Assembly (NCBI RefSeq): GCF_004138335.1
Contig: NZ_RYFW01000001.1
Coordinates: 496,001-560,000, forward strand
Source of the DNA: Peristeroidobacter agariperforans
Lineage (GTDB): Bacteria; Pseudomonadota; Gammaproteobacteria; Steroidobacterales; Steroidobacteraceae
DNA length: 64,000 nucleotides
Reading direction: 5' to 3'
The notes beneath the pieces were generated by a model. The model ran no database searches and was not told where the DNA came from. It was given only the letters and a program-made list of their open reading frames with translations. The translations under genes and the position numbers were made by a program. Shown here in pieces: positions 1 to 64,000 of this stretch (the first letter of the stretch is position 1; each line of letters opens with the position of its first letter).

Positions 1-750
1 GGCGATCAGGAAGCCATCGATGCCTATGCCGCTCTGCAGGCCGAGTTCCAGCCGGCGCGCGAGAATCTGGAAGCCTACGTCGCCAAAGTGCGCGAGAGCT
101 ACGCGTCCGCCTTTGCCGTGCTCCGGGGCGACACGTGGTTCATGCAAAGCGTGTTCTTCTTCCGCCACGGCATCGTCGAGTGCTTCGGCATGATGCTGCT
201 GGGCATGGCGCTACTGAAATGGGGCGTGCTGACTGGCGGGAGCTCGACTCGCACCTACCTCGCGATGATCGTCGTCGGTTACACGATGGGATTGATCGTC
301 AATGCTGCCGAGATCCGGGAGCTGGAGGCCGGCGGCTTCTCACCCGAAGCGTTGATGAATGCCCTTCTTACCTACGATCTCGGCCGGATCCCCATGACGC
401 TCGGACACCTCGGACTGATCGCGATCATTTGCCGGACGCCGTGGCTCGCGAACGCGTCGCGCGTCCTTGCCGACGTCGGCCAGATGGCCCTGACCAACTA
501 CCTGACGCAAAGTTTGTTGTGCCTGCTGATCTTTACGGGCGCCGGCCTTGCCTGGTACGGCCAGCTCGCGCGACACGAGCTGTACTACATAGTGGTGGCG
601 ATCTGGGTGGTGCAGCTGATCTGGAGCCCGCTGTGGCTGCGTCACTTCCGTTATGGACCTGCGGAATGGCTGTGGCGCTCGCTCACCTATTGGCGGTTGC
701 AGCCGATGCGACGGGCCGCGGCGTCAACGGCGCCCGTGTCCGCGACTTAG
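1..750 (+). CDS. DUF418 (YeiB-like) membrane protein, C-terminal part
   Basis: The frame is open from base 1 and ends at a TAG at 748-750, so the gene starts upstream of the window. The visible ~249 residues are strongly hydrophobic, with about five membrane segments, a conserved-looking loop around MALTNYLTQSLLCLLIFTGA, and a short basic tail. This matches the C-terminal DUF418 domain found in YeiB-like inner-membrane proteins. Known members are mostly uncharacterised and sit in the cytoplasmic membrane; no substrate can be read from this fragment. The gene converges with the DNA ligase gene and the two coding ends overlap by 4 bases. An internal ATG or GTG start is unlikely because the reading frame and membrane topology continue through the left edge. 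Confidence 0.8.
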   Translation, partial: GDQEAIDAYAALQAEFQPARENLEAYVAKVRESYASAFAVLRGDTWFMQSVFFFRHGIVECFGMMLLGMALLKWGVLTGGSSTRTYLAMIVVGYTMGLIVNAAEIRELEAGGFSPEALMNALLTYDLGRIPMTLGHLGLIAIICRTPWLANASRVLADVGQMALTNYLTQSLLCLLIFTGAGLAWYGQLARHELYYIVVAIWVVQLIWSPLWLRHFRYGPAEWLWRSLTYWRLQPMRRAAASTAPVSAT

Positions 751-2291
751 CCGCTCTGCGCTTCAAAGATCCTGCGCACCGATGTCATCGTGTCGGCTTC
801 ATCGGGCCGCTTGTCGTCGCGATAACGTTTCACTCGCGCCAGTCGTAACGCCAGGCCACCGGGATAGCGCGGACTCGCCTGCAGATCGCTGAACGCAATC
901 TCCACCACCAGTTCCGGACGGATATAGACAGTCCAATCGTCACGGTGCGTCTCGCGTGCGAGGAACTCCTTCGTCTGCCATTCGAGCATCGCATCGGTCA
1001 GACCTTTGAAGGTCTTGCCGAGCATGACGTATTCGCCCGTCGCCGCATCGAGCGCACCGAGATGCAGGTTCGACAACTTGCCGGTGCGCCGACCATGGCC
1101 CCACTCGGCGGCGAGCACGATCAGATCGAGCGTATGAGCTCGTTTGATCTTGAGCCAGCTCGCGCCACGATTGCCCGCTTCGTACGGCGCCGACAGCGCT
1201 TTCGCCATGATGCCTTCGTGACCGGCGGCAATCGCTGCGTCGTAGAACGCACTCGCTTCTTCCTCGGACGCGGTCACTAATCGTGGAATGATCAAATCCG
1301 TCGGAACGACCCGTGCCAGCGCTTCGTAGCGCTCGCGCGTGGGCCGATCGGCGAGGCTCGCTTCTCCCAAGCGCAAACAATCGAAGAAGTAAGCACGCAT
1401 CGGCAACTCGGCTCGCAGCTTCTCGACATCGAGCTTGCGCCCGAATCGACGCATGGTGATCTGGAATGGGTGCGGCCGACCCGCCGCAGTGAAGGCAATG
1501 GCCTCGCCGTCGAGAATGACTTCGCGCGCTGGCAGCGCCTTCACCAGCTCCGCGATCTCAGGAACCGCGGCCGTCACATCATTGAGGCTGCGCGTATAGA
1601 TATGAACCGTGTCGCCGCTCTTGTGAACCTGGATGCGCGCGCCATCCATCTTCCACTCGAACACAGTGTCTTCGCCCAACTTCTCCAACGCTTCACCGGC
1701 ATCGGCCGCCGTTTGCGCCAGCATGGGCGCGACCGGCGAAAGCAGCTCCAACTGAAAGTTCGCCAGCGCGTCTTCTCCTTCGACCAGCGCGGCGTGCGCG
1801 ACGGCGCCCAGGCTCTTCGCATACATCGCCGCGCGCCGAACTTTGTCTACTGGAATTTGGCCAGCCGCTGCAATTGCGTCCACCATCACGCCCGCGAGCG
1901 CACCCTGGCGCAGCTCACCGACCAGCAGGCGCATCAGGAAATGTTGTTCTGCTTCAGTCGCGCGAGAAAACAACTCGCGGAGTGCATCGGCGCGGCGCGT
2001 TGTCGAGCCGCTCCCACGGATACTCGCGATCTCGGTCAGCCGTTGATCGACTTCCAGAACTGACAATTCGGGCTCGCTCGCTGCCGCGGCCGCGCTTGCC
2101 GTCTTCAAGACCGAGTAGCCGATGCCGAACTTCCCTTGTGGCGTTTCTCCGGAGAGATACGCGACCCCAACGACGATCTCATCGGCCGCGAACTGCCGCA
2201 AACAGGCGGCCAGCTCGCGCACCTTCGCCAGCCGCGCCGACGTGGACGCCACTTTGGAAGATGTCTCTACGATGACGGCGAATAGCGTCAT
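747..2291 (-). CDS. ATP-dependent DNA ligase
   Basis: A 514-residue protein with the nucleotidyltransferase ligase signature. Motif I KMDGAR carries the lysine (K214) that becomes adenylated. DGEAIAF follows, then EGIMAK and WLKIKR, which match motifs IV and V. The first ~200 residues form the helical N-terminal DNA-binding domain, and an OB-fold domain occupies the C-terminus. This is the architecture and length of archaeal and mycobacterial LigB-type enzymes, which seal nicks using ATP. Bacteria already carry NAD-dependent LigA for replication, so this one probably acts in repair or end processing. No Ku or LigD gene is adjacent, so classical end joining is not indicated here. The gene is transcribed away from the sigma factor gene on the same strand, with 14 bases between them. 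Confidence 0.93.
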   Translation of the reverse strand: MTLFAVIVETSSKVASTSARLAKVRELAACLRQFAADEIVVGVAYLSGETPQGKFGIGYSVLKTASAAAAASEPELSVLEVDQRLTEIASIRGSGSTTRRADALRELFSRATEAEQHFLMRLLVGELRQGALAGVMVDAIAAAGQIPVDKVRRAAMYAKSLGAVAHAALVEGEDALANFQLELLSPVAPMLAQTAADAGEALEKLGEDTVFEWKMDGARIQVHKSGDTVHIYTRSLNDVTAAVPEIAELVKALPAREVILDGEAIAFTAAGRPHPFQITMRRFGRKLDVEKLRAELPMRAYFFDCLRLGEASLADRPTRERYEALARVVPTDLIIPRLVTASEEEASAFYDAAIAAGHEGIMAKALSAPYEAGNRGASWLKIKRAHTLDLIVLAAEWGHGRRTGKLSNLHLGALDAATGEYVMLGKTFKGLTDAMLEWQTKEFLARETHRDDWTVYIRPELVVEIAFSDLQASPRYPGGLALRLARVKRYRDDKRPDEADTMTSVRRIFEAQSG

Positions 2292-2305
2292 GAATCAAAG
2301 GATCG

Positions 2306-3559
2306 TTACTTCTTCACTGCCCGTGCGCGGCGCCGGAACAACTCGGCCAAGGTGTCGCTCTCCGCAAGCTCGGCCGCCGCGCCAAATGCGGCCGCTGCTT
2401 GATCGTGCTCTTCGAGCGCTTCGTGCAGTTCCGCCATCGTGGCGTGGTACACCATCGTGTCCTGGATTGCATGCAGCTCATCGCTGGCCCGCAGCGCCAA
2501 TAGCGCCTCTTGCGCGCCACGCGCGTAGCGTAACGCGATGACTCGGTTCAAAGTTGCAACGGGGCTCGGGAATGACTCGCACAGCTGATCGTAATGACGC
2601 ACGATCTGCGCCCAGTCGGTCGTTTCCATGCTGGTCGCGCTGGCGTGCACGGTCGCGATCGCCGCCTCGATGTGATAACGAGTCAGCGTCTCGCCGCGAA
2701 TGGATCGTGAAAAGAACTCCATGCCGGCGTTGATGGCCGCCTGATTCCAGCGCGAACGATCTTGCTTGGCCAGCGGCACGGGACGACCTTCATCATCCAC
2801 TCTCGTCGGCGAGCGCGCCGCCGTGAGATGTAGTAACGCGGCCAACGCGTGTGTTTCGGGCTCTGCCGTCAAAGGGTGCTCGGCCAGCATCCTCACCAGG
2901 CGTAACGCGTCGTCACAGAGCAACGGCCGGAACCATTGCGGATGTCGCGGGCTCAGATAGCCCGCGTCGAACAGCAGATAGATCGCATTGAGAATGCGCG
3001 GCAATCGTTCCTGAACCAGCTCTCGCGGGGCGATATCGAAAGTCACATCCGCATCGCGCAGCTCGCGTTTGGCTCGCACGATGCGTTGCGTGATGGATTG
3101 CGGCGTCGTCAGTAACGCATGTGCGATTTCCTCAACGCTCAATCCGCAGGCCAGTCGCAGCGTCAATGCCAGCTGCGATGCCGGCATCAGGGACGGATGA
3201 CAACAGAAGGCGATCAGTCGCAGCAGTTCGTCATTGAAGGCGTGTTCGGAGGAAAAGGAATTGTCCGCTTCGGCCGAGCGTTCCTGCGTGAATTCCTCGG
3301 GCACTTCGAAGCGCGCCCGACGCAGCTTATCGGTCAACGCATTCCGAGCCGCTGTGTAGAGCCATGCCGACGGATTCGCCGGCACGGCATTGATCGCCCA
3401 GTTGCGCATCGCCGAGACGAGCGCATCCTGCACGGCATCCTCGACCATGTCGATGCGGGCCACGCCGGTGCGATTGGCGAGCAGCGCGATCAGCCGACCC
3501 GACTCGCGACGAAACAGGTCGGCGACCAGCCCTCTCGCGTCAGGCGCACGGGGCGGCAT
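2306..3559 (-). CDS. ECF42-like sigma factor with long C-terminal extension
   Basis: The 417-residue product has sigma-70 region 2 near the N-terminus (IDMVEDAVQDALVSAMRNW), then region 4 (QLALTLRLACGLSVEEIAHAL and a following helix-turn-helix). An alpha-helical extension of roughly 230 residues follows, of the DUF6596/TPR-like kind. This layout, and the YCII/DGPF gene directly upstream, are hallmarks of the ECF42 group, in which no classical anti-sigma gene is present and the extension is thought to control activity. I start at the ATG at 3559 because upstream codons in this frame lie inside the YCII gene; the chosen start gives a 20-base overlap and suggests translational coupling. The start is less certain than the family. 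Confidence 0.88.
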   Translation of the reverse strand: MPPRAPDARGLVADLFRRESGRLIALLANRTGVARIDMVEDAVQDALVSAMRNWAINAVPANPSAWLYTAARNALTDKLRRARFEVPEEFTQERSAEADNSFSSEHAFNDELLRLIAFCCHPSLMPASQLALTLRLACGLSVEEIAHALLTTPQSITQRIVRAKRELRDADVTFDIAPRELVQERLPRILNAIYLLFDAGYLSPRHPQWFRPLLCDDALRLVRMLAEHPLTAEPETHALAALLHLTAARSPTRVDDEGRPVPLAKQDRSRWNQAAINAGMEFFSRSIRGETLTRYHIEAAIATVHASATSMETTDWAQIVRHYDQLCESFPSPVATLNRVIALRYARGAQEALLALRASDELHAIQDTMVYHATMAELHEALEEHDQAAAAFGAAAELAESDTLAELFRRRARAVKK

Positions 3560-3896
3560 CGATCTCGCGCAACTCGATCCAGCCAAATTCCAGGTGCGGC
3601 CCCGAACCCAGCCGGGCCTGCGCCTGCTCATAGCTGTCGGCTGTCACGACGAACAGACCACTGATGATGTCCTTGCCTTCGGCGTAGGGCCCATCGCTCA
3701 CGACCATCTTGCCCTTCTCGGAATGCAGATGACGGCCGCCATCGTCCTTGAGCTTCTTGCCCACGGTGACGAATCCACCGGTACGCAGGCCACCGATCCA
3801 GTCGGTATAGCGCTGGATCAGCGCCTGCATCTGCGTGGGACTGAGCGTGCGAGTAGCGGCGGGATCTTCGTGCAACAAAACCAGGTACTCGGCCAT
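3540..3896 (-). CDS. YCII-related (DGPF) protein
   Basis: A 118-residue YCII-fold protein (MAEYLVLLHEDPAA...), with the signature DGPY at residues 68-71, a variant of the DGPF motif, followed by AEGKDIISGLFVV. Members form small ferredoxin-like alpha/beta dimers; their biochemical role is unknown. They are almost always encoded next to ECF42 sigma factors and belong to their regulons. The ATG at 3896 is chosen because AGGAGT lies seven bases upstream; a longer frame exists, but its extra 26 residues do not resemble the family. The gene overlaps the sigma gene by 20 bases and is the first gene of this pair. Confidence 0.9.
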   Translation of the reverse strand: MAEYLVLLHEDPAATRTLSPTQMQALIQRYTDWIGGLRTGGFVTVGKKLKDDGGRHLHSEKGKMVVSDGPYAEGKDIISGLFVVTADSYEQAQARLGSGPHLEFGWIELREIDAAPCA

Positions 3897-3916
3897 GGCG
3901 GACTCCTGAAGAAGTG

Positions 3917-3937
3917 ACGGACAGCATACCTGTCCGT
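3917..3937 (-). promoter_or_regulatory. Perfect 8-bp inverted repeat in the YCII leader
   Basis: ACGGACAG, a five-base spacer CATAC, then CTGTCCGT. It lies 21 bases upstream of the YCII start codon and just before its ribosome-binding site. It could fold in the mRNA and mask translation, or be a protein-binding site. Further upstream on the same strand, TGTC and CGTC elements about 19 bases apart are compatible with an ECF-type promoter, but that is weak evidence. Confidence 0.4.
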
Positions 3938-4020
3938 TGCCATGACGAGCGGGCCCCACCAAAACAGACAACATCTGGAAGAAAACCCGGGCACGTGGAT
4001 GTGCCCCGATCGGTCGTCAT

Positions 4021-4052
4021 AAAAAAGGCACGGCGCTTCCTTGCGCCGTGCC
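4021..4052 (-). terminator. Rho-independent terminator of the first TBDR gene
   Basis: Read on the minus strand, a perfect 10-bp stem (GGCACGGCGC paired with GCGCCGTGCC, six-base loop) is followed directly by six T residues. It starts about 60 bases after the receptor stop codon at 4113, the expected position. It separates the receptor from the YCII/sigma pair. Confidence 0.9.
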
Positions 4053-4112
4053 GGAGTGCAGGATGAGGCGGGAGGTGCCCTCGTCTCCTGCCAACGATGA
4101 TTGGCGGATCGA

Positions 4113-6470
<2,358 letters not shown>

Positions 6471-6820
6471 GGTTCCCCCAATTCTTTGCACGTTCCATGG
6501 TTGCTACGAGCGTTGCCGGGAGCCAACGCCCGACCTGTGCGATCGAGACGCGCCTGGCTTCGCTGTTGGGAAATATCCTAAAGGCAGAATGACAGCGCTG
6601 TCCAAATATTTTTATGTAGCAGAGCTTGCGCGCAATCGGGATTTTGCCAATTGCCGTTAATTCTGCGGTTGCGAAGTCCTTGTTCGCGTTGACTATCGCT
6701 GGACATTCCTGACCGTAAGAACGTAGGCTTTAAATAACGAGTTTGTTGTCCATTTGATACAAAGCTGCGTGCGTTTCGCGCCCCATAGTGCGCAACGCAC
6801 CCCAGCATCAGGGGGAAGCC
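6471..6820. promoter_or_regulatory. 350-bp divergent promoter region between TBDR and halogenase
   Basis: No gene is supported here. The stretch is AT-richer than its flanks and must hold the promoters of both divergent genes. It contains the palindrome annotated separately at 6589-6604. On the minus strand, TTGGAC overlaps the palindrome and TAGGAT follows about 19 bases later, a weak sigma-70-like pair pointing at the receptor. Confidence 0.6.
6589..6604. promoter_or_regulatory. Palindromic operator candidate (GACAGCGCTGTC)
   Basis: Twelve bases (6591-6602) are perfectly self-complementary, within ATGACAGCGCTGTCCA. The central CGCT pattern is typical of LacI- and GntR-class operators that control TonB-receptor/carbohydrate genes. 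It lies about 120 bases upstream of the receptor start and overlaps a possible -35 element, so binding would be expected to block receptor transcription. No regulator gene is adjacent, so the binding protein is unknown. Confidence 0.5.
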
Positions 6821-8332
6821 GTGTCCGACTCGCGAATTCGCAGCGTGCTCATCGTGGGCGGGGGCACGGCCGGCTGGATGACGGCCGCCGCGCTTTCACA
6901 GGTGCTCAAGGACTACTGCGCGATTCGCGTGGTGGAGTCCGAAGAGATCGGCATCGTCGGCGTCGGCGAAGCGACCATTCCCATGATCTCGGTGTTCAAC
7001 CGGCTGCTCGGCCTGGATGAAAACGACTTCGTGCGCCAGACCCAGGGCACGTTCAAGCTCGGCATTCAGTTCGTGGACTGGGCTGCCATTGGCCGCACCT
7101 ACCTGCACCCCTTCGGACCTTTCGGCACCGACATCAAGGGCGTCTCCTTCCATGCCTGGTGGCTGAAACTACGTTCGCTCGGCGAGCCGACCGATCTCGA
7201 TGATTACTCACTGCCCGCGGTCGCCGCGCGCAACGGCCGATTCATGCGGCCGCTGCAAACGGGCAACACGCCGCTCGCAACGCTGTCCTACGCATTTCAC
7301 TTCGATGCGGCGCTGTATGCGCGCTACCTGCGCAACTACGCCGAGAGTCGCGGCGTAGTGCGTACCGAAGGCAAAGTGGTGGACGTTCAGCTCAACGGCG
7401 AGAACGGCTTCATCCAGTCGGTGCAGCTCGCGAGCGGGGAGCGCATTCAGGCAGACCTGTTCATCGATTGCTCCGGGTTTCGCGGCCTGCTCATCGAGCA
7501 GGCGCTCAAGAGCGGCTATGAGAACTGGAACCACTGGCTGCCCTGCGACCGCGCCGTGGCCGTGCCCAGCGAAAACGTGGGCGAGCCTCTGCCCTACACG
7601 CGCTCCACCGCACGCAGCGCCGGCTGGCAGTGGCGCATTCCGCTGCAGCATCGCACTGGCAATGGCTATGTGTACTCGAGCAGCCACGTGAGCGATGACG
7701 AGGCGGCGCAGACAGTGCTCGCCAATCTCGATGGGCGGCCGCTCGCCGAGCCGCGGCTGCTCAAGTTCGTAACCGGGCGCCGCAAGCGCTTCTGGATCAA
7801 CAACTGTGTGGCCATTGGTCTGGCGGCCGGATTCATGGAGCCGCTCGAGTCCACCAGCATTCACCTGATCCAGAGCGGCATCGCGCGGCTGCTCTCGCTA
7901 TTTCCGGACCGTCATTTCGAAGCCGCTGACATCGAGGAATACAACCGCGCCTGCACCTTCGAGCACGAGCGCATCCGCGATTTCCTCATCCTCCACTATC
8001 ACGCCACTACGCGCGATGACTCGCCGTTCTGGAACCAGTGCCGCACCATGAGCATCCCGGAGAGCCTGAAGCAAAGGATGGAGCTGTTCCGCAGCCGGGG
8101 CCGCATCTTCCGTCAGGACACCGAGCTCTTCACCGACACGAGCTGGTTCGCAGTGTTCATCGGGCAGGGCATCGTGCCGCGCGGCTACGATCCGGTCTGC
8201 GACGCGTTGTCCGCCGAGGAATCGCGCAGGCGCGTGCTTCAGGTCCGCTCCGTCATCGCCAACTGCGCCGGCGCCATGCCGAAGCACATGGATTTCATTC
8301 GCCAGCACTGCGCGGCACAGTCGGGAAATTGA
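6821..8332 (+). CDS. Flavin-dependent (tryptophan-type) halogenase
   Basis: A 503-residue FAD enzyme. It has the dinucleotide-binding motif GGGTAGWM near the N-terminus, the catalytic lysine in [10 protein letters not shown] (K79, the same number as in PrnA), the halogenase signature WQWRIP (269-274), and [10 protein letters not shown] with the active-site glutamate (E343). Flavin-dependent halogenases use reduced FAD, oxygen and halide to make a lysine-bound hypohalous species that halogenates an electron-rich ring. Relatives beside TBDR genes in Xanthomonas and Brevundimonas brominate indoles; their natural substrates are unclear. The start is the GTG at 6821, preceded by AGGGGGAA; an upstream GTG at 6788 lacks such a site. 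No flavin reductase gene is nearby. Confidence 0.9.
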
Positions 8333-8345
8333 GCCCCCGCCCTGT

Positions 8346-8546
8346 TCTCTTTACTTTGGCACTGCGCGCCGAAGAACCCACCCGCCCGCCCGTGTATCTC
8401 TTTTGTTGGCACTGCGCGCGGGCCATCCGGCCCCCTTTTGCTGACCGCACGGAACGCCGGCAGGCCGGCGCGCAGCGCCATAAAGAGAGGCAAAAGTGCG
8501 GGTGGTGGGGTCTCCAAGTCCGGCGCGCCAGCGCCAAGCAATAAGG
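8346..8546. repeat. Composite inverted repeat (REP-like element), about 200 bp
   Basis: TTGGCACTGCGCGC occurs twice in direct orientation (8356-8369 and 8406-8419, exactly 50 bases apart), each preceded by a TCTCTTT tract. After a ~46-base centre come two inverted counterparts: 8467-8488, matching the first arm with one mismatch and a 3-base gap, and 8522-8546. The spacers between copies are also roughly complementary (ACCCACCCGC against GCGGGTGGTGGGGT). The whole block is therefore one large imperfect palindrome. It occupies the 343-base gap between two plus-strand genes, which otherwise holds no coding sequence I can support. It resembles repetitive extragenic palindromes, but no transposase is nearby. 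Confidence 0.7.
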
Positions 8547-8675
8547 GCGCGCGGGTGGGCAAAAACCGCCAGCGCGGAACGCGCGTCCACCTGAACGAAT
8601 TGCATCGACTTGCAGCCGCCGCGCGAAGCGGTCGACTTAAGATGAGCCAAAGTCCGAGTCAGTGCGTTCAGCTAC

Positions 8676-9614
8676 ATGAAGAAATGGGCCCCGTTGCTGT
8701 GGATTCCGATGCTCGCGCTGGCCGGCTGGGTGCTGGTCGATCGGCTCGAAGCCATCGATTTCCACGACGTGCGGCAACAAGTGCTGGCGCAGCCCGCGAC
8801 AACCATGCTGCTCGGGCTGCTGTTCAGCGCCGGCGTGTATGCGCTGGTGGGGATTTACGAAGGCATCGCCGTGCGTATGGCGAGCGGCCGAACCATGCCG
8901 CTGGTGGCTTTTCGAACCGCCATCATCTCCAACCCGATCGCACGGGCCATCGGGCTTGCCCTGGTCAGTGGCGGCGCTTTGCGTTATCGAATGTATGCTG
9001 CGGTCGGCTTGTCGGCGCGAGAGGTCGCCACCGTCGTCGTGCTGGCCGCCATGCCTTATTTCTTCAGTGTCGGCTGGCTGATCGATTTGTCACTTTTACT
9101 CAACGCCGACACCGCCGCGCAGGCGCTGCGAATTTCCACCGGCACGGTGTTGATACTCGGCGCCGTCGGCCTTGCGAAGGATATCGGTTGGCTGACCTTC
9201 GTCATCCGTCGCAAGACGCCGCTGACGATGGGCGGGCAAACGCTGCCGGTGCCGACGCTTCGTGACACCTCGTTGCAGCTGACGATCGGGGTGATCCAGA
9301 TCTCGCTGATGACGGGCATGCTTTATCTGTTCATGCCCGAGGAGCTCAACATGAGCTGGCCGGCCTTCATCGCGATCTACTGCATCGCCTTCGTCGCCGG
9401 TCAGCTCAGTAATGTGCCCGCCGGACTGGGCGTGCTGGAAGCGGCGTTATTATTGATGTTGCCGCAGGTCCCGCCGGCGAAGTTGCTCGGCGCCGTGCTG
9501 GCCTATCGCGCCGTGTTCGAAATCCTGCCGCTGTTGATCGCGCTGGGATTGTTGCTGATGTTCGAATCGACCAGCAGCCGCGGCTTCCTGCGCCGGCGGC
9601 TGCTGCGTCGGTAA
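8676..9614 (+). CDS. UPF0104 / lysylphosphatidylglycerol synthase-type membrane protein
   Basis: A 312-residue polytopic membrane protein with about eight hydrophobic segments and the family signature LSNVPAGLGVLEAALL near residues 248-263, then a terminal basic tail (RRRLLRR). It corresponds to the membrane (flippase-like) half of MprF without the lysyl-transferase domain. In MprF this half moves aminoacylated phosphatidylglycerol across the inner membrane; stand-alone members of UPF0104 mostly have no assigned lipid substrate. The gene stands alone on the plus strand, downstream of the inverted-repeat element, and its end nearly abuts the converging dehydrogenase subunit gene (4-base gap). 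Confidence 0.82.
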   Translation: MKKWAPLLWIPMLALAGWVLVDRLEAIDFHDVRQQVLAQPATTMLLGLLFSAGVYALVGIYEGIAVRMASGRTMPLVAFRTAIISNPIARAIGLALVSGGALRYRMYAAVGLSAREVATVVVLAAMPYFFSVGWLIDLSLLLNADTAAQALRISTGTVLILGAVGLAKDIGWLTFVIRRKTPLTMGGQTLPVPTLRDTSLQLTIGVIQISLMTGMLYLFMPEELNMSWPAFIAIYCIAFVAGQLSNVPAGLGVLEAALLLMLPQVPPAKLLGAVLAYRAVFEILPLLIALGLLLMFESTSSRGFLRRRLLRR

Positions 9615-9618
9615 CGGA

Positions 9619-10254
9619 TTATAAACGTCCCATCGCTTCCTGCGCCCACGCCCTGCCGTTACCCGCTTCCGCGACGGGCACGCAGGCCTGAAACCCGCCG
9701 GGCACCGCAACGTATTGCAGGACTTGCGTAGCGCCGACTTCCGAACAGAAGAAGCCGAGCAGCGTCAGCTCGCGCGTCATGAGGATGAACGGACGCTTCA
9801 GATCTTTCGGCCGCGGGTCGTAAGAAAGCTCGGTCGCGATCGCGTCGTCATTGAATTTCCGCACCTGCTCGGTCTGCTGAGCCTTGCTCAGCTCGACGAA
9901 CGGCTTGCCGTGCGCTTTGCGGGCCGCATCGTCGAATTCCTTCAAGCCCGCCAGGTAGCGATCCCGATCGGCCTGCTCGTAAACATCCTTGAGCATGGTG
10001 TCGATGAACCCAGGCACACCGACATCCTTTGCACCGGGCGTCTTGGTGCGCGGAATGATGATCTCTGCGACGTCGGCCACGATCGCGCCTTGTTCCTTAC
10101 TGAAGAAGACCGGCTCCCAGAGCGCCTCTTCCTGCTTCGGCGCGCAGCCGCTGAGCAAGCCAAGGACGGCGGGCGCCGAGAGCGCGCCGCCCATCAGATA
10201 GGCAGCCCGCTGCAACACCTGGCGACGATTCATGTTCATGTTATCGGCACTCAT
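9619..10254 (-). CDS. Gluconate 2-dehydrogenase subunit 3 family protein (Tat lipoprotein)
   Basis: A 211-residue protein with a twin-arginine signal (NRRQVLQRAAYLMGG, RR at 10-11) that ends in a lipobox (LLSGC, C37), so it is probably exported folded and lipid-anchored. The body (VADVAEIIIPRTKTPGAKDVGVPGFIDTML) is typical of the small subunit that accompanies membrane GMC dehydrogenases. The GMC catalytic gene is 8 bases upstream in the same operon. The small subunit usually carries no cofactor but is needed for maturation and export of the large subunit. No cytochrome subunit gene is present in the window, so the electron acceptor is unknown. Confidence 0.88.
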   Translation of the reverse strand: MSADNMNMNRRQVLQRAAYLMGGALSAPAVLGLLSGCAPKQEEALWEPVFFSKEQGAIVADVAEIIIPRTKTPGAKDVGVPGFIDTMLKDVYEQADRDRYLAGLKEFDDAARKAHGKPFVELSKAQQTEQVRKFNDDAIATELSYDPRPKDLKRPFILMTRELTLLGFFCSEVGATQVLQYVAVPGGFQACVPVAEAGNGRAWAQEAMGRL

Positions 10255-10262
10255 GAGTCACC

Positions 10263-11948
10263 TCAGATGTTCATGCGCTTCAGTTCTTCGACCGCGTGAT
10301 TGCAGGCACGCGCAGTCAAAGCCATGTAGGTCAGCGACGGGTTCTGGCATGCCGCGGAGGTCATGCACGAGCCATCGGTGACATAGACGTTCTTACAAGC
10401 GTGCACCTGATTGTGCGCATTGAGCACGGACGTCTTGGGATCGCGTCCCATGCGCGCCGTGCCCATCTCGTGAATGCCCAGGCCGATGCCCATCTCGCGA
10501 TCGTAGCTACGCACATTGCGATAGCCCGCCGCCTCGAGCATCTCGGCCGCGTCGTTCGCCATGTCCTTGCGCATGGCCAACTCGTTCTGCCGGAGCACGG
10601 CGTCGAATGCGAGCACCGGCATGCCGTACTTGTCCTTCCTGGAATGATCCATGGTCACGCGGTTCTCGTGATACGGCAGGATCTCGCCGAAGCCGCCGAG
10701 CCCCATGTACCAAGGCCCCGGCTCCGCCGCGCGCTCCTTCAACTCCTCGCCGAGCTTGGTGTCGAGCATCAGCCCGGTCCAACCGCCGCGTGACGCGCCA
10801 CCCTGATAGCCAAAGCCACGCAGGTAATCGCGCTTGTCCTTGCCGACGTTTCGATATCTCGGAATGTAAATGCCGTTCGGGCGGCGGCCGGTGTAGTACT
10901 TGTCATCGAAGCCGTCGACCATCGCGCGTGCGCCGATCTCGAGCTGATGATCCATGATGTTGCAGCCGAGCTCGCCGCTGTCGTTGCCGAAGCCATTCGG
11001 GAAACGCTTGGAGATCGAGTTCATCATGATGTACGTCGAACCGAAGGTCGACGCATTCAGGAAGATCACCTTGGCGAAAAAATCGGTGGTCTGGCGGGTC
11101 TCCGCGTCGAGCACGCGCACGCCCGACGCACGCCCCTTCTTCTCGTCGTAAATGATTTCGTAAACGATCGAGTTCGGCCGCAGCGTCATGTTGCCGGTCT
11201 TCTCGGCGGCCGGCAGCGTGCTCGACTGGCTGCTGAAGTACGCGCCGAACGGGCAGCCGCGAATACACATATTTCGATATTGGCAGGTGCCACGCTGCGG
11301 GCTGTGCGCCAGCGGCGCAGTGAGATGCGCGACCCGGCCGATCGTGAGCTGGCGACCGAGCTTTTCGGCCACCTGCTGCTTGAAATGTTTCTCGACGCAG
11401 TTCATTTCCATCGGCGGCAGGAACTTGCCGTCGGGCAGCTGCGCGAAGCCCTCGTTCTGGCCGCTGACGCCGATGAACTGCTCGACGTGGTCGTACCAGG
11501 GGGCGAGATCGTCATAGCGGATCGGCCAGTCGACCGCGATTCCATCCTTGGCATTGGCCTCGAAGTCCATCGGGCTCCAGCGATAGCTCTGCCGGCCCCA
11601 CATGATGGAGCGGCCGCCGACGTGATAGCCGCGGACCCAGTCGAAGCGCTGCTTCTCGGTGTACGGAAACTCGGTGTCGTCGACGAACCAATGCTTGCTC
11701 GCCTGCGTGATCGCGTAGCCGGTGCGCGCCGCGGTTTCCTGGCGCCTCAATTCCTCGGCGGTGGCCCGTCCGGCATATGGGAACTCCCAGATATCGGTGG
11801 TCGCAGTGGGATAGTCCTGGACGTGCCGGACATTGCGCCCGCGATCCAGCACCAGCGTCTTCAAACCCTTTTCGGTCAGCTCCTTGGCCGCCCAGCCGCC
11901 ACTGATGCCGGTGCCGACGACAATGGCGTCGTAGGTGTTCTCGTTCAT
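10263..11948 (-). CDS. GMC family oxidoreductase (membrane sugar/alcohol dehydrogenase type)
   Basis: A 561-residue FAD oxidoreductase. It has an N-terminal Rossmann motif (YDAIVVGTGISGGWAAKEL), a Cys-rich segment CQYRNMCIRGCPFGAYFSS near the middle, and a C-terminal GMC domain with HEMGTARMG and NPSLTYMALTARA, the region holding the active-site His and Asn. The Cys-rich segment and the subunit-3 partner mark it as a gluconate/glucoside-3-dehydrogenase-like enzyme rather than a soluble choline-type oxidase; it probably oxidises a sugar hydroxyl in the periplasm. The start at 11948 follows a GAGGGGG ribosome-binding site; the longer frame adds 24 unlikely residues. The exact sugar cannot be read from the sequence. 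Confidence 0.88.
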   Translation of the reverse strand: MNENTYDAIVVGTGISGGWAAKELTEKGLKTLVLDRGRNVRHVQDYPTATTDIWEFPYAGRATAEELRRQETAARTGYAITQASKHWFVDDTEFPYTEKQRFDWVRGYHVGGRSIMWGRQSYRWSPMDFEANAKDGIAVDWPIRYDDLAPWYDHVEQFIGVSGQNEGFAQLPDGKFLPPMEMNCVEKHFKQQVAEKLGRQLTIGRVAHLTAPLAHSPQRGTCQYRNMCIRGCPFGAYFSSQSSTLPAAEKTGNMTLRPNSIVYEIIYDEKKGRASGVRVLDAETRQTTDFFAKVIFLNASTFGSTYIMMNSISKRFPNGFGNDSGELGCNIMDHQLEIGARAMVDGFDDKYYTGRRPNGIYIPRYRNVGKDKRDYLRGFGYQGGASRGGWTGLMLDTKLGEELKERAAEPGPWYMGLGGFGEILPYHENRVTMDHSRKDKYGMPVLAFDAVLRQNELAMRKDMANDAAEMLEAAGYRNVRSYDREMGIGLGIHEMGTARMGRDPKTSVLNAHNQVHACKNVYVTDGSCMTSAACQNPSLTYMALTARACNHAVEELKRMNI

Positions 11949-12071
11949 CCAACCCCCTCTCGCTCCGCCTCGTGACGGCGGGAATTCTATGGCTAGTTTC
12001 CGGAGTGTAACCGGTTGCATTCCCCGCCAGTATGCATCGCCGCATAGCTCGCTGGCGAGTGAATTTGTCAG

Positions 12072-13415
12072 TCAATAAGGTGGCGAGCCGGACCGGGCCC
12101 CGGCTCTATGCCGCTGCATCAACCAGTAAACCGGCAAACCGGCCGCGAACAACGCCATGCTCCACCAGAATTCTTCGGCCCCGGCGCCGAACAGGGTCCA
12201 GAGCGAATAAACCGAGGCCAACATCGCTATTAGCAAGAACGGCGACAGCCGTCGGCCTGCCTCGCCCAGCGAGCCGTTCCAGCAAAGCTTGAGCGCGGCC
12301 AGGGCACAACACAGGTACATCACCAGATAGGTCGAGGTCGCGATCAGAATGATGAAGGTGAACACCTGCACCATGGAGCGGCTGTAGTTCATCAAAACCA
12401 GCGTGGTCAGTAACAGGCTCGTGATCGCCAGCGACGCGCCGGGTGTGCCATGCCTCGACTCGCGAGCAAAAACCCTTGGGAATACACCCTCATTCGCCAG
12501 CACGCGCGGCATTTCCGCTTGCAACAGAATCCAGCCGTTGAGCGCACCGAAGCCGCTGATGAAAGCAAACAGCGCCAGCGTGCCGGCGATGCCGTCGCCC
12601 CAGAACATGCGAATGACCTCGGCGAGTGGCGCACTGGAGTCGGCCAGCTGCGAGCCGGGCAGCAACAACACGACGATGGAGCACGTCAGGATGTAGATCG
12701 CTGCAGTGACGAGCGTGCCCCAGAGGGTCGCGAGCGGCACGTTACGTTCCGGGTTGTCTACCGCGCGCGCGGGAACGGTGGCTGACTCCAGCCCCAGAAA
12801 CGCCCATAACGTCAGGATTGCGGACGCGTTGATCGCGGGCATGGAGAACGCCGTACGCTCGGCCTGGATGACCGATGCGTCGGCCTTCATCAGCAACCAC
12901 AGTCCCAATGCGATGATCGCGATCAGCGGCAGCAACTTCAGCACCGTCGTGACGATCTGCACGCCGCCGACCTCCCGGGCGCCCCGCCAGTTCACATAGG
13001 TCAGCACCCAAATGATCACACACGACGCGAGAGCGGGCGCGCCGGTGGTATGTTTGATCCAGGGAATCAGCTCGGCGAGATACGCGACCGTCGCAATGGC
13101 AATGGCGGCATTGCCGACCCATGCGCCGATCCAATAGCCCCAGGCCGTGAGAAATCCCACCTGATCGCCGAAAGCAACGCGCGCATAAACATACGGTCCG
13201 CCGGCCTTAGGGAACAGCTTCGCCAGCCGGGCGAACACCACCGCCAAAGCGACCGCCCCGCCCGAGGTGATGAGCCAGCCGAAAATGCTGTTGAGACCGT
13301 ACGGCGCCAGCGACGCCGGCAACAAGTAAACACCCGAGCCGACCACGTTGCCGATCACCAGCGCCAGGCACATCCAGAACCCCATCCGACGCGGCGGCAA
13401 CTGGGTGGCGCTCAT
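12072..13415 (-). CDS. APC-family amino acid permease
   Basis: A 447-residue inner-membrane transporter with about twelve hydrophobic segments. The N-terminal GNVVGSGVYLLPASLAPYG is the unwound TM1 substrate-binding region of APC transporters, and PKAGGPYVYARVAFG follows. Members such as AdiC-like exchangers and amino acid/proton symporters move amino acids or amines. It is the last gene of a five-gene minus-strand operon and begins 3 bases after the amidohydrolase stop. That position suggests uptake of a compound made or cleaved by the amidohydrolase, possibly an amino acid released from a peptide-like or acylated substrate. Specificity is inference. Confidence 0.9.
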   Translation of the reverse strand: MSATQLPPRRMGFWMCLALVIGNVVGSGVYLLPASLAPYGLNSIFGWLITSGGAVALAVVFARLAKLFPKAGGPYVYARVAFGDQVGFLTAWGYWIGAWVGNAAIAIATVAYLAELIPWIKHTTGAPALASCVIIWVLTYVNWRGAREVGGVQIVTTVLKLLPLIAIIALGLWLLMKADASVIQAERTAFSMPAINASAILTLWAFLGLESATVPARAVDNPERNVPLATLWGTLVTAAIYILTCSIVVLLLPGSQLADSSAPLAEVIRMFWGDGIAGTLALFAFISGFGALNGWILLQAEMPRVLANEGVFPRVFARESRHGTPGASLAITSLLLTTLVLMNYSRSMVQVFTFIILIATSTYLVMYLCCALAALKLCWNGSLGEAGRRLSPFLLIAMLASVYSLWTLFGAGAEEFWWSMALFAAGLPVYWLMQRHRAGARSGSPPY

Positions 13416-13418
13416 GCT

Positions 13419-14696
13419 TCAGTCCAAGCGGATCTGACGGCCGGCTTTGATGACGCCGCGGACCTGGCGAAGTTTGTCGATGTCCTGCAATGGATCGCCG
13501 TCGACCGCAATCAAGTCGGCGACCTTGCCCACGGCGATCGATCCGAGGTCTTTTTCCTGGGCCAGCAACTGCGCGGAATTCAACGTCGCGGCCCGAATGG
13601 CATCCATCGACGTGAGCCCATAGCGCACCATGTAAGGAAACTGGCGCGCATTGTCGCCGTGCGGATAGACCCCGCTGTCGGTTCCGAACGCGATGCGAAC
13701 GCCCGCCTTGACCGCTTTGGCGAATCCGTCGCGCTGGGTCTGCGTCGTCTCATCGTTTTTGCGCAGAATCTCTTCACTCCAATGATCGCGCCGGCCGATC
13801 TCGGCGATGTAGTCGCCGTTGTAGATGTCGGCGACCAGCCAGGTGCCGTGCTTCTTCATGAGCGCAATGCCTTCGTCGTCGAGATACGAAGCATGCTCGA
13901 TGGAGCGCACGCCGGCGCGCACGGCTCGTTTGATGCCCTCGGCGCCGTGCGCATGAGCGGCAACGAAGACTCCGTACTGAGCGGCTTCATCGACCGCTGC
14001 ACGTATCTCCGCTTCGGAATATTCAGCGGCGCCAGGCGTCGTACCGGACGTGAGCACGGCGCCGGTCGCGATGATCTTTATGAACGTCGCGCCCCCGCTG
14101 ATCAGCTCACGCACGCGCTGCCGGATTTCGGCCTCCGAGTTCGCGACTCCCCGACGCATCTCCGCTGGCACGACTACATCGGGCGCAAAGCCGGTTACCT
14201 CGCCTCCGCCGCCACTGACAGTGATATAGGCGCCCACAACAAACATCCGCGGCCCTTCGACGATGCCGCGATCAATGGCGTTGCGCAGAGCTACATCGGT
14301 AAAGGCGCGATAACAGCCCACATCGCGCACCGTCGTGAATCCGGCTCGAATCGTTCGACGCGCATTGTCGACGCCTTGTAGGGCTGCGTCGGCCGCTGAC
14401 GTATACAGTGGCGCGGCGACCTCAGATGAGGTGACGAAGTCCGCCAGATGGGTGTGCATGTCCATCAGGCCGGGCAGCACGGTGTAGCTGGACCAGTCCA
14501 GCCAATGGCCACCCGCATTTGCATCCGCCTTGTAATCGCCGACCCCGACGATTCGCTCACCGTCCACGCGGATCATCTGATCCCTGAGCACGCGACCGCG
14601 CTCCACATCGATCACTTTGCCGGCGCGAATCCACAGCTGCTCGGCGTGGCTGTTCCAACTCAAGATGAGGCTGAGAAGAACAATCCAGCGGGTCAT
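13419..14696 (-). CDS. Exported amidohydrolase (imidazolonepropionase-like/prolidase-like)
   Basis: A 425-residue metal-dependent hydrolase. It has a signal peptide (MTRWIVLLSLILSWNSHA), then an amidohydrolase barrel with the metal ligands HTHLAD, a lysine in ATFIKIIATGA, AAHAHG, SIEHASYLD and the late aspartate in AFGTDSG. The C-terminal strand segment (GSIAVGKVADLIAVDGDPL) is standard. Close families hydrolyse Xaa-Pro or Xaa-Arg dipeptides or other amides; the substrate is not certain. The ATG at 14696 gives a 4-base overlap with the cupin stop and places the signal peptide first; the 50 residues before it belong to the overlapping cupin gene. Its operon partners are a cupin, an MFS exporter and an amino acid permease. 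Confidence 0.88.
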   Translation of the reverse strand: MTRWIVLLSLILSWNSHAEQLWIRAGKVIDVERGRVLRDQMIRVDGERIVGVGDYKADANAGGHWLDWSSYTVLPGLMDMHTHLADFVTSSEVAAPLYTSAADAALQGVDNARRTIRAGFTTVRDVGCYRAFTDVALRNAIDRGIVEGPRMFVVGAYITVSGGGGEVTGFAPDVVVPAEMRRGVANSEAEIRQRVRELISGGATFIKIIATGAVLTSGTTPGAAEYSEAEIRAAVDEAAQYGVFVAAHAHGAEGIKRAVRAGVRSIEHASYLDDEGIALMKKHGTWLVADIYNGDYIAEIGRRDHWSEEILRKNDETTQTQRDGFAKAVKAGVRIAFGTDSGVYPHGDNARQFPYMVRYGLTSMDAIRAATLNSAQLLAQEKDLGSIAVGKVADLIAVDGDPLQDIDKLRQVRGVIKAGRQIRLD

Positions 14697-15166
14697 AGCA
14701 ACGCCGCGTATTTCGACAACTCGCCGACAAAATGCGGCCGGTGATCGGGCAGGTCGGCCGTGAACCTGAACCCTGAAAATTCGAAGCCCGGACTGACCGT
14801 ACAGCCAACCAATGAATAGTCGCCGAGGCTGCGCGCGGCTTGCCACACACCGGAAGGAATGACACCCACTGGCCGCGCTTCGGCGGTACCGGCATGAAGT
14901 AAGTGGCGGTTCAGCTGATGGGATTTGGGATCGTAAGCCAGCAACTCGAGCGGGGCGCCGCTGTAGAAGTGCCAGATCTCATCGGCATCGACGACGTGCC
15001 AACGGCTGAGCTGCCCACGTTCGAGCAGGTAATAGATCGCGGTGGTCGCGCTGCGCGACTCGGCGCCACGCTGAACCTGATCCGTAGAACGATAGATTTC
15101 TCGATACCACCCGCCCTCGGGATGAGGAGCGAGCTGCAGCGCCTGAATCACATCGGTGGCTGTCAT
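14693..15166 (-). CDS. DUF985 cupin-fold protein
   Basis: A 157-residue single-domain protein with the DUF985 signature LAPHPEGGWYREIYRS, then YYLLERGQLSRWHVVDADEIWHFYSGAPLELL, a beta-barrel cupin core, and VGCTVSPGFEFSGF. Structures of this family have a cupin fold, but the activity is unknown; some resemble sugar isomerases or epimerases. Its start overlaps the MFS stop by 4 bases, and its stop overlaps the amidohydrolase start by 4 bases, so it is translationally coupled at both ends. The start at 15166 is the one used in that coupling; a longer frame upstream lies within the MFS gene. Confidence 0.9.
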   Translation of the reverse strand: MTATDVIQALQLAPHPEGGWYREIYRSTDQVQRGAESRSATTAIYYLLERGQLSRWHVVDADEIWHFYSGAPLELLAYDPKSHQLNRHLLHAGTAEARPVGVIPSGVWQAARSLGDYSLVGCTVSPGFEFSGFRFTADLPDHRPHFVGELSKYAALL

Positions 15167-16332
15167 GATCGCAACATACTGCGCGATGCCATCAGCAGCA
15201 ACATCGAGAACGCCGCGAGCACGGCCGCGGTAATGAAAGTCGCCGCCGGGCCGCTGGCCTCCCACATGATTCCGGCGATGATGCTGGCGAAGAGCAACAG
15301 CAGGCCACGCATCAGATTGAATACACCGAACGCCGTGCCACGTAGATCCGCAGGCGCGGCGTCGGCGATCATTGCGGTGAACACGCCTTCCGTCAGTCCC
15401 ATGTGCAGTCCCCAGAGCGCGACGCCGATCAACACGACCGTGGCATCGCTGGCGCCGGCGAGCATCAAGTTGGCCAGCACCAGCACCGCCGCTCCCAACA
15501 GCAGAATGTGATGGCGTGGCATTCGATCCGCCAACACTCCGGCGGGATAGGCCGAGCACATGTAAGCCACATTCATGACCACCAGAACCACCGGCGTCCA
15601 GGCGATAGTCAGGCCAATGTCGGCGCCGCGCAGGATCAGAAACGCTTCGGAAAAACGAGCGAGCGTGAAGAAGGTCGCGACGATGGCAATCGCCCAGAAC
15701 GGTTTGGGCAAATCGCGAGGACGCAGATCCACGACGCGCTTTTGCATCGGCCGCAGGTGCGACGGCTCCTTGACCGCAAACCACAGAATCGCGACCGAGA
15801 TGAGCGCCGGAATGACGGCGATCCAGAACACCGCGCGGACGTTGTTCGCTAATAACATCAGCAGCGCGATTGCGAGCAGCGGCCCGATGAACGCACCCAC
15901 CGTGTCGAGCGACTGCCGCAATCCATAAGCGGCGCCCCGCTGCTCCGGCGTCGTGTAGTCGGCGACTAGGGCATCGCGCGGCGCGCCGCGAATTCCCTTT
16001 CCGACGCGATCTACACACCGTGCGGCGAACACCGTGAACGCACTGCCGGCGAGCGGAAATAGCGGTTTGGTGACCGCCGCGAGGCCGTAACCGAGCAGCG
16101 CCAGCGATTTACGTTTGCCCCAGCGATCCGACAGCGCGCCCGAGAACACTTTAACGATATTAGCGGTGGCTTCGGCCACGCCTTCGATCACACCGAGCCA
16201 GATCGCGCCGGCCCCGAGCGTGCCGACCACGAAGACCGGCAGCAGTGCATGGATCATTTCCGAAGAAACATCCATGAACAGGCTGACCAGACCGAGCGCC
16301 CAGACGCCGGCAGGAAGGGGCGTGCGCTGCAC
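15163..16332 (-). CDS. MFS transporter
   Basis: A 389-residue, twelve-segment major facilitator protein. It contains SLFMDVSSEMIHALLPVF at the start, the loop 2-3 motif SGALSDRWGKRKSLALLGYG, and GRVGKG-like DRVGKGIRGAPRDALVADY between segments 4 and 5, which marks a subgroup of uncharacterised bacterial MFS permeases. Substrate is unknown. It follows a META-domain lipoprotein gene by 6 bases and overlaps the cupin gene by 4, so it is the second gene of the operon. The N-terminus MQRTPLPAGVWALG fits the subgroup length. Confidence 0.87.
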   Translation of the reverse strand: MQRTPLPAGVWALGLVSLFMDVSSEMIHALLPVFVVGTLGAGAIWLGVIEGVAEATANIVKVFSGALSDRWGKRKSLALLGYGLAAVTKPLFPLAGSAFTVFAARCVDRVGKGIRGAPRDALVADYTTPEQRGAAYGLRQSLDTVGAFIGPLLAIALLMLLANNVRAVFWIAVIPALISVAILWFAVKEPSHLRPMQKRVVDLRPRDLPKPFWAIAIVATFFTLARFSEAFLILRGADIGLTIAWTPVVLVVMNVAYMCSAYPAGVLADRMPRHHILLLGAAVLVLANLMLAGASDATVVLIGVALWGLHMGLTEGVFTAMIADAAPADLRGTAFGVFNLMRGLLLLFASIIAGIMWEASGPAATFITAAVLAAFSMLLLMASRSMLRS

Positions 16333-16338
16333 GGTGCT

Positions 16339-16791
16339 CTAAAGATTCCTGGCTTCGAAACGCGCGACGGGCGTTTGCTGGCCGTTCAGCAGTTCCAGTT
16401 GCGAGCCTGCGATCCGCCAGCCAGCAGTGGCTTTCAGTGCATCCAGCAGCGCGGTCTCGGTCGGCATGTCCGGGCAAAACATGTACGTCGAAGTCACATC
16501 GCCGAAGCTGAGCTGCGACCCGGTCTGTTTGTATTTCGTCGAGATGCGATTGCAGCCGGCGTGCCCGACGACGCTGCCATCGGCGGAATTGAGCGCGATG
16601 TACGCTTCGCGACCGCCTTCGCTGATCGTCACCGGCTTGTCGCCGAGCTGCACCAACGCCCAGCGCGTGCCTGCCAACTCGTGCGTCACTTCGTCAGTGC
16701 TCTGCGACGCGGGAGGTTGCGGTTCATTGCTATTGCATGCGGCCATCGTCAGCAGCAAGGCGACGACTGCGGCGTACCTGGCTCGGCCCAT
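16339..16791 (-). CDS. META-domain (HslJ-like) lipoprotein
   Basis: A 150-residue lipoprotein with a lipobox (LLLTMAAC, C19) and a C-terminal META/DUF306 domain: ELAGTRWALVQLGDKP, then GHAGCNRISTKYKQTGSQLSFG and MFCPDMPTETALLDAL. HslJ-type META proteins are outer-membrane-associated and linked to heat shock and novobiocin resistance in E. coli; the molecular function is not known. Two cysteines (in GCNR and MFCP) are the usual conserved pair. It is the first gene of the operon that continues into the MFS gene, 6 bases away. A 76-base gap separates it from the SDR gene upstream. Confidence 0.85.
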   Translation of the reverse strand: MGRARYAAVVALLLTMAACNSNEPQPPASQSTDEVTHELAGTRWALVQLGDKPVTISEGGREAYIALNSADGSVVGHAGCNRISTKYKQTGSQLSFGDVTSTYMFCPDMPTETALLDALKATAGWRIAGSQLELLNGQQTPVARFEARNL

Positions 16792-16867
16792 TGTCTGCGG
16801 CGCCTCGCTGGAGGAAATTCACGGCGAATGAAAATACATCCTTGCTCGACTGGCGTCGAGCGCCGAC

Positions 16868-17617
16868 TCAGCCGCGCCCGATGTATGGCATCGCCGTCGC
16901 CATCACGGTCATGAATTGCACGTTGGTCTCGAGCGGCAGGCCGGCCATGTAGGCAATGGCTTCACCCACGTGATCGACCGACATGGTGGGTTCCGCCAGC
17001 AGCGAGCCGTTCGCTTGTACGACGCCGGTGGAGATCTTGTTCACCATCGAGGTCGCGGCGTTGCCGATGTCGATCTGCCCGCAGGCGATGTTGTATTTGC
17101 GGCCGTCCAGAGACAGCGACTTGGTCAAGCCCGTGATGGCGTGCTTGGTCGCCGTGTACGGCGCCGAGTTCGGCCTTGGCACGTGCGCCGAGATGGAGCC
17201 GTTGTTGATGATCCGACCCCCTTGGGGCGTTTGATCTTTCATCACGCGGTACGCCGCTTGCGCCACCAGAAATGCGCCCGTGAGATTCACTGCAACGACG
17301 GCATTCCACTCTTCGGCCGTGAGTTGTTCGAAAGGCACGGGCGGTGCGCTGGTGCCCGCATTGTTGAAGAGCACATCGACGCGGCCGAAGGCCGACTTCG
17401 TCTTCTCGAAGAGCTGCGCAACTGAATCGGGGTTGGTCACATCCGTCGACACCGCGAGCGTCTCCGCGCCTCCGGCCAGCGATGCAGTCTCATTCAAGGT
17501 TTGCAGATTGCGGCCTGCGAGTACGACTGCAAAGTTCCGCTTCGCCAACGCCAACGCGGCGTTTCGCCCTATGCCCGTGCCGGCGCCGGTGACGACCGCA
17601 ATCTTCTTCTGGTCCAT
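16868..17617 (-). CDS. Short-chain dehydrogenase/reductase
   Basis: A 249-residue classical SDR. It has [12 protein letters not shown] for NAD(P) binding, NNAG at the end of strand 4, a serine in INNGSISA and the catalytic YTATK. The aspartate-free strand-2 end (LAGRNLQ) suggests NADP preference. The substrate cannot be told from sequence. It begins 10 bases after the DenD-like gene, so the two NAD(P)-dependent enzymes are probably co-transcribed and may act on the same sugar-acid or keto intermediate. Confidence 0.88.
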
Positions 17618-17627
17618 GCGCGTGAGC

Positions 17628-18608
17628 TCACTTCAGATAGTCACTGATGTATTCGCGGATGATGCTATCGATGCTCTCATCCTGCGGAAACCCGAGCGTT
17701 GCCGCTCGGGTCGCGTGCATCTGCTCGGGCCAGCCCGATATTACCTTCATCACGAAAGGATCCGGCTGCTCGCTGATCGCGCCGAGCTTTCGATCGCGAG
17801 CGACTCGCCGCAAGCTCTCGATCATCTCGCCGACCGTGACCGTCCTCGTTCTTAGATTGAGCGCGCGATCGGCGCCCAGCTTGCTGCCCTCGACTGCGTG
17901 CAACGCCAGCAATCCCTCGATAACGGTGCGATAGCCGGTTGCAGCCACCTTGGTCGTGAAAGGCACCGGGCACACATAGTCTTCACCATTGAGCGGCTCG
18001 CGCAGCACTCCGCTCGCGAAGCCCGACGCCGCTCGGTTCGGCGCACCCGGCCGTACGATCACAAAGCCCAGCCGCGCGCTGCGACCATCGATGAAACCCT
18101 TGCGAGTGTAGTCATTGACCAGCAGCTCGCCGATGGCTTTGGTCATTCCATAAGTGGTTTGTGGAATGTGACGAGTCGGATCATCCACCTCGCGCAGGTT
18201 GCCATCGCCACCGTAAACAGCCAGTGAGCTGGTGAATACATATCTCGGACAGGAACCGAGTGCCTTTAGTGCGTCGAGCAGATACCGGTGCCCATCCAGA
18301 TTGACGCGCATCGCCAGCTCGAAGTCCTGCTCGGCGCCGGCGCTCACGACCGAGGCGAGATGAAAGACTGCGATGTCCGGCCGATCGATCAGCTTGGCGA
18401 CGGTGGCGCGATCGGCGATGTCGCCCTCCAGCAGCTTGATGCGCTCATCGGTGACTGTGAGGTCGGGTGGGACTCGGCTGTCGAACAGCGCCATCTCGCT
18501 CACGGCCTCGCGGCCGCCGGAAGGAGCGAATACAGATCCTTGCTCGAGAATGCGAGCAGCAAGGCGTTGACCCAGAAATCCCGTGCCGCCTGTGATGACC
18601 ACTTTCAT
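17628..18608 (-). CDS. denD: D-erythronate dehydrogenase-like NAD epimerase family protein
   Basis: A 326-residue extended SDR. It has [13 protein letters not shown] at the N-terminus, the DenD-type segment [24 protein letters not shown], the catalytic YGMTK ([22 protein letters not shown]), and [23 protein letters not shown]. DenD oxidises D-erythronate at C2 in four-carbon sugar-acid catabolism, passing the product to DenK and OtnC. Those partners are not present in the window, so the pathway here is incomplete or different. The ATG at 18608 begins directly before the first beta strand; eight extra residues are possible upstream. Confidence 0.78.
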
Positions 18609-18828
18609 GGATGCACTGCCTCGCCTGATCACTACGACGTCGCTGTCGCATGAAGGGTGAGTGTAATGATGGTGGAAGGAGAATTCTTGCTAAAACCTTC
18701 CGCGACAGGCACCACTAAGAGAAGAGACGTCGGTTTTTGCACGCCGCCGACACGTTGGTGCGAGATTTACAGGTCCCGACGTTGATTGCCTTTCTCGCGG
18801 ACGGCGAGAGAGGGCTCATGACAAGCCG

Positions 18829-19875
18829 TCAGATCGGCTTGTACGTCAGCACCACGAAGCTGTTCGGGTGATAAACCTGCTTCTCCTGGCCGCTCGCATC
18901 CTTCGTCGTGGTCGAATCGGCCGTGACGAAGTACAGGTTCGCGTTGCGCTCATCCATGTACATCATGCGGGCTTCCACTCGCGTAGTGACAGTGCCGAGC
19001 ACGGCGAACTGATCCGGCCCCTTCTGCTGAATCACGGTCACGAAGCCATCGTTACTGGAGGTGACGATGCGCTTGCGCTTCTCATCGATACCGATGCCGT
19101 CGATGCTCGGGCCGATCGCGACCGTCGCGCTCACTTTGCCGGTTGCCGGGTCCACGGAGAACATTTGCGGGTTGTCACCCACGCAAGCGGCGATGATGCG
19201 CTTGGTGCTCGCCTGCCAGCGCGTTTTGGAAACATTGCAGGGCACCTGCCAGCGCGCACTCTCCTTCAGCGTCTTGGAGTCGAGCTTGAGGATCAGGTTG
19301 TCCTTGCGCGCCGGTGCGTAGATGTTGCCGGCGCCGTCGATCGCCGGATCGTCCATCTTCTTGAACGGGAAAGTCGTCGTCTTCAGCAGCTTGCCGGTCG
19401 CAGCGTCCAGCGTGTACCAGGTGGACTGCGCGGGGCGCGTACCGGTGATGAAGTGCACCTGCTTGGTCGCCGGATCGTGCACGCCACTATTCAGCCCGCC
19501 GTCCTTATCGAGCCCCAGGCGTTGGATGGGCTTCAGCGTCTGCAGGTCGAAGCTCAGCAGCGAGCCGTCGGTGTTCGCCACGTAACCCCGGTTGTACTGA
19601 GGCAGCAGCAGCGGACCATTGGCGCCCTTGGAGTTCTCGACGGTCGCGATCGCTTTGTTCTGGTCCACGTCGAACACGGTCAGGCCATCGACATCGCGCG
19701 CCAGGAACAACCGGCCGGTGCCCGGCTGCATCTTGATGTAATCCCAGCCGCTATCGGTGCTGGGCAGGCTGACCGCCGACTCCAGCTTGTAGAGCAAGCC
19801 GGCTTCGTCGGCGTGGGCCGCAGCCGTTGCGCCAACGGCAACAGCCCCGGCGAGCACCACTGAACCTAAACGCAT
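18829..19875 (-). CDS. Exported YncE-like beta-propeller protein
   Basis: A 348-residue protein with a signal peptide (MRLGSVVLAGAVAVGATAAAHA) and repeated four-strand blades, e.g. GTGRLFLARDVDGLTVFDVDQNKAIATVE, NRGYVANTDGSLLSFDLQTLKPIQR and NIYAPARKDNLILKLDSKTLKE. These are typical of the periplasmic YncE/methylamine-dehydrogenase-heavy-chain-like seven-bladed propellers. No catalytic residues for an enzyme are evident; such proteins usually bind partners or DNA. It stands alone, with about 200 bases of non-coding sequence on each side. Confidence 0.83.
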   Translation of the reverse strand: MRLGSVVLAGAVAVGATAAAHADEAGLLYKLESAVSLPSTDSGWDYIKMQPGTGRLFLARDVDGLTVFDVDQNKAIATVENSKGANGPLLLPQYNRGYVANTDGSLLSFDLQTLKPIQRLGLDKDGGLNSGVHDPATKQVHFITGTRPAQSTWYTLDAATGKLLKTTTFPFKKMDDPAIDGAGNIYAPARKDNLILKLDSKTLKESARWQVPCNVSKTRWQASTKRIIAACVGDNPQMFSVDPATGKVSATVAIGPSIDGIGIDEKRKRIVTSSNDGFVTVIQQKGPDQFAVLGTVTTRVEARMMYMDERNANLYFVTADSTTTKDASGQEKQVYHPNSFVVLTYKPI

Positions 19876-20077
19876 CGCATACTCCGCGTGACGGAAAAGC
19901 GCGGCAGTATGCGTAGGCCAGGCTGATAATTAACTGACGGCGCCGCTGAGATTCCCTCCCACGGCCAAGTCAACGCCGACCGCCCGCGAAAAATATGAAT
20001 AAGGCGAACCCCTAAAATGCGCAGGCTGCGCACTGGTCGCCTCTTTGCCGAAACCTCTTGTTCTTATACTCCCGACC

Positions 20078-20422
20078 ATGACAGCCCTCGAGCCCGTGGT
20101 CGAGTCTCGTTTTACCCTGCTGGCGAAGGCGATGCGCACGCTGGTTGATCTACTCCACACAGAGCACGGATACGCACGGATCTTCCACGACCAGGACGGT
20201 TACAGCTACGAGCTGCACAGCTACCGGCATACGCCGGTGGTCGACCTCTTCACGCGCATGTTGGGCTATGAGTCCGCAGATCACGCCACCGTAGCGGCTC
20301 GCGAAACCCTTTCGGCCATTCACGCCAGCCCCCGTGGCCGAAGCAACAAGGGCCGCGCCCGCGGCCGCCGCGGTCCTCAGCCGGAATCCGCTCAACTGGT
20401 CCTGCCTGTCGGCGTCTGCTGA
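20078..20422 (+). CDS. Hypothetical small protein
   Basis: A predicted 114-residue protein beginning MTALEPVVESRFTLLAKAMRTLVDLLHTEHGYARIF. I recognise no family. The N-terminal two thirds look like a compact helical domain; the tail is rich in arginine and glycine (RGRSNKGRARGRRG). TATACT lies 8 bases before the ATG and there is no ribosome-binding site, so either translation is leaderless or the start is elsewhere (an upstream start at 20045 is possible). It diverges from the propeller gene and converges with the beta-glucosidase gene. Coding status is moderately likely. Confidence 0.5.
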   Translation: MTALEPVVESRFTLLAKAMRTLVDLLHTEHGYARIFHDQDGYSYELHSYRHTPVVDLFTRMLGYESADHATVAARETLSAIHASPRGRSNKGRARGRRGPQPESAQLVLPVGVC

Positions 20423-20425
20423 TCG

Positions 20426-21781
20426 TCAGACACTCGCCGTCTTGAGCAACGACCGGTACCACAACGCGCTGCGCTTCAAAGTCCGGCGCAGAGTCGCGTA
20501 GTCCACGTGCACAATGCCGAACCGCTTGCGGTAACCCTCGGCCCACTCGAAGTTATCCATCAGGCTCCAGACGAAGTAACCGCGCACGTCGACACCCCGG
20601 TCGATCGCCTCGGCCACGGCGAGCAGGTGCGACTCGATGTACTGGCGTCGCTGCTCGTCCTCGATCCGCCCGTCCACTAACTGGTCGCGGTACGCCGCGC
20701 CGTTCTCGGTGATGTAGATCGGCGGCAGCTGGTAATCGCGCTTCAATCGGAGCAGCAAATCGCAGAGGCTGCGAGGTGCAACCTCCCAGCCCATATCGGT
20801 GACGGCTGCGCCGCTGGAAGCCGGCGCGGCAGGATTGGAGCTGCTGGACACCGTCGGGTGGTAATAATTGATGCCGACGAAATCGCACGGTTGCGCGATC
20901 AGCGCCGCATCGCCGGCTTGGACGACCGGCGCATCGGCGCCGAGATGCTCGACGATATCGCTCGGATACTGGCCCTTGAACACCGCATCCGTGTACCAGC
21001 GAACCAGCCGTCCGTCTTCGAGCCGCGCATGATGCGCATCGAGCTCGGAATCCGTAGCCGGACGAACCGGCGACATGTTCAGCACGATCCCCACTTCGGC
21101 CTTGACGCCGCTCGCGCGGATCGCCTGCATCGCCAGTCCGTGACTCAGCAATAGGTGATGACTGGCCTGGTACGCAACGCGACGGTCCTTCACTCCCGGC
21201 GCGAACACGCCGCGCTCGTAGCCAAGCACCGCCGAGACCCAAGGCTCGTTGTGAGTCGCGATGGAAACGACGCGATCGCCCAAGCGGCGCGAGATCACCT
21301 CCGCGTACTCGGCGAATCGATATGCCGTATCGCGCGCCAGCCAGCCGCCGTTCAGACGTTGCAGCTCGGCTGGCAGGTCCCAGTGATACAGCGTCGCGTA
21401 GGGTCGAATGTTTCTTTCCAGCAAGCCATCGACCAGGCGCTCGTAGAATTCGATGCCACGCTCGTTGTATGCGCCCTCGCCTGCTGGCTGAACTCGCGGC
21501 CAGCAAATGGAAAAGCGATACGCGGTGACGCCGAGATCGGCGATCAGATCCAGGTCGGATTCGAGCCGGTGATAGTGATCGCACGCCACGTCGCCGGTGC
21601 CGCCATCCGCGATTGCGCCAGGCACGCGGCAGAAGTCGTCCCAAATCGACGGGCCCTTGCCGTCGGCGCGCGCCGCACCCTCGATCTGAAAGGCGCTGGT
21701 GGCCACGCCCCAGACAAAATCGCTGGCAAAACGCCGACGCAGCTCGGCTACGGGTAATTGATCGGTCATCGCTATCTTCAT
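20426..21781 (-). CDS. GH1 beta-glucosidase
   Basis: A 451-residue family 1 glycoside hydrolase. The acid/base glutamate is in THNEP (E179), the nucleophile in YITENG (E359), and the N-terminal FVWGVATSAFQIEGA is conserved. It hydrolyses terminal beta-glucosides (or beta-galactosides/fucosides) with retention. No signal peptide is present, so it should act in the cytoplasm on sugars brought in by the sugar porter of the same operon. The ATG at 21781 overlaps the LacI stop codon by 4 bases; a second ATG 12 bases later is an alternative start. It is the last gene of MFS-LacI-GH1. Confidence 0.94.
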   Translation of the reverse strand: MKIAMTDQLPVAELRRRFASDFVWGVATSAFQIEGAARADGKGPSIWDDFCRVPGAIADGGTGDVACDHYHRLESDLDLIADLGVTAYRFSICWPRVQPAGEGAYNERGIEFYERLVDGLLERNIRPYATLYHWDLPAELQRLNGGWLARDTAYRFAEYAEVISRRLGDRVVSIATHNEPWVSAVLGYERGVFAPGVKDRRVAYQASHHLLLSHGLAMQAIRASGVKAEVGIVLNMSPVRPATDSELDAHHARLEDGRLVRWYTDAVFKGQYPSDIVEHLGADAPVVQAGDAALIAQPCDFVGINYYHPTVSSSSNPAAPASSGAAVTDMGWEVAPRSLCDLLLRLKRDYQLPPIYITENGAAYRDQLVDGRIEDEQRRQYIESHLLAVAEAIDRGVDVRGYFVWSLMDNFEWAEGYRKRFGIVHVDYATLRRTLKRSALWYRSLLKTASV

Positions 21782-22836
21782 TCTTTTGCAGGCGCCGCGG
21801 TGGACTCACGCACGATGAGCTCGACCTGCGGCAAGGAAATATCCGGCTGTTCACCTTGCAGCATCTGAAGCATGGCCGCGCCGGAGCTTTCGCCCAGCAC
21901 GCGGATCGATTGACGCACCGAGGTGAGCGGCGGCACTCGATAGGACGAGGAATGCAGGTCGTCGAAGCCGACGACGGAAACATCGCGTGGACAATTCAAG
22001 CCGCGGCGATACAAGGCCAGGCACGCGCCGTACGCGGTCTGATCGTTCACACAGAACAGCGCGCTGAATTTGTTTCCGGACCCGAGCAGCCGCATCGTCG
22101 CCTCGACACCGCCTTCTTCGTGGAAGTCACCGGGCACGACCAGCTTCGGATCGTGCGGAATGCCGGCGTCGGCGAGCGCGCGGCGATATCCCTTGAAACG
22201 CAGCGATGCGTCCGGGTGATCGAGAATGCCGGCGATGAAGGCGATGCGCCGATGCCCGAGCTCGATCAGGTGCCGAGTCGCGAGCCACGCACCCCGCTCG
22301 TCATCCACCGGCAGACTGAAAATGTTCTGCGCCTTCAGGCTGCGACCGCTCACCACCAGCGGCACCTGCTTCGCATAGTGGGCCAACTGTCGATCTTCCA
22401 GCCGGCCCGAGAAAATGATGATGCCGTCGACGCGCCGGGACAGCAGCTCGGCCATGCACCGTTCTTCGTCCTGCTCATCCCAATTGCCGCTCATGAACAG
22501 CGCCGTGTAACCGCGCTGCTGCAGATAATCCTCGATGCCTCGCAAGCCTTCGCCGTAGAACGGGCTGTCGATGGCCTGCGTGATGACACCGATGGTGTTC
22601 GACTTTCCCAGCGCCAGTCCGCGCGCGGCGGCGTTCGGCCGGAAATTGAGCTTGGCAATGGCCGCCTCGACCGCGTCCTTGCGCTCGGCGCTCACCTTCG
22701 CGGTGCCGTTGATGATGCGGGATACGGTCGCAATCGAAACGCCCGCTTCCTTCGCCACCATCTCCAGCGTGGGCGGGGCATCGGGCAGGGCGGTCGTAGC
22801 GCGCTTCTTCGCGTTGTTGGCAGCTCGCTTGCTCAT
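21778..22836 (-). CDS. LacI-family transcriptional regulator
   Basis: A 352-residue repressor. The helix-turn-helix is in TLEMVAKEAGVSIATVSRIINGTAKVS (residues 23-49), followed by the hinge AIAKLNFRPNAAARGLALGKS and a periplasmic-binding-protein-like effector domain of about 280 residues. The hinge helix with its leucine (RGLALGK) indicates insertion in the minor groove of a CG-centred operator. It lies between a sugar porter and GH1, and a perfect LacI-type palindrome sits at 24371-24384 upstream of both divergent transcripts. The likely inducer is a glucoside or sugar derived from it. It probably represses both arms of the locus. Confidence 0.93.
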   Translation of the reverse strand: MSKRAANNAKKRATTALPDAPPTLEMVAKEAGVSIATVSRIINGTAKVSAERKDAVEAAIAKLNFRPNAAARGLALGKSNTIGVITQAIDSPFYGEGLRGIEDYLQQRGYTALFMSGNWDEQDEERCMAELLSRRVDGIIIFSGRLEDRQLAHYAKQVPLVVSGRSLKAQNIFSLPVDDERGAWLATRHLIELGHRRIAFIAGILDHPDASLRFKGYRRALADAGIPHDPKLVVPGDFHEEGGVEATMRLLGSGNKFSALFCVNDQTAYGACLALYRRGLNCPRDVSVVGFDDLHSSSYRVPPLTSVRQSIRVLGESSGAAMLQMLQGEQPDISLPQVELIVRESTAAPAKE

Positions 22837-22852
22837 CGTCGTGCAGTGATTG

Positions 22853-24208
22853 TCAGGCTTTGGCAGTCATCAAGTCGCTTTCGAGCTGCTCGAGCGTGCG
22901 ACCTTTGGTTTCGGGCACGAGCAGCACCACGAACAGCAACGCCGCGGTAGCGAACAAGGCGAATGCCAGAAAAGTGCCGCCCGAGCCCAGCGTGGACAGC
23001 GCCCAGGGAAATATCATCGTGACCGTGGCGCTGACCAGCGCGTTCCAGAATCCTGCCACCGAAATGGCTGCGGCGCGCTGTTCGTTAGGAAATATTTCCG
23101 AGAGCAGCACCCACATCACCGGCCCCAGCGAAATCGCGAACGAAGCGACGAAACCGATGATGGCGATCAGCACCAGGCGGGCATTGTAACTTTCCTGGCT
23201 GAACGCCCAGCTGATCGCGAACAACGACAGCGCCATGCCGGCAATGCCCACGATCAGCAGCGGCTTGCGTCCCAGCTTGTCGATCAGCCAGATCGCGACG
23301 AACGTCATCGCCACATTCACCATGCCGACCATCACAGCCTGGCGGAACGCGTCGTCCACGCCGCCGCCGGCCTGCGTGAAGATCGTCGGCAAGTAATAGA
23401 AGATCGCATTGATGCCCGTGATCTGCTGAAAGAACGCCAGGCCGAGCGCGATGATCATGATCATCCGCACGCGCGAGTCGAGCAAACCGCGAAAGCCGCG
23501 CGACACTGCTTTCATCGTCAGGCTGCGCTGGATCTGTTGCAGGTTCTCCTGCGCCTGCTGCTCGCCAGCGACTCTGCGCAGTACGGCGAGGGCTGCTTCA
23601 TCCTGGCCCTTTAACAGCAACCAGCGCGGGCTCTCCGGAACGAACCACAACAAAGTGAAGTACAACAGCGCCGGCACCATCTGCACGCCGAGCATGTAGC
23701 GCCAGTTGTGTTCGCCCAGATCGAGCAGGAAATAATTCGAGAAAAACGAAGCCGAGATGCCGATCACGATCATCAACTGATTCAAGGACACCAGGCTGCC
23801 GCGCTTCTCGGCCGGGGCAATCTCCGCGATATAAACCGGCGCAATCAGAATCGCGCCGCCGACCGCCAGTCCGCCGACGATGCGAGCGGCGACGAAGCTC
23901 GGGAATGAAGTAGCGGAAGCGGCCAGTAGCGAAGACATCACGAATAACAACGCGGTGCCGAGCAAAACCCGCCGCCGGCCGAAACGATCGCTCAATGGAC
24001 CCGCGATGGCATTGCCCGCCATCGCACCCCAGCCGAGGCTGCTGACGGCAAAGCCGAGTTTCAAATCGCCGCTCGCGCCGCTGAGCGAGAAATAGTCCTT
24101 GATGAACGGCACGACGCCGGAGATCACGGTGGCGTCGAAACCGAGCAGGAATCCCCCGATCGCGACCGTCAGCGCCACGAAACCGATGTTCAACTTGCCT
24201 TGCAACAT
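22853..24208 (-). CDS. Sugar porter (MFS) transporter
   Basis: A 451-residue, twelve-segment sugar:proton symporter. Family motifs are all present: GFLLGFDATVISG in TM1, DRFGRRRVLL in loop 2-3, PESPRWLL after TM6, DKLGRKPLL in loop 8-9 and PETKGRTLEQLE at the end. The start at 24208 (MLQGKLNIGFVALTV) gives the usual short N-terminus; upstream starts at 24253 or 24358 would add up to 50 residues with no family likeness. It is the first gene of MFS-LacI-GH1 (16 bases to LacI). It should import the mono- or disaccharide that LacI senses and GH1 may cleave. Confidence 0.92.
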   Translation of the reverse strand: MLQGKLNIGFVALTVAIGGFLLGFDATVISGVVPFIKDYFSLSGASGDLKLGFAVSSLGWGAMAGNAIAGPLSDRFGRRRVLLGTALLFVMSSLLAASATSFPSFVAARIVGGLAVGGAILIAPVYIAEIAPAEKRGSLVSLNQLMIVIGISASFFSNYFLLDLGEHNWRYMLGVQMVPALLYFTLLWFVPESPRWLLLKGQDEAALAVLRRVAGEQQAQENLQQIQRSLTMKAVSRGFRGLLDSRVRMIMIIALGLAFFQQITGINAIFYYLPTIFTQAGGGVDDAFRQAVMVGMVNVAMTFVAIWLIDKLGRKPLLIVGIAGMALSLFAISWAFSQESYNARLVLIAIIGFVASFAISLGPVMWVLLSEIFPNEQRAAAISVAGFWNALVSATVTMIFPWALSTLGSGGTFLAFALFATAALLFVVLLVPETKGRTLEQLESDLMTAKA

Positions 24209-24370
24209 GTGACTCGCCGATGTTTTTAATCGTGATTTCAGTCGCGCGGTCATATCGTGACGTGGTCGCGCCACGATGTTAGCGATAACTATGACCGCTT
24301 CCCCCAAACTTCGCCAGCCGGCGTGCATCAGCCCGCTTGCCGGATCGCTCGGGAGCATGCTACCGTAATT

Positions 24371-24384
24371 TGTAAGCGCTTACA
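24371..24384. promoter_or_regulatory. LacI-type operator (perfect 14-bp palindrome)
   Basis: TGTAAGCGCTTACA is fully self-complementary with the central CG typical of LacI-family sites. It lies 81 bases before the TBDR start and about 160 bases before the sugar porter start, so one protein could control both divergent transcripts. The LacI gene two genes away in the porter operon is the obvious candidate to bind it. Confidence 0.85.
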
Positions 24385-24464
24385 TCCGGTGTTTACGGGT
24401 CTCTCCGCCGGACGCCCAGCGCAACAATAAATTGGCAGCGAATGGACATCGGGGGTAAACAGTC

Positions 24465-27443
24465 GTGAGCGATCGCGCATTTCAACGCAATAAAGTAGCG
24501 CGTGCTATCTCGTTAATTCTCGGAACGGCGGTCGCACTACCCGCCGTTTCACAGCAAACCACCGAGCTCGAAGAGGTGGTGGTCACCGGCATCCGCGGCA
24601 GTCTCACCTCATCGATGGAGCTGAAGCGCGACTCGCAGGGCGTGATGGACGGCATCGTTGCCGAAGACATCGGCAAGTTCCCGGACACCAACCTGGCCGA
24701 GTCCATGCAGCGAGTCAGCGGCGTATCCATCGATCGCTCGCTCGGTGAAGGCTCGAAAGTCACGGTTCGCGGCGTTGGACCGGACTACAACCTGGTGTTG
24801 TTGAACGGCCGCCAGATGCCCGCATCGGCACTGTTGGACACGGGCGCATCGGCATCGCGCGCTTTCGATTTCGCCAACCTCGCTTCCGAATCGATCTCGG
24901 CGATCGAGGTGTACAAGACCAGTCGCGCGGCTACGCCCACCGGCGGCATCGGCGCGACGGTCAACATCAAGACCGCGCGCCCGCTCGACAATCCGGGCTT
25001 GCACACCAGCTTCGGCGCCAAGGGCGTGATGGACACGTCGGTGGACAATCTGCCGAGCGGCCTGAAAGGCGACTCCATCACTCCCGAAGTTTCCGGCATC
25101 TACAGCCAGACCTTCGGCGATGACAAGTTCGGCATCGCGCTCAGCGCGAGCTACCAGGAACGCGACTTCGGCTTCAATCAAGCGTCGGTGGGGAACGGTT
25201 GGAAATCCTTCGCCGGCGATGAGAACAACTGGGGCACGATTCCCCAGGCCGGCGCGCCGGGCTCGGAGCGCATCACCAATCGCCCCGATGCGACCGACAC
25301 CTATTCGGTGCCGCAAAACCTGGGTTATAGCGTCAACGGCGTCGAGCGTAAGCGCACCAACGGTCAGCTGACCTTGCAGTACGCGCCGACCGACACCATC
25401 ACGACGACGCTCGACTACACCTACTCCGAGAACAAGATCGCGCAACAGCGCAACGAGCTCTCGGTGTGGTTCAACTTCGGTCCGTCGACGAGCACCTGGA
25501 CGGACGGCCCGGTGGCCGCGCCGCTGATCTACTCGGAAGCCATCGATGCCGTCGCGGCTCCCTCGGATCTGTCCATGGGCGGCGCCAAGTTCGCCACCAA
25601 GAACGAGAACAATTCGGTCGGCTTCAACGTCGAGTGGCGGGCCACCGATCGCTTCGGCCTGGCATTCGATTTCCACGATTCGAGCGCGGAATCGGGTCCC
25701 GACAGCCCGTACGGCTCGAACGCAGTGCTCGGCGTGGCTGGCTTCTTCCGCGGCACGACCACAGCGGACTTCTCGAAGGACTTCCCGGTCATCAGCGTAC
25801 AGCTGCCGCCCGGCATGACAGCCATCGATCCTGCGCGCACCGAAGTGACCGGCTCCAGCTTCCGCAACAGCTACATGAAGACGGAGATCCAGCAGGCTCA
25901 GCTCAGTGGCAACCTGGACTTCACCGATGAGTCGCGGCTCAACTTCGGTGTGGCGCTGACCGATCTGAAGAACCGCTCCGCCTATTCCAACGTGCAAATG
26001 GATTCGTGGAGCAGCAACGGCGACGCCAGCGCTTATCCCGACGACGTGTGGCGCGCCGATACCGTGCGTCACTACTTCGACAATATTTCCGGTAGCGGCA
26101 ATCCGAACCTGTTCAATCAGTTCTTCACCTTCGATTTCGAGACCGTGCGCAACATCGCCGCATCCGTCGACGGCGACGAGAACTATCGCGCCTCGCCGAT
26201 CTTCCAGGTGGACCGGCGCGTCCAGGAAGAGTCGCAGAGCGCATTCGTGCAGTACAGCCAGGAATGGGAATGGGGCCTGCCCATGCAGGGCGCGGTCGGC
26301 CTGCGTTATGAGAAGACGGATGTGACTTCGCGCTCGCTCGTGCCGACGGTCACCGGCATCAACTGGGTCGCGAACAACGAGTTCCCGTTGGTGCTCGGCC
26401 CCGGCATCTACGAACAGCTCGAAGGCGATTATGACTACGTGCTGCCGAGCCTCGACTTCGCCGTCGACCTGACCGACAGCGTCAAGCTGCGCGCAAGCTA
26501 CGGCCAGAGCATCGGCCGGCCGCTGTGGGATCAGATCCAGGGCGGCCGCACCGTCGACCAGATCGTCCGCATCAACGGCGGCACCGGCAACCAGGGCAAT
26601 CCGGGACTGAAGCCGCTGGAATCGGAGAACATCGACTTCTCGCTCGAATGGTATTACGCCGACGCGAGCTATCTGTCGGTGGGTTACTTCCGCAAGAACA
26701 TCGACAACTACATCGGCACGACGCTGGAAACGCAGACTCCGTACGATCTGCACCATCCCGGCCAGGGCGCGTATTTCCAGGAAGCCGTCGCCAATGCCTG
26801 TCCCACTGCGGAGCTGACCTGTGTCCGCAACTACATTTTCAACAACCACGATGGCGATCCCGGCGTGGACGCGGATCCGATCAACCCGGAGAATCCGAAT
26901 GTCCGCACCGGCATCATTTCCGGCCTGCCGGGCGATCCGATCGTGACGTTCGGCATCAAGGTGCCGGCGAACCAGAAGTCCGCGTCGCTGGATGGCTGGG
27001 AGCTCAACGTACAGCACATGTTCGGCGCCACCGGCTTCGGCGTGTCGGCGAACTACACGCTGGTCGACTCCAATCTCACGTACGACAACCACAACCGCGG
27101 CGAACAGTTCGCACTGGAAGGCCTGAGCGATGCGGCCAACGTGGTGGCGTTCTACGAGAACGACAGATTCCAGGTGCGCGCGGCGTACAACTGGCGTGAC
27201 GAGTTCCTTGCCGCACGCTTCGACGGCGGTGGCCTGCCGAACCCCGTCTACACCGAGGCGTACGGTCAGCTCGACGTGAACGCCAGCTACAACTGGAACG
27301 ACAACCTGACGTTGATGGCCGAGGCGATCAATCTCACCGACGAGATCTATCGCCAGCACAGCCGCAACTCTCATCAGGTGATCATGGTCCAGCAGACGGG
27401 CCCGCGCTTCATGGTCGGCGCGCGCTACAAGTTCGGCGATTGA
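24465..27443 (+). CDS. TonB-dependent receptor, TonB_Xanth_Caul type
   Basis: A 992-residue receptor with a signal sequence (through ALPAVSQQ), TonB box (ELEEVVVTGIRGSL) and the diagnostic TIGR01782 N-terminal pattern KRDSQGVMDGIVAEDIGKFPDTNLAESMQRVSGVSIDR, followed by plug and a 22-strand barrel of about 850 residues. This subfamily, common in Xanthomonads, Caulobacter and Sphingomonads, imports plant or algal oligosaccharides and often pairs with halogenase and SapC genes, as here. The GTG start at 24465 has GGGGG nine bases before it. The operator at 24371 lies in its promoter region. A terminator follows it. Confidence 0.95.
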   Translation: MSDRAFQRNKVARAISLILGTAVALPAVSQQTTELEEVVVTGIRGSLTSSMELKRDSQGVMDGIVAEDIGKFPDTNLAESMQRVSGVSIDRSLGEGSKVTVRGVGPDYNLVLLNGRQMPASALLDTGASASRAFDFANLASESISAIEVYKTSRAATPTGGIGATVNIKTARPLDNPGLHTSFGAKGVMDTSVDNLPSGLKGDSITPEVSGIYSQTFGDDKFGIALSASYQERDFGFNQASVGNGWKSFAGDENNWGTIPQAGAPGSERITNRPDATDTYSVPQNLGYSVNGVERKRTNGQLTLQYAPTDTITTTLDYTYSENKIAQQRNELSVWFNFGPSTSTWTDGPVAAPLIYSEAIDAVAAPSDLSMGGAKFATKNENNSVGFNVEWRATDRFGLAFDFHDSSAESGPDSPYGSNAVLGVAGFFRGTTTADFSKDFPVISVQLPPGMTAIDPARTEVTGSSFRNSYMKTEIQQAQLSGNLDFTDESRLNFGVALTDLKNRSAYSNVQMDSWSSNGDASAYPDDVWRADTVRHYFDNISGSGNPNLFNQFFTFDFETVRNIAASVDGDENYRASPIFQVDRRVQEESQSAFVQYSQEWEWGLPMQGAVGLRYEKTDVTSRSLVPTVTGINWVANNEFPLVLGPGIYEQLEGDYDYVLPSLDFAVDLTDSVKLRASYGQSIGRPLWDQIQGGRTVDQIVRINGGTGNQGNPGLKPLESENIDFSLEWYYADASYLSVGYFRKNIDNYIGTTLETQTPYDLHHPGQGAYFQEAVANACPTAELTCVRNYIFNNHDGDPGVDADPINPENPNVRTGIISGLPGDPIVTFGIKVPANQKSASLDGWELNVQHMFGATGFGVSANYTLVDSNLTYDNHNRGEQFALEGLSDAANVVAFYENDRFQVRAAYNWRDEFLAARFDGGGLPNPVYTEAYGQLDVNASYNWNDNLTLMAEAINLTDEIYRQHSRNSHQVIMVQQTGPRFMVGARYKFGD

Positions 27444-27475
27444 GCCGGGGCCTGCACCGAAGCTGCAGGCAGGAG

Positions 27476-27508
27476 AAGCCGCTGTTTCCCCCAGCGGCTT
27501 TTTCTTTT
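27476..27508 (+). terminator. Rho-independent terminator after the TBDR
   Basis: AAGCCGCTG and CAGCGGCTT form a perfect 9-bp stem around a 7-base loop, followed by TTTCTTTT. Just upstream, a second perfect 7-bp hairpin (27450-27456 with 27464-27470) has no T-run. The terminator lies between the receptor stop and the halogenase start, only 18 bases before that start codon, so it should reduce transcription of the downstream cassette rather than be its promoter. Confidence 0.9.
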
Positions 27509-27526
27509 CACAGGCATTATTGAGCG

Positions 27527-29077
27527 ATGGCGGAGATCCAACACATCCTGATCGTGGGTGGCGGCTCGGCCGGCTGGTTGACCGCCGGTGTGCTCGCCGC
27601 CGAGCATCGCTCGCGCACCGGCCCGACGCTGCGAATCACTCTGCTCGAGTCGCCGAATATCGGGCCCATCGGTGTCGGCGAGGGCACCTGGCCGACGATG
27701 CGTGACACGCTCAGAAGCATCGGCGTGACCGAGACCGACTTCATCCGCGAATGCGACGCCTCGTTCAAGCAAGGCTCGAAGTTCCAGCAATGGGTCAGCA
27801 ATCGACAGGACGATCGTTACTTTCATCCTTTCGTTCTGCCGCACGGCTATACCGAGACCAATCTGGTTGCGGGCTGGTTGGAACGCCATGCCGATACGCC
27901 CTTTGCGGACCTGGTGAGCTTTCAGCCGCACCTGTGCGCGCGTGACAAGGCGCCCAAACAAGCGTCGACGCCAGAGTACGCGGCCGTCGCCAACTACGCC
28001 TATCACCTCGATGCCGGCAAGTTCGGTCTGTTCCTGCGCAAGCACTGCGTCGAGCAACTGGGCGTGCACCATGTTCTCGACCACGTCGTCGGCATCAACA
28101 CGCACGACAACGGCGATATCGCGTCGGTGCAGACCAAGGACAACGGCGCGGTCGCCGCCGATCTCTTCGTCGACTGCAGCGGCATGCAGTCGCTGCTGCT
28201 CGGTCAGCACTACGGCGTGCCGTTCAAGTCGCAGAAGCACGTGCTGTTCAACGATTCGGCACTGGCCATCCAGGTGCCCTATCAGAACGACGACAGCCCG
28301 ATCGGGTCGCAGACCGTCTCGACCGCACAAAGCAACGGCTGGATCTGGGATATCGGCCTGCCGACACGACGCGGCATCGGTCACGTGTATTCGAGCGCGC
28401 ACACCACAGACGAAGCCGCCGAACGCGAGCTGCGGGCATACATCGAGCGCACGGGCGGGCCGCAGGGCGTACCGTCGCCGCGCAAACTCACGTTCAATCC
28501 GGGCTACCGCGACAAGTTCTGGCACCGGAACTGCGTGGCGATCGGGCTTTCAGCGGGATTCATCGAGCCGCTGGAAGCTTCGGCACTCGCGCTGGTCGAG
28601 CTCTCTGCTGCGATGTTGAGAGACCAGATGCCGACAACGCGCGCTTCGATGGACATCGTCGCTCGCCGCTTCAACGATGCTTTCACCTACCGCTGGGAGC
28701 GAGTGATCGACTTCCTGAAGCTGCACTACGTGCTCACCCGACGGACCGACTCGGATTTCTGGCGCGACAATGCTCGCCCCGCTTCCATACCCGAACGCCT
28801 GCAGGAACAACTGACGATGTGGCGCCATCAGCCGCCGTCCCGTTACGATTTCCATCGCATCGAAGAAGTATTCCCATCGGCGAGTTATCAGTACGTGCTG
28901 TACGGAATGGGCTTTCGCCCGGATCGCTCCGGCGCTGCTCGACGCAGCGATGACGCCGAGCGCGCCGATGGTTACTTCCGTGAAGCAGCCGCACTGACGA
29001 GCAAGATGCTGGCCGCACTACCCACGAACCGAGCGCTGATCGATCACATCAGGCGCAACGGTCTGTCGAGAATTTGA
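27527..29077 (+). CDS. Divergent flavin-dependent halogenase
   Basis: A 516-residue halogenase-family flavoprotein with the FAD motif GGGSAGWLTAG, the catalytic lysine in SFKQGSKF (K81), and EPLEASALALVE holding the glutamate (E350). Two signatures differ from both other halogenases here: WxWxIP is WIWDIG (272-277), and the residue after the active-site glutamate is Ala (351) instead of Ser. It is also longer in its mid-section. It therefore may use another substrate or have altered halide chemistry. It begins 18 bases after the terminator with a weak ribosome-binding site and leads the halogenase/SapC/JmjC-like/halogenase cassette. The 6-base gap to SapC indicates co-transcription. Confidence 0.88.
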   Translation: MAEIQHILIVGGGSAGWLTAGVLAAEHRSRTGPTLRITLLESPNIGPIGVGEGTWPTMRDTLRSIGVTETDFIRECDASFKQGSKFQQWVSNRQDDRYFHPFVLPHGYTETNLVAGWLERHADTPFADLVSFQPHLCARDKAPKQASTPEYAAVANYAYHLDAGKFGLFLRKHCVEQLGVHHVLDHVVGINTHDNGDIASVQTKDNGAVAADLFVDCSGMQSLLLGQHYGVPFKSQKHVLFNDSALAIQVPYQNDDSPIGSQTVSTAQSNGWIWDIGLPTRRGIGHVYSSAHTTDEAAERELRAYIERTGGPQGVPSPRKLTFNPGYRDKFWHRNCVAIGLSAGFIEPLEASALALVELSAAMLRDQMPTTRASMDIVARRFNDAFTYRWERVIDFLKLHYVLTRRTDSDFWRDNARPASIPERLQEQLTMWRHQPPSRYDFHRIEEVFPSASYQYVLYGMGFRPDRSGAARRSDDAERADGYFREAAALTSKMLAALPTNRALIDHIRRNGLSRI

Positions 29078-29083
29078 CGCGCT

Positions 29084-29794
29084 ATGAGCAAACACGTCCT
29101 GCTGAACAACGTCGACCACAAAGACCTGCGCGTGATCACGACGCGCAGCGCCGAGTACGGCGACAACGTCATGCTCGCGACCACGTTCCCTGGAGAGTTC
29201 CGCAACCTCCAGGCGCACTATCCCATCGTGTTTCGCAAAAACGCGCAGGGGCAGTTCGAACCGGTGGCGTTGCTCGGGTTCAAGGACGGGCAGAATTTGT
29301 TTCTTGGCAAGCAGGGCTGGGACGCGACGTACATTCCGATGACCATCGAGCGCCTGCCGTTCCTGATCGGTTTCTCGCAGGACCGCCAGCCGATGATGCA
29401 CATCGATCTGGATAGCCCGCGCGTCAGCCGCACGCAGGGCGAGCCGATCTTCCGCGAGTTCGGCGGCAATACCGAATTCCTCGAACGTATGAATTCGCTG
29501 CTGCTCGCCATCCATCACGGTCTCGCCGCCAACGAGCCTTTCATCGGCGCACTGCTCCAGTACGAGTTGCTCGAGTCGTTCGTGCTCGACATCCAGCTGA
29601 ACGATGGCTCGCAGAACCGACTGGCCGGCTTCTACACCCTCAAGGAGGAGCGCCTGCTCGACCTGAACGGCGCGGTGCTGGAACGATTGAATCGTGCCGG
29701 CCACCTGCACGCCATCTACATGGCGATCGCTTCTATTTCCAACTTCCGCGCGCTGATCGAGCGTGTGAACAAGCTCAATGCTGGCGAGCGCTAG
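29084..29794 (+). CDS. SapC family protein
   Basis: A 236-residue SapC-family protein: VDHKDLRVITTRSAEYGDNVML near the start, then QAHYPIVFRKNAQGQFEPVALLGFKDGQNLFL, followed by WDATYIPMTIERLPFLIG. SapC was named after a Campylobacter S-layer gene cluster; the function is not known, and the family recurs beside TBDR/halogenase gene sets in proteobacteria. There is no signal peptide or membrane segment, so the protein is probably cytoplasmic. It begins 6 bases after the first halogenase, and its end overlaps the next gene by 17 bases. I infer a role in the same modification or sensing step, with no direct evidence. Confidence 0.9.
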   Translation: MSKHVLLNNVDHKDLRVITTRSAEYGDNVMLATTFPGEFRNLQAHYPIVFRKNAQGQFEPVALLGFKDGQNLFLGKQGWDATYIPMTIERLPFLIGFSQDRQPMMHIDLDSPRVSRTQGEPIFREFGGNTEFLERMNSLLLAIHHGLAANEPFIGALLQYELLESFVLDIQLNDGSQNRLAGFYTLKEERLLDLNGAVLERLNRAGHLHAIYMAIASISNFRALIERVNKLNAGER

Positions 29795-30791
29795 AAGAAT
29801 CCCGGAGATCGCCGGAGTCGATCCGCGCGCGCTGCCGGACGATGTGCTGTTGTCGACGCAGCCAGTCGTGCTCAAGGGGCTGGTCGCCGATTGGCCGATG
29901 GTGCGTGCGGGGCTGGAATCGAATCAGTCCGCGGTCGCCTACATCCGCAAGTTTTATCGTGATGCGACGGTGGGCGCGCTGCTCGGCGCACCGGAGATCG
30001 ACGGCCGGTTCTTCTATAACGAGGACCTGAGCGGCTTCAACTTCAAAGCGGTCAAGCTGAAGCTGGACGTCATGCTCGATGAAGTCGAGCGTCACAAGGA
30101 TGCGGTGAAGCCGCCGGCCATCTACGTCGGCTCGACGACGGTCGACACGTGTTTGCCGGGATTCCGTGGCGAGAACGATCTGGGCTTCCGCGAGCGGCAG
30201 CCGCTCGTCAGCATCTGGCTGGGCAATCGCACGCGCATCGCCGCTCATCACGATCTGCCCGACAACATCGCGTGCGTGGTCGTCGGTCATCGACGCTTCA
30301 CCTTGTTCCCGCCCGAGCAGTTGGAGAATCTGTATATCGGGCCGCTGGATTTCACGCCGGCCGGACAGGCCATCAGCATGGTGGATTTCGCGAAGCCGGA
30401 CCTGCAGCGCTTCCCGAAGTTCGCCGAGGCAGCGCGTCACGCACACGTGGCCGAGCTCAGCCCCGGCGATGCGATTTTCATTCCGAGCATGTGGTGGCAT
30501 CACATCGAGGCGCTCGACAGCCTCAATGTGCTGGTGAACTACTGGTGGCGCCGCTCGCCGGCGTTCATGGACTCGCCGATCGGCGCGTTGATGTACGCGA
30601 TCATGACCGTGCGCGATCTGCCGAAAGAGCAGCGTGACGCATGGTTCAACCTGTTTCGTCACTATGTTTTCGAGGCGGACGAGCAGACCGCCGCACATAT
30701 TCCAGAAGGCGCCCGCCGCGCCTTGTCGCCCATGGACGCCGACATCGCCCGCGACATTCGCGCGCGGCTGCTGCAAAGATTGAATCGTTAG
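29778..30791 (+). CDS. JmjC-like cupin_8 oxygenase
   Basis: A 337-residue double-stranded beta-helix protein. It carries the Fe(II) triad: HHD at residues 157-159 (H157-x-D159) and a distal histidine in WWHHI (241 or 242). RRFTLFPPEQLENLYIGP and the C-terminal WWRR are typical of cupin_8/JmjC-like Fe(II)/2-oxoglutarate hydroxylases, which often hydroxylate protein side chains. The gene overlaps SapC by 17 bases and precedes the second halogenase by 9. The combination of an oxygenase with two halogenases suggests sequential modification of one substrate, possibly a protein or peptide. That is inference. Confidence 0.88.
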   Translation: MLASARRIPEIAGVDPRALPDDVLLSTQPVVLKGLVADWPMVRAGLESNQSAVAYIRKFYRDATVGALLGAPEIDGRFFYNEDLSGFNFKAVKLKLDVMLDEVERHKDAVKPPAIYVGSTTVDTCLPGFRGENDLGFRERQPLVSIWLGNRTRIAAHHDLPDNIACVVVGHRRFTLFPPEQLENLYIGPLDFTPAGQAISMVDFAKPDLQRFPKFAEAARHAHVAELSPGDAIFIPSMWWHHIEALDSLNVLVNYWWRRSPAFMDSPIGALMYAIMTVRDLPKEQRDAWFNLFRHYVFEADEQTAAHIPEGARRALSPMDADIARDIRARLLQRLNR

Positions 30792-30800
30792 GGGAATTGC

Positions 30801-32291
30801 ATGACCAGCAAACGCATCCAGAAGATCGTCATCGCCGGCGGCGGCACTGCGGGTTGGATGGTCGCCGCCGGTCTGTCGCGAACCCTGGGCAAGGCGCTCG
30901 ACATCAAGCTGGTCGAGTCCGATGAGATCGGCACGGTCGGCGTCGGCGAAGCGACCATCCCGACATTGGTGACATTTCACCGCCTGCTCGACATCAACGA
31001 GCAGGAGTTCATGGCCGCGACCCAGGGAACGTTCAAGCTCGGCATCGGCTTCGAGAACTGGCGCGACGTGAACCAGCACTACATCCATTCGTTCGGCACC
31101 ACGGGCAAGGATCACTGGACCGCCGGCTTCCAGCACTTCTGGCTCAAGGGCCGCCAGCGCAATCTCGCCGGCGACTATGGCGACTACTGCGTCGAGCTGA
31201 AGGCCGCGCTCGAAAACAAGTTCGCGCACTTGCCACGCAGCGGCATGAACTACGCCTTTCACATCGATGCCGGCCTCTACGCCAGGTTCCTGCGGAAGTT
31301 CAGCGAGGGCTATGGGGTCAAGCGCATCGAAGGAAAGATCACCAACGTCCTCACGCACGACGACACTGGCTTCATCAAAGCCATTCGCCTGGACTCGGGC
31401 GCGGAGATCGAAGGCGATCTGTTCATCGACTGCACCGGCTTCCGCGCACTCCTGATCGGCCAGACGCTGCACGAGCCATATGAGGATTGGTCGCACTGGC
31501 TGCCGTGCGACAGCGCAGTCGCCGTCCAAACAGAATCCGTCGGTGACGCCATTCCATTGACGCGCTCCATCGCGCGTGAATCTGGATGGCAGTGGCGCAT
31601 TCCGCTGCAACACCGCGTTGGCAATGGCATGGTTTATTGCAGCCGTTACATCAGCGACGAGCAGGCGAAACAGTCGTTGCTCGCGAACATCGAAGGCAAG
31701 GTGCGCACCGAGCCGCGCGTCATCAAGTTCAAGCCCGGCCAGCGGCGGCAAACCTGGGTGAAAAACTGCGTCGCCGTCGGACTCGCGAGCGGCTTCATCG
31801 AGCCGCTGGAGTCGACCAGCATTCATCTGATCGGCCGCAGCATCATCCGCCTGCTACAGATGTTTCCAGGCACGGGCATCAATCCGAGCGACATCGCGGA
31901 GTTCAATCGCCAGACGGTGGCGGAGCTGGAGCACATCCGCGACTTCATCGTCCTGCACTACCACGTCACCAATCGCCAGGACACGCCGTTCTGGAACGCC
32001 TGCCGGACCATGGAAATACCCGCGTCGTTACAGCATCGCATCGACCTGTTCCGCGAGACTGGTCGGGTATTCCGCTTACAGAACGAGCTGTTCGCCGAGA
32101 ACTCCTGGATCCAGGTGATGCTCGGCCAGGGCATCGTGCCCAAGCAATATCACCAGGTGGCGGACTTGATGGGCGACGCGGAGCTGTCGAGATTCCTGGA
32201 TCAAATCAAATCGCAAGTCGACAACACGGTGCTACAGCTGCCGAAGCATCAGGCGTATGTCGAGCAATACTGCAAGGCCACCGCCCCTTAA
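30801..32291 (+). CDS. Flavin-dependent (tryptophan-type) halogenase
   Basis: A 496-residue halogenase with complete signatures: [12 protein letters not shown], catalytic K79 in GTFKLGIGF, WQWRIP (263-268) and [10 protein letters not shown] (E337). It is clearly closer to the 6821-8332 halogenase than to its neighbour at 27527: they share the regions around the HWLPCDRAV / HWLPCDSAV segment and the tail MPKH / LPKH. GGGGAATTGC precedes the ATG. It is the last gene of the cassette; its stop overlaps that of the converging CoA-transferase by 4 bases. A flavin reductase must be supplied elsewhere. Confidence 0.92.
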   Translation: MTSKRIQKIVIAGGGTAGWMVAAGLSRTLGKALDIKLVESDEIGTVGVGEATIPTLVTFHRLLDINEQEFMAATQGTFKLGIGFENWRDVNQHYIHSFGTTGKDHWTAGFQHFWLKGRQRNLAGDYGDYCVELKAALENKFAHLPRSGMNYAFHIDAGLYARFLRKFSEGYGVKRIEGKITNVLTHDDTGFIKAIRLDSGAEIEGDLFIDCTGFRALLIGQTLHEPYEDWSHWLPCDSAVAVQTESVGDAIPLTRSIARESGWQWRIPLQHRVGNGMVYCSRYISDEQAKQSLLANIEGKVRTEPRVIKFKPGQRRQTWVKNCVAVGLASGFIEPLESTSIHLIGRSIIRLLQMFPGTGINPSDIAEFNRQTVAELEHIRDFIVLHYHVTNRQDTPFWNACRTMEIPASLQHRIDLFRETGRVFRLQNELFAENSWIQVMLGQGIVPKQYHQVADLMGDAELSRFLDQIKSQVDNTVLQLPKHQAYVEQYCKATAP

Positions 32292-33496
32292 CTTCGAACT
32301 CCTATCAGCGCCTCGATCTCCGCCTCCGAACAACCCGCGCTTTCGAGGACGGCGCGAGTATGTTCGCCGAAGCTGGGAGCGGCGAACGGAGCCGGGCCCG
32401 GTGTGCGATCGAATTTGATGGATCGAGTGAGGCCGCGATACTTGCCGACCAGCGAGTGATCCAGCGTGGTGACCATTTCCTCCGCCAGCACCTGCTCGTT
32501 GTCGAACACATCTTCGATGGCTCTGGCCGCCGCGCACGGCACTTGATCGCCGAAGTGCGCTTCCCATTCCAGCGCCGTGCGCTCGTGCAAAGCTTCGTGC
32601 AGCTTCGGCACGATCTCAGCCGCGTGCTGGGCGCGCTTGCGAACCGAGTCATAACGCTCGTTTGCTGCCAGCTCCGGTAGCTTCACTTTCTCGCACAGCG
32701 CTCGCCAGAAGTGCGGCGTGTTCGCGGAGATGTACAAATATCCTTCGCGCGTCGGGTGCAAACCCGTGATGCCGCCCGAGCGAAAGTCACGGCCGATGTC
32801 ACGCGGCTCGCCATCGACCCACACGAGTCGCGCGGACTGCATGGTCAACGCGCTTCGTAGCAACGAGACGCCGACGAACTGTCCCCGTCCGCTCCGTTCC
32901 CGCTCATAAAGCGCCGAAGAAACACCGCCCGCCAGCAACGCCGCCGCGTAGTAATCGACGACGGAGCCGTAAATGATCTCCGGCGCGCCGCCGCGCTTGC
33001 CCTGTAGCGTGCACATGCCGGTCATGGTCTGCAGCACCTGATCGTAGCCGGCCTTGTCCTTCAGTGGACCCTTCTCGCCATAGCCCGTGACGGCGCAATA
33101 GATCAGTCGCGGATTGATCTGTGACAACTGATCGAAATCGATGCCCAGGCGCTTGGGCACGCCCGGGCGGAAGTTGTGCACGAGCACGTCGGCCGCGCGC
33201 ACGAGACGCAACAGCGCGGCCAAGCCTTCAGCCTTCTTCAAATCGAGCGCGACACCGAGCTTGCTGCGATTGATGCCGATGAATGCACGGCTCTCGTCCT
33301 CCAGCGTCGAAGGATACTTGCGCAGGTTATCGCCATCTGGAGGCTCGATCTTGATGACGCGCGCGCCTTGATCGGCCAGCAACGTGCAGCCGTAGGGGCC
33401 TGCGATGTACGCGCTCAGATCGAGCACTATGACGCCGCTCAATGGCCCGGCCGGGCCGGCGCGCTCGGATAGCGTCGATTTAGGTGTGGTCGCCAT
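32288..33496 (-). CDS. Class III (CaiB/BaiF) CoA-transferase
   Basis: A 402-residue family III CoA-transferase: LSAYIAGPYGCTLLADQGARVIKIEPPDGD at the N-terminus, NRSKLGVALDLKK, and the catalytic aspartate in GYDQVLQTMTG. C-terminal halves form the interlocked dimer. Such enzymes move CoA between carboxylic acids (formyl-CoA:oxalate, carnitine, succinyl-CoA:mesaconate and others). The acid here is unknown, but a CitE-like CoA lyase at 45628-46479 in the same strand block could share a pathway. A 101-base gap follows GH127 upstream, so it may be a separate transcript. Confidence 0.9.
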   Translation of the reverse strand: MATTPKSTLSERAGPAGPLSGVIVLDLSAYIAGPYGCTLLADQGARVIKIEPPDGDNLRKYPSTLEDESRAFIGINRSKLGVALDLKKAEGLAALLRLVRAADVLVHNFRPGVPKRLGIDFDQLSQINPRLIYCAVTGYGEKGPLKDKAGYDQVLQTMTGMCTLQGKRGGAPEIIYGSVVDYYAAALLAGGVSSALYERERSGRGQFVGVSLLRSALTMQSARLVWVDGEPRDIGRDFRSGGITGLHPTREGYLYISANTPHFWRALCEKVKLPELAANERYDSVRKRAQHAAEIVPKLHEALHERTALEWEAHFGDQVPCAAARAIEDVFDNEQVLAEEMVTTLDHSLVGKYRGLTRSIKFDRTPGPAPFAAPSFGEHTRAVLESAGCSEAEIEALIGVRS

Positions 33497-33597
33497 AACT
33501 CGAATATCGGTGTTCCTTCCCGTTCAGTCTCGCCGAGCACGGGCCAAACAGGAAGCCACTCGCCCTATCCTCAAACATCACAAATTCTGCGGTCATG

Positions 33598-35439
33598 TCA
33601 GGACCATGACACCTGCATCCAGGTCAGCCGCCACGCGCCATCCTGTCGGCCGCCGGTCGCAAAGTACGGCGTGAATGTCAGCGGCTTGCGTCCCTGCGAG
33701 TGCAATCGCAGCTCCGGCCCCGACTGCGCATTCACGACTTCGACCGCCTGCTCCAGCGAGTCCCGCTGCATGAGCAGCGTCTCCGCGCTCTTGAATTCGT
33801 CGATCAACGTTGTAGCAAAAACCAGCGGCCCGTGCGTCAACGCCAGATAGTCATAGTGCATGACCTCCTGAGCGATGGGCGCGCCATCGGGCGCTCGCGA
33901 CTCCTGCACGCTGAAGCTCGCGCGCTGATGGATCTTCGGCTGCAGAGGAACATTCAGAATCAGTTCGTCGCCGCTGCGCCACTCCCGATTCACGGTCAGG
34001 AATTCGCCCGCGCCGATGCCGGGAATCGACGCGCCATTGATCGTCGCTTCGACGCGGCCGACCCACGAGGGAATACGAACCCGCAAGCTGAAGCTGGCCG
34101 GACGTTCTGGATCGACTCGCAATCGCACGCGACCATCGAACGGATAGTTTGTGACCTGCTCCAGGCGCACGCGTCCGGCTGCTTCATTCGTGAGCGTCGC
34201 GTGCCCCGGCCCTAGCAGATTCACGCACAGGTTCTGCCCATGCTTCGCATAAGCGATCGCCGACAGTTCCTCCAACGCCATGGCCCCGCTGGACTTGCAG
34301 CAACGCCAATACGTCGTGTGCACACGCTTGCCGTTCGGAGACTGGTAGTAGCACCAGTCTTCGCCGTCAGGCGCAGCCGCACCGAGCAGATCGTTGTATG
34401 CGGTCCGCTCGATCTCTTCGGCGTAACGCGCCTCTCCGGTGATCGTCAGCAGCTCGCGATTCAATTGCAGCCACGCGAGGATTGAGCACGTTTCAACGTA
34501 CGCGTGAGGACTGAAGACACTCGGATGATTGAACACTTCCCGCGAGCGATGCCCGACACCGCCCCAAGGCCCGCCGCCCAGCGTCAGGTGATGCTCGCGA
34601 ATCGAGTGCCACAGTCGCGTCACGACCGTTGCATATCGCTCGTCGCCCGTCGCTCGATGCAGCTTTGCGAGCCCAACCAGATTCCAGCACAGCTGATAAG
34701 CCTTGCCGGTCGCGATCTCTGCCGCATCTGCGCCCGCCAGTGCCTGCGAGATCAACCGCAACTCCGGCCGTGCCTCCGCTTGCTCGACGATGCGCGTCGC
34801 CAGCTCCAGATAGAGCTTGTCGCCGGTAGCGAAGTACAACTCCACCGCCGGGTCGAGCAGCACCGTCGCCGACATTCCGAAGTGATTGCCCAGCTCGGTG
34901 ATGTCGATCTCACCCAGCGTCAGGGCTCGCCAGCAGAGCTCGCCAATGCGACTCGCGGCCCCGACATACTTCGCATCGGGGAAATACTTGTGGACCTCGA
35001 GCAGGCCCAGGATGAGATAGCTATGAGTCCAGATATCCCAAGTGCGGAGGCTCGGCGCTCCGTCCCACGTGCGCAACGGTGGCTGCTGTTTGCGAGTGAA
35101 GCGACGCTCGAGTGCGTAGGTGCCTAGATAACCTTCCGGCGTCTGAACGCCGACCAGAAAATTCGCCACGCGCAGTACATTCTCGCGAAGATCGCGATCT
35201 CCGCTGCGATGAGCGGCTCGCGCCGCTGCATACAGCCATTTGCCCGCGTGCTCGCCATACCAGTCGCCTTCGTAGTTCTGCTCGCGATGCTTCGGATGGA
35301 ACAAAGCAATCGCGGGACTGTGTTCGTCGACGATGAAGCGGCTCAGCCGGCCCAATGAATTGGCGGTCAATGCTTCGCCGAGGACGCCGCCGAGTGCGAC
35401 ATCCGCCGGATCTGCAAACTGCATGAGCGCGTTGGGCAC
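33598..35439 (-). CDS. GH127 beta-L-arabinofuranosidase-like protein
   Basis: A 613-residue GH127 (formerly DUF1680) enzyme. The zinc/catalytic set of HypBA1 is kept: YVETCS (E316, C318) and YWRCCKSSG (C380, C381). The alpha/alpha toroid occupies about residues 20-430, with beta-sandwich domains after it. Members remove beta-L-arabinofuranose or related sugars, the Cys acting as nucleophile. No signal peptide, so it likely acts in the cytoplasm. The GTG start at 35439 is 6 bases after the fusion gene. It is the last gene of the serine hydrolase/kinase/fusion/GH127 unit. Confidence 0.91.
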   Translation of the reverse strand: MPNALMQFADPADVALGGVLGEALTANSLGRLSRFIVDEHSPAIALFHPKHREQNYEGDWYGEHAGKWLYAAARAAHRSGDRDLRENVLRVANFLVGVQTPEGYLGTYALERRFTRKQQPPLRTWDGAPSLRTWDIWTHSYLILGLLEVHKYFPDAKYVGAASRIGELCWRALTLGEIDITELGNHFGMSATVLLDPAVELYFATGDKLYLELATRIVEQAEARPELRLISQALAGADAAEIATGKAYQLCWNLVGLAKLHRATGDERYATVVTRLWHSIREHHLTLGGGPWGGVGHRSREVFNHPSVFSPHAYVETCSILAWLQLNRELLTITGEARYAEEIERTAYNDLLGAAAPDGEDWCYYQSPNGKRVHTTYWRCCKSSGAMALEELSAIAYAKHGQNLCVNLLGPGHATLTNEAAGRVRLEQVTNYPFDGRVRLRVDPERPASFSLRVRIPSWVGRVEATINGASIPGIGAGEFLTVNREWRSGDELILNVPLQPKIHQRASFSVQESRAPDGAPIAQEVMHYDYLALTHGPLVFATTLIDEFKSAETLLMQRDSLEQAVEVVNAQSGPELRLHSQGRKPLTFTPYFATGGRQDGAWRLTWMQVSWS

Positions 35440-35445
35440 AGCGAA

Positions 35446-37599
35446 TCAGCCGGCGTCCACGACGCAGCGGAAACCCAGCATGCCCGCGCGATCTTTCGAC
35501 GGCGCCATCAGCAGATACTTGCCATGCTGATCGAGCTGATACGCCTGAGGGAAGTACCAGTGCGATGTTTGCGGCAGATAAGAGCTGCCACCGCGAAGTG
35601 CAGCGGCACGCGTATGCTCGTCGTAGAACTCACTGGTCCATTGCCACACGTTGCCGACCAGGTCCATCACACCAAACGGGCTCGCTGCTTGGGGATGGGC
35701 ATCCACGTCGGCAGGCACAGGCATCTCACGTTCCTTGCTCTGCGTGGGCATGTTCGACGTATTCCAGTCGTTGCCCCACGGATAGAGACGACCATCGGTG
35801 CCCTGCGCGGCGTACTGCCACTCCCATTCATGCGGCAGCCGTTTGCCGGCCCAGGCGGCATAGGCCCGCGCGTCCTCGATCGACACCCATGTGACCGGCT
35901 TCTTCTCCCAGCCCTTGCGTGGCGCGCCGTCGACCCAATCGCGCAGGAAGTTGTGCGCATCCTTCGGTCGATAGCCGCTCGCGTCCAGGAATTTCCTGAA
36001 CTGGGCATTGGTCACCGGATATTTGTCGATGTGGAACGACTTGACGTGCATGCGATGCCGATGGCTGCGACGCGCCGAGTTCTCCCAGGGATACTGGAAA
36101 TCCAGGCCCTTCCAGGTGTAGCCCTCGATCTCGATGCCGCCGACGACGAAGTCGAAATCCGCGGCCGGAATCGTGACCATGCCTTCGGGGGCCGAGGCCG
36201 CGGGCCTGGTCGACTCGATCTCCACCATCTTTTGCGGGATCGCTTGCCAGACGTTCGACAGCGACTGCAGCGGGACTTCGTTGTATTTCTTCATCTGCGC
36301 GAGCAGCGCATCGAGGCCTTCGACACTCGCGCCGCTCTCGAGTGCAAGGACCGCACCGTAGCCGCGCGTTTCCAAGGTCAGAGAAATGTGAGCCTGGCCG
36401 TCGACGATGCGGGGCGAGAGGCGCGTGCCATTCCACAAGTCGTAGTACGTCCGACCCTCGACGTGCGGCACGACCAGTTGCTCGCCGAACATGTCGTATT
36501 CATTGCGATTGACGATGCTCCACAGCGTCTTGGTCGGCGACGGGAACTTGCTTGCGAACACGCCCTGCTGAAGTGTCAGCGCGTACGGCTCCCAATCCAT
36601 GCTCACAAACAGCTCGGAGAACTTGCGCAACAGCGCCGACAGTCGGCGCAGCGCTTCTCCATCGCGCGCCGTGAACTGATTCCACACACCCCACACGTTC
36701 TCCCAGGCGACGTAGCCGATGCCGTTGAAGAACATGTAGTGGAAGTCGTCGGTGCGATCTCGCGCCCAACGGTTCTCGATGTTGATCACGTGGCGCGGCT
36801 CGAGCCACTTGAGCTTGCTGACCGCGGGAATGATCTCGGTGGAGGCCCTGCCCCAGCTCTGGTTGTTCCACATCAGCTGCTCGTCAGCATATGGCACCGA
36901 CTCGGGCTGGAACGCGAGCGGATGGCCGATGGCTTCAGAGGCCACACGGAACGAGCGCGGCACGCCGTTGTATGTGTCGCCATTCACGCCATCGGCGCCA
37001 ACCAGCTTCGCGAGCTTGGCAACTGCTTCCCAGTCCGGCACGCCTTCACCTTTGGTGCCGTTGTCCCATGCCATGGTGGGCAGAAATACTTTCACGCCGC
37101 GACGATGGAAGTCCGCAATCGCCTGCTTCAAGCCTTCCAGTCCGCCGGGCAGATCGCTCGCCAGCGCGGTTTGATTGCGATCGTCGATGCCGATGTTGGT
37201 GTAGACGTACCAGATGAGCACGCTGTCGATGCCGCCGAAGCGGCGCTCGAGATCGTCGAGATACTTGTCGACGGTGTAACGCCCCGCAACCGGGTCGTAG
37301 AAATAACGATCTTCGACCATCATCTGCGTGTGCACGATGTTCTTCTGCGTCCACGCGAACTCGGGTCGGCGATATTCGGAATCGTCGTAGCCCATACGAA
37401 TCAGATGCTCGTGCCGCCACACCTTCATCTCGGCGAGCCACACCGGCACGGCGCCCGTCACATCGATGCGCCATTGGCCGATGTTGATCATGGGCCAGCC
37501 CGGAGCTTTGCCCGGCGTCGGCAAGTGAGCGCCAACAGTGTGCGGAAGAGCGTACTCGCCGACTTGAGTCACGGGAGCGCGTTGCGGCTTCGATTTCAT
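35446..37599 (-). CDS. Putative TIM-barrel glycosidase fused to a Cys-less FGE-like domain
   Basis: A 717-residue two-part protein. Residues ~35-345 look like a TIM barrel (strand-like segments VLIWYVYTNIGIDD, GVKVFLPTMAWDN, GADGVNGDTYNG, NGIGYVAWENVWGVW) with a beta domain to ~430; I cannot assign a GH family. Residues ~470-717 are a formylglycine-generating-enzyme (SUMF1) domain: YPVTNAQFRKFLDASGY, VSIEDARAYAAWAGKRLPHEWEWQYAAQG, GNVWQWTSEF and LRGGSSYL. The copper-site cysteines of true FGE, expected just after LRGGS, are absent; only C712 remains near the end. The domain is thus probably non-catalytic for sulfatases. Its start overlaps the kinase stop by 4 bases. Confidence 0.8.
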   Translation of the reverse strand: MKSKPQRAPVTQVGEYALPHTVGAHLPTPGKAPGWPMINIGQWRIDVTGAVPVWLAEMKVWRHEHLIRMGYDDSEYRRPEFAWTQKNIVHTQMMVEDRYFYDPVAGRYTVDKYLDDLERRFGGIDSVLIWYVYTNIGIDDRNQTALASDLPGGLEGLKQAIADFHRRGVKVFLPTMAWDNGTKGEGVPDWEAVAKLAKLVGADGVNGDTYNGVPRSFRVASEAIGHPLAFQPESVPYADEQLMWNNQSWGRASTEIIPAVSKLKWLEPRHVINIENRWARDRTDDFHYMFFNGIGYVAWENVWGVWNQFTARDGEALRRLSALLRKFSELFVSMDWEPYALTLQQGVFASKFPSPTKTLWSIVNRNEYDMFGEQLVVPHVEGRTYYDLWNGTRLSPRIVDGQAHISLTLETRGYGAVLALESGASVEGLDALLAQMKKYNEVPLQSLSNVWQAIPQKMVEIESTRPAASAPEGMVTIPAADFDFVVGGIEIEGYTWKGLDFQYPWENSARRSHRHRMHVKSFHIDKYPVTNAQFRKFLDASGYRPKDAHNFLRDWVDGAPRKGWEKKPVTWVSIEDARAYAAWAGKRLPHEWEWQYAAQGTDGRLYPWGNDWNTSNMPTQSKEREMPVPADVDAHPQAASPFGVMDLVGNVWQWTSEFYDEHTRAAALRGGSSYLPQTSHWYFPQAYQLDQHGKYLLMAPSKDRAGMLGFRCVVDAG

Positions 37600-38489
37600 G
37601 AGTTCGGGCAGGGATGTTGAGACAGAAATTCCAGCAGTTCGGCGTGCGTCGGGATGCTCGATTGCGCGCCATGTTTGGTGCAGGCGAGAGCGCCGGCGGC
37701 GTTGGCCCAGCGCAGCGCCTGCGCCATGCCGAGGCCTCGATCCAGCGCTGCGACCAGCACGCCACAGAAAGTATCACCCGCGGCCGTGGTGTCCACCGGC
37801 ATCACGGCAAAGGCGTCTTGCATGATCAGCTCGCCCTCGACACGCGCGCAGCAGCCTCGGTCGCCGAGAGTCACGACGATGCACGGCACGTCAATTCGCT
37901 GCATGCATTGTTCGATGCTGCCTTGATGGGCCGCGACCGTTGCGAGCTCGCCTTTGTTGACTACCAGCACGTCGAGTAGTTCGAGCAACTCATCGGGCAG
38001 CGCGCGTGCGGGCGCCGCGTTCAGCACGACTCGCACGCCAAGCGTACGCGCCTGTCGAGCGTAGGCGATGACCGTTTCGACGGGAGTTTCCAGCTGCAGC
38101 AGCAGATAATTGCAGCCATCCAGCGCCGGCAGGTGCTGGGCACGCAACTCGTTGTTGGCGCCGGGCGCGACAGTGATTGCATTCTCGGCGTCATCCGAAA
38201 CACAAATAAACGCTGTGCCCGTTGGCTGATCCTCGACGCGCACCACGTGCATCTGCACGCCCGCCGCGAGCAACGAAGCCTCTATCGGTTTGGAGAACGG
38301 ATCGTTGCCCAACGCAAGCAGCATCTGCGTCGCTGCCCGTCCGGCACGGGCACAGGCAATGGCTTGATTTGCACCCTTGCCGCCCGGATACGTTTTGAAC
38401 TCGCGCCCGAGCACGGTCTCGCCCGGCGCCGGGATGTGCGATGCCTGCACCACGAAGTCGAGATTGGCCGAGCCGGCGACGAGGATCAT
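37596..38489 (-). CDS. PfkB-family (ribokinase-like) sugar kinase
   Basis: A 297-residue kinase. Motifs: SANLDFVVQASHIPAPGETV, PGGKGANQAIACARAG (PfkB signature 1) and DTTAAGDTFCGVLVAALDRG (signature 2, catalytic Asp in AAGD). The closest type is ribokinase; the phosphorylated sugar could be ribose, arabinose-derived or a deoxysugar. The start at 38489 is 7 bases after the serine hydrolase stop; the longer frame adds 37 Cys/Trp-rich residues that do not fit. It is in the middle of a tight operon and phosphorylates a sugar likely released by the GH127 enzyme. Confidence 0.9.
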   Translation of the reverse strand: MILVAGSANLDFVVQASHIPAPGETVLGREFKTYPGGKGANQAIACARAGRAATQMLLALGNDPFSKPIEASLLAAGVQMHVVRVEDQPTGTAFICVSDDAENAITVAPGANNELRAQHLPALDGCNYLLLQLETPVETVIAYARQARTLGVRVVLNAAPARALPDELLELLDVLVVNKGELATVAAHQGSIEQCMQRIDVPCIVVTLGDRGCCARVEGELIMQDAFAVMPVDTTAAGDTFCGVLVAALDRGLGMAQALRWANAAGALACTKHGAQSSIPTHAELLEFLSQHPCPNS

Positions 38490-38496
38490 GACGCGC

Positions 38497-39762
38497 TCAC
38501 TGCACCAACGATTGATAAACCAGAGTGTAAAACTGACCGTTGAGCCTGGGTGGTGCGGCACCCGAGCCTTCCGGCAGATGTTGCATGAACAGCATCGCAA
38601 TCAGTCCTTCGCGCGGATCAACAGTGAAGTAAGTCGAAGCCGCACCGAACCAACCGAAGTCACCGACGCTACCCAAGCGCGCGCGCCGAGCCTGATCGAT
38701 CCCGACAGCGCCGCCGAGTCCGAAGCCTTCGCCCGGCCGGAACTCGCGTTGCGGCGGGTCGAGAGTGCCGAGCTGATTGGTCATCATCAAGCTCACAGTC
38801 TCGTGGCTGAGAATACGGACGCCCTCGAGCTCGCCGCCATCGAGCAGCATCTGAGCAAAGCGCAGATAGTCTGCCGGCGTGGAGTAGAGGCCACCCGCGC
38901 CACTGGAATACAGATTGATCGCTCGTCCCGGCTCGATACCGGCATACGTCGCCGAAGGGATCAGCCGGCCGGCAGCATCCGTTGCCGTCATCTGAGCAAT
39001 GCGGTGGCGCTGACCCACCGGGACTGTGAAGCCTGTGTCTTTCATGCGCAAGGGCGCGAAGATCTTCTCTTGAAGATACCGGTCGAACGTCTGGCCCGAC
39101 CACACTTCGACCAGGCGGGCCAATACGTTGGTGTGCACTCCGTCATAGTTGAAGAGAGCCCCTGGATCGGCGGCCAGCGGCACCTTGCTCAACATGCGGA
39201 CGTAATTCTGCAGATCCCGCGCTCGATGTAACTCCGCGCGCTCGATCAGCCGCAAGGCCTCCGTCGGCGTGTTCTCGCCGCCAGCGAGCCCGGCAGCATG
39301 CACAAACAACTGGCGAATCGTCATGGGGCGCTTCGGCGCCCGCAGCTCCGGCGCATCAGCCGTTCCTCCAGCGAGCACCCGTAGCTCGCCGAGCTCGGGC
39401 AGATACTTGCTGACTGGCTCGTCGAGCTGGAACTTGCCGTGTTCCATTAGCATCAGTGCCGCCACCGACGTGATGGGCTTGGTCATGGAGTAGATGCGGA
39501 AGATGGCATTGGGGTCGAGCGCGTCCGGTGAGCCGAGCTCGCGTCGTCCATGCGCTTTCCAGGAAACAACCTTGCCATGTCGCGCGATCAGCGTGACCGC
39601 GGCCAGGTACTGTCGCTTGTCGATGGCCGCTGCGACGAACTCATCGGCGGAGTTTTCCTCCGAGAGAGCTGGCTGCGCGAACAGCGTTATCGCAACGAGA
39701 GCAAACCAGCTCCCGCGGGCCGCCGCGCGGGCGGGGGGAACGCCCGCACGGCTTTTTGACAT
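38497..39762 (-). CDS. Exported serine hydrolase (beta-lactamase class C family)
   Basis: A 421-residue serine hydrolase with a signal peptide (SWFALVAITLFAQPALS). It has SMTK (S92, K95) as the SxxK nucleophile motif, a YDG at the YxN position, and GWFGAASTYF at the third motif, a non-classical variant seen in EstB-like esterases. It is therefore more likely an esterase or transesterase than a beta-lactamase, perhaps removing acyl groups from plant glycans in the periplasm. AAGG precedes the ATG at 39762; an upstream start adds 17 residues. It is 64 bases downstream of the third TBDR. Confidence 0.86.
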   Translation of the reverse strand: MSKSRAGVPPARAAARGSWFALVAITLFAQPALSEENSADEFVAAAIDKRQYLAAVTLIARHGKVVSWKAHGRRELGSPDALDPNAIFRIYSMTKPITSVAALMLMEHGKFQLDEPVSKYLPELGELRVLAGGTADAPELRAPKRPMTIRQLFVHAAGLAGGENTPTEALRLIERAELHRARDLQNYVRMLSKVPLAADPGALFNYDGVHTNVLARLVEVWSGQTFDRYLQEKIFAPLRMKDTGFTVPVGQRHRIAQMTATDAAGRLIPSATYAGIEPGRAINLYSSGAGGLYSTPADYLRFAQMLLDGGELEGVRILSHETVSLMMTNQLGTLDPPQREFRPGEGFGLGGAVGIDQARRARLGSVGDFGWFGAASTYFTVDPREGLIAMLFMQHLPEGSGAAPPRLNGQFYTLVYQSLVQ

Positions 39763-39826
39763 GGCCCTTCGACTTCCCGCGGGATGACCGCAGCCGCGCA
39801 CCTTGGGTCGCACGGCTTTTCCGGCC

Positions 39827-42010
39827 TCAGAACTTCATCGTGTAGGTCAGCGAGGTCACGCGACCACGACCCGACCAGTAGTTCCGGAAGCCTGGCACCT
39901 GCGACCAGCTCAGCACATAGAACTTGTCGGTGACGTTCTCCACCCCGAGCGTCACCGTGCTCTTGCCGAACTGATAGTTCGCGCCGAGATCGAACAACGT
40001 GTAGCCGCTGGTGTGCTCTTCACCCGGCCGGCCTTCGTTGAGATCGCGACCCAGATAAGTCGTCGAGCCCACCGTCACATCGCCCGCTTCGGTGAACTGC
40101 CACGTGAACGACGTGCCGATCTTGTCCGGGCTGATGTCGTTCACGCCCATCTCACGAATGAGCGGGCCGGTATCGGTCGTGCGCGTCTTGCCTTCGGTGT
40201 GCGAGTACAAGGCCGTGGCCCGCAGCGTGTCCGTAATCTTGAACTCGCTGCTGAACTCGTAGCCTTTGATCTCCACCGGCCGGCGCAACATGATGAAATC
40301 TTCCGAGCCCGGATCGACCGCGAGCGACACACCCAAGTCCGACTCGGACTCGTAGTACGACGCGCCGAAGCTCACCCGCGAGCCACGCCAGTTGAAGCCC
40401 ACTTCGGTGTTGTCCACGACGACGGGCTGGAGATCGAGAATGCCTGCAACCGACTGCCGCGGATCGTTCGGGCAACCATCGGGCTGCGTGCCCTCGGGAT
40501 TGTCGTTCGAGCACTGCACGTTACGCAGCGGGATGCCAACGTTGGGCAGCGTGAAGCCCCGGCTATAAGAGACGAACGTCGACAGGCCCGGCACGATGCG
40601 CCAGACGACGCCGAAGTTCGGCAGATTTTCTTCGTAGCTCAGCGTGCCGCCATCGACCGGCCGGTAGTCGCGGAACCACGTGGTGACGTAATCGTCGACC
40701 TGCAGTTCGCCGTCCTCACGACGAATGCCGCCGCTGACGGTCACGGGACCGATGTCATAGGACAGCTGGGCGAATGGCGCCACGCTGGTGTATTCCATCG
40801 GCGGCACCCACACGCGGTTGGTGAGTGCGAGACGCTGTTCCGCCACGTCCTCGGTCCAGTCCACGCCGGCATTCAACTCCAGGCCGGTCACCGAGAACAG
40901 ATCCGAGTGCGCCCATCCGGTGCGCAAGCCTTTTTTCTCGGTGCGAATCTCGGACTGGTCGATCAACGTGCCGAGCGGCGCAATCGATGGATCCTGACGA
41001 TCCGGACCGTCTTCCGCAACGTAGCGCATCGCTTGCTCGGCGCGATACGCGTTGACGGTGAGCGAGCCGCCCAACAAATTGTTGTGGGTGTACGTGAGGC
41101 TTTCCTGATCGAAATCGTTGAACTCCGCCTTGGAGCCGAGCGGCCTGCCGCGCACCGACGTGTTCGTCACACCGGTAGTGCGATCGCCATCGACCAGGAT
41201 GTAATTGCCCTTGGCTGCAATATTGAATCGGCTGATGCTCAGCTGGAGGCGCTGGTCGTTGCCGAAATTGATGCCGCCCTTGAAGAACAGATTTTCGGCT
41301 TCGGAATCCGCGACCGAGCCGCTGGTGTTCAAGCCGATGGCGCGGCCGTTGCCGTCGTACGTCATGCCACGATCCACGTAGGACACGGCGGCGAGCACGT
41401 CGAAGCGGTCCTGCTTGTGAGTCAACGTCGCGCCGATCTTCCAATCGTCGCCGTCGTTTTCGAACTGGCTGCTGTAGCGCGCCGTCAAATCCACTTCCGT
41501 ACCTTCGACGGTGGGCGAGCGCGAAATGTAGTTGATGATGCCGCCCGCTGCGCCGATGCCTTCGGCAGCCGACGGACCATTGATGACTTCGATGCGTTCG
41601 ACGATGCCCATGTCGGTGAACGTGCCGCTGCGAGTACCTTCGCGCAGCGGCGAGCCCTGCGGCACGCCGTCGAACAGACGCAGCGGAATGCGGCCGCGCA
41701 GGGTTTCACCCGTATTGCTCATGGCCTGCGAGGATTCGGCATAGCCTGGAACTGTCCTTGAAAGCACCGCTGTTGCATCCAAAGTCACCGCCTGGGTCTG
41801 GGCCAGCTCCGCTTCACCGATGACGGTGATGGCGCCCGGAATCTTGTCGACCGACTTGGGCACGCGCGTACCGGTGACGATCACCTCGGCGATCTGATCT
41901 TCGGCGCCGGCTGCAGTGTCCTGACTGTGTGCGCTGGTTGCGACCGATGCGAGCAGCAGCGAGCTCAAGCTGGTCGCAAGCGGGATGCGACGCCCCATAT
42001 AGTTTTTCAT
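39827..42010 (-). CDS. TonB-dependent receptor (siderophore/glycan type)
   Basis: A 727-residue receptor with a signal peptide (IPLATSLSSLLLASVATSAHSQ), TonB box (IAEVIVTGTRV), plug domain (IPGAITVIGEAELAQTQ to VEVINGPSAAEGIGAAGGIINYISR) and a barrel ending in TMKF, the usual aromatic end for BAM recognition. It resembles siderophore/catecholate receptors more than the TonB_Xanth_Caul type. The ATG at 42010 follows TTTGGGGGAGTC; a 29-residue longer frame is unlikely. Genes downstream encode sugar hydrolases, so the ligand may be a glycoside conjugate rather than iron. Confidence 0.92.
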   Translation of the reverse strand: MKNYMGRRIPLATSLSSLLLASVATSAHSQDTAAGAEDQIAEVIVTGTRVPKSVDKIPGAITVIGEAELAQTQAVTLDATAVLSRTVPGYAESSQAMSNTGETLRGRIPLRLFDGVPQGSPLREGTRSGTFTDMGIVERIEVINGPSAAEGIGAAGGIINYISRSPTVEGTEVDLTARYSSQFENDGDDWKIGATLTHKQDRFDVLAAVSYVDRGMTYDGNGRAIGLNTSGSVADSEAENLFFKGGINFGNDQRLQLSISRFNIAAKGNYILVDGDRTTGVTNTSVRGRPLGSKAEFNDFDQESLTYTHNNLLGGSLTVNAYRAEQAMRYVAEDGPDRQDPSIAPLGTLIDQSEIRTEKKGLRTGWAHSDLFSVTGLELNAGVDWTEDVAEQRLALTNRVWVPPMEYTSVAPFAQLSYDIGPVTVSGGIRREDGELQVDDYVTTWFRDYRPVDGGTLSYEENLPNFGVVWRIVPGLSTFVSYSRGFTLPNVGIPLRNVQCSNDNPEGTQPDGCPNDPRQSVAGILDLQPVVVDNTEVGFNWRGSRVSFGASYYESESDLGVSLAVDPGSEDFIMLRRPVEIKGYEFSSEFKITDTLRATALYSHTEGKTRTTDTGPLIREMGVNDISPDKIGTSFTWQFTEAGDVTVGSTTYLGRDLNEGRPGEEHTSGYTLFDLGANYQFGKSTVTLGVENVTDKFYVLSWSQVPGFRNYWSGRGRVTSLTYTMKF

Positions 42011-42127
42011 GACTCCCCCAAATTCCAGACCGTGCTTAAGAGCTGTTGTGAGTGCGCTTACGCGATGGGAGTCTGTGCCAATGGCCGACGAAACCAATCC
42101 GGGCGGACTATATTCAGACGTTACTTT

Positions 42128-43015
42128 TTATTGCTTTTGTTCTTCGTGAGTGGCGGCCTTGCGCGCTTCCTCGACGAAAGCGTTGACCAGCCGGATCCGC
42201 ACCGAGGCGCGCGACCAAACGATGCCGATGCGCCGCGGCTCCGATGCATGCGGCAGAGGAATGCGCACCAGTTTCAAACCTTCCGGCCACGGCCTGGCCC
42301 AGTCCGGCACCAGCGACACACCCAAGCCGCGATCCACCATGACAGCGATGGCATTCAATGCATTCAGCTCGAAACGCTCGCGCGGCGTGATGCCCACCAT
42401 TCGCAAATATTCATCGGCCTTACGACCGCCCCACTGATTGCGGTCGTAGCGCACCAGCGGTTGCGTCGCCAACAATTCGTGCGGATCCCGACCGGCCATG
42501 CTTTGCGGCGCGAGCACGACCAAGGGCTCCTCGCGTAGTTGCAGCCAGCCACAACTCTTGTGCAACGTGAACGGCGCTTCGAGCACGACCGCCGCATCCA
42601 GCTCACCTTTCTCGACGGCGCGATACAAGTCCGCCGAGTAGCCCGGCTTGATGAACACGCTGATCTGAGGAAAGCGCGCCACGATGCGCACGAGAATGTC
42701 GGGCAAGACACCAGTAAGCGCGGTGGTGCCAGCGCCCAGACGCAACTCACCCGCAACACCTTCATCGTTCGCGACGGCCTTGAGATCCTCGGCGTCTCGG
42801 AGCAGATCGCGGGCGCGTTCGAGGATTCGAGCGCCCGCTTCAGTGACGCTGACCGTCCGCCCGGCGCGGGCGATCAGCGCCTGGCCGATCTGCCGCTCCA
42901 ACGTGCGAATCTGCTGAGCGACTGCGGCCGGCGTGATATTCAGCAACCGCGCGGCCGCGGCCATCGAGCCGTTGTCGACGACGGATACGAAGGTGCGAAG
43001 GAACTGCGTATCCAA
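42128..43015 (-). CDS. LysR-family transcriptional regulator
   Basis: A 295-residue LysR regulator. N-terminal winged helix-turn-helix is in FVSVVDNGSMAAAARLLNITPAAVAQQIRTLERQIG, followed by the linker helix and a two-lobe effector-binding domain (GELRLGAGTTALTGVLP onwards). The second lobe ends in a lysine-rich tail. It sits between a symporter gene (4 bases upstream) and the TBDR gene (117 bases downstream), on the same strand. It probably controls this block; the ligand is unknown. The arrangement, in tandem rather than divergent, is unusual for LysR. Confidence 0.92.
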   Translation of the reverse strand: MDTQFLRTFVSVVDNGSMAAAARLLNITPAAVAQQIRTLERQIGQALIARAGRTVSVTEAGARILERARDLLRDAEDLKAVANDEGVAGELRLGAGTTALTGVLPDILVRIVARFPQISVFIKPGYSADLYRAVEKGELDAAVVLEAPFTLHKSCGWLQLREEPLVVLAPQSMAGRDPHELLATQPLVRYDRNQWGGRKADEYLRMVGITPRERFELNALNAIAVMVDRGLGVSLVPDWARPWPEGLKLVRIPLPHASEPRRIGIVWSRASVRIRLVNAFVEEARKAATHEEQKQ

Positions 43016-43019
43016 GCGG

Positions 43020-45470
43020 CTACTCGTTCTGCACCAGGGCGGCGGCGGTCGGGCGGTCGCGCTCGCCGAAAATCGTCAACCCTTCCAAGGCCTGCGCGCC
43101 GGGCGCCGGGAAGAACAAGCTCGCGACGTAACCGATGCAAATGCACAGCAAGATGGAAATGGCCAGGTAGAAATAGGGGTGGACCAGATTCATGGACCAC
43201 GCGAACGTAGTTATCACGATGCTCGTACCGATGCCAATGGCCACACCTTGCCAGTTCGCGCGGCGCGTGAACATGCCCAAGGTGTAAGCGCCAGCGAACC
43301 CGCCGCCCAACAGACCGGCCAGCTCGATCGAGACATCGAACAGCGAGTGGATGTCATAGCGCGACAGGAGCAACGCCAGGCCCATGCCCGCCAGGCCCGT
43401 GACCACCGTCATCCATTCGGCAAAGCGCACGCTCACCTTCGGGTCGGGGTTCTTGACCAGCTTTTCATAGAAGTCCACGGATGCAAGCGTCGCGACGCTG
43501 TTCATGATGCTCGACAGTGTGGCCATGGCGGCCGCCAGAATGCCCGCGATGATCAGGCCACGCACGCCCATCGGCAACTCCGCCGCAATGAACAGCGGGA
43601 AGATCGAGTCGATGGGCAGCAGCGGGTTCAGGCGCTCCGGATGCATCTTGTAGAATGCATACAGTGCGGTGCCGACCATGTAGAACATGAAGCCGCCGGG
43701 GATCATGATGGCGGCGAACGTCCACACCGACCGGCCCGCTTCCTTGGCCGACTCGGTCGACAGCACGCGTTGCATGAGCACCTGATCCTTCGGGAAGGTC
43801 AGCACCACGTCGAACAACACCAGGAACACGAAGCCCCACACCGTCGCCTTGGTGAGATCGAAGCTGAAGTCGAACAGCTTGGTCTTGTCTTCGGCCGCAG
43901 CGATCGAGGCCATCTCGCCGAAGCCGCCTTTCACCATGAAGGCGATGAATACGATGGCGAACACGATGCCGCCCATCTTGACGATGAGCTGCACGAAGTC
44001 CGTCCAGATCACCGCTTTCATGCCGCCCATCGCGGTGTAGATCATGGTGAACACGCCCATGATCAGAATGCTCCATTCCACGGCGATGCCCGTGGTCGTC
44101 GCAATCGCGAGCGACGGCAGGAACATGATCACACTCATGCGCGCGCCGATCTGCATCAGGATGCAGAGCGCGCTCGCCAGCGTGCGAATCATCGGGTGAA
44201 AGCGCGTTTCCAGATACGTGAACACCGACATGAGATTGAGCCGGCGCAGCAGCGGCACGATCCACACCGCGACGAACATCAGGCCGATCACCGCGATCAG
44301 ATTGTTGGTGAGGTATTGCCAGTTGGTCTCGAACGACTTCGCCGGGATGGCGATGTAACTGATCGAGCTGGTGTTGGCCGCGTACAAGCTGACACCGGCG
44401 GCCCAGAACGGAATCTTGCGCCCGCCGACGAAGAAGTCCGAGGTGGAGTTGCGCTTCTCCTTCAAATAGAAATACATGCCCATGCCGATCATGGACGCCA
44501 GATAGGCGATGATCATCGCCCAATCCAGCGGCTGCAGCAGCAGTTCGGTCGAGCGGACCTGGCCGGAGCTCAGTTGCTGTGTGCCATCTTCGCTGGTGCG
44601 TAACCACACCAATCCGTTCTTCCAACCCGTGGCCTGGGCCTGCGCAGCGTTGGGCGTTTCGGCAAGAGTGGCCCACGAGCCGGTGATGGTATGGAATGTA
44701 ACGACGGCGCTCGGAGTCGCGCTCGAAAGATAGAGCACATGTGCCTGGCCCAGTGCACTGGCCGACTCAGGCACCAGCGCCGCGGGAGCTGCGCCTCGAT
44801 CCTTCCAGCCCTCGCCCGCTTTCCATTGCAGGATCCGGTCGGTTCGACCTTCGGCGCCGCGCACGGCAATCAAGAGCGAGTTGATCTGCTCGACCGCAGA
44901 GGTGACCTCATCCGCAGCGCCCGGCCAGGCTTCATGAGTGGTCCAGCTCGGGCTGACAGCGCTGAGATCGATCTCGAAGAAACGACGCGACCGATTTGCA
45001 TCCAGGCCGAAGAGCCAGACCTTCGAGCCGGCAACAGCGGCATGGGCGGAAAACAGCGGCTCGGGAAGCGGCGCAATCGCGGCCTGCCCTTGATCGATCA
45101 GCGAGAATCGTTCGATACGCTCGACGCGACCGGCCGCCCGCGAACCGACGAGCACATAGGCAGCCTGCCCATCGCCGGCGACACTGACGACAGAGGCGTC
45201 GTCCGAGTCACGCAAACGACGCCACGACTGCTGCCCCGGATCGAGCCGCCATGTGCTCGATGCGCCCCAACCGACCAAGGTGTCGCCGATGGCGGTGAGA
45301 TGGGCAATCGATTCGGGCGCCGACGGCAGCGACGCGATATCCAGGCTGACCAGATTTTCGGCTCGCGCCGGCGCGGTGCCCGCAAGCACCAGGAGCACAC
45401 TTATTAATAGGAGCCGGACGGCGCGAATCATTGTCATCGATGGCGGTCGGCGCGATGCCAGACCGTCCAT
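43020..45470 (-). CDS. Propeller-SSS fusion: sodium:solute symporter with periplasmic beta-propeller
   Basis: An 816-residue protein. After a signal sequence (VRLLLISVLLVLAGTAPARA) come ~270 residues with kelch/propeller-like strand repeats (TSWRLDPGQQSWRRLRDSD, SRRFFEIDLSAVSPSWTTH, ILQWKAGEGWKDRG). A sodium:solute symporter of about 13 membrane segments follows (SDFFVGGRKIPFWAAGVSLYAANTSSISYIA, and the SSS core GVFTMIYTAMGG). The propeller may capture or isomerise the substrate before transport, as in kelch-linked sialic-acid symporters; identity of substrate is inference. The start at 45470 follows GGGGGGAAG; 45437 is an alternative. Confidence 0.87.
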   Translation of the reverse strand: MDGLASRRPPSMTMIRAVRLLLISVLLVLAGTAPARAENLVSLDIASLPSAPESIAHLTAIGDTLVGWGASSTWRLDPGQQSWRRLRDSDDASVVSVAGDGQAAYVLVGSRAAGRVERIERFSLIDQGQAAIAPLPEPLFSAHAAVAGSKVWLFGLDANRSRRFFEIDLSAVSPSWTTHEAWPGAADEVTSAVEQINSLLIAVRGAEGRTDRILQWKAGEGWKDRGAAPAALVPESASALGQAHVLYLSSATPSAVVTFHTITGSWATLAETPNAAQAQATGWKNGLVWLRTSEDGTQQLSSGQVRSTELLLQPLDWAMIIAYLASMIGMGMYFYLKEKRNSTSDFFVGGRKIPFWAAGVSLYAANTSSISYIAIPAKSFETNWQYLTNNLIAVIGLMFVAVWIVPLLRRLNLMSVFTYLETRFHPMIRTLASALCILMQIGARMSVIMFLPSLAIATTTGIAVEWSILIMGVFTMIYTAMGGMKAVIWTDFVQLIVKMGGIVFAIVFIAFMVKGGFGEMASIAAAEDKTKLFDFSFDLTKATVWGFVFLVLFDVVLTFPKDQVLMQRVLSTESAKEAGRSVWTFAAIMIPGGFMFYMVGTALYAFYKMHPERLNPLLPIDSIFPLFIAAELPMGVRGLIIAGILAAAMATLSSIMNSVATLASVDFYEKLVKNPDPKVSVRFAEWMTVVTGLAGMGLALLLSRYDIHSLFDVSIELAGLLGGGFAGAYTLGMFTRRANWQGVAIGIGTSIVITTFAWSMNLVHPYFYLAISILLCICIGYVASLFFPAPGAQALEGLTIFGERDRPTAAALVQNE

Positions 45471-45604
45471 CTTCCCCCCGAAGCGACCAACGCAGCGCCA
45501 GTGTGACGCCGGCCGAGTGTGTGGTAATCCAATCGAAACGAAAACCATCTGGCGGTGATTTCACACCGTAGTTTTTCTTTCTTGTGCTGCCTCGGTCAAA
45601 GCCT

Positions 45605-45621
45605 CGAAAGCCGGGCTTTCG
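45605..45621 (-). terminator. Possible hairpin after the CoA lyase gene
   Basis: CGAAAGC and GCTTTCG pair as a perfect 7-bp stem with a 3-base loop, 7 bases past the lyase stop at 45628 on the minus strand. No T-run follows, so it may only slow transcription or stabilise the 3' end. Confidence 0.35.
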
Positions 45622-45627
45622 GATCCG

Positions 45628-46479
45628 TCAGCCGAGGTCGCCGCTCGCGACGATCATCTCGGCCCGGCGTATATCCGGGGTGTCGATCATTCGGCCATCC
45701 AGCAGAAAGGCTCCGGCGCCATTCCCCGCCGCCTCGCGCGCCGCGGCCAGCAATCTCTGTGCCTGCTCAATCTCGGCGTCGCCCGGCCGGAACACCTCGT
45801 TGGCCAGTGTCACCTGACTCGGATGGATACAACTCTTGCCCAGGAAACCGAGCCGCCGCGCCATCCCGGCTTCGACGCGGAATCCGTCTGCATCTTTGAT
45901 GTCTGGAAACGCGCCGTCGTACGCGAACACTCCCGCCTCCGCCGCGGCCATGCGAACCGAAAACATCACCGAGTACACGTGTTGCGCGTCCCGACGCTCG
46001 ATGCCGAACGGCCCGAACAAGTCTGCATAACCCAGCTGCAGCCCGGCCACCCGCGGATGCTCGGCGATCGCGACGGCGTTGCGCAGCCCTTTCGGCGATT
46101 CGATATTTGCCAAAACACGCAGCGTCGGACGCAATCCTGCATCGACGAATGCGCGATCGATGATGGCAATCGCCGAGTCGATCTCAGTTGCCGACTCGAC
46201 CTTGGGCAAATTCAGCAGGGCGAGGCTCGGTGACGCGATCGCTCGCACGTCGGCCGGGAAATGTGTCGTCGCAAGCGCGTTGACCCGCACGATGATGGAC
46301 TTCGTCGACGTCTGCGCCTCGCTCGAACGCAGTACTTCGGCCACGGCCGCACGCGCCTCGCCCTTGCGAGACTCGACCACTGCATCTTCAAGATCGATGG
46401 AGATGGCATCGGCCGCCGAGGCCAGTGCCTTGCCGAACAGCTCTGGCCGCGCGCCCGGAACAAATAACTTGCTGCGCAT
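45628..46479 (-). CDS. CitE-like CoA ester lyase (HpcH/HpaI family)
   Basis: A 283-residue aldolase-fold protein with LFVPGARPELFGKAL, ISIDLEDAVVESRKGEAR, VRVNAL, a glutamate in NLPKVESATEID and GYADLFGPFGIER, the pattern of citrate-lyase-beta-like or malyl/citramalyl-CoA lyases. They cleave hydroxyacyl-CoA to acetyl-CoA and a 2-oxoacid, with Mg2+ bound by Glu and Asp. Which CoA ester is used here is unknown. A family III CoA-transferase in the same block could supply it. Divergent from the peroxidase operon; 157 bases separate it from the symporter gene. Confidence 0.88.
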   Translation of the reverse strand: MRSKLFVPGARPELFGKALASAADAISIDLEDAVVESRKGEARAAVAEVLRSSEAQTSTKSIIVRVNALATTHFPADVRAIASPSLALLNLPKVESATEIDSAIAIIDRAFVDAGLRPTLRVLANIESPKGLRNAVAIAEHPRVAGLQLGYADLFGPFGIERRDAQHVYSVMFSVRMAAAEAGVFAYDGAFPDIKDADGFRVEAGMARRLGFLGKSCIHPSQVTLANEVFRPGDAEIEQAQRLLAAAREAAGNGAGAFLLDGRMIDTPDIRRAEMIVASGDLG

Positions 46480-46527
46480 GATGGCCGATCAGATAGCACG
46501 ATTCGGCCGCAGATCTGCTTGCATCAG

Positions 46528-46546
46528 AAGCAACAAAAAGTTGCTT
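46528..46546. promoter_or_regulatory. 7-bp inverted repeat in front of the peroxidase operon
   Basis: AAGCAAC, five A residues, GTTGCTT. It lies between the divergent CoA lyase and peroxidase genes, about 75 bases before the peroxidase ATG. A regulator-binding site is plausible. It overlaps a possible TTG start at 46545, which argues against that start. Confidence 0.35.
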
Positions 46547-46619
46547 GTCCCTGAGAGATCTGCGCCGCCAGCCACAGATACCCGTGCCCCTGCCGCGGGC
46601 AGCAGCAACGGAGTCCGCC

Positions 46620-47903
46620 ATGCTGACAGAGCAACAGGTGACCACGCTGGCGCAAGCGATGACCGAGTCATCGCATGTCGCGCGCTTCATCGATGTGGGC
46701 TACACGTACCTGGGACAATTCATCGCGCACGACATCGTGCCGCAGACCAATCCGATTCCCGGCCAGTCCCGCGACGTGCTGCCCTATCTCAGCATGGACA
46801 GCGTCTATGGCAGGGGCAATCAAACATCGACATTGCTGGACGCGCGCGGTTTGTTTCCTATCCAGCGAATGACGCCGCAGGCCCCTGAGGATCTGCCACG
46901 CACCAACGGCGTCCCGAACATTCCCGAGCTGCGCAACGACGACAACGTGATCGTGTCGCAGCTGCATTTATTCTGGCAGCGACTTCACAACACGGTTCTG
47001 CAACGCGGCTACGCCAACAACGCCGGCGAAGCGCGGATGATGACGACGCTGGTTTTTCAATTGGTCGTCGTCGAGGACTATCTGCGACAAGTGTTGGCGC
47101 CGGCCGTCTTCGACAGCGTGTTTCGTTTCAATCAACGCTGGTTGAATCTGCCGTCGCGCCCGATCGCCCGTGAGTTCGCGCATGCGGCGTTTCGCTTCGG
47201 CCATTCGATGGTGCGGCCGTTCTACGAGTCGTTCCCGCAGAAGCCCGATGTGACTTTGCCGGAACTGTTCCAGTCCAATCGCAATCTGGATCCGCGGCTG
47301 GAGCTGGACTTGCGCAGAATGTTCGGCTGGCCGGTGCTGAACAATCGGGTCGAAGACGCAATGACGATCGATCCCTTCATCACGCGGGAAATGCGTCAGG
47401 TGCCGATTCCCACCGGCGCCACCATCAATATCGCGGAGATGAACCTGCGTGCCGGCATCGTCGCACAGCTGCCGCCGGGCAAGGCTTATGTGCAGCAGTT
47501 GCTGGCCGGCCCGAACGGTTCGAAGCTCGCGGCGGCATTCGGCATCCGGCCGCTCCCCGACCTCGGGCCGCTCGCCGAGAAATTGATGCCGTCGAGCGGC
47601 ATCACGATCGACAACTTGCCGCTGTGGCCCTACTTGCTGCTCGAAGCGTCGCATGCGAGCGAAGGCAAGCATCTCGGTGTGGTCGGCAGTTTGATCTGCG
47701 CCGAAGGCCTGGCCAACGCGATCGCCGGCGCGCAGCACTCCATCTATCGCGATCGCTGGTTCCCAGTGGATGAAGTGCTCGCCTGGCTGGGCACGCTGGG
47801 CGATGAACTGCAGGAGCAGCGCCGTGTCTTCGCGAACGCCGCATACACCGATCGCACGTTCTGCATGCGGCACGTAGTCGAGCTGGTGCTCAGAAGCAAT
47901 TAG
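46620..47903 (+). CDS. Animal-type heme peroxidase family protein
   Basis: A 427-residue protein of the animal heme-peroxidase superfamily. The distal site is YLGQFIAHD (H37), and the proximal region is EFAHAAFRFGHSMVRP. Other conserved parts are LHLFWQRLHNTVLQ and the C-terminal GVVGSLICAEGLANAI. Bacterial members oxidise halides or phenols with hydrogen peroxide, or act on fatty acids; the reaction here is unknown. No signal peptide is visible. The ATG at 46620 follows CGGAG; a TTG at 46545 would add 25 residues that could align to the family's N-terminal segment. It is the first gene of an operon with an unknown gene and the TPR-CHAT gene. Confidence 0.85.
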   Translation: MLTEQQVTTLAQAMTESSHVARFIDVGYTYLGQFIAHDIVPQTNPIPGQSRDVLPYLSMDSVYGRGNQTSTLLDARGLFPIQRMTPQAPEDLPRTNGVPNIPELRNDDNVIVSQLHLFWQRLHNTVLQRGYANNAGEARMMTTLVFQLVVVEDYLRQVLAPAVFDSVFRFNQRWLNLPSRPIAREFAHAAFRFGHSMVRPFYESFPQKPDVTLPELFQSNRNLDPRLELDLRRMFGWPVLNNRVEDAMTIDPFITREMRQVPIPTGATINIAEMNLRAGIVAQLPPGKAYVQQLLAGPNGSKLAAAFGIRPLPDLGPLAEKLMPSSGITIDNLPLWPYLLLEASHASEGKHLGVVGSLICAEGLANAIAGAQHSIYRDRWFPVDEVLAWLGTLGDELQEQRRVFANAAYTDRTFCMRHVVELVLRSN

Positions 47904-47919
47904 TCCCAAGGAGGTTCGA

Positions 47920-48426
47920 ATGCAAATCCCCCCAGAGCTGATCGAGTGGGTCGCGCACGAAGGGCATGAGCCCACGCTCGTGGTCAATCCCTGTTTTATT
48001 CCGCCCTCGGCCGTCGAGGAGCTGGCGTTCTATCATCCGGGCTTCGGCAACGACACGGCGCAGGCATTGAGACACGTGCTCGGCTGCGACGATAACAACA
48101 GATACTTCGCGCGCGCCGATTCGCTGTCGGGCAACTGGCACGAAAAAATGGCCGATGTGATGCAGCGGCTGCGGCTGTATCCGGGCGTCGAACAAGGCCG
48201 TGCGGTGCTGATCGACGACCAGATCGGCAACCAGCCCACTGGCGAGATGCACGGCTGGAAGGTGGTGCACTGGAAGGTCGCCAAGGGGCGCGACTCGAGC
48301 ATGAATGTGGTCCATCAGGACTTCATCACCTGGGCCAAGCCGGGCCAGGAGAATGTGGTTTCGCTGTTTTCCTGGCGCCCCTACCGCACGGCTATGATAC
48401 AACCCCAGGCTCAGGGCCGGTGGTGA
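47920..48426 (+). CDS. Hypothetical protein in the peroxidase/CHAT operon
   Basis: A 168-residue soluble protein (MQIPPELIEWVAHEGHEP...) that I cannot place in a family. It has no signal peptide, membrane segment or obvious cofactor motif; histidine and tryptophan are frequent (HGWKVVHWKV, VSLFSWRPYR). AAGGAGG, the strongest ribosome-binding site in this operon, is 5 bases before the ATG. It lies 16 bases after the peroxidase and its TGA is followed directly by the ATG of the CHAT gene, so all three are made together. It may be a regulator or accessory protein of either neighbour. Confidence 0.82.
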   Translation: MQIPPELIEWVAHEGHEPTLVVNPCFIPPSAVEELAFYHPGFGNDTAQALRHVLGCDDNNRYFARADSLSGNWHEKMADVMQRLRLYPGVEQGRAVLIDDQIGNQPTGEMHGWKVVHWKVAKGRDSSMNVVHQDFITWAKPGQENVVSLFSWRPYRTAMIQPQAQGRW

Positions 48427-51045
48427 ATGAACGAGCCGTGTTGTCGCAGGTATCGCGCTGATTGGCTGGTCGCATGGGCATATCTCATCGGCGCCGGCTT
48501 GCTGCTATTGGGGTGGCAAGCCGGCGCGTCCGATGCGAGTGCGCAGCAGGAAGCACGGCGCAAGACTGTCGACCTGCTACGGCGCTCGCAAAACGAATCC
48601 GGACGCCGTTCGTTCTATCTGCCTCAGGCGTATGAGCAGATCCAGCTCGGGCTCGCCGGGTCCAAGGCCGACCCGCTGCAGCACGGGCAATGGCTCGAAA
48701 CGCTCTGGGAATATCATCTGCTCAATGACGATCATGCCCAGGCCAGGCAGGCGCTGGAGCGATCGCTGCAATTCCTCACCGCCGCGCACGCCGACGCAGC
48801 GCTCATCGACCGGATCACCTCCAACCTTTCTTATTCGCTGATCCTGGTGGGCGAAGTCGCCAAGGCCAAGGATCTTCTGCGACGAGCGATCGTCAGCGCC
48901 AGCCAGCACAACAACCGCATTCTGCTGGCCGAGCTCTATTACGGCTTGGGCGATGCCTATCGAAAGACAGGCGAGCGGCTGGTAGCGCAGCGCTACTTCG
49001 AAGCGGCCTACGAACTGGACCTGGCGTCGGGCAACGCGATGAAGATCAGCATCTCCCGGCTGAAGCTCGGCAGCCTGGCGCGCGATCGTGGCGAGTATCG
49101 GGATGCGATCGATTGGCACGAACAAGCGCTGCAGGTGTTCATCGACGAGCGCAACTATCGCGAGCTGGTGACGTACATCGAGCTGGCTCGCGACCACGCG
49201 GCCCGAGGCGACCTGAAGCTTGCGCGAAGCTATGCACAACTCGCGCTCGACGATCCCCGGGGTTTGCCCGAGCAGCGCATCGATGCCTCGGTGCTGTTGT
49301 TGCGCATTGCGAACGATCAACGAGTGCGCGCAGTAGAGCCAACCAAGAACGCGGCGCGCGCCTCCAGGCTGGTCCGCGACATTGAAGCTCTGATCGACAG
49401 TTCTTCGGCACGGCAGAAATCCGAGCTGGCGCGCCCGACCCATCAGCTGCAGTTCGCCGAACAAGCCATCCGGCACTATGCGCTGAATCGCGACCTCACC
49501 AACGTGCGGATGCACGGACAGGCAGCCATCCGCCTGGCACACCGTGTTGCCAGCGATCTGCACGACACCCACGATGACGCCCTGGCCTGGCTCACAGCCG
49601 CGCAGCCAGTGCTCAACGAGTATGTGAAGGCGATTTATGAGCTGGATCGCCCGCAAGTGCTACCGCTCCTGGAAACCTACTACGCGCAGCAGATCGCACC
49701 GGCGGAGCTTCGACATTCGGGTGTCGTAGGCCGCGCGTACGAGGCGGAGGCGATTGAGATGTTCGAGCGGTATCGCGCGGCTCGTCGCACGCTCATCGAC
49801 ACGAACGCTGCACTCGACCGCCTGCATCCAGATACAACCGAGCCTGGTCGGCGGCAAGATGCGAAGTCGCGATTGGACCAGGCGCTGCGTGAACTGGATA
49901 GAGCGCGCGACGCCTATCTCACAATGTATCGGCCTGCCGCAGTGAGCACACCGCCGAAGACGCAGGCCACGTTCCGTCCGCAGCCCGTGCCCTCACCCGA
50001 CGTTTTCATTCGCTACTTCATCCAGGAAAGCATCAGTTTCGGCATTGCGCTCGCCGGCAGCGAGATTCGTTACTTCGATCTGCCGCCTCGCTCGACAGTG
50101 CAAGCGCTCGTACAGCGTTCATTGGATATGTTGAGCGCTCCTGGTCGGGAAGCGCAGGTTGAGACGACACTATCGGCTCTCGCCCAACTGCTGCCGCGTG
50201 ACTTCATCCGTAAGCACGGCGGTACGAAGCGTCTGGTGATCGTGCCGGACGATGTCATGCAGCCGCTGCCGTTTTCCGCTATCGACTTCGACAACCAGCC
50301 GCGAAGTTACGCACCCTTGGTGGCGAGATTCGAGGTCGTGCGCGCCAGGTCGTTGTCGAACTACTACGCTCAGCGAGCGACGACGTCCGATGCTTCCGGC
50401 AAGAGCGCCGACATCGTCGTGTTCGCCGCGCCGTTGCTCGAGGGTCAACCGCTGGACCGCGTGCAACCACGCTCCGCGCTGTCTGCGATACCAAACTCGC
50501 TCGCTGAAGCGACGAGCATCGCGACGATCTTTGCGCCCCGCGTGATCACCTATGTCGGTGCGAAGGCGACCAGCGATGTACTGCTCGCACCTGAAGTGCG
50601 GGCCGCGAAGGTTCTGCACATCGCGACCCACGGCTATTTCAGCGAGGCCACGCCGGACATCGTCGGCCTCGTGACGTCCGGCGGCTTCCTTGGTTTCACT
50701 GAATTGTTCAGCACGCCGTTCTCGGCAAAGCTCGTGATCGTCAGCGGCTGCGAGACCATGCGCGGCAAGGATTACACCGGCTGGGGCGTGCGAAGCCTGG
50801 CGGATGGCTTCCTCAGTCAAGGCGCCGGTTCGGTCATCGGCACATTGTGGAGTGTTTCCGATGCCGCCACCGCCGCACTCATGGAGAGTTTCTATCGCCA
50901 CCTGCACCGAGGCGCCGGCAGCTCGGCGGCGCTGCAAGCTGCGCAGCGCGAGCTGATTGCATCGCGCCGTTTTTCGGATCCCTACTATTGGGCAGGCGTG
51001 GCGCTCGCCTCATCCAATCGTGGTTACGACCAGCACTCCTTTTGA
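48427..51045 (+). CDS. Exported TPR-CHAT protein (caspase-like)
   Basis: An 872-residue protein. An N-terminal hydrophobic stretch (WLVAWAYLIGAGLLLLGW) suggests export or anchoring. Residues ~60-280 hold tetratricopeptide-like helix pairs (LAELYYGLGDAYRKTGERLVAQRYF, LKLGSLARDRGEYRDAIDWHEQAL), then a helical linker. The C-terminal third is a CHAT domain with the catalytic dyad in HIATHG (H735) and SGCETM (C775). CHAT domains are clan CD (caspase/separase-like) proteases; TPR-CHAT proteins include the Craspase protease. It starts directly at the stop of the preceding gene and is followed 28 bases later by a sigma factor gene. Confidence 0.92.
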   Translation: MNEPCCRRYRADWLVAWAYLIGAGLLLLGWQAGASDASAQQEARRKTVDLLRRSQNESGRRSFYLPQAYEQIQLGLAGSKADPLQHGQWLETLWEYHLLNDDHAQARQALERSLQFLTAAHADAALIDRITSNLSYSLILVGEVAKAKDLLRRAIVSASQHNNRILLAELYYGLGDAYRKTGERLVAQRYFEAAYELDLASGNAMKISISRLKLGSLARDRGEYRDAIDWHEQALQVFIDERNYRELVTYIELARDHAARGDLKLARSYAQLALDDPRGLPEQRIDASVLLLRIANDQRVRAVEPTKNAARASRLVRDIEALIDSSSARQKSELARPTHQLQFAEQAIRHYALNRDLTNVRMHGQAAIRLAHRVASDLHDTHDDALAWLTAAQPVLNEYVKAIYELDRPQVLPLLETYYAQQIAPAELRHSGVVGRAYEAEAIEMFERYRAARRTLIDTNAALDRLHPDTTEPGRRQDAKSRLDQALRELDRARDAYLTMYRPAAVSTPPKTQATFRPQPVPSPDVFIRYFIQESISFGIALAGSEIRYFDLPPRSTVQALVQRSLDMLSAPGREAQVETTLSALAQLLPRDFIRKHGGTKRLVIVPDDVMQPLPFSAIDFDNQPRSYAPLVARFEVVRARSLSNYYAQRATTSDASGKSADIVVFAAPLLEGQPLDRVQPRSALSAIPNSLAEATSIATIFAPRVITYVGAKATSDVLLAPEVRAAKVLHIATHGYFSEATPDIVGLVTSGGFLGFTELFSTPFSAKLVIVSGCETMRGKDYTGWGVRSLADGFLSQGAGSVIGTLWSVSDAATAALMESFYRHLHRGAGSSAALQAAQRELIASRRFSDPYYWAGVALASSNRGYDQHSF

Positions 51046-51073
51046 AGAAACCCGGATTCGCGCTGCGATCAGG

Positions 51074-51703
51074 ATGACGCCGCTGTCATTCATCGCTATT
51101 CTGCGCCGGCGGGTACATATAAGGACTGGAACACGATTCGTGGTCGAGGACGCGATCTCCAACGAATTCATCAAGCGGCATTACACCGGTCTGTACACGC
51201 TGTTACATCGCCGCATCCGCGACGGGAATATTGCCCAGGAAATATTGAACGAAGCCGTGGCCACGGCGATCGCCCACAGCCGCGCCGGACGCGTGTCCGA
51301 TCAGAATCGGCTGGCGGGGTATGTGTACCGCGTCGCGCTGAATCTGTATCGCAACTATCGTCGTGAGTACGCGAATCGTCCCGGCGTACACGCCGGCGAC
51401 GAGAACATCGATCAGTTGCCAGCACAACGAGCCACCGAAGAGGCTGCGATGGATAGCAGCGTCATGCGCCACGTCGCGTCCATCATCGCGTCGCTGCCCA
51501 CCGCCCGTGACCGCGAAATCGTCAAGCGCTTCTATCTGGACGAGGAAGACAAGGCCGAGATCTGCCGATCCATGGGACTCTCGCCGCTACACTTCGATCG
51601 GGTGATCTATCGCGCCCGGCAACGCATGCGCTCGCTGCTGGAAGCCAAGGGCTTCGATAAGTCGGACTTCTTTATTGCGCTATTGACCTGCGGTATCTGT
51701 TGA
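51074..51703 (+). CDS. ECF-type sigma factor
   Basis: A 209-residue sigma-70-family protein. Region 2 is in NEFIKRHYTGLYTLLHRRI to YVYRVALNLYRNYRREYANR, and region 4 in RHVASIIASLPTARDREIVKRFYLDEEDKAEICRSMGLS followed by RVIYRARQRMRSLL. The C-terminus ends in CGIC. The first ATG after the CHAT stop is at 51074; a GTG at 51140 is an alternative, which would give the usual ~187-residue length. The next gene encodes a membrane anti-sigma-like protein, so this is a sigma/anti-sigma pair. It probably drives its own operon and further genes in response to an envelope signal. Confidence 0.86.
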   Translation: MTPLSFIAILRRRVHIRTGTRFVVEDAISNEFIKRHYTGLYTLLHRRIRDGNIAQEILNEAVATAIAHSRAGRVSDQNRLAGYVYRVALNLYRNYRREYANRPGVHAGDENIDQLPAQRATEEAAMDSSVMRHVASIIASLPTARDREIVKRFYLDEEDKAEICRSMGLSPLHFDRVIYRARQRMRSLLEAKGFDKSDFFIALLTCGIC

Positions 51704-51793
51704 GTGCAGCGCGTGAGAGAAGCCAGGTGTCGATGACAGTTACATCATTAGATGACGTGGGTCCGAAGTCCATATTGCAGGGCGGATCGAGCA

Positions 51794-52474
51794 ATGGACC
51801 GACAGTACATCGATGACCACCACATCGTTGCGAGATATCTCGCGGATCGGCTGTCTGATCCGGAGCGCGAGGCATTCGAGGCCTACTATCTCGAGCATCC
51901 CGAAATCCTGCGGGAAATCGAGGCCGCGGCGCGCTTCAAATCCGGCCTGGCGCAGTTACGAGACAGCGGCGAGCTCGAGGCTCTGCTGAAGCCCACGCCC
52001 TGGTATGCACGATGGCGCTATCTGGCCATCGCGGCCGCCGCGGTCTTCATCATCGGTGTGGCGTTTTACATTCGCACCCCGACACCGCCCTTGATGGCCG
52101 CGAACCTGGCAGCGCTCGGCGGGCCGTCGACCGTCGCCGGTTCTCACGCCGTACTACGCCGTCGCGGCAGCTCGTTCGACGCCGAGATCACCTTGCCAGA
52201 AACAGGTGAAGCCATCGAGTTGCGAGTCCTGCCGGAGTTCGTGGCGGAGACTTCGCGGTATCGGCTCTCGATAGCTCGGATCAACGCGGACGATAAAGGG
52301 AAACAGGTTGCGGAGATCGAGCATCTGTCGGCCGCCGACGATGGCATGGTGACGGTCTATCTCAATGCGACACGCCTCGCAGCCGGCGATTACGAAGTGA
52401 CGATTGCGGACGATAACGATCGAACCAGCCGTTTCCTGATCCGTGTATGGCCTGGCCCCAGACGCCCTGGATGA
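51794..52474 (+). CDS. Single-pass membrane anti-sigma-like protein
   Basis: A 226-residue protein. The N-terminal ~70 residues (HHIVARYLADRLSDPEREAFEAYYLEHPEILREIE) have the helical look of anti-sigma domains but lack the zinc-binding HxxxCxxC. One membrane helix follows (YLAIAAAAVFIIGVAFYI), then ~130 residues of beta-rich periplasmic domain (e.g. EAIELRVLPEFVAETSRYRLSIARI and GDYEVTIADDNDRTSRFLIRVW). The start at 51794 has a GGATCGAG site upstream; 51752 would add 14 residues. It follows the sigma gene and likely holds it at the membrane. Its periplasmic domain could be a target of the CHAT protein. Confidence 0.8.
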   Translation: MDRQYIDDHHIVARYLADRLSDPEREAFEAYYLEHPEILREIEAAARFKSGLAQLRDSGELEALLKPTPWYARWRYLAIAAAAVFIIGVAFYIRTPTPPLMAANLAALGGPSTVAGSHAVLRRRGSSFDAEITLPETGEAIELRVLPEFVAETSRYRLSIARINADDKGKQVAEIEHLSAADDGMVTVYLNATRLAAGDYEVTIADDNDRTSRFLIRVWPGPRRPG

Positions 52475-52480
52475 ATCGAG

Positions 52481-52975
52481 CTATCGGGCCTGCACTCGCA
52501 CTTTGCTGGAGCTCTTGACCTCTTCCATCACAAAGTAGGTGTGCGTCTGCTGGACACCTTTGATGCACGCGATGTGAGCGCTCAGCACGCTGCGATATTC
52601 CTTCATGTCGCGCACGCGGATCTTCAATAGATAGTCGAAGCCGCCGGCCACCATGTGGGCCTCCTGCACGAACTCGAGCACCTCCACCGCGGTCCGGAAG
52701 CGATCGAACACTTCCGGCGTCGTCCGATCGAGCGCGACCTGCACGTACGCGAGTAGATTCTGGCCAAGGTGAGCAGGCGACAGATCGGCGCGGTAGCCGA
52801 CGATGTAGCCGTACTTCTCCAACCGACGAACCCGTTCCACACACGGCGTAACGCTGATGTGCAGCTCCCGCGCGAGCTGCGCCATGGACACGCGCCCCTC
52901 CTCCTGCAGCCGGATCAGGATGCGCTGGTCGATCTTGTCCAGGACCATTCCCGCACTCGCGCCAGTTGATTTCAC
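52481..52975 (-). CDS. Lrp/AsnC-family regulator (PutR-like)
   Basis: A 164-residue regulator. N-terminal helix-turn-helix is in LDKIDQRILIRLQEEGRVSMAQLARELHISVTPCVERVRRLEKYGYI, followed by the ligand-binding RAM/ASNC domain (FVQEAHMVAGGFDYLLKIRV). It is divergent from putA with 113 bases between. Lrp-like PutR proteins activate putA on proline. The GTG at 52975 has GGGGAG seven bases upstream; the longer frame from 53020 lacks this. The opposite order of an upstream regulator and a PutA without DNA-binding domain supports this function. Confidence 0.9.
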   Translation of the reverse strand: MKSTGASAGMVLDKIDQRILIRLQEEGRVSMAQLARELHISVTPCVERVRRLEKYGYIVGYRADLSPAHLGQNLLAYVQVALDRTTPEVFDRFRTAVEVLEFVQEAHMVAGGFDYLLKIRVRDMKEYRSVLSAHIACIKGVQQTHTYFVMEEVKSSSKVRVQAR

Positions 52976-53088
52976 GGATTCACTCCCCTTTTTAGGTCGT
53001 TTCGACGGGCTCTGGCCCAATACGCTAGTGCTTTCGCCCCGGTTACTACAAGCCCCAATAACAGCCCAAGTTCACCGTTTCCGCCGTC

Positions 53089-56000
53089 ATGGTCGCCCAA
53101 TCCTCAGCCATCCCTACCGCCCCATCCCTCGAGCAGCTCCGCGAGCAGATCCGGAGCGCCACGCTCCAAGACGAGGCCACTTGCGTCAAAGCTCTGCTGA
53201 AAAGCTCGAGCCTGTCGCTCGATGCGCGCTCCCGGGCCAAGGCCCGCGCAGCCCAGCTGGTCAGCGGCGCCCGCGCCCGCTCGCGCGAACGGCCATTGCT
53301 CGACTCGTTCCTGCAGCAGTTCGCGCTGTCCAATGAGGAAGGCGTCGCGCTGATGTGCCTGGCCGAGGGTCTGCTCCGAATTCCCGATGACGAGACTGCC
53401 GACCGCCTGATCGCCGACAAGATCGCCTCGGGCAACTGGGCCGCTCATGCCGGCGCGTCGCATTCGACCTGGGTGAACGCCTCCACCTGGGGCTTGATGC
53501 TCACCGGCAAGCTGATCGAGCCGCCTAAGCAGGCCCGCGAGGAAACGAGTTCATGGGTGCAAGACCTGTCGCGTCGCATCAGCGCGCCGGTGCTGCGCTC
53601 CGCGTTCCGTCAGGCCATGCGGATCATCGGCGGCGAATTCGTCGTCGGCCGCACGATTCAAGAAGCGCTGGATCGGTCGGCCAAGAGTTCCGAACTGTCG
53701 CTGTGCTCGTTCGACATGTTGGGCGAGGGCGCACGTACTTGGGCCGATGCCGAGCGCTATCGCAAGTCCTATGAACAAGCGTTGGATGCCATCGGCGCGC
53801 AGCGCAAAGGCACGCCCATCGATGAGCGCTCCAACCTGTCGGTGAAGCTGTCAGCGCTCGAGCCCAAGTACGACCTGATGCACGAAGCTCTGGTCATGCA
53901 GCGCCTGACGCCGACAGTCAGGGATCTCGCCCGTCGCGCCGCGACGTTCGACATCGGTTTCACCATCGACGCCGAAGAAGCGGATCGGCTCGACTTGTCC
54001 TTGAACGTGTTCGAAGCACTGGCTCGCGATGAGCAGACACAGTCGTGGCAGGGTCTGGGCATCGTCATCCAGGCTTACGGCAAGCGCGCGCCGTATGTGA
54101 TCGAGTGGGTCGCTTCGCTCGCGCGCGAGACCGGGCGTCGCATCTGCGTTCGCCTGGTGAAGGGCGCTTACTGGGACGCCGAGATCAAACGCGCTCAGGA
54201 GCGCGGCCTCTCGTCATTCCCAGTGTTCACGCGCAAGGCGTCGACCGACATTTCCTATCTCGCCAACGCCGAGCGCCTGTTCAAGCATCGCGATGTGATC
54301 TACCCGATGTTTGCAACTCACAACGCGCACACCATCGCCGCCGTGCTGGAACTGCGGCCCCCGGGAGCGAAGTTCGAGTTTCAGCGCCTGCACGGCATGG
54401 GAGCGCTGTTGCACGACGAAGCTCAGCGACAGATCGATGGCTTTCCGCGAGTTCGCGCCTATGCACCGGTCGGCCAGCACGAGGAGCTGTTGTCGTACCT
54501 CGTGCGCCGATTGCTGGAGAACGGCGCGAACAGCTCGTTCGTCAACCGATTCATGAATGAAAGCGTCCCCGTCGACACCGTAGTGGAGGATCCGATTGCA
54601 GCCTTGCAAGCGGCAGACAGCATGACCAACCCGCATATTCCCTTGCCGAACAACTTGTATGGTGCCTCCCGTGAAAATTCATCCGGAGTGGACTGGGGCA
54701 ATCCGCAACAATTGGCCGAACAGATCGCCTCCTTGCAGAAATCCGGCGAGCTGCCGCATGCAGCGCCTTCAACATTGGCCGGCAAGATCGAGTCGACGCC
54801 GCACGAAGTGCGTAACCCGGCGAACCTCTCGGAGCTCATTGGTTATGTGAGCGTCGCGTCCAAGGAGGATATCGCGCTCGCCTTCGACAAAGCCGGCCAG
54901 GCGCGCAAAGCGTGGGATGACGCTGGCGCCAGCCATCGTGCTGCATGCCTGGTCAGCGCGGCGGACAAGCTGCGCACGCACCGGGCTGAACTGGTGAGAC
55001 TGCTGGTCAAGGAAGCCGGCAAGACGCTGCCCGACGCGATCGCCGAAGTTCGCGAGGCAGAGGATTTCTGTCGTTACTACGCGGCGCAAGCTCGCGAGCA
55101 CTTCGCCGAGCCGACCGTGCTGCCCGGCCCGACCGGTGAGGACAACAAGCTCAGCCTGCGCGGCCGTGGCGTGTTCGCTTGCATCAGCCCTTGGAATTTC
55201 CCGCTCGCCATCTTCTTGGGTCAGGTGACTGCCGCTCTGGTCGCTGGCAACAGCGTCGTTGCGAAACCTGCCGAGTCGACGCCGCTGATCGCGGCATTCG
55301 CCGTGCGGCTGCTGCACGAATCGGGTGTGCCGCATGACGTTCTGCATTTCGTTCCCGCGGCCGGCAAGGTGTTCGGCGAGGTTGCCCTGAAACATCCGGC
55401 ACTCGGTGGCGTGTGCTTCACCGGCTCGACTTCGACGGCGCAGTTCATCAATCGTGCGCTCGCTGCTCGCGATGGAGCGATCGTGCCATTGATTGCCGAG
55501 ACTGGCGGCATCAACGCGATGATCGTCGATTCCTCGGCGCTGCTCGAACAGGTGGCCGATGACGTGCTGACCTCGGCTTTCACTTCTGCGGGTCAGCGCT
55601 GCTCGGCGCTGCGCTTGTTGTTCGTGCAGGACGAGGTCGCCGATCGACTCATCGAGCTGATCGCAGGCGGTATGAATGAGCTGCACATCGGCGACCCGTC
55701 GCAGCCGTCCACCGATGTCGGCCCGGTCATCAACAAGAGCGCCGCGTCGAAGCTGGAGGACTACAGCAGGAAGGTGACGCAGAAGGGAGTGAAGGTGCTC
55801 AAGCAGTGCGACCTGAATCAGGTGCGCACCGAAGGCAGCTACTTCGCGCCACGCATGCTCGAGCTCAACAACGCGCGTGAGCTGACTAGCGAAGAGTTCG
55901 GCCCGATCCTGCACGTTGTTCGCTTCAAGCGCGAAAACCTGCAGAGCGACGTGCTCGCCGCGATTCGCGAAGCTGGCTACGGCCTGACGCTCGGAGTCCA

Positions 56001-56244
56001 CACTCGCATCGAGAGCGTGTGGCAGGAAATCGTCGCCGAGGCTGCGGTTGGCAACGTATACATCAATCGCAACATGATCGGCGCGGTCGTTGGCGTGCAG
56101 CCGTTCGGCGGCGAAGGCTTGTCGGGGACCGGCCCGAAGGCCGGTGGCCCGCACTACCTGTTCCGCTTCGCGACCGAACGCACGCTCACCGTGAATACGG
56201 TTGCTACCGGCGGCAATGCTCGCTTGCTGTCACTGGGATCCTGA
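53089..56244 (+). CDS. putA: Bifunctional proline dehydrogenase / glutamate-semialdehyde dehydrogenase
   Basis: A 1051-residue PutA. The proline-dehydrogenase barrel (about residues 190-490) includes LSVKLSALEPKYD, RLVKGAYWDAEIKRAQERGL, FEFQRLHGMG and RAYAPVGQHEELLSYLVRRLLENGANSSFVNRF. The aldehyde-dehydrogenase domain (about 540-1030) has SPWNFPLAIFLGQ, ETGGINAMIVD (E804) and SAGQRCSALR (catalytic C838). It converts proline to glutamate, with FAD and NAD, by channelling the intermediate. The N-terminal ribbon-helix-helix repressor domain of E. coli PutA is missing, so regulation by the adjacent Lrp-type protein is expected. Start ATG at 53089 has no clear ribosome-binding site. Confidence 0.97.
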   Translation: MVAQSSAIPTAPSLEQLREQIRSATLQDEATCVKALLKSSSLSLDARSRAKARAAQLVSGARARSRERPLLDSFLQQFALSNEEGVALMCLAEGLLRIPDDETADRLIADKIASGNWAAHAGASHSTWVNASTWGLMLTGKLIEPPKQAREETSSWVQDLSRRISAPVLRSAFRQAMRIIGGEFVVGRTIQEALDRSAKSSELSLCSFDMLGEGARTWADAERYRKSYEQALDAIGAQRKGTPIDERSNLSVKLSALEPKYDLMHEALVMQRLTPTVRDLARRAATFDIGFTIDAEEADRLDLSLNVFEALARDEQTQSWQGLGIVIQAYGKRAPYVIEWVASLARETGRRICVRLVKGAYWDAEIKRAQERGLSSFPVFTRKASTDISYLANAERLFKHRDVIYPMFATHNAHTIAAVLELRPPGAKFEFQRLHGMGALLHDEAQRQIDGFPRVRAYAPVGQHEELLSYLVRRLLENGANSSFVNRFMNESVPVDTVVEDPIAALQAADSMTNPHIPLPNNLYGASRENSSGVDWGNPQQLAEQIASLQKSGELPHAAPSTLAGKIESTPHEVRNPANLSELIGYVSVASKEDIALAFDKAGQARKAWDDAGASHRAACLVSAADKLRTHRAELVRLLVKEAGKTLPDAIAEVREAEDFCRYYAAQAREHFAEPTVLPGPTGEDNKLSLRGRGVFACISPWNFPLAIFLGQVTAALVAGNSVVAKPAESTPLIAAFAVRLLHESGVPHDVLHFVPAAGKVFGEVALKHPALGGVCFTGSTSTAQFINRALAARDGAIVPLIAETGGINAMIVDSSALLEQVADDVLTSAFTSAGQRCSALRLLFVQDEVADRLIELIAGGMNELHIGDPSQPSTDVGPVINKSAASKLEDYSRKVTQKGVKVLKQCDLNQVRTEGSYFAPRMLELNNARELTSEEFGPILHVVRFKRENLQSDVLAAIREAGYGLTLGVHTRIESVWQEIVAEAAVGNVYINRNMIGAVVGVQPFGGEGLSGTGPKAGGPHYLFRFATERTLTVNTVATGGNARLLSLGS

Positions 56245-56267
56245 GCCGTAAGATCCATGGCGGCAGC

Positions 56268-56489
56268 TCACTCGAGCTGCCGCCGTCCCCACGTTTCCCA
56301 AATTTGTCGCTGCACTTGCTCGTGCGTCCGACACGCACAGCGTGCCGGGCTGGCGCCGACCGTCACGCACATGTGCACATCGCATGGCGCCGCCGGTCGC
56401 GCCCGCTGAATGAAATTCGCAGGCGTACAGCCGGCGAGGCCAACGCACAGAAGAATTGAAGTTGCGGAGAAGCGCTTCGTGAAGAACAT
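56268..56489 (-). CDS. Small Cys-rich lipoprotein
   Basis: A 73-residue protein with a lipobox (LLCVGLAGC). The short body is cysteine-rich: CDVHMC, then CAC. It is 23 bases past the putA stop on the opposite strand. AGGTGA lies 5 bases before the ATG at 56489; a longer frame is not supported. I know no family. The spaced cysteines suggest disulfides or a metal site in the periplasm. Coding is likely but not certain given its size. Confidence 0.55.
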   Translation of the reverse strand: MFFTKRFSATSILLCVGLAGCTPANFIQRARPAAPCDVHMCVTVGASPARCACRTHEQVQRQIWETWGRRQLE

Positions 56490-56640
56490 GGGGCTCACCT
56501 CGTCGATCAGGTGAGTCCCGGATAGTGAGGCGCCGGCGCCGGGCCCAGCGGAATGTGATGGTGCGACGATCGGCGGGACGAGCGTCCGGCCGCGGTGATG
56601 AGTCAATTCGTCATTCGTCGCGCTGGCGTGTCGCTTCGTC

Positions 56641-57606
56641 TCAGTATTGGGCGCTTGCCTTGCGCAACTGGTCGCGAACCTCGGCTCGCAACTCGGCAGG
56701 CTCCTTCACCTCAACGTGCGCTCCATGCCGCATGATGTCCATGACGAGCTCGCGTGAATCGCGGTAGGGAATTCTCAGCTCGTAGCCGCCGTCGGGTTGC
56801 CATGCTCCGATCTGCTCCGGATGCCAATGCTCATCCGCCACCCAACGGGCGCGCTCGGCAGTGAAACGCAGGACGGCGACTTTGTCGGCCTTGCCGCCGA
56901 AGATGCCGTAGGCGGTTGCGAAGTGCGCGTCCAGTTCGGATTCGGAAACATCGAAGGCGACCTCCTCGAGCATGGACGCATGAGGAATCCGATCGATGGA
57001 GAAACTCCGCAGCGCATTGCGGCCTTCGTCCCACGCATCCAGATACCAGGTATCCCGGTAGTGCACGACGCGCTGTGGGGAGATCGTCCGGTCGGTCCGC
57101 CGGTCGTCGCTGCGTGCGTGATACTCGATCCACAGCTTCCGACGCTGCAACGTCGCCGCCGCCACGATCTTGAACGCATCGCCAGCCGGCCTGCCGCCGA
57201 CACCCGGAAACCGCAGGCGACTCGCCGCTTCACCCAGATTCAATCGTTGATGGCGGGTCAGCTCATCGAGCCGCTGCGCGAGCGGGCCCAAATGTTCTTC
57301 GAGCAAGCCGCCGCCCGCGTCGCTGAGCAGCCGTCGAATCACTGCCAGCGCCTGCAACTCCTGCGGCGTGAACCACAGCCCGGGCAGCTCGTATGTATCG
57401 CTGTGCGCTTCTCTTGCGTATCGATATCCGCCCGCGTCCGTATCGAAGATCACCGGCGCGTGCAGATAGTCCTTGAGCGCGTTGATGGCTCGGTGCAATG
57501 TCGCCTTCGAGCACTCCAGCTTCGCCATCAGATCTTCGGGCGGAATGGCGGTCCGGCGCGACGCCAGGATGGCGTGCAGCTGAAAAATGCGATCGAACTT
57601 ATCCAC
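56641..57606 (-). CDS. WYL-domain transcriptional regulator
   Basis: A 321-residue regulator. N-terminal winged helix (KFDRIFQLHAILASRRTAIPPEDLMAKLECSKATLHRAINALKDYL), a middle helical part, and a WYL domain (LWIEYHARSDDRRTDRTISPQRVVHYRDTWYLDAWDEGRNALRSFSIDRI) followed by a WCX-type domain. WYL proteins sense ligands such as nucleic acids or nucleotides and control DNA repair, stress and phage-defence genes. The start as GTG at 57606 places the helix-turn-helix directly at the N-terminus; a TTG at 57642 is the alternative. It lies 52 bases downstream of the rmuC stop on the same strand, so it may be co-transcribed. Confidence 0.87.
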   Translation of the reverse strand: MDKFDRIFQLHAILASRRTAIPPEDLMAKLECSKATLHRAINALKDYLHAPVIFDTDAGGYRYAREAHSDTYELPGLWFTPQELQALAVIRRLLSDAGGGLLEEHLGPLAQRLDELTRHQRLNLGEAASRLRFPGVGGRPAGDAFKIVAAATLQRRKLWIEYHARSDDRRTDRTISPQRVVHYRDTWYLDAWDEGRNALRSFSIDRIPHASMLEEVAFDVSESELDAHFATAYGIFGGKADKVAVLRFTAERARWVADEHWHPEQIGAWQPDGGYELRIPYRDSRELVMDIMRHGAHVEVKEPAELRAEVRDQLRKASAQY

Positions 57607-57658
57607 CGCGGCACGATACGGCGAACCGATCGTGCTCGGCAATCCTATCCGACGACGG

Positions 57659-59140
57659 CTAGTTGGTCGCCGCCAGCCGCTGCTCGATCAGCTCGGGAGC
57701 CTGCAGAACTCGAGGCAGCACCCCGATCGGCTCGATGGTTTCGATTTCCGCGGTGGCCACCTGCAGACCATTGAAGCGGCGCGCGGAGCTGAGCACTCGC
57801 GACTCCAGACTGACCACGGACTTGTTATAAGCATCGACAGCCTTGCCGAGCCGCTGGCCGACGTCGTTCCAATGACCTGCCAGCGTCGAGATACGCTCAT
57901 AGATCTGCTTGCCCAGCGCCGCGATCTCTTGCGAGTTCACGGCCAGCGCCTCTTGCCTCCAGCCATAGGCGACTGCACGCAACAGCGAGATGAGTGTGGT
58001 CGGGGTGGCGGGCACGACCTTTTCGCTCACCCCGAACTCGATCAGCCCGGGATCGGCCTGCAACGCGGCGCTGAAGAACATTTCCCCCGGCAGGAACATG
58101 ATCACCAGTTCGGGCGTGGGCGTGAAGGTTTCCCAATACGCCTTGCGCCCGAGCGCCGACATGTGCGTGCGAACCTGCTGAGCATGACGCGCCAGTTGCA
58201 GCTGACGCGTTTCGTCGTCGGTCGCTTCGGCGGCTTCGAGATAGGCGGACACGGGCGCCTTGGCGTCGATGATGATTTGTTTGCCGCCCGGCAGTTTTAC
58301 GATCAGGTCCGGGCGCAACCGGCCGTCTTCGGTGCTCTCGCTCGGCTGTTCGACGAAGTCGCAATGGTCGAGCATGCCCGCCATTTCGACGACCCGTCGC
58401 AACTGCATCTCGCCCCAGCGTCCGCGCACCGTCGGCTGGCGCAGCGCCTTCACCAGATTGGAAGTCTCGCTGCGAAGCATGGGCAAGTGCGTCTCGACCA
58501 GGCCACGCAACTGCTCGTTCAAAGCCGAGTATGCGGACTCACGCGCCTTCTCCATTTCGCCGAGCTTGCCATCGACTTTCTGCAACGACTCGCGAATCGG
58601 CTGCACCAGCGCGTCGACCGCTTTCTGGCGCGCATCCAGCTCACCTTTGGCGCTTTCCTGGAAACGGCCGAGCGAGGCCGTCGCGAGCTGCAGGAAATTC
58701 TGGTTGTTGGTTTCAAGCGCCTTGGCGGAGAGCGCCTTGAACGCGTTCGACAGCGACGTCTCCGCATCGCTCAACAAGCGCAGCTTTTCTTCGGCCGCTT
58801 TTGCCTGCTCTTCGCCGCGCGCCTGCAGCTGTGTGATCTGGGCTTGGCGATCGGCTGCGATCTGCCGTGCCTGCTGCAACTCTTGCTCGAGCAGCGGCAC
58901 TCGTGCAGCGGTCGCTTCGGCGCCGGCTCGGGCGGACGACGCCGCATGGAACGCGGCACTGACTTGTTCGAGGTCGGTTCGCGCCGCCGTCAAGAAGATC
59001 TGCGTTTCCTGCAGCCGCTGCTCCGCGGAGAGCAGGCGAACCTCGGCGCTCGCGAGCGCAATCCGTGTCGACCCGCTGCGATACCACGCCAATGCAAATC
59101 CCACCACCAGCGCACCCGCACCGATCAGCAACTCGATCAT
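57659..59140 (-). CDS. rmuC: DNA recombination protein RmuC
   Basis: A 493-residue protein with one N-terminal membrane helix (MIELLIGAGALVVGFALAWY), a long coiled coil (residues ~30-170, e.g. EVRLLSAEQRLQETQIFLTAARTDLEQ) and the RmuC nuclease-fold domain with WGEMQLRRVVEMAGM, PDLIVKLPGGKQIIIDAKAPVSAYLEA. RmuC limits inversions at short repeats and is linked to phage and DNA-damage responses. The ATG at 59140 has GGAGGG six bases upstream; a GTG at 59152 is less likely. The neighbouring WYL regulator may be related to its control. Confidence 0.93.
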   Translation of the reverse strand: MIELLIGAGALVVGFALAWYRSGSTRIALASAEVRLLSAEQRLQETQIFLTAARTDLEQVSAAFHAASSARAGAEATAARVPLLEQELQQARQIAADRQAQITQLQARGEEQAKAAEEKLRLLSDAETSLSNAFKALSAKALETNNQNFLQLATASLGRFQESAKGELDARQKAVDALVQPIRESLQKVDGKLGEMEKARESAYSALNEQLRGLVETHLPMLRSETSNLVKALRQPTVRGRWGEMQLRRVVEMAGMLDHCDFVEQPSESTEDGRLRPDLIVKLPGGKQIIIDAKAPVSAYLEAAEATDDETRQLQLARHAQQVRTHMSALGRKAYWETFTPTPELVIMFLPGEMFFSAALQADPGLIEFGVSEKVVPATPTTLISLLRAVAYGWRQEALAVNSQEIAALGKQIYERISTLAGHWNDVGQRLGKAVDAYNKSVVSLESRVLSSARRFNGLQVATAEIETIEPIGVLPRVLQAPELIEQRLAATN

Positions 59141-59338
59141 CCTACCCTCCACTCACCTGAAACCGGCCCCACCCGCGACGCGGGCGGGATTCCAGCACTC
59201 ATCAGTCTCAAAACGTGATACCGCCGCTACCTTCAGCCCGGCGCACCGGCAGAACGCCTCGGCGATTCATCCGCAGATAGAGGGCCGTCGCGTCGATAAT
59301 GGCCCTCGGCACCTCATCGCGGCACAAGGAGCGATTCC

Positions 59339-60505
59339 GTGAAAAGCAGTCCGCTGAAGGCAATGCTTCTACTCATCGCGATGCTGCCGGCGCCGCTCGC
59401 GATCGCCGACACCCCGCGACCCGCACTGGTTCAGTCGATCGACGTTCAGATTCCGCTCTCGCCCATGCCGGTGACCATCGCCGGCCAGCGCCATCTTGGC
59501 TACGAATTGCACGTCACGAATTTTCGCCCGTTCGACGTGGAATTGCTGCGCGTCGAGGCGATCGACGGCGGCAATGGCAAGCGCCTGGCGAGTTTCAGCG
59601 GCTCGCAACTCGCCGAACAACTGAGCCGGGTGGGCGCGCGGGCGGAAGGTGCAGAACGACAGCGAATTGTAGCCGGCGGCCGCACGATTCTGTATCTCTG
59701 GTTGCCGCTCGACTCTGGCGCCACGACGCCCACCAAGCTCGAGCACAGCATCGAGTTGGATCTGCTGCGACCGTCGGGTCGCGTGCGAGCTGGCGTCAAT
59801 GTCAGTTGCATCGTGCGCACCGAACAGCCCGTTGTTCTGGGTATGCCGGTGCGCGGCGGACCTTGGGTCGCGCTGTACGATCCGACGATGCTAGGTGGAC
59901 ATCGCACGTCCATCTACACGCTCGATGGCCGTGCTCGCATTCCGGCACGGTTCGCCATCGATTGGGTCAAGCTGGCAGACGACGCAACACGCGCAGCCGG
60001 CGATCCCGCGATCGTGGCGAACTGGCACGGCTACGGATCGGAAGTACTGGCTGTCGCGGATGGCGCCATCGTCGATGCCGTCGACGACATGCAGGAGGGA
60101 GCAACCTTGTCCGAAGCCACTGGTCCGCTCGCGTTGGAGAATGCCAGCGGCAACTATGTGACATTGGATCTCGGGAACAATCGTTACGCGTTCTATGAAC
60201 ACCTCAAACATGGCAGCATCAAAGTGAAGCGCGGCGATCGCGTCCAACGAGGCGATGTCATTGCATCGTTAGGCAACTCCGGCAGCAGCTCATCAGGACC
60301 GCACCTCCACTTTCACGTCGCCAATGCAGCCTCGGAGCTGTCGGCCGAGGGCATTCCGTATGTCTTTCGTAACTTCGAAGTAAGGGGTGCTTACCAGAAC
60401 ATCGATGGATTCACGACTGGCGAGCGCTGGCAGCCGTTCCCCGCCGCGAGCGGCAAACGCACCCTGGAATTGCCCGCCCCCAATACCGTGATTGTTTTTC
60501 CATGA
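59339..60505 (+). CDS. Exported M23 (LytM) peptidase
   Basis: A 388-residue protein with signal peptide (AMLLLIAMLPAPLAIA), a beta-rich N-terminal domain (residues ~30-190), then an M23 metallopeptidase domain. The zinc set is HRTSIYTLDG ... FAIDW (first His/Asp region), YEHLKHGSIKVKRGDRVQRGDVIASLGNSG and the HxH in GPHLHFHV. Such enzymes cleave peptidoglycan cross-links. GTG at 59339 follows AAGGAGCGATTCC. Downstream lies a BON-domain gene with an 87-base gap; a separate envelope role is likely. The N-terminal domain may be regulatory. Confidence 0.9.
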   Translation: MKSSPLKAMLLLIAMLPAPLAIADTPRPALVQSIDVQIPLSPMPVTIAGQRHLGYELHVTNFRPFDVELLRVEAIDGGNGKRLASFSGSQLAEQLSRVGARAEGAERQRIVAGGRTILYLWLPLDSGATTPTKLEHSIELDLLRPSGRVRAGVNVSCIVRTEQPVVLGMPVRGGPWVALYDPTMLGGHRTSIYTLDGRARIPARFAIDWVKLADDATRAAGDPAIVANWHGYGSEVLAVADGAIVDAVDDMQEGATLSEATGPLALENASGNYVTLDLGNNRYAFYEHLKHGSIKVKRGDRVQRGDVIASLGNSGSSSSGPHLHFHVANAASELSAEGIPYVFRNFEVRGAYQNIDGFTTGERWQPFPAASGKRTLELPAPNTVIVFP

Positions 60506-60592
60506 CTACCGCTTGCGCGGCACGTATTCACCGCGCCCTCGAAACATCGCGGCGCCTGTCGCGTTCCAGGAGGAACGGCCAGGAGGATTTCC

Positions 60593-61198
60593 ATGCGACG
60601 CAATGTTGTGTTCGACAAAGGACGCGGTTGGCGCGGCGACGATCGCCCGCCCGCCCGCATGCACATCCGCGAAGACCGCGGTGCTGACGTAGGTGAATAC
60701 AGACATCAGGAGACGAGCGAGTTCAGCGACGCCTACTACGGGCCCGGCGACGATTATGCGCGACGGGATTTCGTGAGCGGCGGCTACAGTCGCGAGCAGC
60801 AACCCATCGCACGCAGCCAGCTGCAGCCCGGACCGCCTGTAGGTCGCTTTGCGCCACAGCGTCATCCGGACAACCGCATCTATGGCGAAGTACGCTCGTA
60901 TGGCGAGTTGCATGCAGGAGAACGCAGCTGGGCCGATCTCAAATCGCATAGAGGCCGCGGCCCGAAGGGCTATGCCCGCAGCGACGAACGTTTGACCGAG
61001 TTGATATGTGAGCGATTGACCGATGACCCGCACATCGACGCCAGCGACATCGCCGTTGAGGTCAAACAGGGCAAAGTCACCTTGAGCGGCACGGTCCACG
61101 ACAAGCTCACTCGATGGCGCGTCGAGGACGCGGTCGAAGCGATCGGCGTCGAGGAAGTCAGCAACCGGCTACGAGTCGCTGCGCCTGGCGAGCGATAG
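60593..61198 (+). CDS. BON-domain protein
   Basis: A 201-residue protein. The first ~120 residues are disordered, rich in Arg, Gly, Tyr and Asp (GRGWRGDDRPPARM, YYGPGDDYARRDF). A C-terminal BON domain (SDERLTELICERLTDDPHIDASDIAVEVKQGKVTLSGTV) follows, ending AIGVEEVSNRLRV. BON domains bind phospholipid membranes and occur in osmotically induced OsmY-like proteins. There is no signal peptide, so it may be cytoplasmic, possibly surface-bound by its basic tail. CAGGAGGATTTCC before the ATG is a strong ribosome-binding site. Confidence 0.88.
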   Translation: MRRNVVFDKGRGWRGDDRPPARMHIREDRGADVGEYRHQETSEFSDAYYGPGDDYARRDFVSGGYSREQQPIARSQLQPGPPVGRFAPQRHPDNRIYGEVRSYGELHAGERSWADLKSHRGRGPKGYARSDERLTELICERLTDDPHIDASDIAVEVKQGKVTLSGTVHDKLTRWRVEDAVEAIGVEEVSNRLRVAAPGER

Positions 61199-61367
61199 AT
61201 AGTCGCCTGCCCGGCTGCCGAGAGTGGGGCACCGCTAGACCGCGCAGGATTTGCTCGGTCAGCCCGCCATTCGACGCAGGCCGCAACGAAACGTTCATCT
61301 CTTCGAAAGTTAGGGTTCATTCGTCGCTCACACACTGCAGTTTCGACTTCGACTCGGAGACTGCAGT

Positions 61368-62945
61368 ATGGGAAACGATAGGACGCCTTATCTGTTCGGC
61401 CGCCGCGGCTTCTTGACCGGCATGGGCGCCGCGCTGTTGAGCACGGCAGTATCGGCACAAGCCTTCTCGCCCTTCGACTCGAAGGAACGTTTGGGCGGGT
61501 ATCCGTTCACGATGGGCATCGCCTCGGGCGAACCCTGTTCCGATGGCTTCGTTCTGTGGACACGGCTGGCGCCGAAACCGTTCGAACCGGGTGGCGGCAT
61601 GCCGGATCGACCAGTGCTGGTGCGTTGGCAGGTCGCGCTCGATGAAAGAATGCGCAAAGTCATTCGACGCGGCGCCGCGCTCGCACTTCCTCAGCTCGCA
61701 CATTCAGTACACGTTGAACTGGAACATCTGCCACCGGGCCGCTGGTACTGGTATCAATTCGAAGTCGGTGGCGAGGTCAGCCCGGTCGGTCGGGTGCGCA
61801 CCGCGCCGGTGCTCGGCCCGCCGCAGCGTGAGCTGACATTCGCTTTTGCCTCGTGCCAGAACTGGGTGAACGGTTTCTTCCCGGCATATCGGCGCATGGC
61901 CGAAGAAGACCTCGATTTCGTCGTGCACCTCGGCGACTACATTTATGAAGGCCCGGGCGGCGCAGGCGTACGCTCGCACTTGCCGGCAGCTGAGATCATG
62001 TCGATCGACGACTACCGCATCCGTCACGCGCTGTACAAGTCCGACTCCGCCTTGCAGTCGGTGCACGCGAAGTTCCCCTGGATCGTGACGTGGGACGACC
62101 ACGAGCTCGAGAACAACTACGCCGGTTTCATTCCGCAAGACGAAGTCGACACGCCGATCTTTGCCGACCGACGCGCGCGCGCGTATCAGGCGTATTACGA
62201 GCACATGCCGTTGCGTCGCTTCTCGTTCCCGCGTGGACCGAATTTACAGCTCTATCGCCGCTTGAGCTTCGGCAGCCTGTTGCAGGTTCATGTGCTCGAC
62301 ACGCGGCAGTATCGCTCCGCCGGGGCGCCGGAAGGCTGCACGGTGGCCGAGCGGGTCGACGGCTATTGCCCGTCCGCGCTCGATGCTTCCCGCTCGATCA
62401 CGGGCCAAAAGCAGCGCGACTGGCTCATCGACGGCCTCAACCGCTCACGAGCCCAATGGAATGTGCTCGCCAATCAAGTGCCATTCGCGCCGACCGATGG
62501 AAATGCGAATCCCGCGATCAAGTCGTACGGCGGCGAGAAGTGGGACGGCTATCCGTTCGACCGCGCAGCGATCCTGGACTTCATTGCTGCCCAAAAGCTG
62601 TACAACACCGTCGTGATCACGGGCGACGTGCACCAGAGCTACGTGCGCAACGTTCCGCCGGACTACATCAATCTCGATGCGGAGCCCGTGGCGACCGAGT
62701 TCGTCGGTACCTCCATCAGCAGCGGCGGCGATCGCGCATTGACGACGACCTATGGCGGCGACGTCAACAATCCGCATCAGCTGTTCCACAACAACAACCA
62801 TGGCTATGTCCGCTGCGAAATTTCTCGCGAGCAGTGGAAGACGGATTTCCGCGTCGTTCCGAGCGTCGTCGTGGAAGATGCGCCGATCAGCACGCTCGCA
62901 TCGTTCGTCGTCGAGCACGGCAAGGCCGGCGCGCAGAAGGTCTGA
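61368..62945 (+). CDS. PhoD-type alkaline phosphatase (Tat-exported)
   Basis: A 525-residue PhoD-family enzyme with a twin-arginine signal (FGRRGFLTGMGAALL, RR at 12-13, then a cleavage site after AQA). The N-terminal beta domain has GIASGEPCSDGFVLWTRLAP. The metallophosphoesterase core has FASCQNW, HLGDYIYEG, WDDHELENNY and TGDVHQSYV. PhoD enzymes are Fe/Ca-dependent phosphodi/monoesterases that scavenge phosphate in the periplasm. The start ATG has no strong upstream site. No Pho box is obvious in the 169-base upstream gap. A GC-rich hairpin follows. Confidence 0.93.
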   Translation: MGNDRTPYLFGRRGFLTGMGAALLSTAVSAQAFSPFDSKERLGGYPFTMGIASGEPCSDGFVLWTRLAPKPFEPGGGMPDRPVLVRWQVALDERMRKVIRRGAALALPQLAHSVHVELEHLPPGRWYWYQFEVGGEVSPVGRVRTAPVLGPPQRELTFAFASCQNWVNGFFPAYRRMAEEDLDFVVHLGDYIYEGPGGAGVRSHLPAAEIMSIDDYRIRHALYKSDSALQSVHAKFPWIVTWDDHELENNYAGFIPQDEVDTPIFADRRARAYQAYYEHMPLRRFSFPRGPNLQLYRRLSFGSLLQVHVLDTRQYRSAGAPEGCTVAERVDGYCPSALDASRSITGQKQRDWLIDGLNRSRAQWNVLANQVPFAPTDGNANPAIKSYGGEKWDGYPFDRAAILDFIAAQKLYNTVVITGDVHQSYVRNVPPDYINLDAEPVATEFVGTSISSGGDRALTTTYGGDVNNPHQLFHNNNHGYVRCEISREQWKTDFRVVPSVVVEDAPISTLASFVVEHGKAGAQKV

Positions 62946-62958
62946 CAGATGGTTGATG

Positions 62959-62987
62959 GGGCGGCGGCGCGCCGGACGCCGCCGCCC
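62959..62987. terminator. GC-only hairpin after the PhoD gene
   Basis: GGGCGGCGGCG and CGCCGCCGCCC form a perfect 11-bp stem with a 7-base loop, 14 bases after the phosphatase stop. No T-run follows. It could act as a Rho-aided terminator or mRNA 3' stabiliser. Confidence 0.4.
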
Positions 62988-63102
62988 GGGTCGGCCTGAA
63001 GGGCAATTGACCGATCTCTCCAGGAAAACATGAGCCGAGCAGCGACCAGTTTGCGCATGACTGGTGACAGTTACGGTTCTTGGATAACGGAGAGGATTGA
63101 TC

Positions 63103-64000
63103 GTGAACACCTTTCGCATTTCACGCGGACCTGCGCCCTTGGATCCGCGTGCGCCCCGGCGCCTGATCGCCATCGGCCTCATGAGCCTGACACTTGCCGC
63201 CTGTGGCGGTGACGGCTCGGGATCGAGTGCTGGCGCACCTTCGGGCACGACTCCCACGGGTGAAAGCCCGAGTGGTGGATCGAACACTGATTCGCCGAGC
63301 GAGGCGACGGCGCTCGAATGTGTCCGTGACAACTACCCCTGCAGCTTCAGCGAGGTCTCATTGCCAGTGATCGAACGCAGCCTGGCGTTGAGCGATGAGG
63401 TTGCCGAACAGCTGGAGAGCGGCGTGACCATCGAGCAAGCCGCCGCGTTCCTTTCGTCGCAGAGTGACATCGCGGACGTGACTGTCGACGGCCCGGTGCT
63501 TGGCTTCCGCCTCGCCGGTGGCCGGCCGATGATCGTGGATGTCTCGGGTGATCAGGACATGCTCGCTGGCGCAGCTCCGGCCAGTGCCGAGAGCCCGGCG
63601 CACAAAGTTGCAACCGCGCAGAAGCTCAGAACCGTTCGGACGGCCATGAGCTCGAAAATTACCGGAGACAACAAGGCGCAGCGGCGCGCGCTGGTGCTTT
63701 CGCCGTTCCGTTACGAAGAAAATTTCGGCAACGCCGGCGAGCTGATCGCTGGCGAGATCAACACCGTGCGCGGCTACGCAGGTAACGTGACTTACCTTGC
63801 CACGACCACCGAGTCCGCCCCGCAGGTGACGGTAGACACGCTGACTCAACTGGAAAACTACGACGTCATCCATATCGACACTCACGGCGGCACGTTGTGC
63901 AAGAAGAAGGACTCCGATGCGGTGAGTTCGGACAAGAAAAAGTGCGCGGACGGCATCACCGATTTCCTCGTGCAACGATTCCACGGCACCGCTCAGGATT
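63103..64000 (+). CDS. Lipoprotein with caspase-like His motif, N-terminal part
   Basis: The frame stays open from the GTG at 63103 to the window edge (299 complete codons), so the gene is cut off. A lipobox (LMSLTLAAC) follows a basic n-region, then a Gly/Ser-rich linker (GGDGSGSSAGAPSGT), then a folded domain. The segment ALVLSPFRYEENFGNAGELIAGEI and later YDVIHIDTHGGTLC resemble the first strand and catalytic-His strand (hhhxTHGG) of clan CD caspase-like folds. The catalytic Cys would lie beyond the window. GGAGAGGA lies upstream of the GTG. Function is not known. Confidence 0.75.
   Translation, partial: MNTFRISRGPAPLDPRAPRRLIAIGLMSLTLAACGGDGSGSSAGAPSGTTPTGESPSGGSNTDSPSEATALECVRDNYPCSFSEVSLPVIERSLALSDEVAEQLESGVTIEQAAAFLSSQSDIADVTVDGPVLGFRLAGGRPMIVDVSGDQDMLAGAAPASAESPAHKVATAQKLRTVRTAMSSKITGDNKAQRRALVLSPFRYEENFGNAGELIAGEINTVRGYAGNVTYLATTTESAPQVTVDTLTQLENYDVIHIDTHGGTLCKKKDSDAVSSDKKKCADGITDFLVQRFHGTAQD

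Follow-up and report, generated by a model that had tools for sequence, protein, structure and literature searches.

A TonB-dependent receptor operon with two halogenase-family genes, SapC, and a Cupin_8 putative oxygenase recurs as a unit beside varying sugar genes

Carbohydrate-utilisation (nix/nag) loci of Xanthomonas and Caulobacter reportedly place TonB-dependent receptors (TBDRs) with SapC-related, cupin, and halogenase-like genes. Among described relatives of such enzymes, FIH (HIF asparaginyl hydroxylase), which shares the Cupin_8/JmjC family with JMJD5, acts on proteins. The structure 2pyx is an unpublished, unnamed halogenase from structural genomics that we take to originate from Shewanella, and we know of no function for it. 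The cluster of the halogenase MibH also has a hydroxylase. MibH (5uao; excerpts of PMC7336383) acts on a ribosomal peptide, a lanthipeptide, according to excerpts of PMC8269204. Xcc4156 (6y1w) and BrvH (6frl) are group C flavin-dependent halogenases. Excerpts of PMC7336383 state that neither BrvH nor the Xanthomonas halogenases, Xcc4156 among them, have a known native substrate, and that Xcc4156 has been proposed to accept peptides; excerpts of PMC5945002 judge indole an unlikely native substrate of BrvH. The main texts of both papers make no mention of TonB. A literature search, whose reach did not extend to the Xanthomonas papers on such loci, found no paper joining SapC, tryptophan halogenase, and TonB-dependent. 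The terms tryptophan halogenase and TonB-dependent receptor both occur in PMC3377617 and PMC11337851, in excerpts of the latter within unrelated expression data, and nothing on the SapC/halogenase/TonB combination appears in excerpts of PMC4911050, PMC3400609, or PMC9281055.

We analyzed a locus from Peristeroidobacter agariperforans within a window of 64,000 nucleotides, meaning the whole stretch of DNA under study. Two divergent arms, GH1-LacI-MFS on the minus strand and TBDR-HalA-SapC-Cupin8-HalB on the plus strand, are separated by a palindrome. All genes named in an earlier sequence-only reading (MFS, LacI, GH1, TBDR, two halogenases, SapC, and a JmjC-like gene) are present, with the following profile matches.

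20426-21781, minus strand, GH1 beta-glucosidase (PF00232, E 6.1e-161; TIGR03356, 617.1 bits, cut-off 478.5)
21778-22836, minus strand, LacI-family repressor (PF00356, HTH, and PF13377, periplasmic-binding-like domain)
22853-24358, minus strand, MFS sugar porter (PF00083, 389.6 bits; TIGR00879, 370.7 bits, cut-off 237.8)
24371-24384, no strand, 14-bp perfect palindrome TGTAAGCGCTTACA in the divergent promoter region
24465-27443, plus strand, TBDR of the TonB-Xanth-Caul type (TIGR01782, 662.7 bits, cut-off 310)
27481-27498, plus strand, terminator-like hairpin between TBDR and HalA (sequence scan)
27527-29077, plus strand, HalA, flavin-dependent halogenase family, 2pyx-like branch (PF04820, 411.6 bits)
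29084-29794, plus strand, SapC family protein (PF07277, 229.5 bits)
29778-30791, plus strand, Cupin_8 (JmjC/FIH-like) protein, putative Fe(II)/2OG oxygenase (PF13621, 246.1 bits)
30801-32291, plus strand, HalB, flavin-dependent halogenase close to Xcc4156 (PF04820, 655 bits)

A CoA-transferase gene in convergent orientation ends at 32288, and the real start codon of the MFS porter is perhaps further inside the ORF. With its TBDR, regulator, inner-membrane transporter, and glycoside hydrolase, the locus has the components of a carbohydrate-utilisation (CUT/nix-like) locus. Like the nix/nag loci, it is a sugar locus in which a TBDR gene neighbors SapC, cupin, and halogenase genes, but it combines LacI, GH1, and MFS genes with two halogenases of different branches.

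The single perfect LacI-type palindrome previously noticed between the arms was confirmed. TGTAAGCGCTTACA is the sole exact copy in the 7.65-Mb assembly, and a search allowing up to 2 mismatches found one match in the window where 0.04 would be expected. Of 78 TBDR genes surveyed, 9 have the exact 14-mer upstream (the window counted, and five of the nine from its genus), versus 2 of 780 random stretches from the same loci, which may overlap the operator itself. Judged from sequence, it is a probable LacI operator. No sigma-70-like promoter was detected by a simple scan (1.6 expected).

Co-occurrence in related genomes, on which the idea of a single system had been made to depend, is conserved. 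The full order TBDR-HalA-SapC-Cupin8-HalB was present in 21 of 61 halogenase-linked TBDR operons; 17 were TBDR-SapC-Cupin8-HalB, 11 were TBDR-HalA-SapC, and 12 were of other types (related loci counted separately unless clusters are stated, duplicates L075-L078 and L030 excluded, SapC present by construction in the SapC-centred surveys). The full five-gene order also occurs in Duganella, Novosphingobium, and a Cellvibrionales MAG, and intergenic gaps within the enzyme module have a median of 5.5 nt. The cassette is found as a unit in relatives and in distant bacteria alike. A LacI gene lies within 10 kb of 15 of the 21 full cassettes versus 8 of the 40 other operons, which supports the earlier notion that receptor and enzymes form a conserved unit next to a local LacI gene. 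Sugar genes vary while the module genes stay: neighbors include GH1/GH3/GH16, GH31, an esterase with an arabinofuranosidase, galactokinase, and gluconolactonase-like genes. HalB-type and HalA-type genes are thereby tied to one TonB receptor class, with a module that recurs as sugar genes change.

Across the phylum, 60 SapC loci were hand-picked, non-randomly, among the SapC matches listed (one or a few per genus, complete genomes favoured); a TBDR lay within 6 kb in 18, all 18 of which had a halogenase there too, and 41 of the 60 had neither within that distance. Two loci, L062 (TBDR-SapC-Cupin8) and L065 (SapC beside a TBDR), carry no halogenase on the stretch examined. The cassette SapC proteins form a clade in which 57 of the 58 members are linked to a halogenase. 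We sampled 299 genomes and scored no more than 2 receptor and 5 halogenase candidates in each. The receptor type (E <= 1e-70) was found in 23, all among the 36 with PF04820 (E <= 1e-70), a co-occurrence statistic that ignores relatedness.

HalB matched Xcc4156 over its whole length (6y1w, E 3.3e-229), and the best solved relative of HalA was 2pyx (E 2.4e-170); matches of HalA and HalB to 5uao were weak (E 5e-43 and 9e-49). In sequences of 400-720 aa, the N-terminal FAD motif (GGG region) is kept in 38-39 of 39 HalA and 77-80 of 80 HalB proteins. Taking PrnA K79/E346 as the reference catalytic residues, the corresponding Lys and Glu are K81 and E350 in HalA (39/39 each) and K79 and E337 in HalB (74/80 each). 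The GWxWxIP motif expected in flavin-dependent halogenases is mostly kept in HalB (P in 72/80), whereas the HalA branch has GWxWxIG instead in 35/39. HalA and HalB are putative halogenases of the flavin-dependent family. The HalB segments ATIPTL and HSFGT resemble the ATIPSL/HSFGH published for Xcc4156 (excerpts of PMC8269204); in contrast to Xcc4156 and BrvH, HalB is known here from its sequence, and its gene closes a receptor cassette. Free tryptophan had been called an unlikely substrate, and this stands because HalB groups with Xcc4156, an enzyme that accepts indole derivatives for bromination but not free tryptophan (excerpts of PMC7336383). The reported lack of a flavin reductase was borne out across the assembly for PF01613, the one family searched.

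The Cupin_8 protein is related to FIH (E 3.9e-22) and JMJD5 (E 3e-18) among solved structures, and the Fe(II) ligands HxD..H (H157, D159, H241) are kept in 55 of 55 Cupin_8 sequences. At the position aligned with FIH K214, which we take to be the 2OG-binding lysine, all 55 differ from FIH in having an Arg that might play its role; for this reason we call the protein JmjC-like and not an FIH. SapC gave no convincing relative in a sequence-profile comparison with the PDB (matches at E 0.2-0.3 only), and an AF2 model from 12 sequences had a pLDDT of 52.

The hairpin between receptor and enzymes is likewise recurrent. The 8.5-kb region holds 9 terminator-like sites against 6.3 expected. Of 52 TBDR-to-first-enzyme gaps of 50-260 nt, 42 contain a hairpin, versus 34 of 193 other same-strand gaps; hairpins were likewise found in 28 of 34 clusters (60% receptor identity) versus 3 of 260 shuffled sequences, and in 39 of 61 with a looser energy threshold. 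Nine of 12 other halogenase-linked receptors have one; in the window's own genome, the counts are 2 of 6 halogenase-linked and 5 of 24 unlinked receptors. Five of five unlinked clade receptors (L207-L211) have a 3' hairpin, and we rejected it as a marker of halogenase linkage because it is not specific. Since most receptor-enzyme gaps contain a hairpin, enzyme expression probably falls below that of the receptor, and with the one at 27481-27498 equal receptor and enzyme expression cannot be assumed.

Modification of the receptor is our best guess and a possible reading. LacI would be lifted by a sugar, probably either a beta-glucoside or an oligosaccharide of beta-glucan, and receptor and module would be transcribed together, with the hairpin after the receptor gene holding enzyme levels under receptor levels. 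The enzymes, presumably cytoplasmic, may then act on a protein partner that stays constant, oxidatively modifying its side chains by halogenation and/or hydroxylation; the likeliest such partner is the receptor polypeptide prior to export, with SapC as a possible adaptor presenting the substrate. Such modification would tune ligand binding or maturation and not process sugar; the logic proposed resembles that of MibH, a halogenase working on a ribosomal product. To co-transcription with oxidative modification of a constant partner, most likely the receptor, we assign a probability of roughly 0.35. Points counted in favor are the conserved unit with its short gaps, the varying sugar genes, the mostly kept catalytic residues, the recurrent hairpin, the unique and recurrent operator, the LacI gene near most full cassettes, and the peptide or protein substrates of MibH and FIH and those proposed for Xcc4156; counted against are the tryptophan test and the strand-end tryptophans described below, the hairpin after unlinked receptors, and the SapC receptors without halogenase (L062, L065). 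The receptor, one of the substrates proposed from sequence, is a possible one, but tree-corrected tryptophan covariation gave it no support. A more far-reaching version, in which a dedicated post-translational module matures outer-membrane sugar receptors and ligand capture is tuned by aromatic residues that carry a halogen or hydroxyl group, together with FIH-type hydroxylated ones, is a speculative and unlikely one; if true, it would give a purpose to group C halogenases, Xcc4156 and BrvH among them.

Other substrates were weighed against the receptor. The earlier suggestion of a separate peptide has little room at this locus, where the TBDR-HalA gap is 83 nt and its 27-codon TTG frame is not kept: L039, a very close relative, lacks it, as do six further loci that were examined; no RiPP-type short precursor peptide gene was seen in that gap, unlike the case of MibH. 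An aromatic molecule arriving with, or released from, an imported glucoside is an unlikely target. The GH1 beta-glucosidase and sugar porter do share the operator region, GH1 joins LacI (15/21) near full cassettes (7/21 within 10 kb), and both Xcc4156 and BrvH, whose active sites are open, brominate indoles in vitro (excerpts of PMC7336383 and PMC5945002). However, GH1 is near just 3 of 40 operons of other types, and BrvH shows very low activity toward indole (2.5 mU/mg; excerpts of PMC5945002). The proposal of an aglycone is weakened because the sugar genes next to receptors with module genes differ and are unrelated, which makes a partner that stays constant, in the simplest case the receptor, the better candidate. 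The survey leaves a short list of constant proteins, the receptor first. That another shared protein (SapC, TonB, or an assembly factor) is the substrate, or that the enzymes are flavin/2OG monooxygenases and not halogenases, seems doubtful. TBDR and SapC are the sole module proteins without an enzyme-family match, and GWxWxIG in HalA and the missing PF01613 reductase point the same way, as does SapC W79, kept in 54 of 61 linked proteins; yet W79 is also retained by most SapC proteins without halogenases (41/53 other SapC), and bromination of model substrates has been seen in vitro with Xcc4156, to which HalB is closely related (excerpts of PMC7336383). Mere neighbors, co-regulated with sugar uptake and doing independent metabolic jobs, would fit L062, L065, and the 41 SapC loci with neither partner, but are improbable given the tight packing, the order preserved in distant taxa, the halogenase in 18/18 TBDR-SapC loci, and the 57/58 linkage of the SapC clade.

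Receptor tryptophans were candidate targets at first sight. In a raw contrast covering 14 of 20 residue types, W335 was present in 59 of 61 linked versus 3 of 24 unlinked TBDRs, W515 in 46/61 versus 0/24, and W634 in 43/61 versus 0/24, the latter two apparently accompanying HalB. The 61 come from 66 receptor genes, five of which lack a same-strand halogenase yet are in the tree; the 24 are 30 own-genome receptors (of 37 rows over the cut-off) minus 6 linked ones; and operon labels were assigned by hand for L052, L103 (second receptor), and L224 (one receptor). An independent-pairs test on a FastTree tree of 107 of 119 TBDRs (12 later receptors left out, 7 mis-framed and 5 usable) had low power, with 6 to 12 pairs. 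Pairs in the same versus opposite direction numbered 2.7 versus 2.0 for any halogenase and W335; for HalA, 2.8 versus 1.0 at W335 and 3.0 versus 0 at W345; and for HalB, 1.2 versus 1.0 at W515 and 0 versus 0 at W634. For all four traits, the twelve columns ranked best by independent pairs, out of the 60 differing most in frequency for each trait, included no Trp. Because this test is unsupportive and L207-L211 retain all three residues with no halogenase labelled within their 20 kb, the contrast is not taken as evidence, and the tryptophans were not accepted as halogenase targets. As a reading of the tryptophans only, one that overlaps the other alternatives, it is reasonably likely that they are sugar-stacking residues of one receptor clade, unrelated to halogenases. 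Their persistence in 5/5 unlinked relatives and the lack of support from the tree-aware test fit this, although the closest unlinked own-genome paralogs (L151, L153, and L173) have F, F, and Y at position 335, and all 23 sampled genomes with the receptor type carry halogenases that could act in trans. A low-confidence TBDR model (mean pLDDT 62; plug unreliable, mostly <40 before residue 170) places W335, W515, and W634 at or just past strand ends leading into loops, as sugar-stacking residues would be. Foldseek with this model returned other TBDRs at 10-14% identity among the 50 matches listed.

Profile matches recovered every gene named in the sequence-only reading, each where that reading had placed it. 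The locus has the following layout.

Left arm, minus strand: GH1 beta-glucosidase, LacI repressor, and MFS sugar porter
24371-24384: palindrome TGTAAGCGCTTACA, the putative operator
Right arm, plus strand: TIGR01782-type TonB-dependent receptor (TBDR), HalA, SapC, Cupin_8/JmjC-like protein, and HalB (HalA and HalB being halogenase-family proteins, PF04820)

The enzyme genes of the module overlap or lie no more than 10 nt apart, and 83 nt separate the receptor gene from HalA. The palindrome is the sole exact copy in the 7.65-Mb assembly, and 0.04 copies are expected by chance in the window with up to two mismatches allowed. Directly past the cassette (window 33598-37599) lie a GH127 beta-L-arabinofuranosidase gene and a gene with an FGE-sulfatase domain. 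The window also has a third halogenase-family gene (6788-8332, plus strand), which adjoins a divergent TBDR gene (4113-6491, minus strand), again placing a halogenase beside a receptor; no SapC match was found at this pair.

Gene neighborhoods were read in the window's genome, its relatives, named genomes, and 60 SapC loci selected from different parts of the phylum. In all, 61 receptor genes had a halogenase close by on the same strand (linked receptors). Of these, the complete order TBDR-HalA-SapC-Cupin_8-HalB was found in 21, TBDR-SapC-Cupin_8-HalB in 17, TBDR-HalA-SapC in 11, and variants in 12. The five-gene order occurred in Steroidobacter relatives, Duganella, Novosphingobium, and a Cellvibrionales MAG. 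Among named genomes, the closest SapC genes were those of Steroidobacter agaridevorans (98%), Peristeroidobacter soli (91%), a Steroidobacter MAG (86%), and Steroidobacter gossypii (82%). In the 60 picked loci, a TBDR lay within 6 kb of SapC in 18, all of which also had a halogenase; one locus had a halogenase-like gene without a TBDR, and 41 had neither. A SapC tree of 114 genes contained a clade (support 94) with 57 of its 58 members linked, and four linked SapC genes fell outside it (L069, L099, L107, and L134). At E <= 1e-70, the receptor type was present in 23 of 299 genomes, all 23 within the 36 having PF04820 at the same threshold, an overlap whose P value was computed without correction for relatedness. 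By these order, clade, locus, and genome counts, the co-occurrence on which the sequence-only reading had staked its unit is kept in related genomes. Halogenase-centered loci without SapC had a recognized receptor in 11 of 15 cases. Counter to a strict unit, loci L062 and L065 carry a receptor and SapC with no halogenase on the stretch examined.

The exact operator 14-mer was located upstream of nine of 78 receptor genes (the window's included; five from its genus, four from four other genera), versus two of 780 random stretches from the same loci. When at least 11 of the 12 specified positions had to match, the counts were 12/78 and 4/780. At the sequence level, conservation of both unit and operator is well supported. 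A terminator-like hairpin was present in 42 of 52 receptor-to-first-enzyme gaps (50-260 nt), compared with 34/193 other same-strand gaps and 18/70 convergent gaps; after the receptors were clustered at 60% identity, 28 of the 34 clusters had it, versus 3 of 260 shuffled gaps. Within a fixed 200 nt after the receptor gene, hairpins followed 38/61 cassette receptors, 9/12 other halogenase-linked receptors, and 2/6 linked receptors of the window's genome, and, among receptors without a linked halogenase, 5/24 from that genome and 5/5 clade members. Given these counts across linked and unlinked receptors, the hairpin is a trait of the receptor class, not of halogenase linkage. It predicts a receptor level above that of the enzymes, and such a ratio would suit catalysts that act on an abundant product.

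HalB closely resembles Xcc4156 (6y1w; E = 3.3e-229). According to passages of the paper describing that enzyme, Xcc4156 brominates indole derivatives and not free tryptophan, and its open active site might take peptides (PMC7336383). HalA follows 2pyx and is ~34% identical to HalB. When only 400-720-aa relatives were counted, 39/39 HalA and 74/80 HalB proteins retained the catalytic Lys, with identical counts for the catalytic Glu; GWxWxIP was present in most HalB, and its P was G in 35/39 HalA. Loci L212, L217, L219, and L221-L223 have at least two consecutive HalB-type genes beside a receptor, without SapC. The window's genome had six SapC and four Cupin_8 matches, nine strong Trp_halogenase matches out of 13, and 37 TIGR01782 matches above the cut-off, two of them fragments of one gene. 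A Caulobacter control genome also matched PF07277, PF13621, and PF04820 at the whole-genome level. Despite the nine strong halogenase-family matches, a profile search of this genome found no PF01613 flavin reductase; 13 of 14 control genomes matched.

The nearest PDB entries to the Cupin_8 protein were FIH and JMJD5. HxD..H was conserved in 55/55 relatives, with an Arg at the position of Lys214 in FIH. DUF6445 (PF20043) was encoded by 14 genes in 13 loci, one of them in the window's genome (L025:10523-11311), always with a halogenase within 4.8 kb and a receptor within 7.5 kb. All 14 proteins have H-x-D ... H ... R, the Fe(II)/2OG oxygenase signature, which together with their recurrence in or beside cassettes suggests a second Fe(II)/2OG-type oxygenase of the module. 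The window cassette has no DUF6445 gene.

Across 26 cassette loci and five unlinked receptor loci, the genes repeatedly found nearby include GH3 with Exop_C, seen in 13 loci, as well as GH16, MFS_2, SSF, GH1, and LacI, suggesting that this subtype serves beta-glucan or beta-glucoside use. Within 10 kb, full cassettes had LacI in 15/21, GH1 in 7/21, and MFS in 6/21; the remaining operons had them in 8/40, 3/40, and 2/40, respectively. Other neighbors were as follows.

L028 operon: GH31
L027 operon: esterases, GH3, and arabinofuranosidase
L069 operon: galactokinase
L103 operon: gluconolactonase-like gene
L043 and L045, full cassettes: adjoining pectate-lyase-like genes

The sequence-only reading had offered the receptor, a peptide, or an aromatic aglycone as substrate. 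Mainly because the module genes keep turning up beside differing sets of sugar genes, we prefer a constant protein partner over an aglycone. We infer the regulation, substrate, and chemistry of the cassette as follows. Sugar would relieve LacI, and receptor and module would be transcribed as one, with attenuation after the receptor gene. The cytoplasmic halogenases and the FIH-like oxygenase would then modify a protein partner that stays constant, in the simplest case the receptor before it is exported, and SapC could serve as an adaptor. We give this whole mechanism, with the receptor as first candidate, a probability of roughly one in three; that receptors truly carry halogenated or hydroxylated residues is unlikely.

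Receptor tryptophans were considered as halogenase-linked targets. W335 was the best-separating residue among 14 residue types scanned (59/61 linked versus 3/24 unlinked receptors), and W515 and W634 went with HalB operons in the first contrast. This raw correlation is best read as shared ancestry, since all five same-clade receptors without a halogenase keep W335, W515, and W634, phylogenetically independent pairs on a 107-receptor tree gave no support, and the positions resemble those of sugar-stacking residues. Pairs in the same versus the opposite direction numbered 2.7 versus 2.0 for any halogenase with W335, 2.8 versus 1.0 for HalA with W335, 3.0 versus 0 for HalA with W345, and 1.2 versus 1.0 for HalB with W515, with none for HalB with W634; the 6 to 12 pairs are too few to argue against a halogenase-tryptophan link. 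In a receptor model of modest quality, W335, W515, and W634 lie at or barely past strand ends leading into loops, where sugar-stacking residues would be expected. Halogenases may act on the receptor in trans, since they are present in each of the 23 sampled genomes that carry this receptor type.

The individual protein families of the cassette are already known, and TBDR loci that carry SapC, cupin, and halogenase genes have reportedly been described in Xanthomonas and Caulobacter. The literature searched, which did not include those descriptions, contained no account of the combination. The point of interest is the substrate of the cassette, a question now readily testable.

SapC had no convincing sequence relative among known structures in the PDB. 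In L074, L095, L096, L107, L108, and L109, it lies outside receptor cassettes, beside reading frames of 2500-3300 aa that perhaps encode large secreted proteins; L107 also has a halogenase-like gene. Downstream of a second, divergent SapC gene near the L047 cassette (L047:15155-16369) lies a type II/IV secretion ATPase-like gene.
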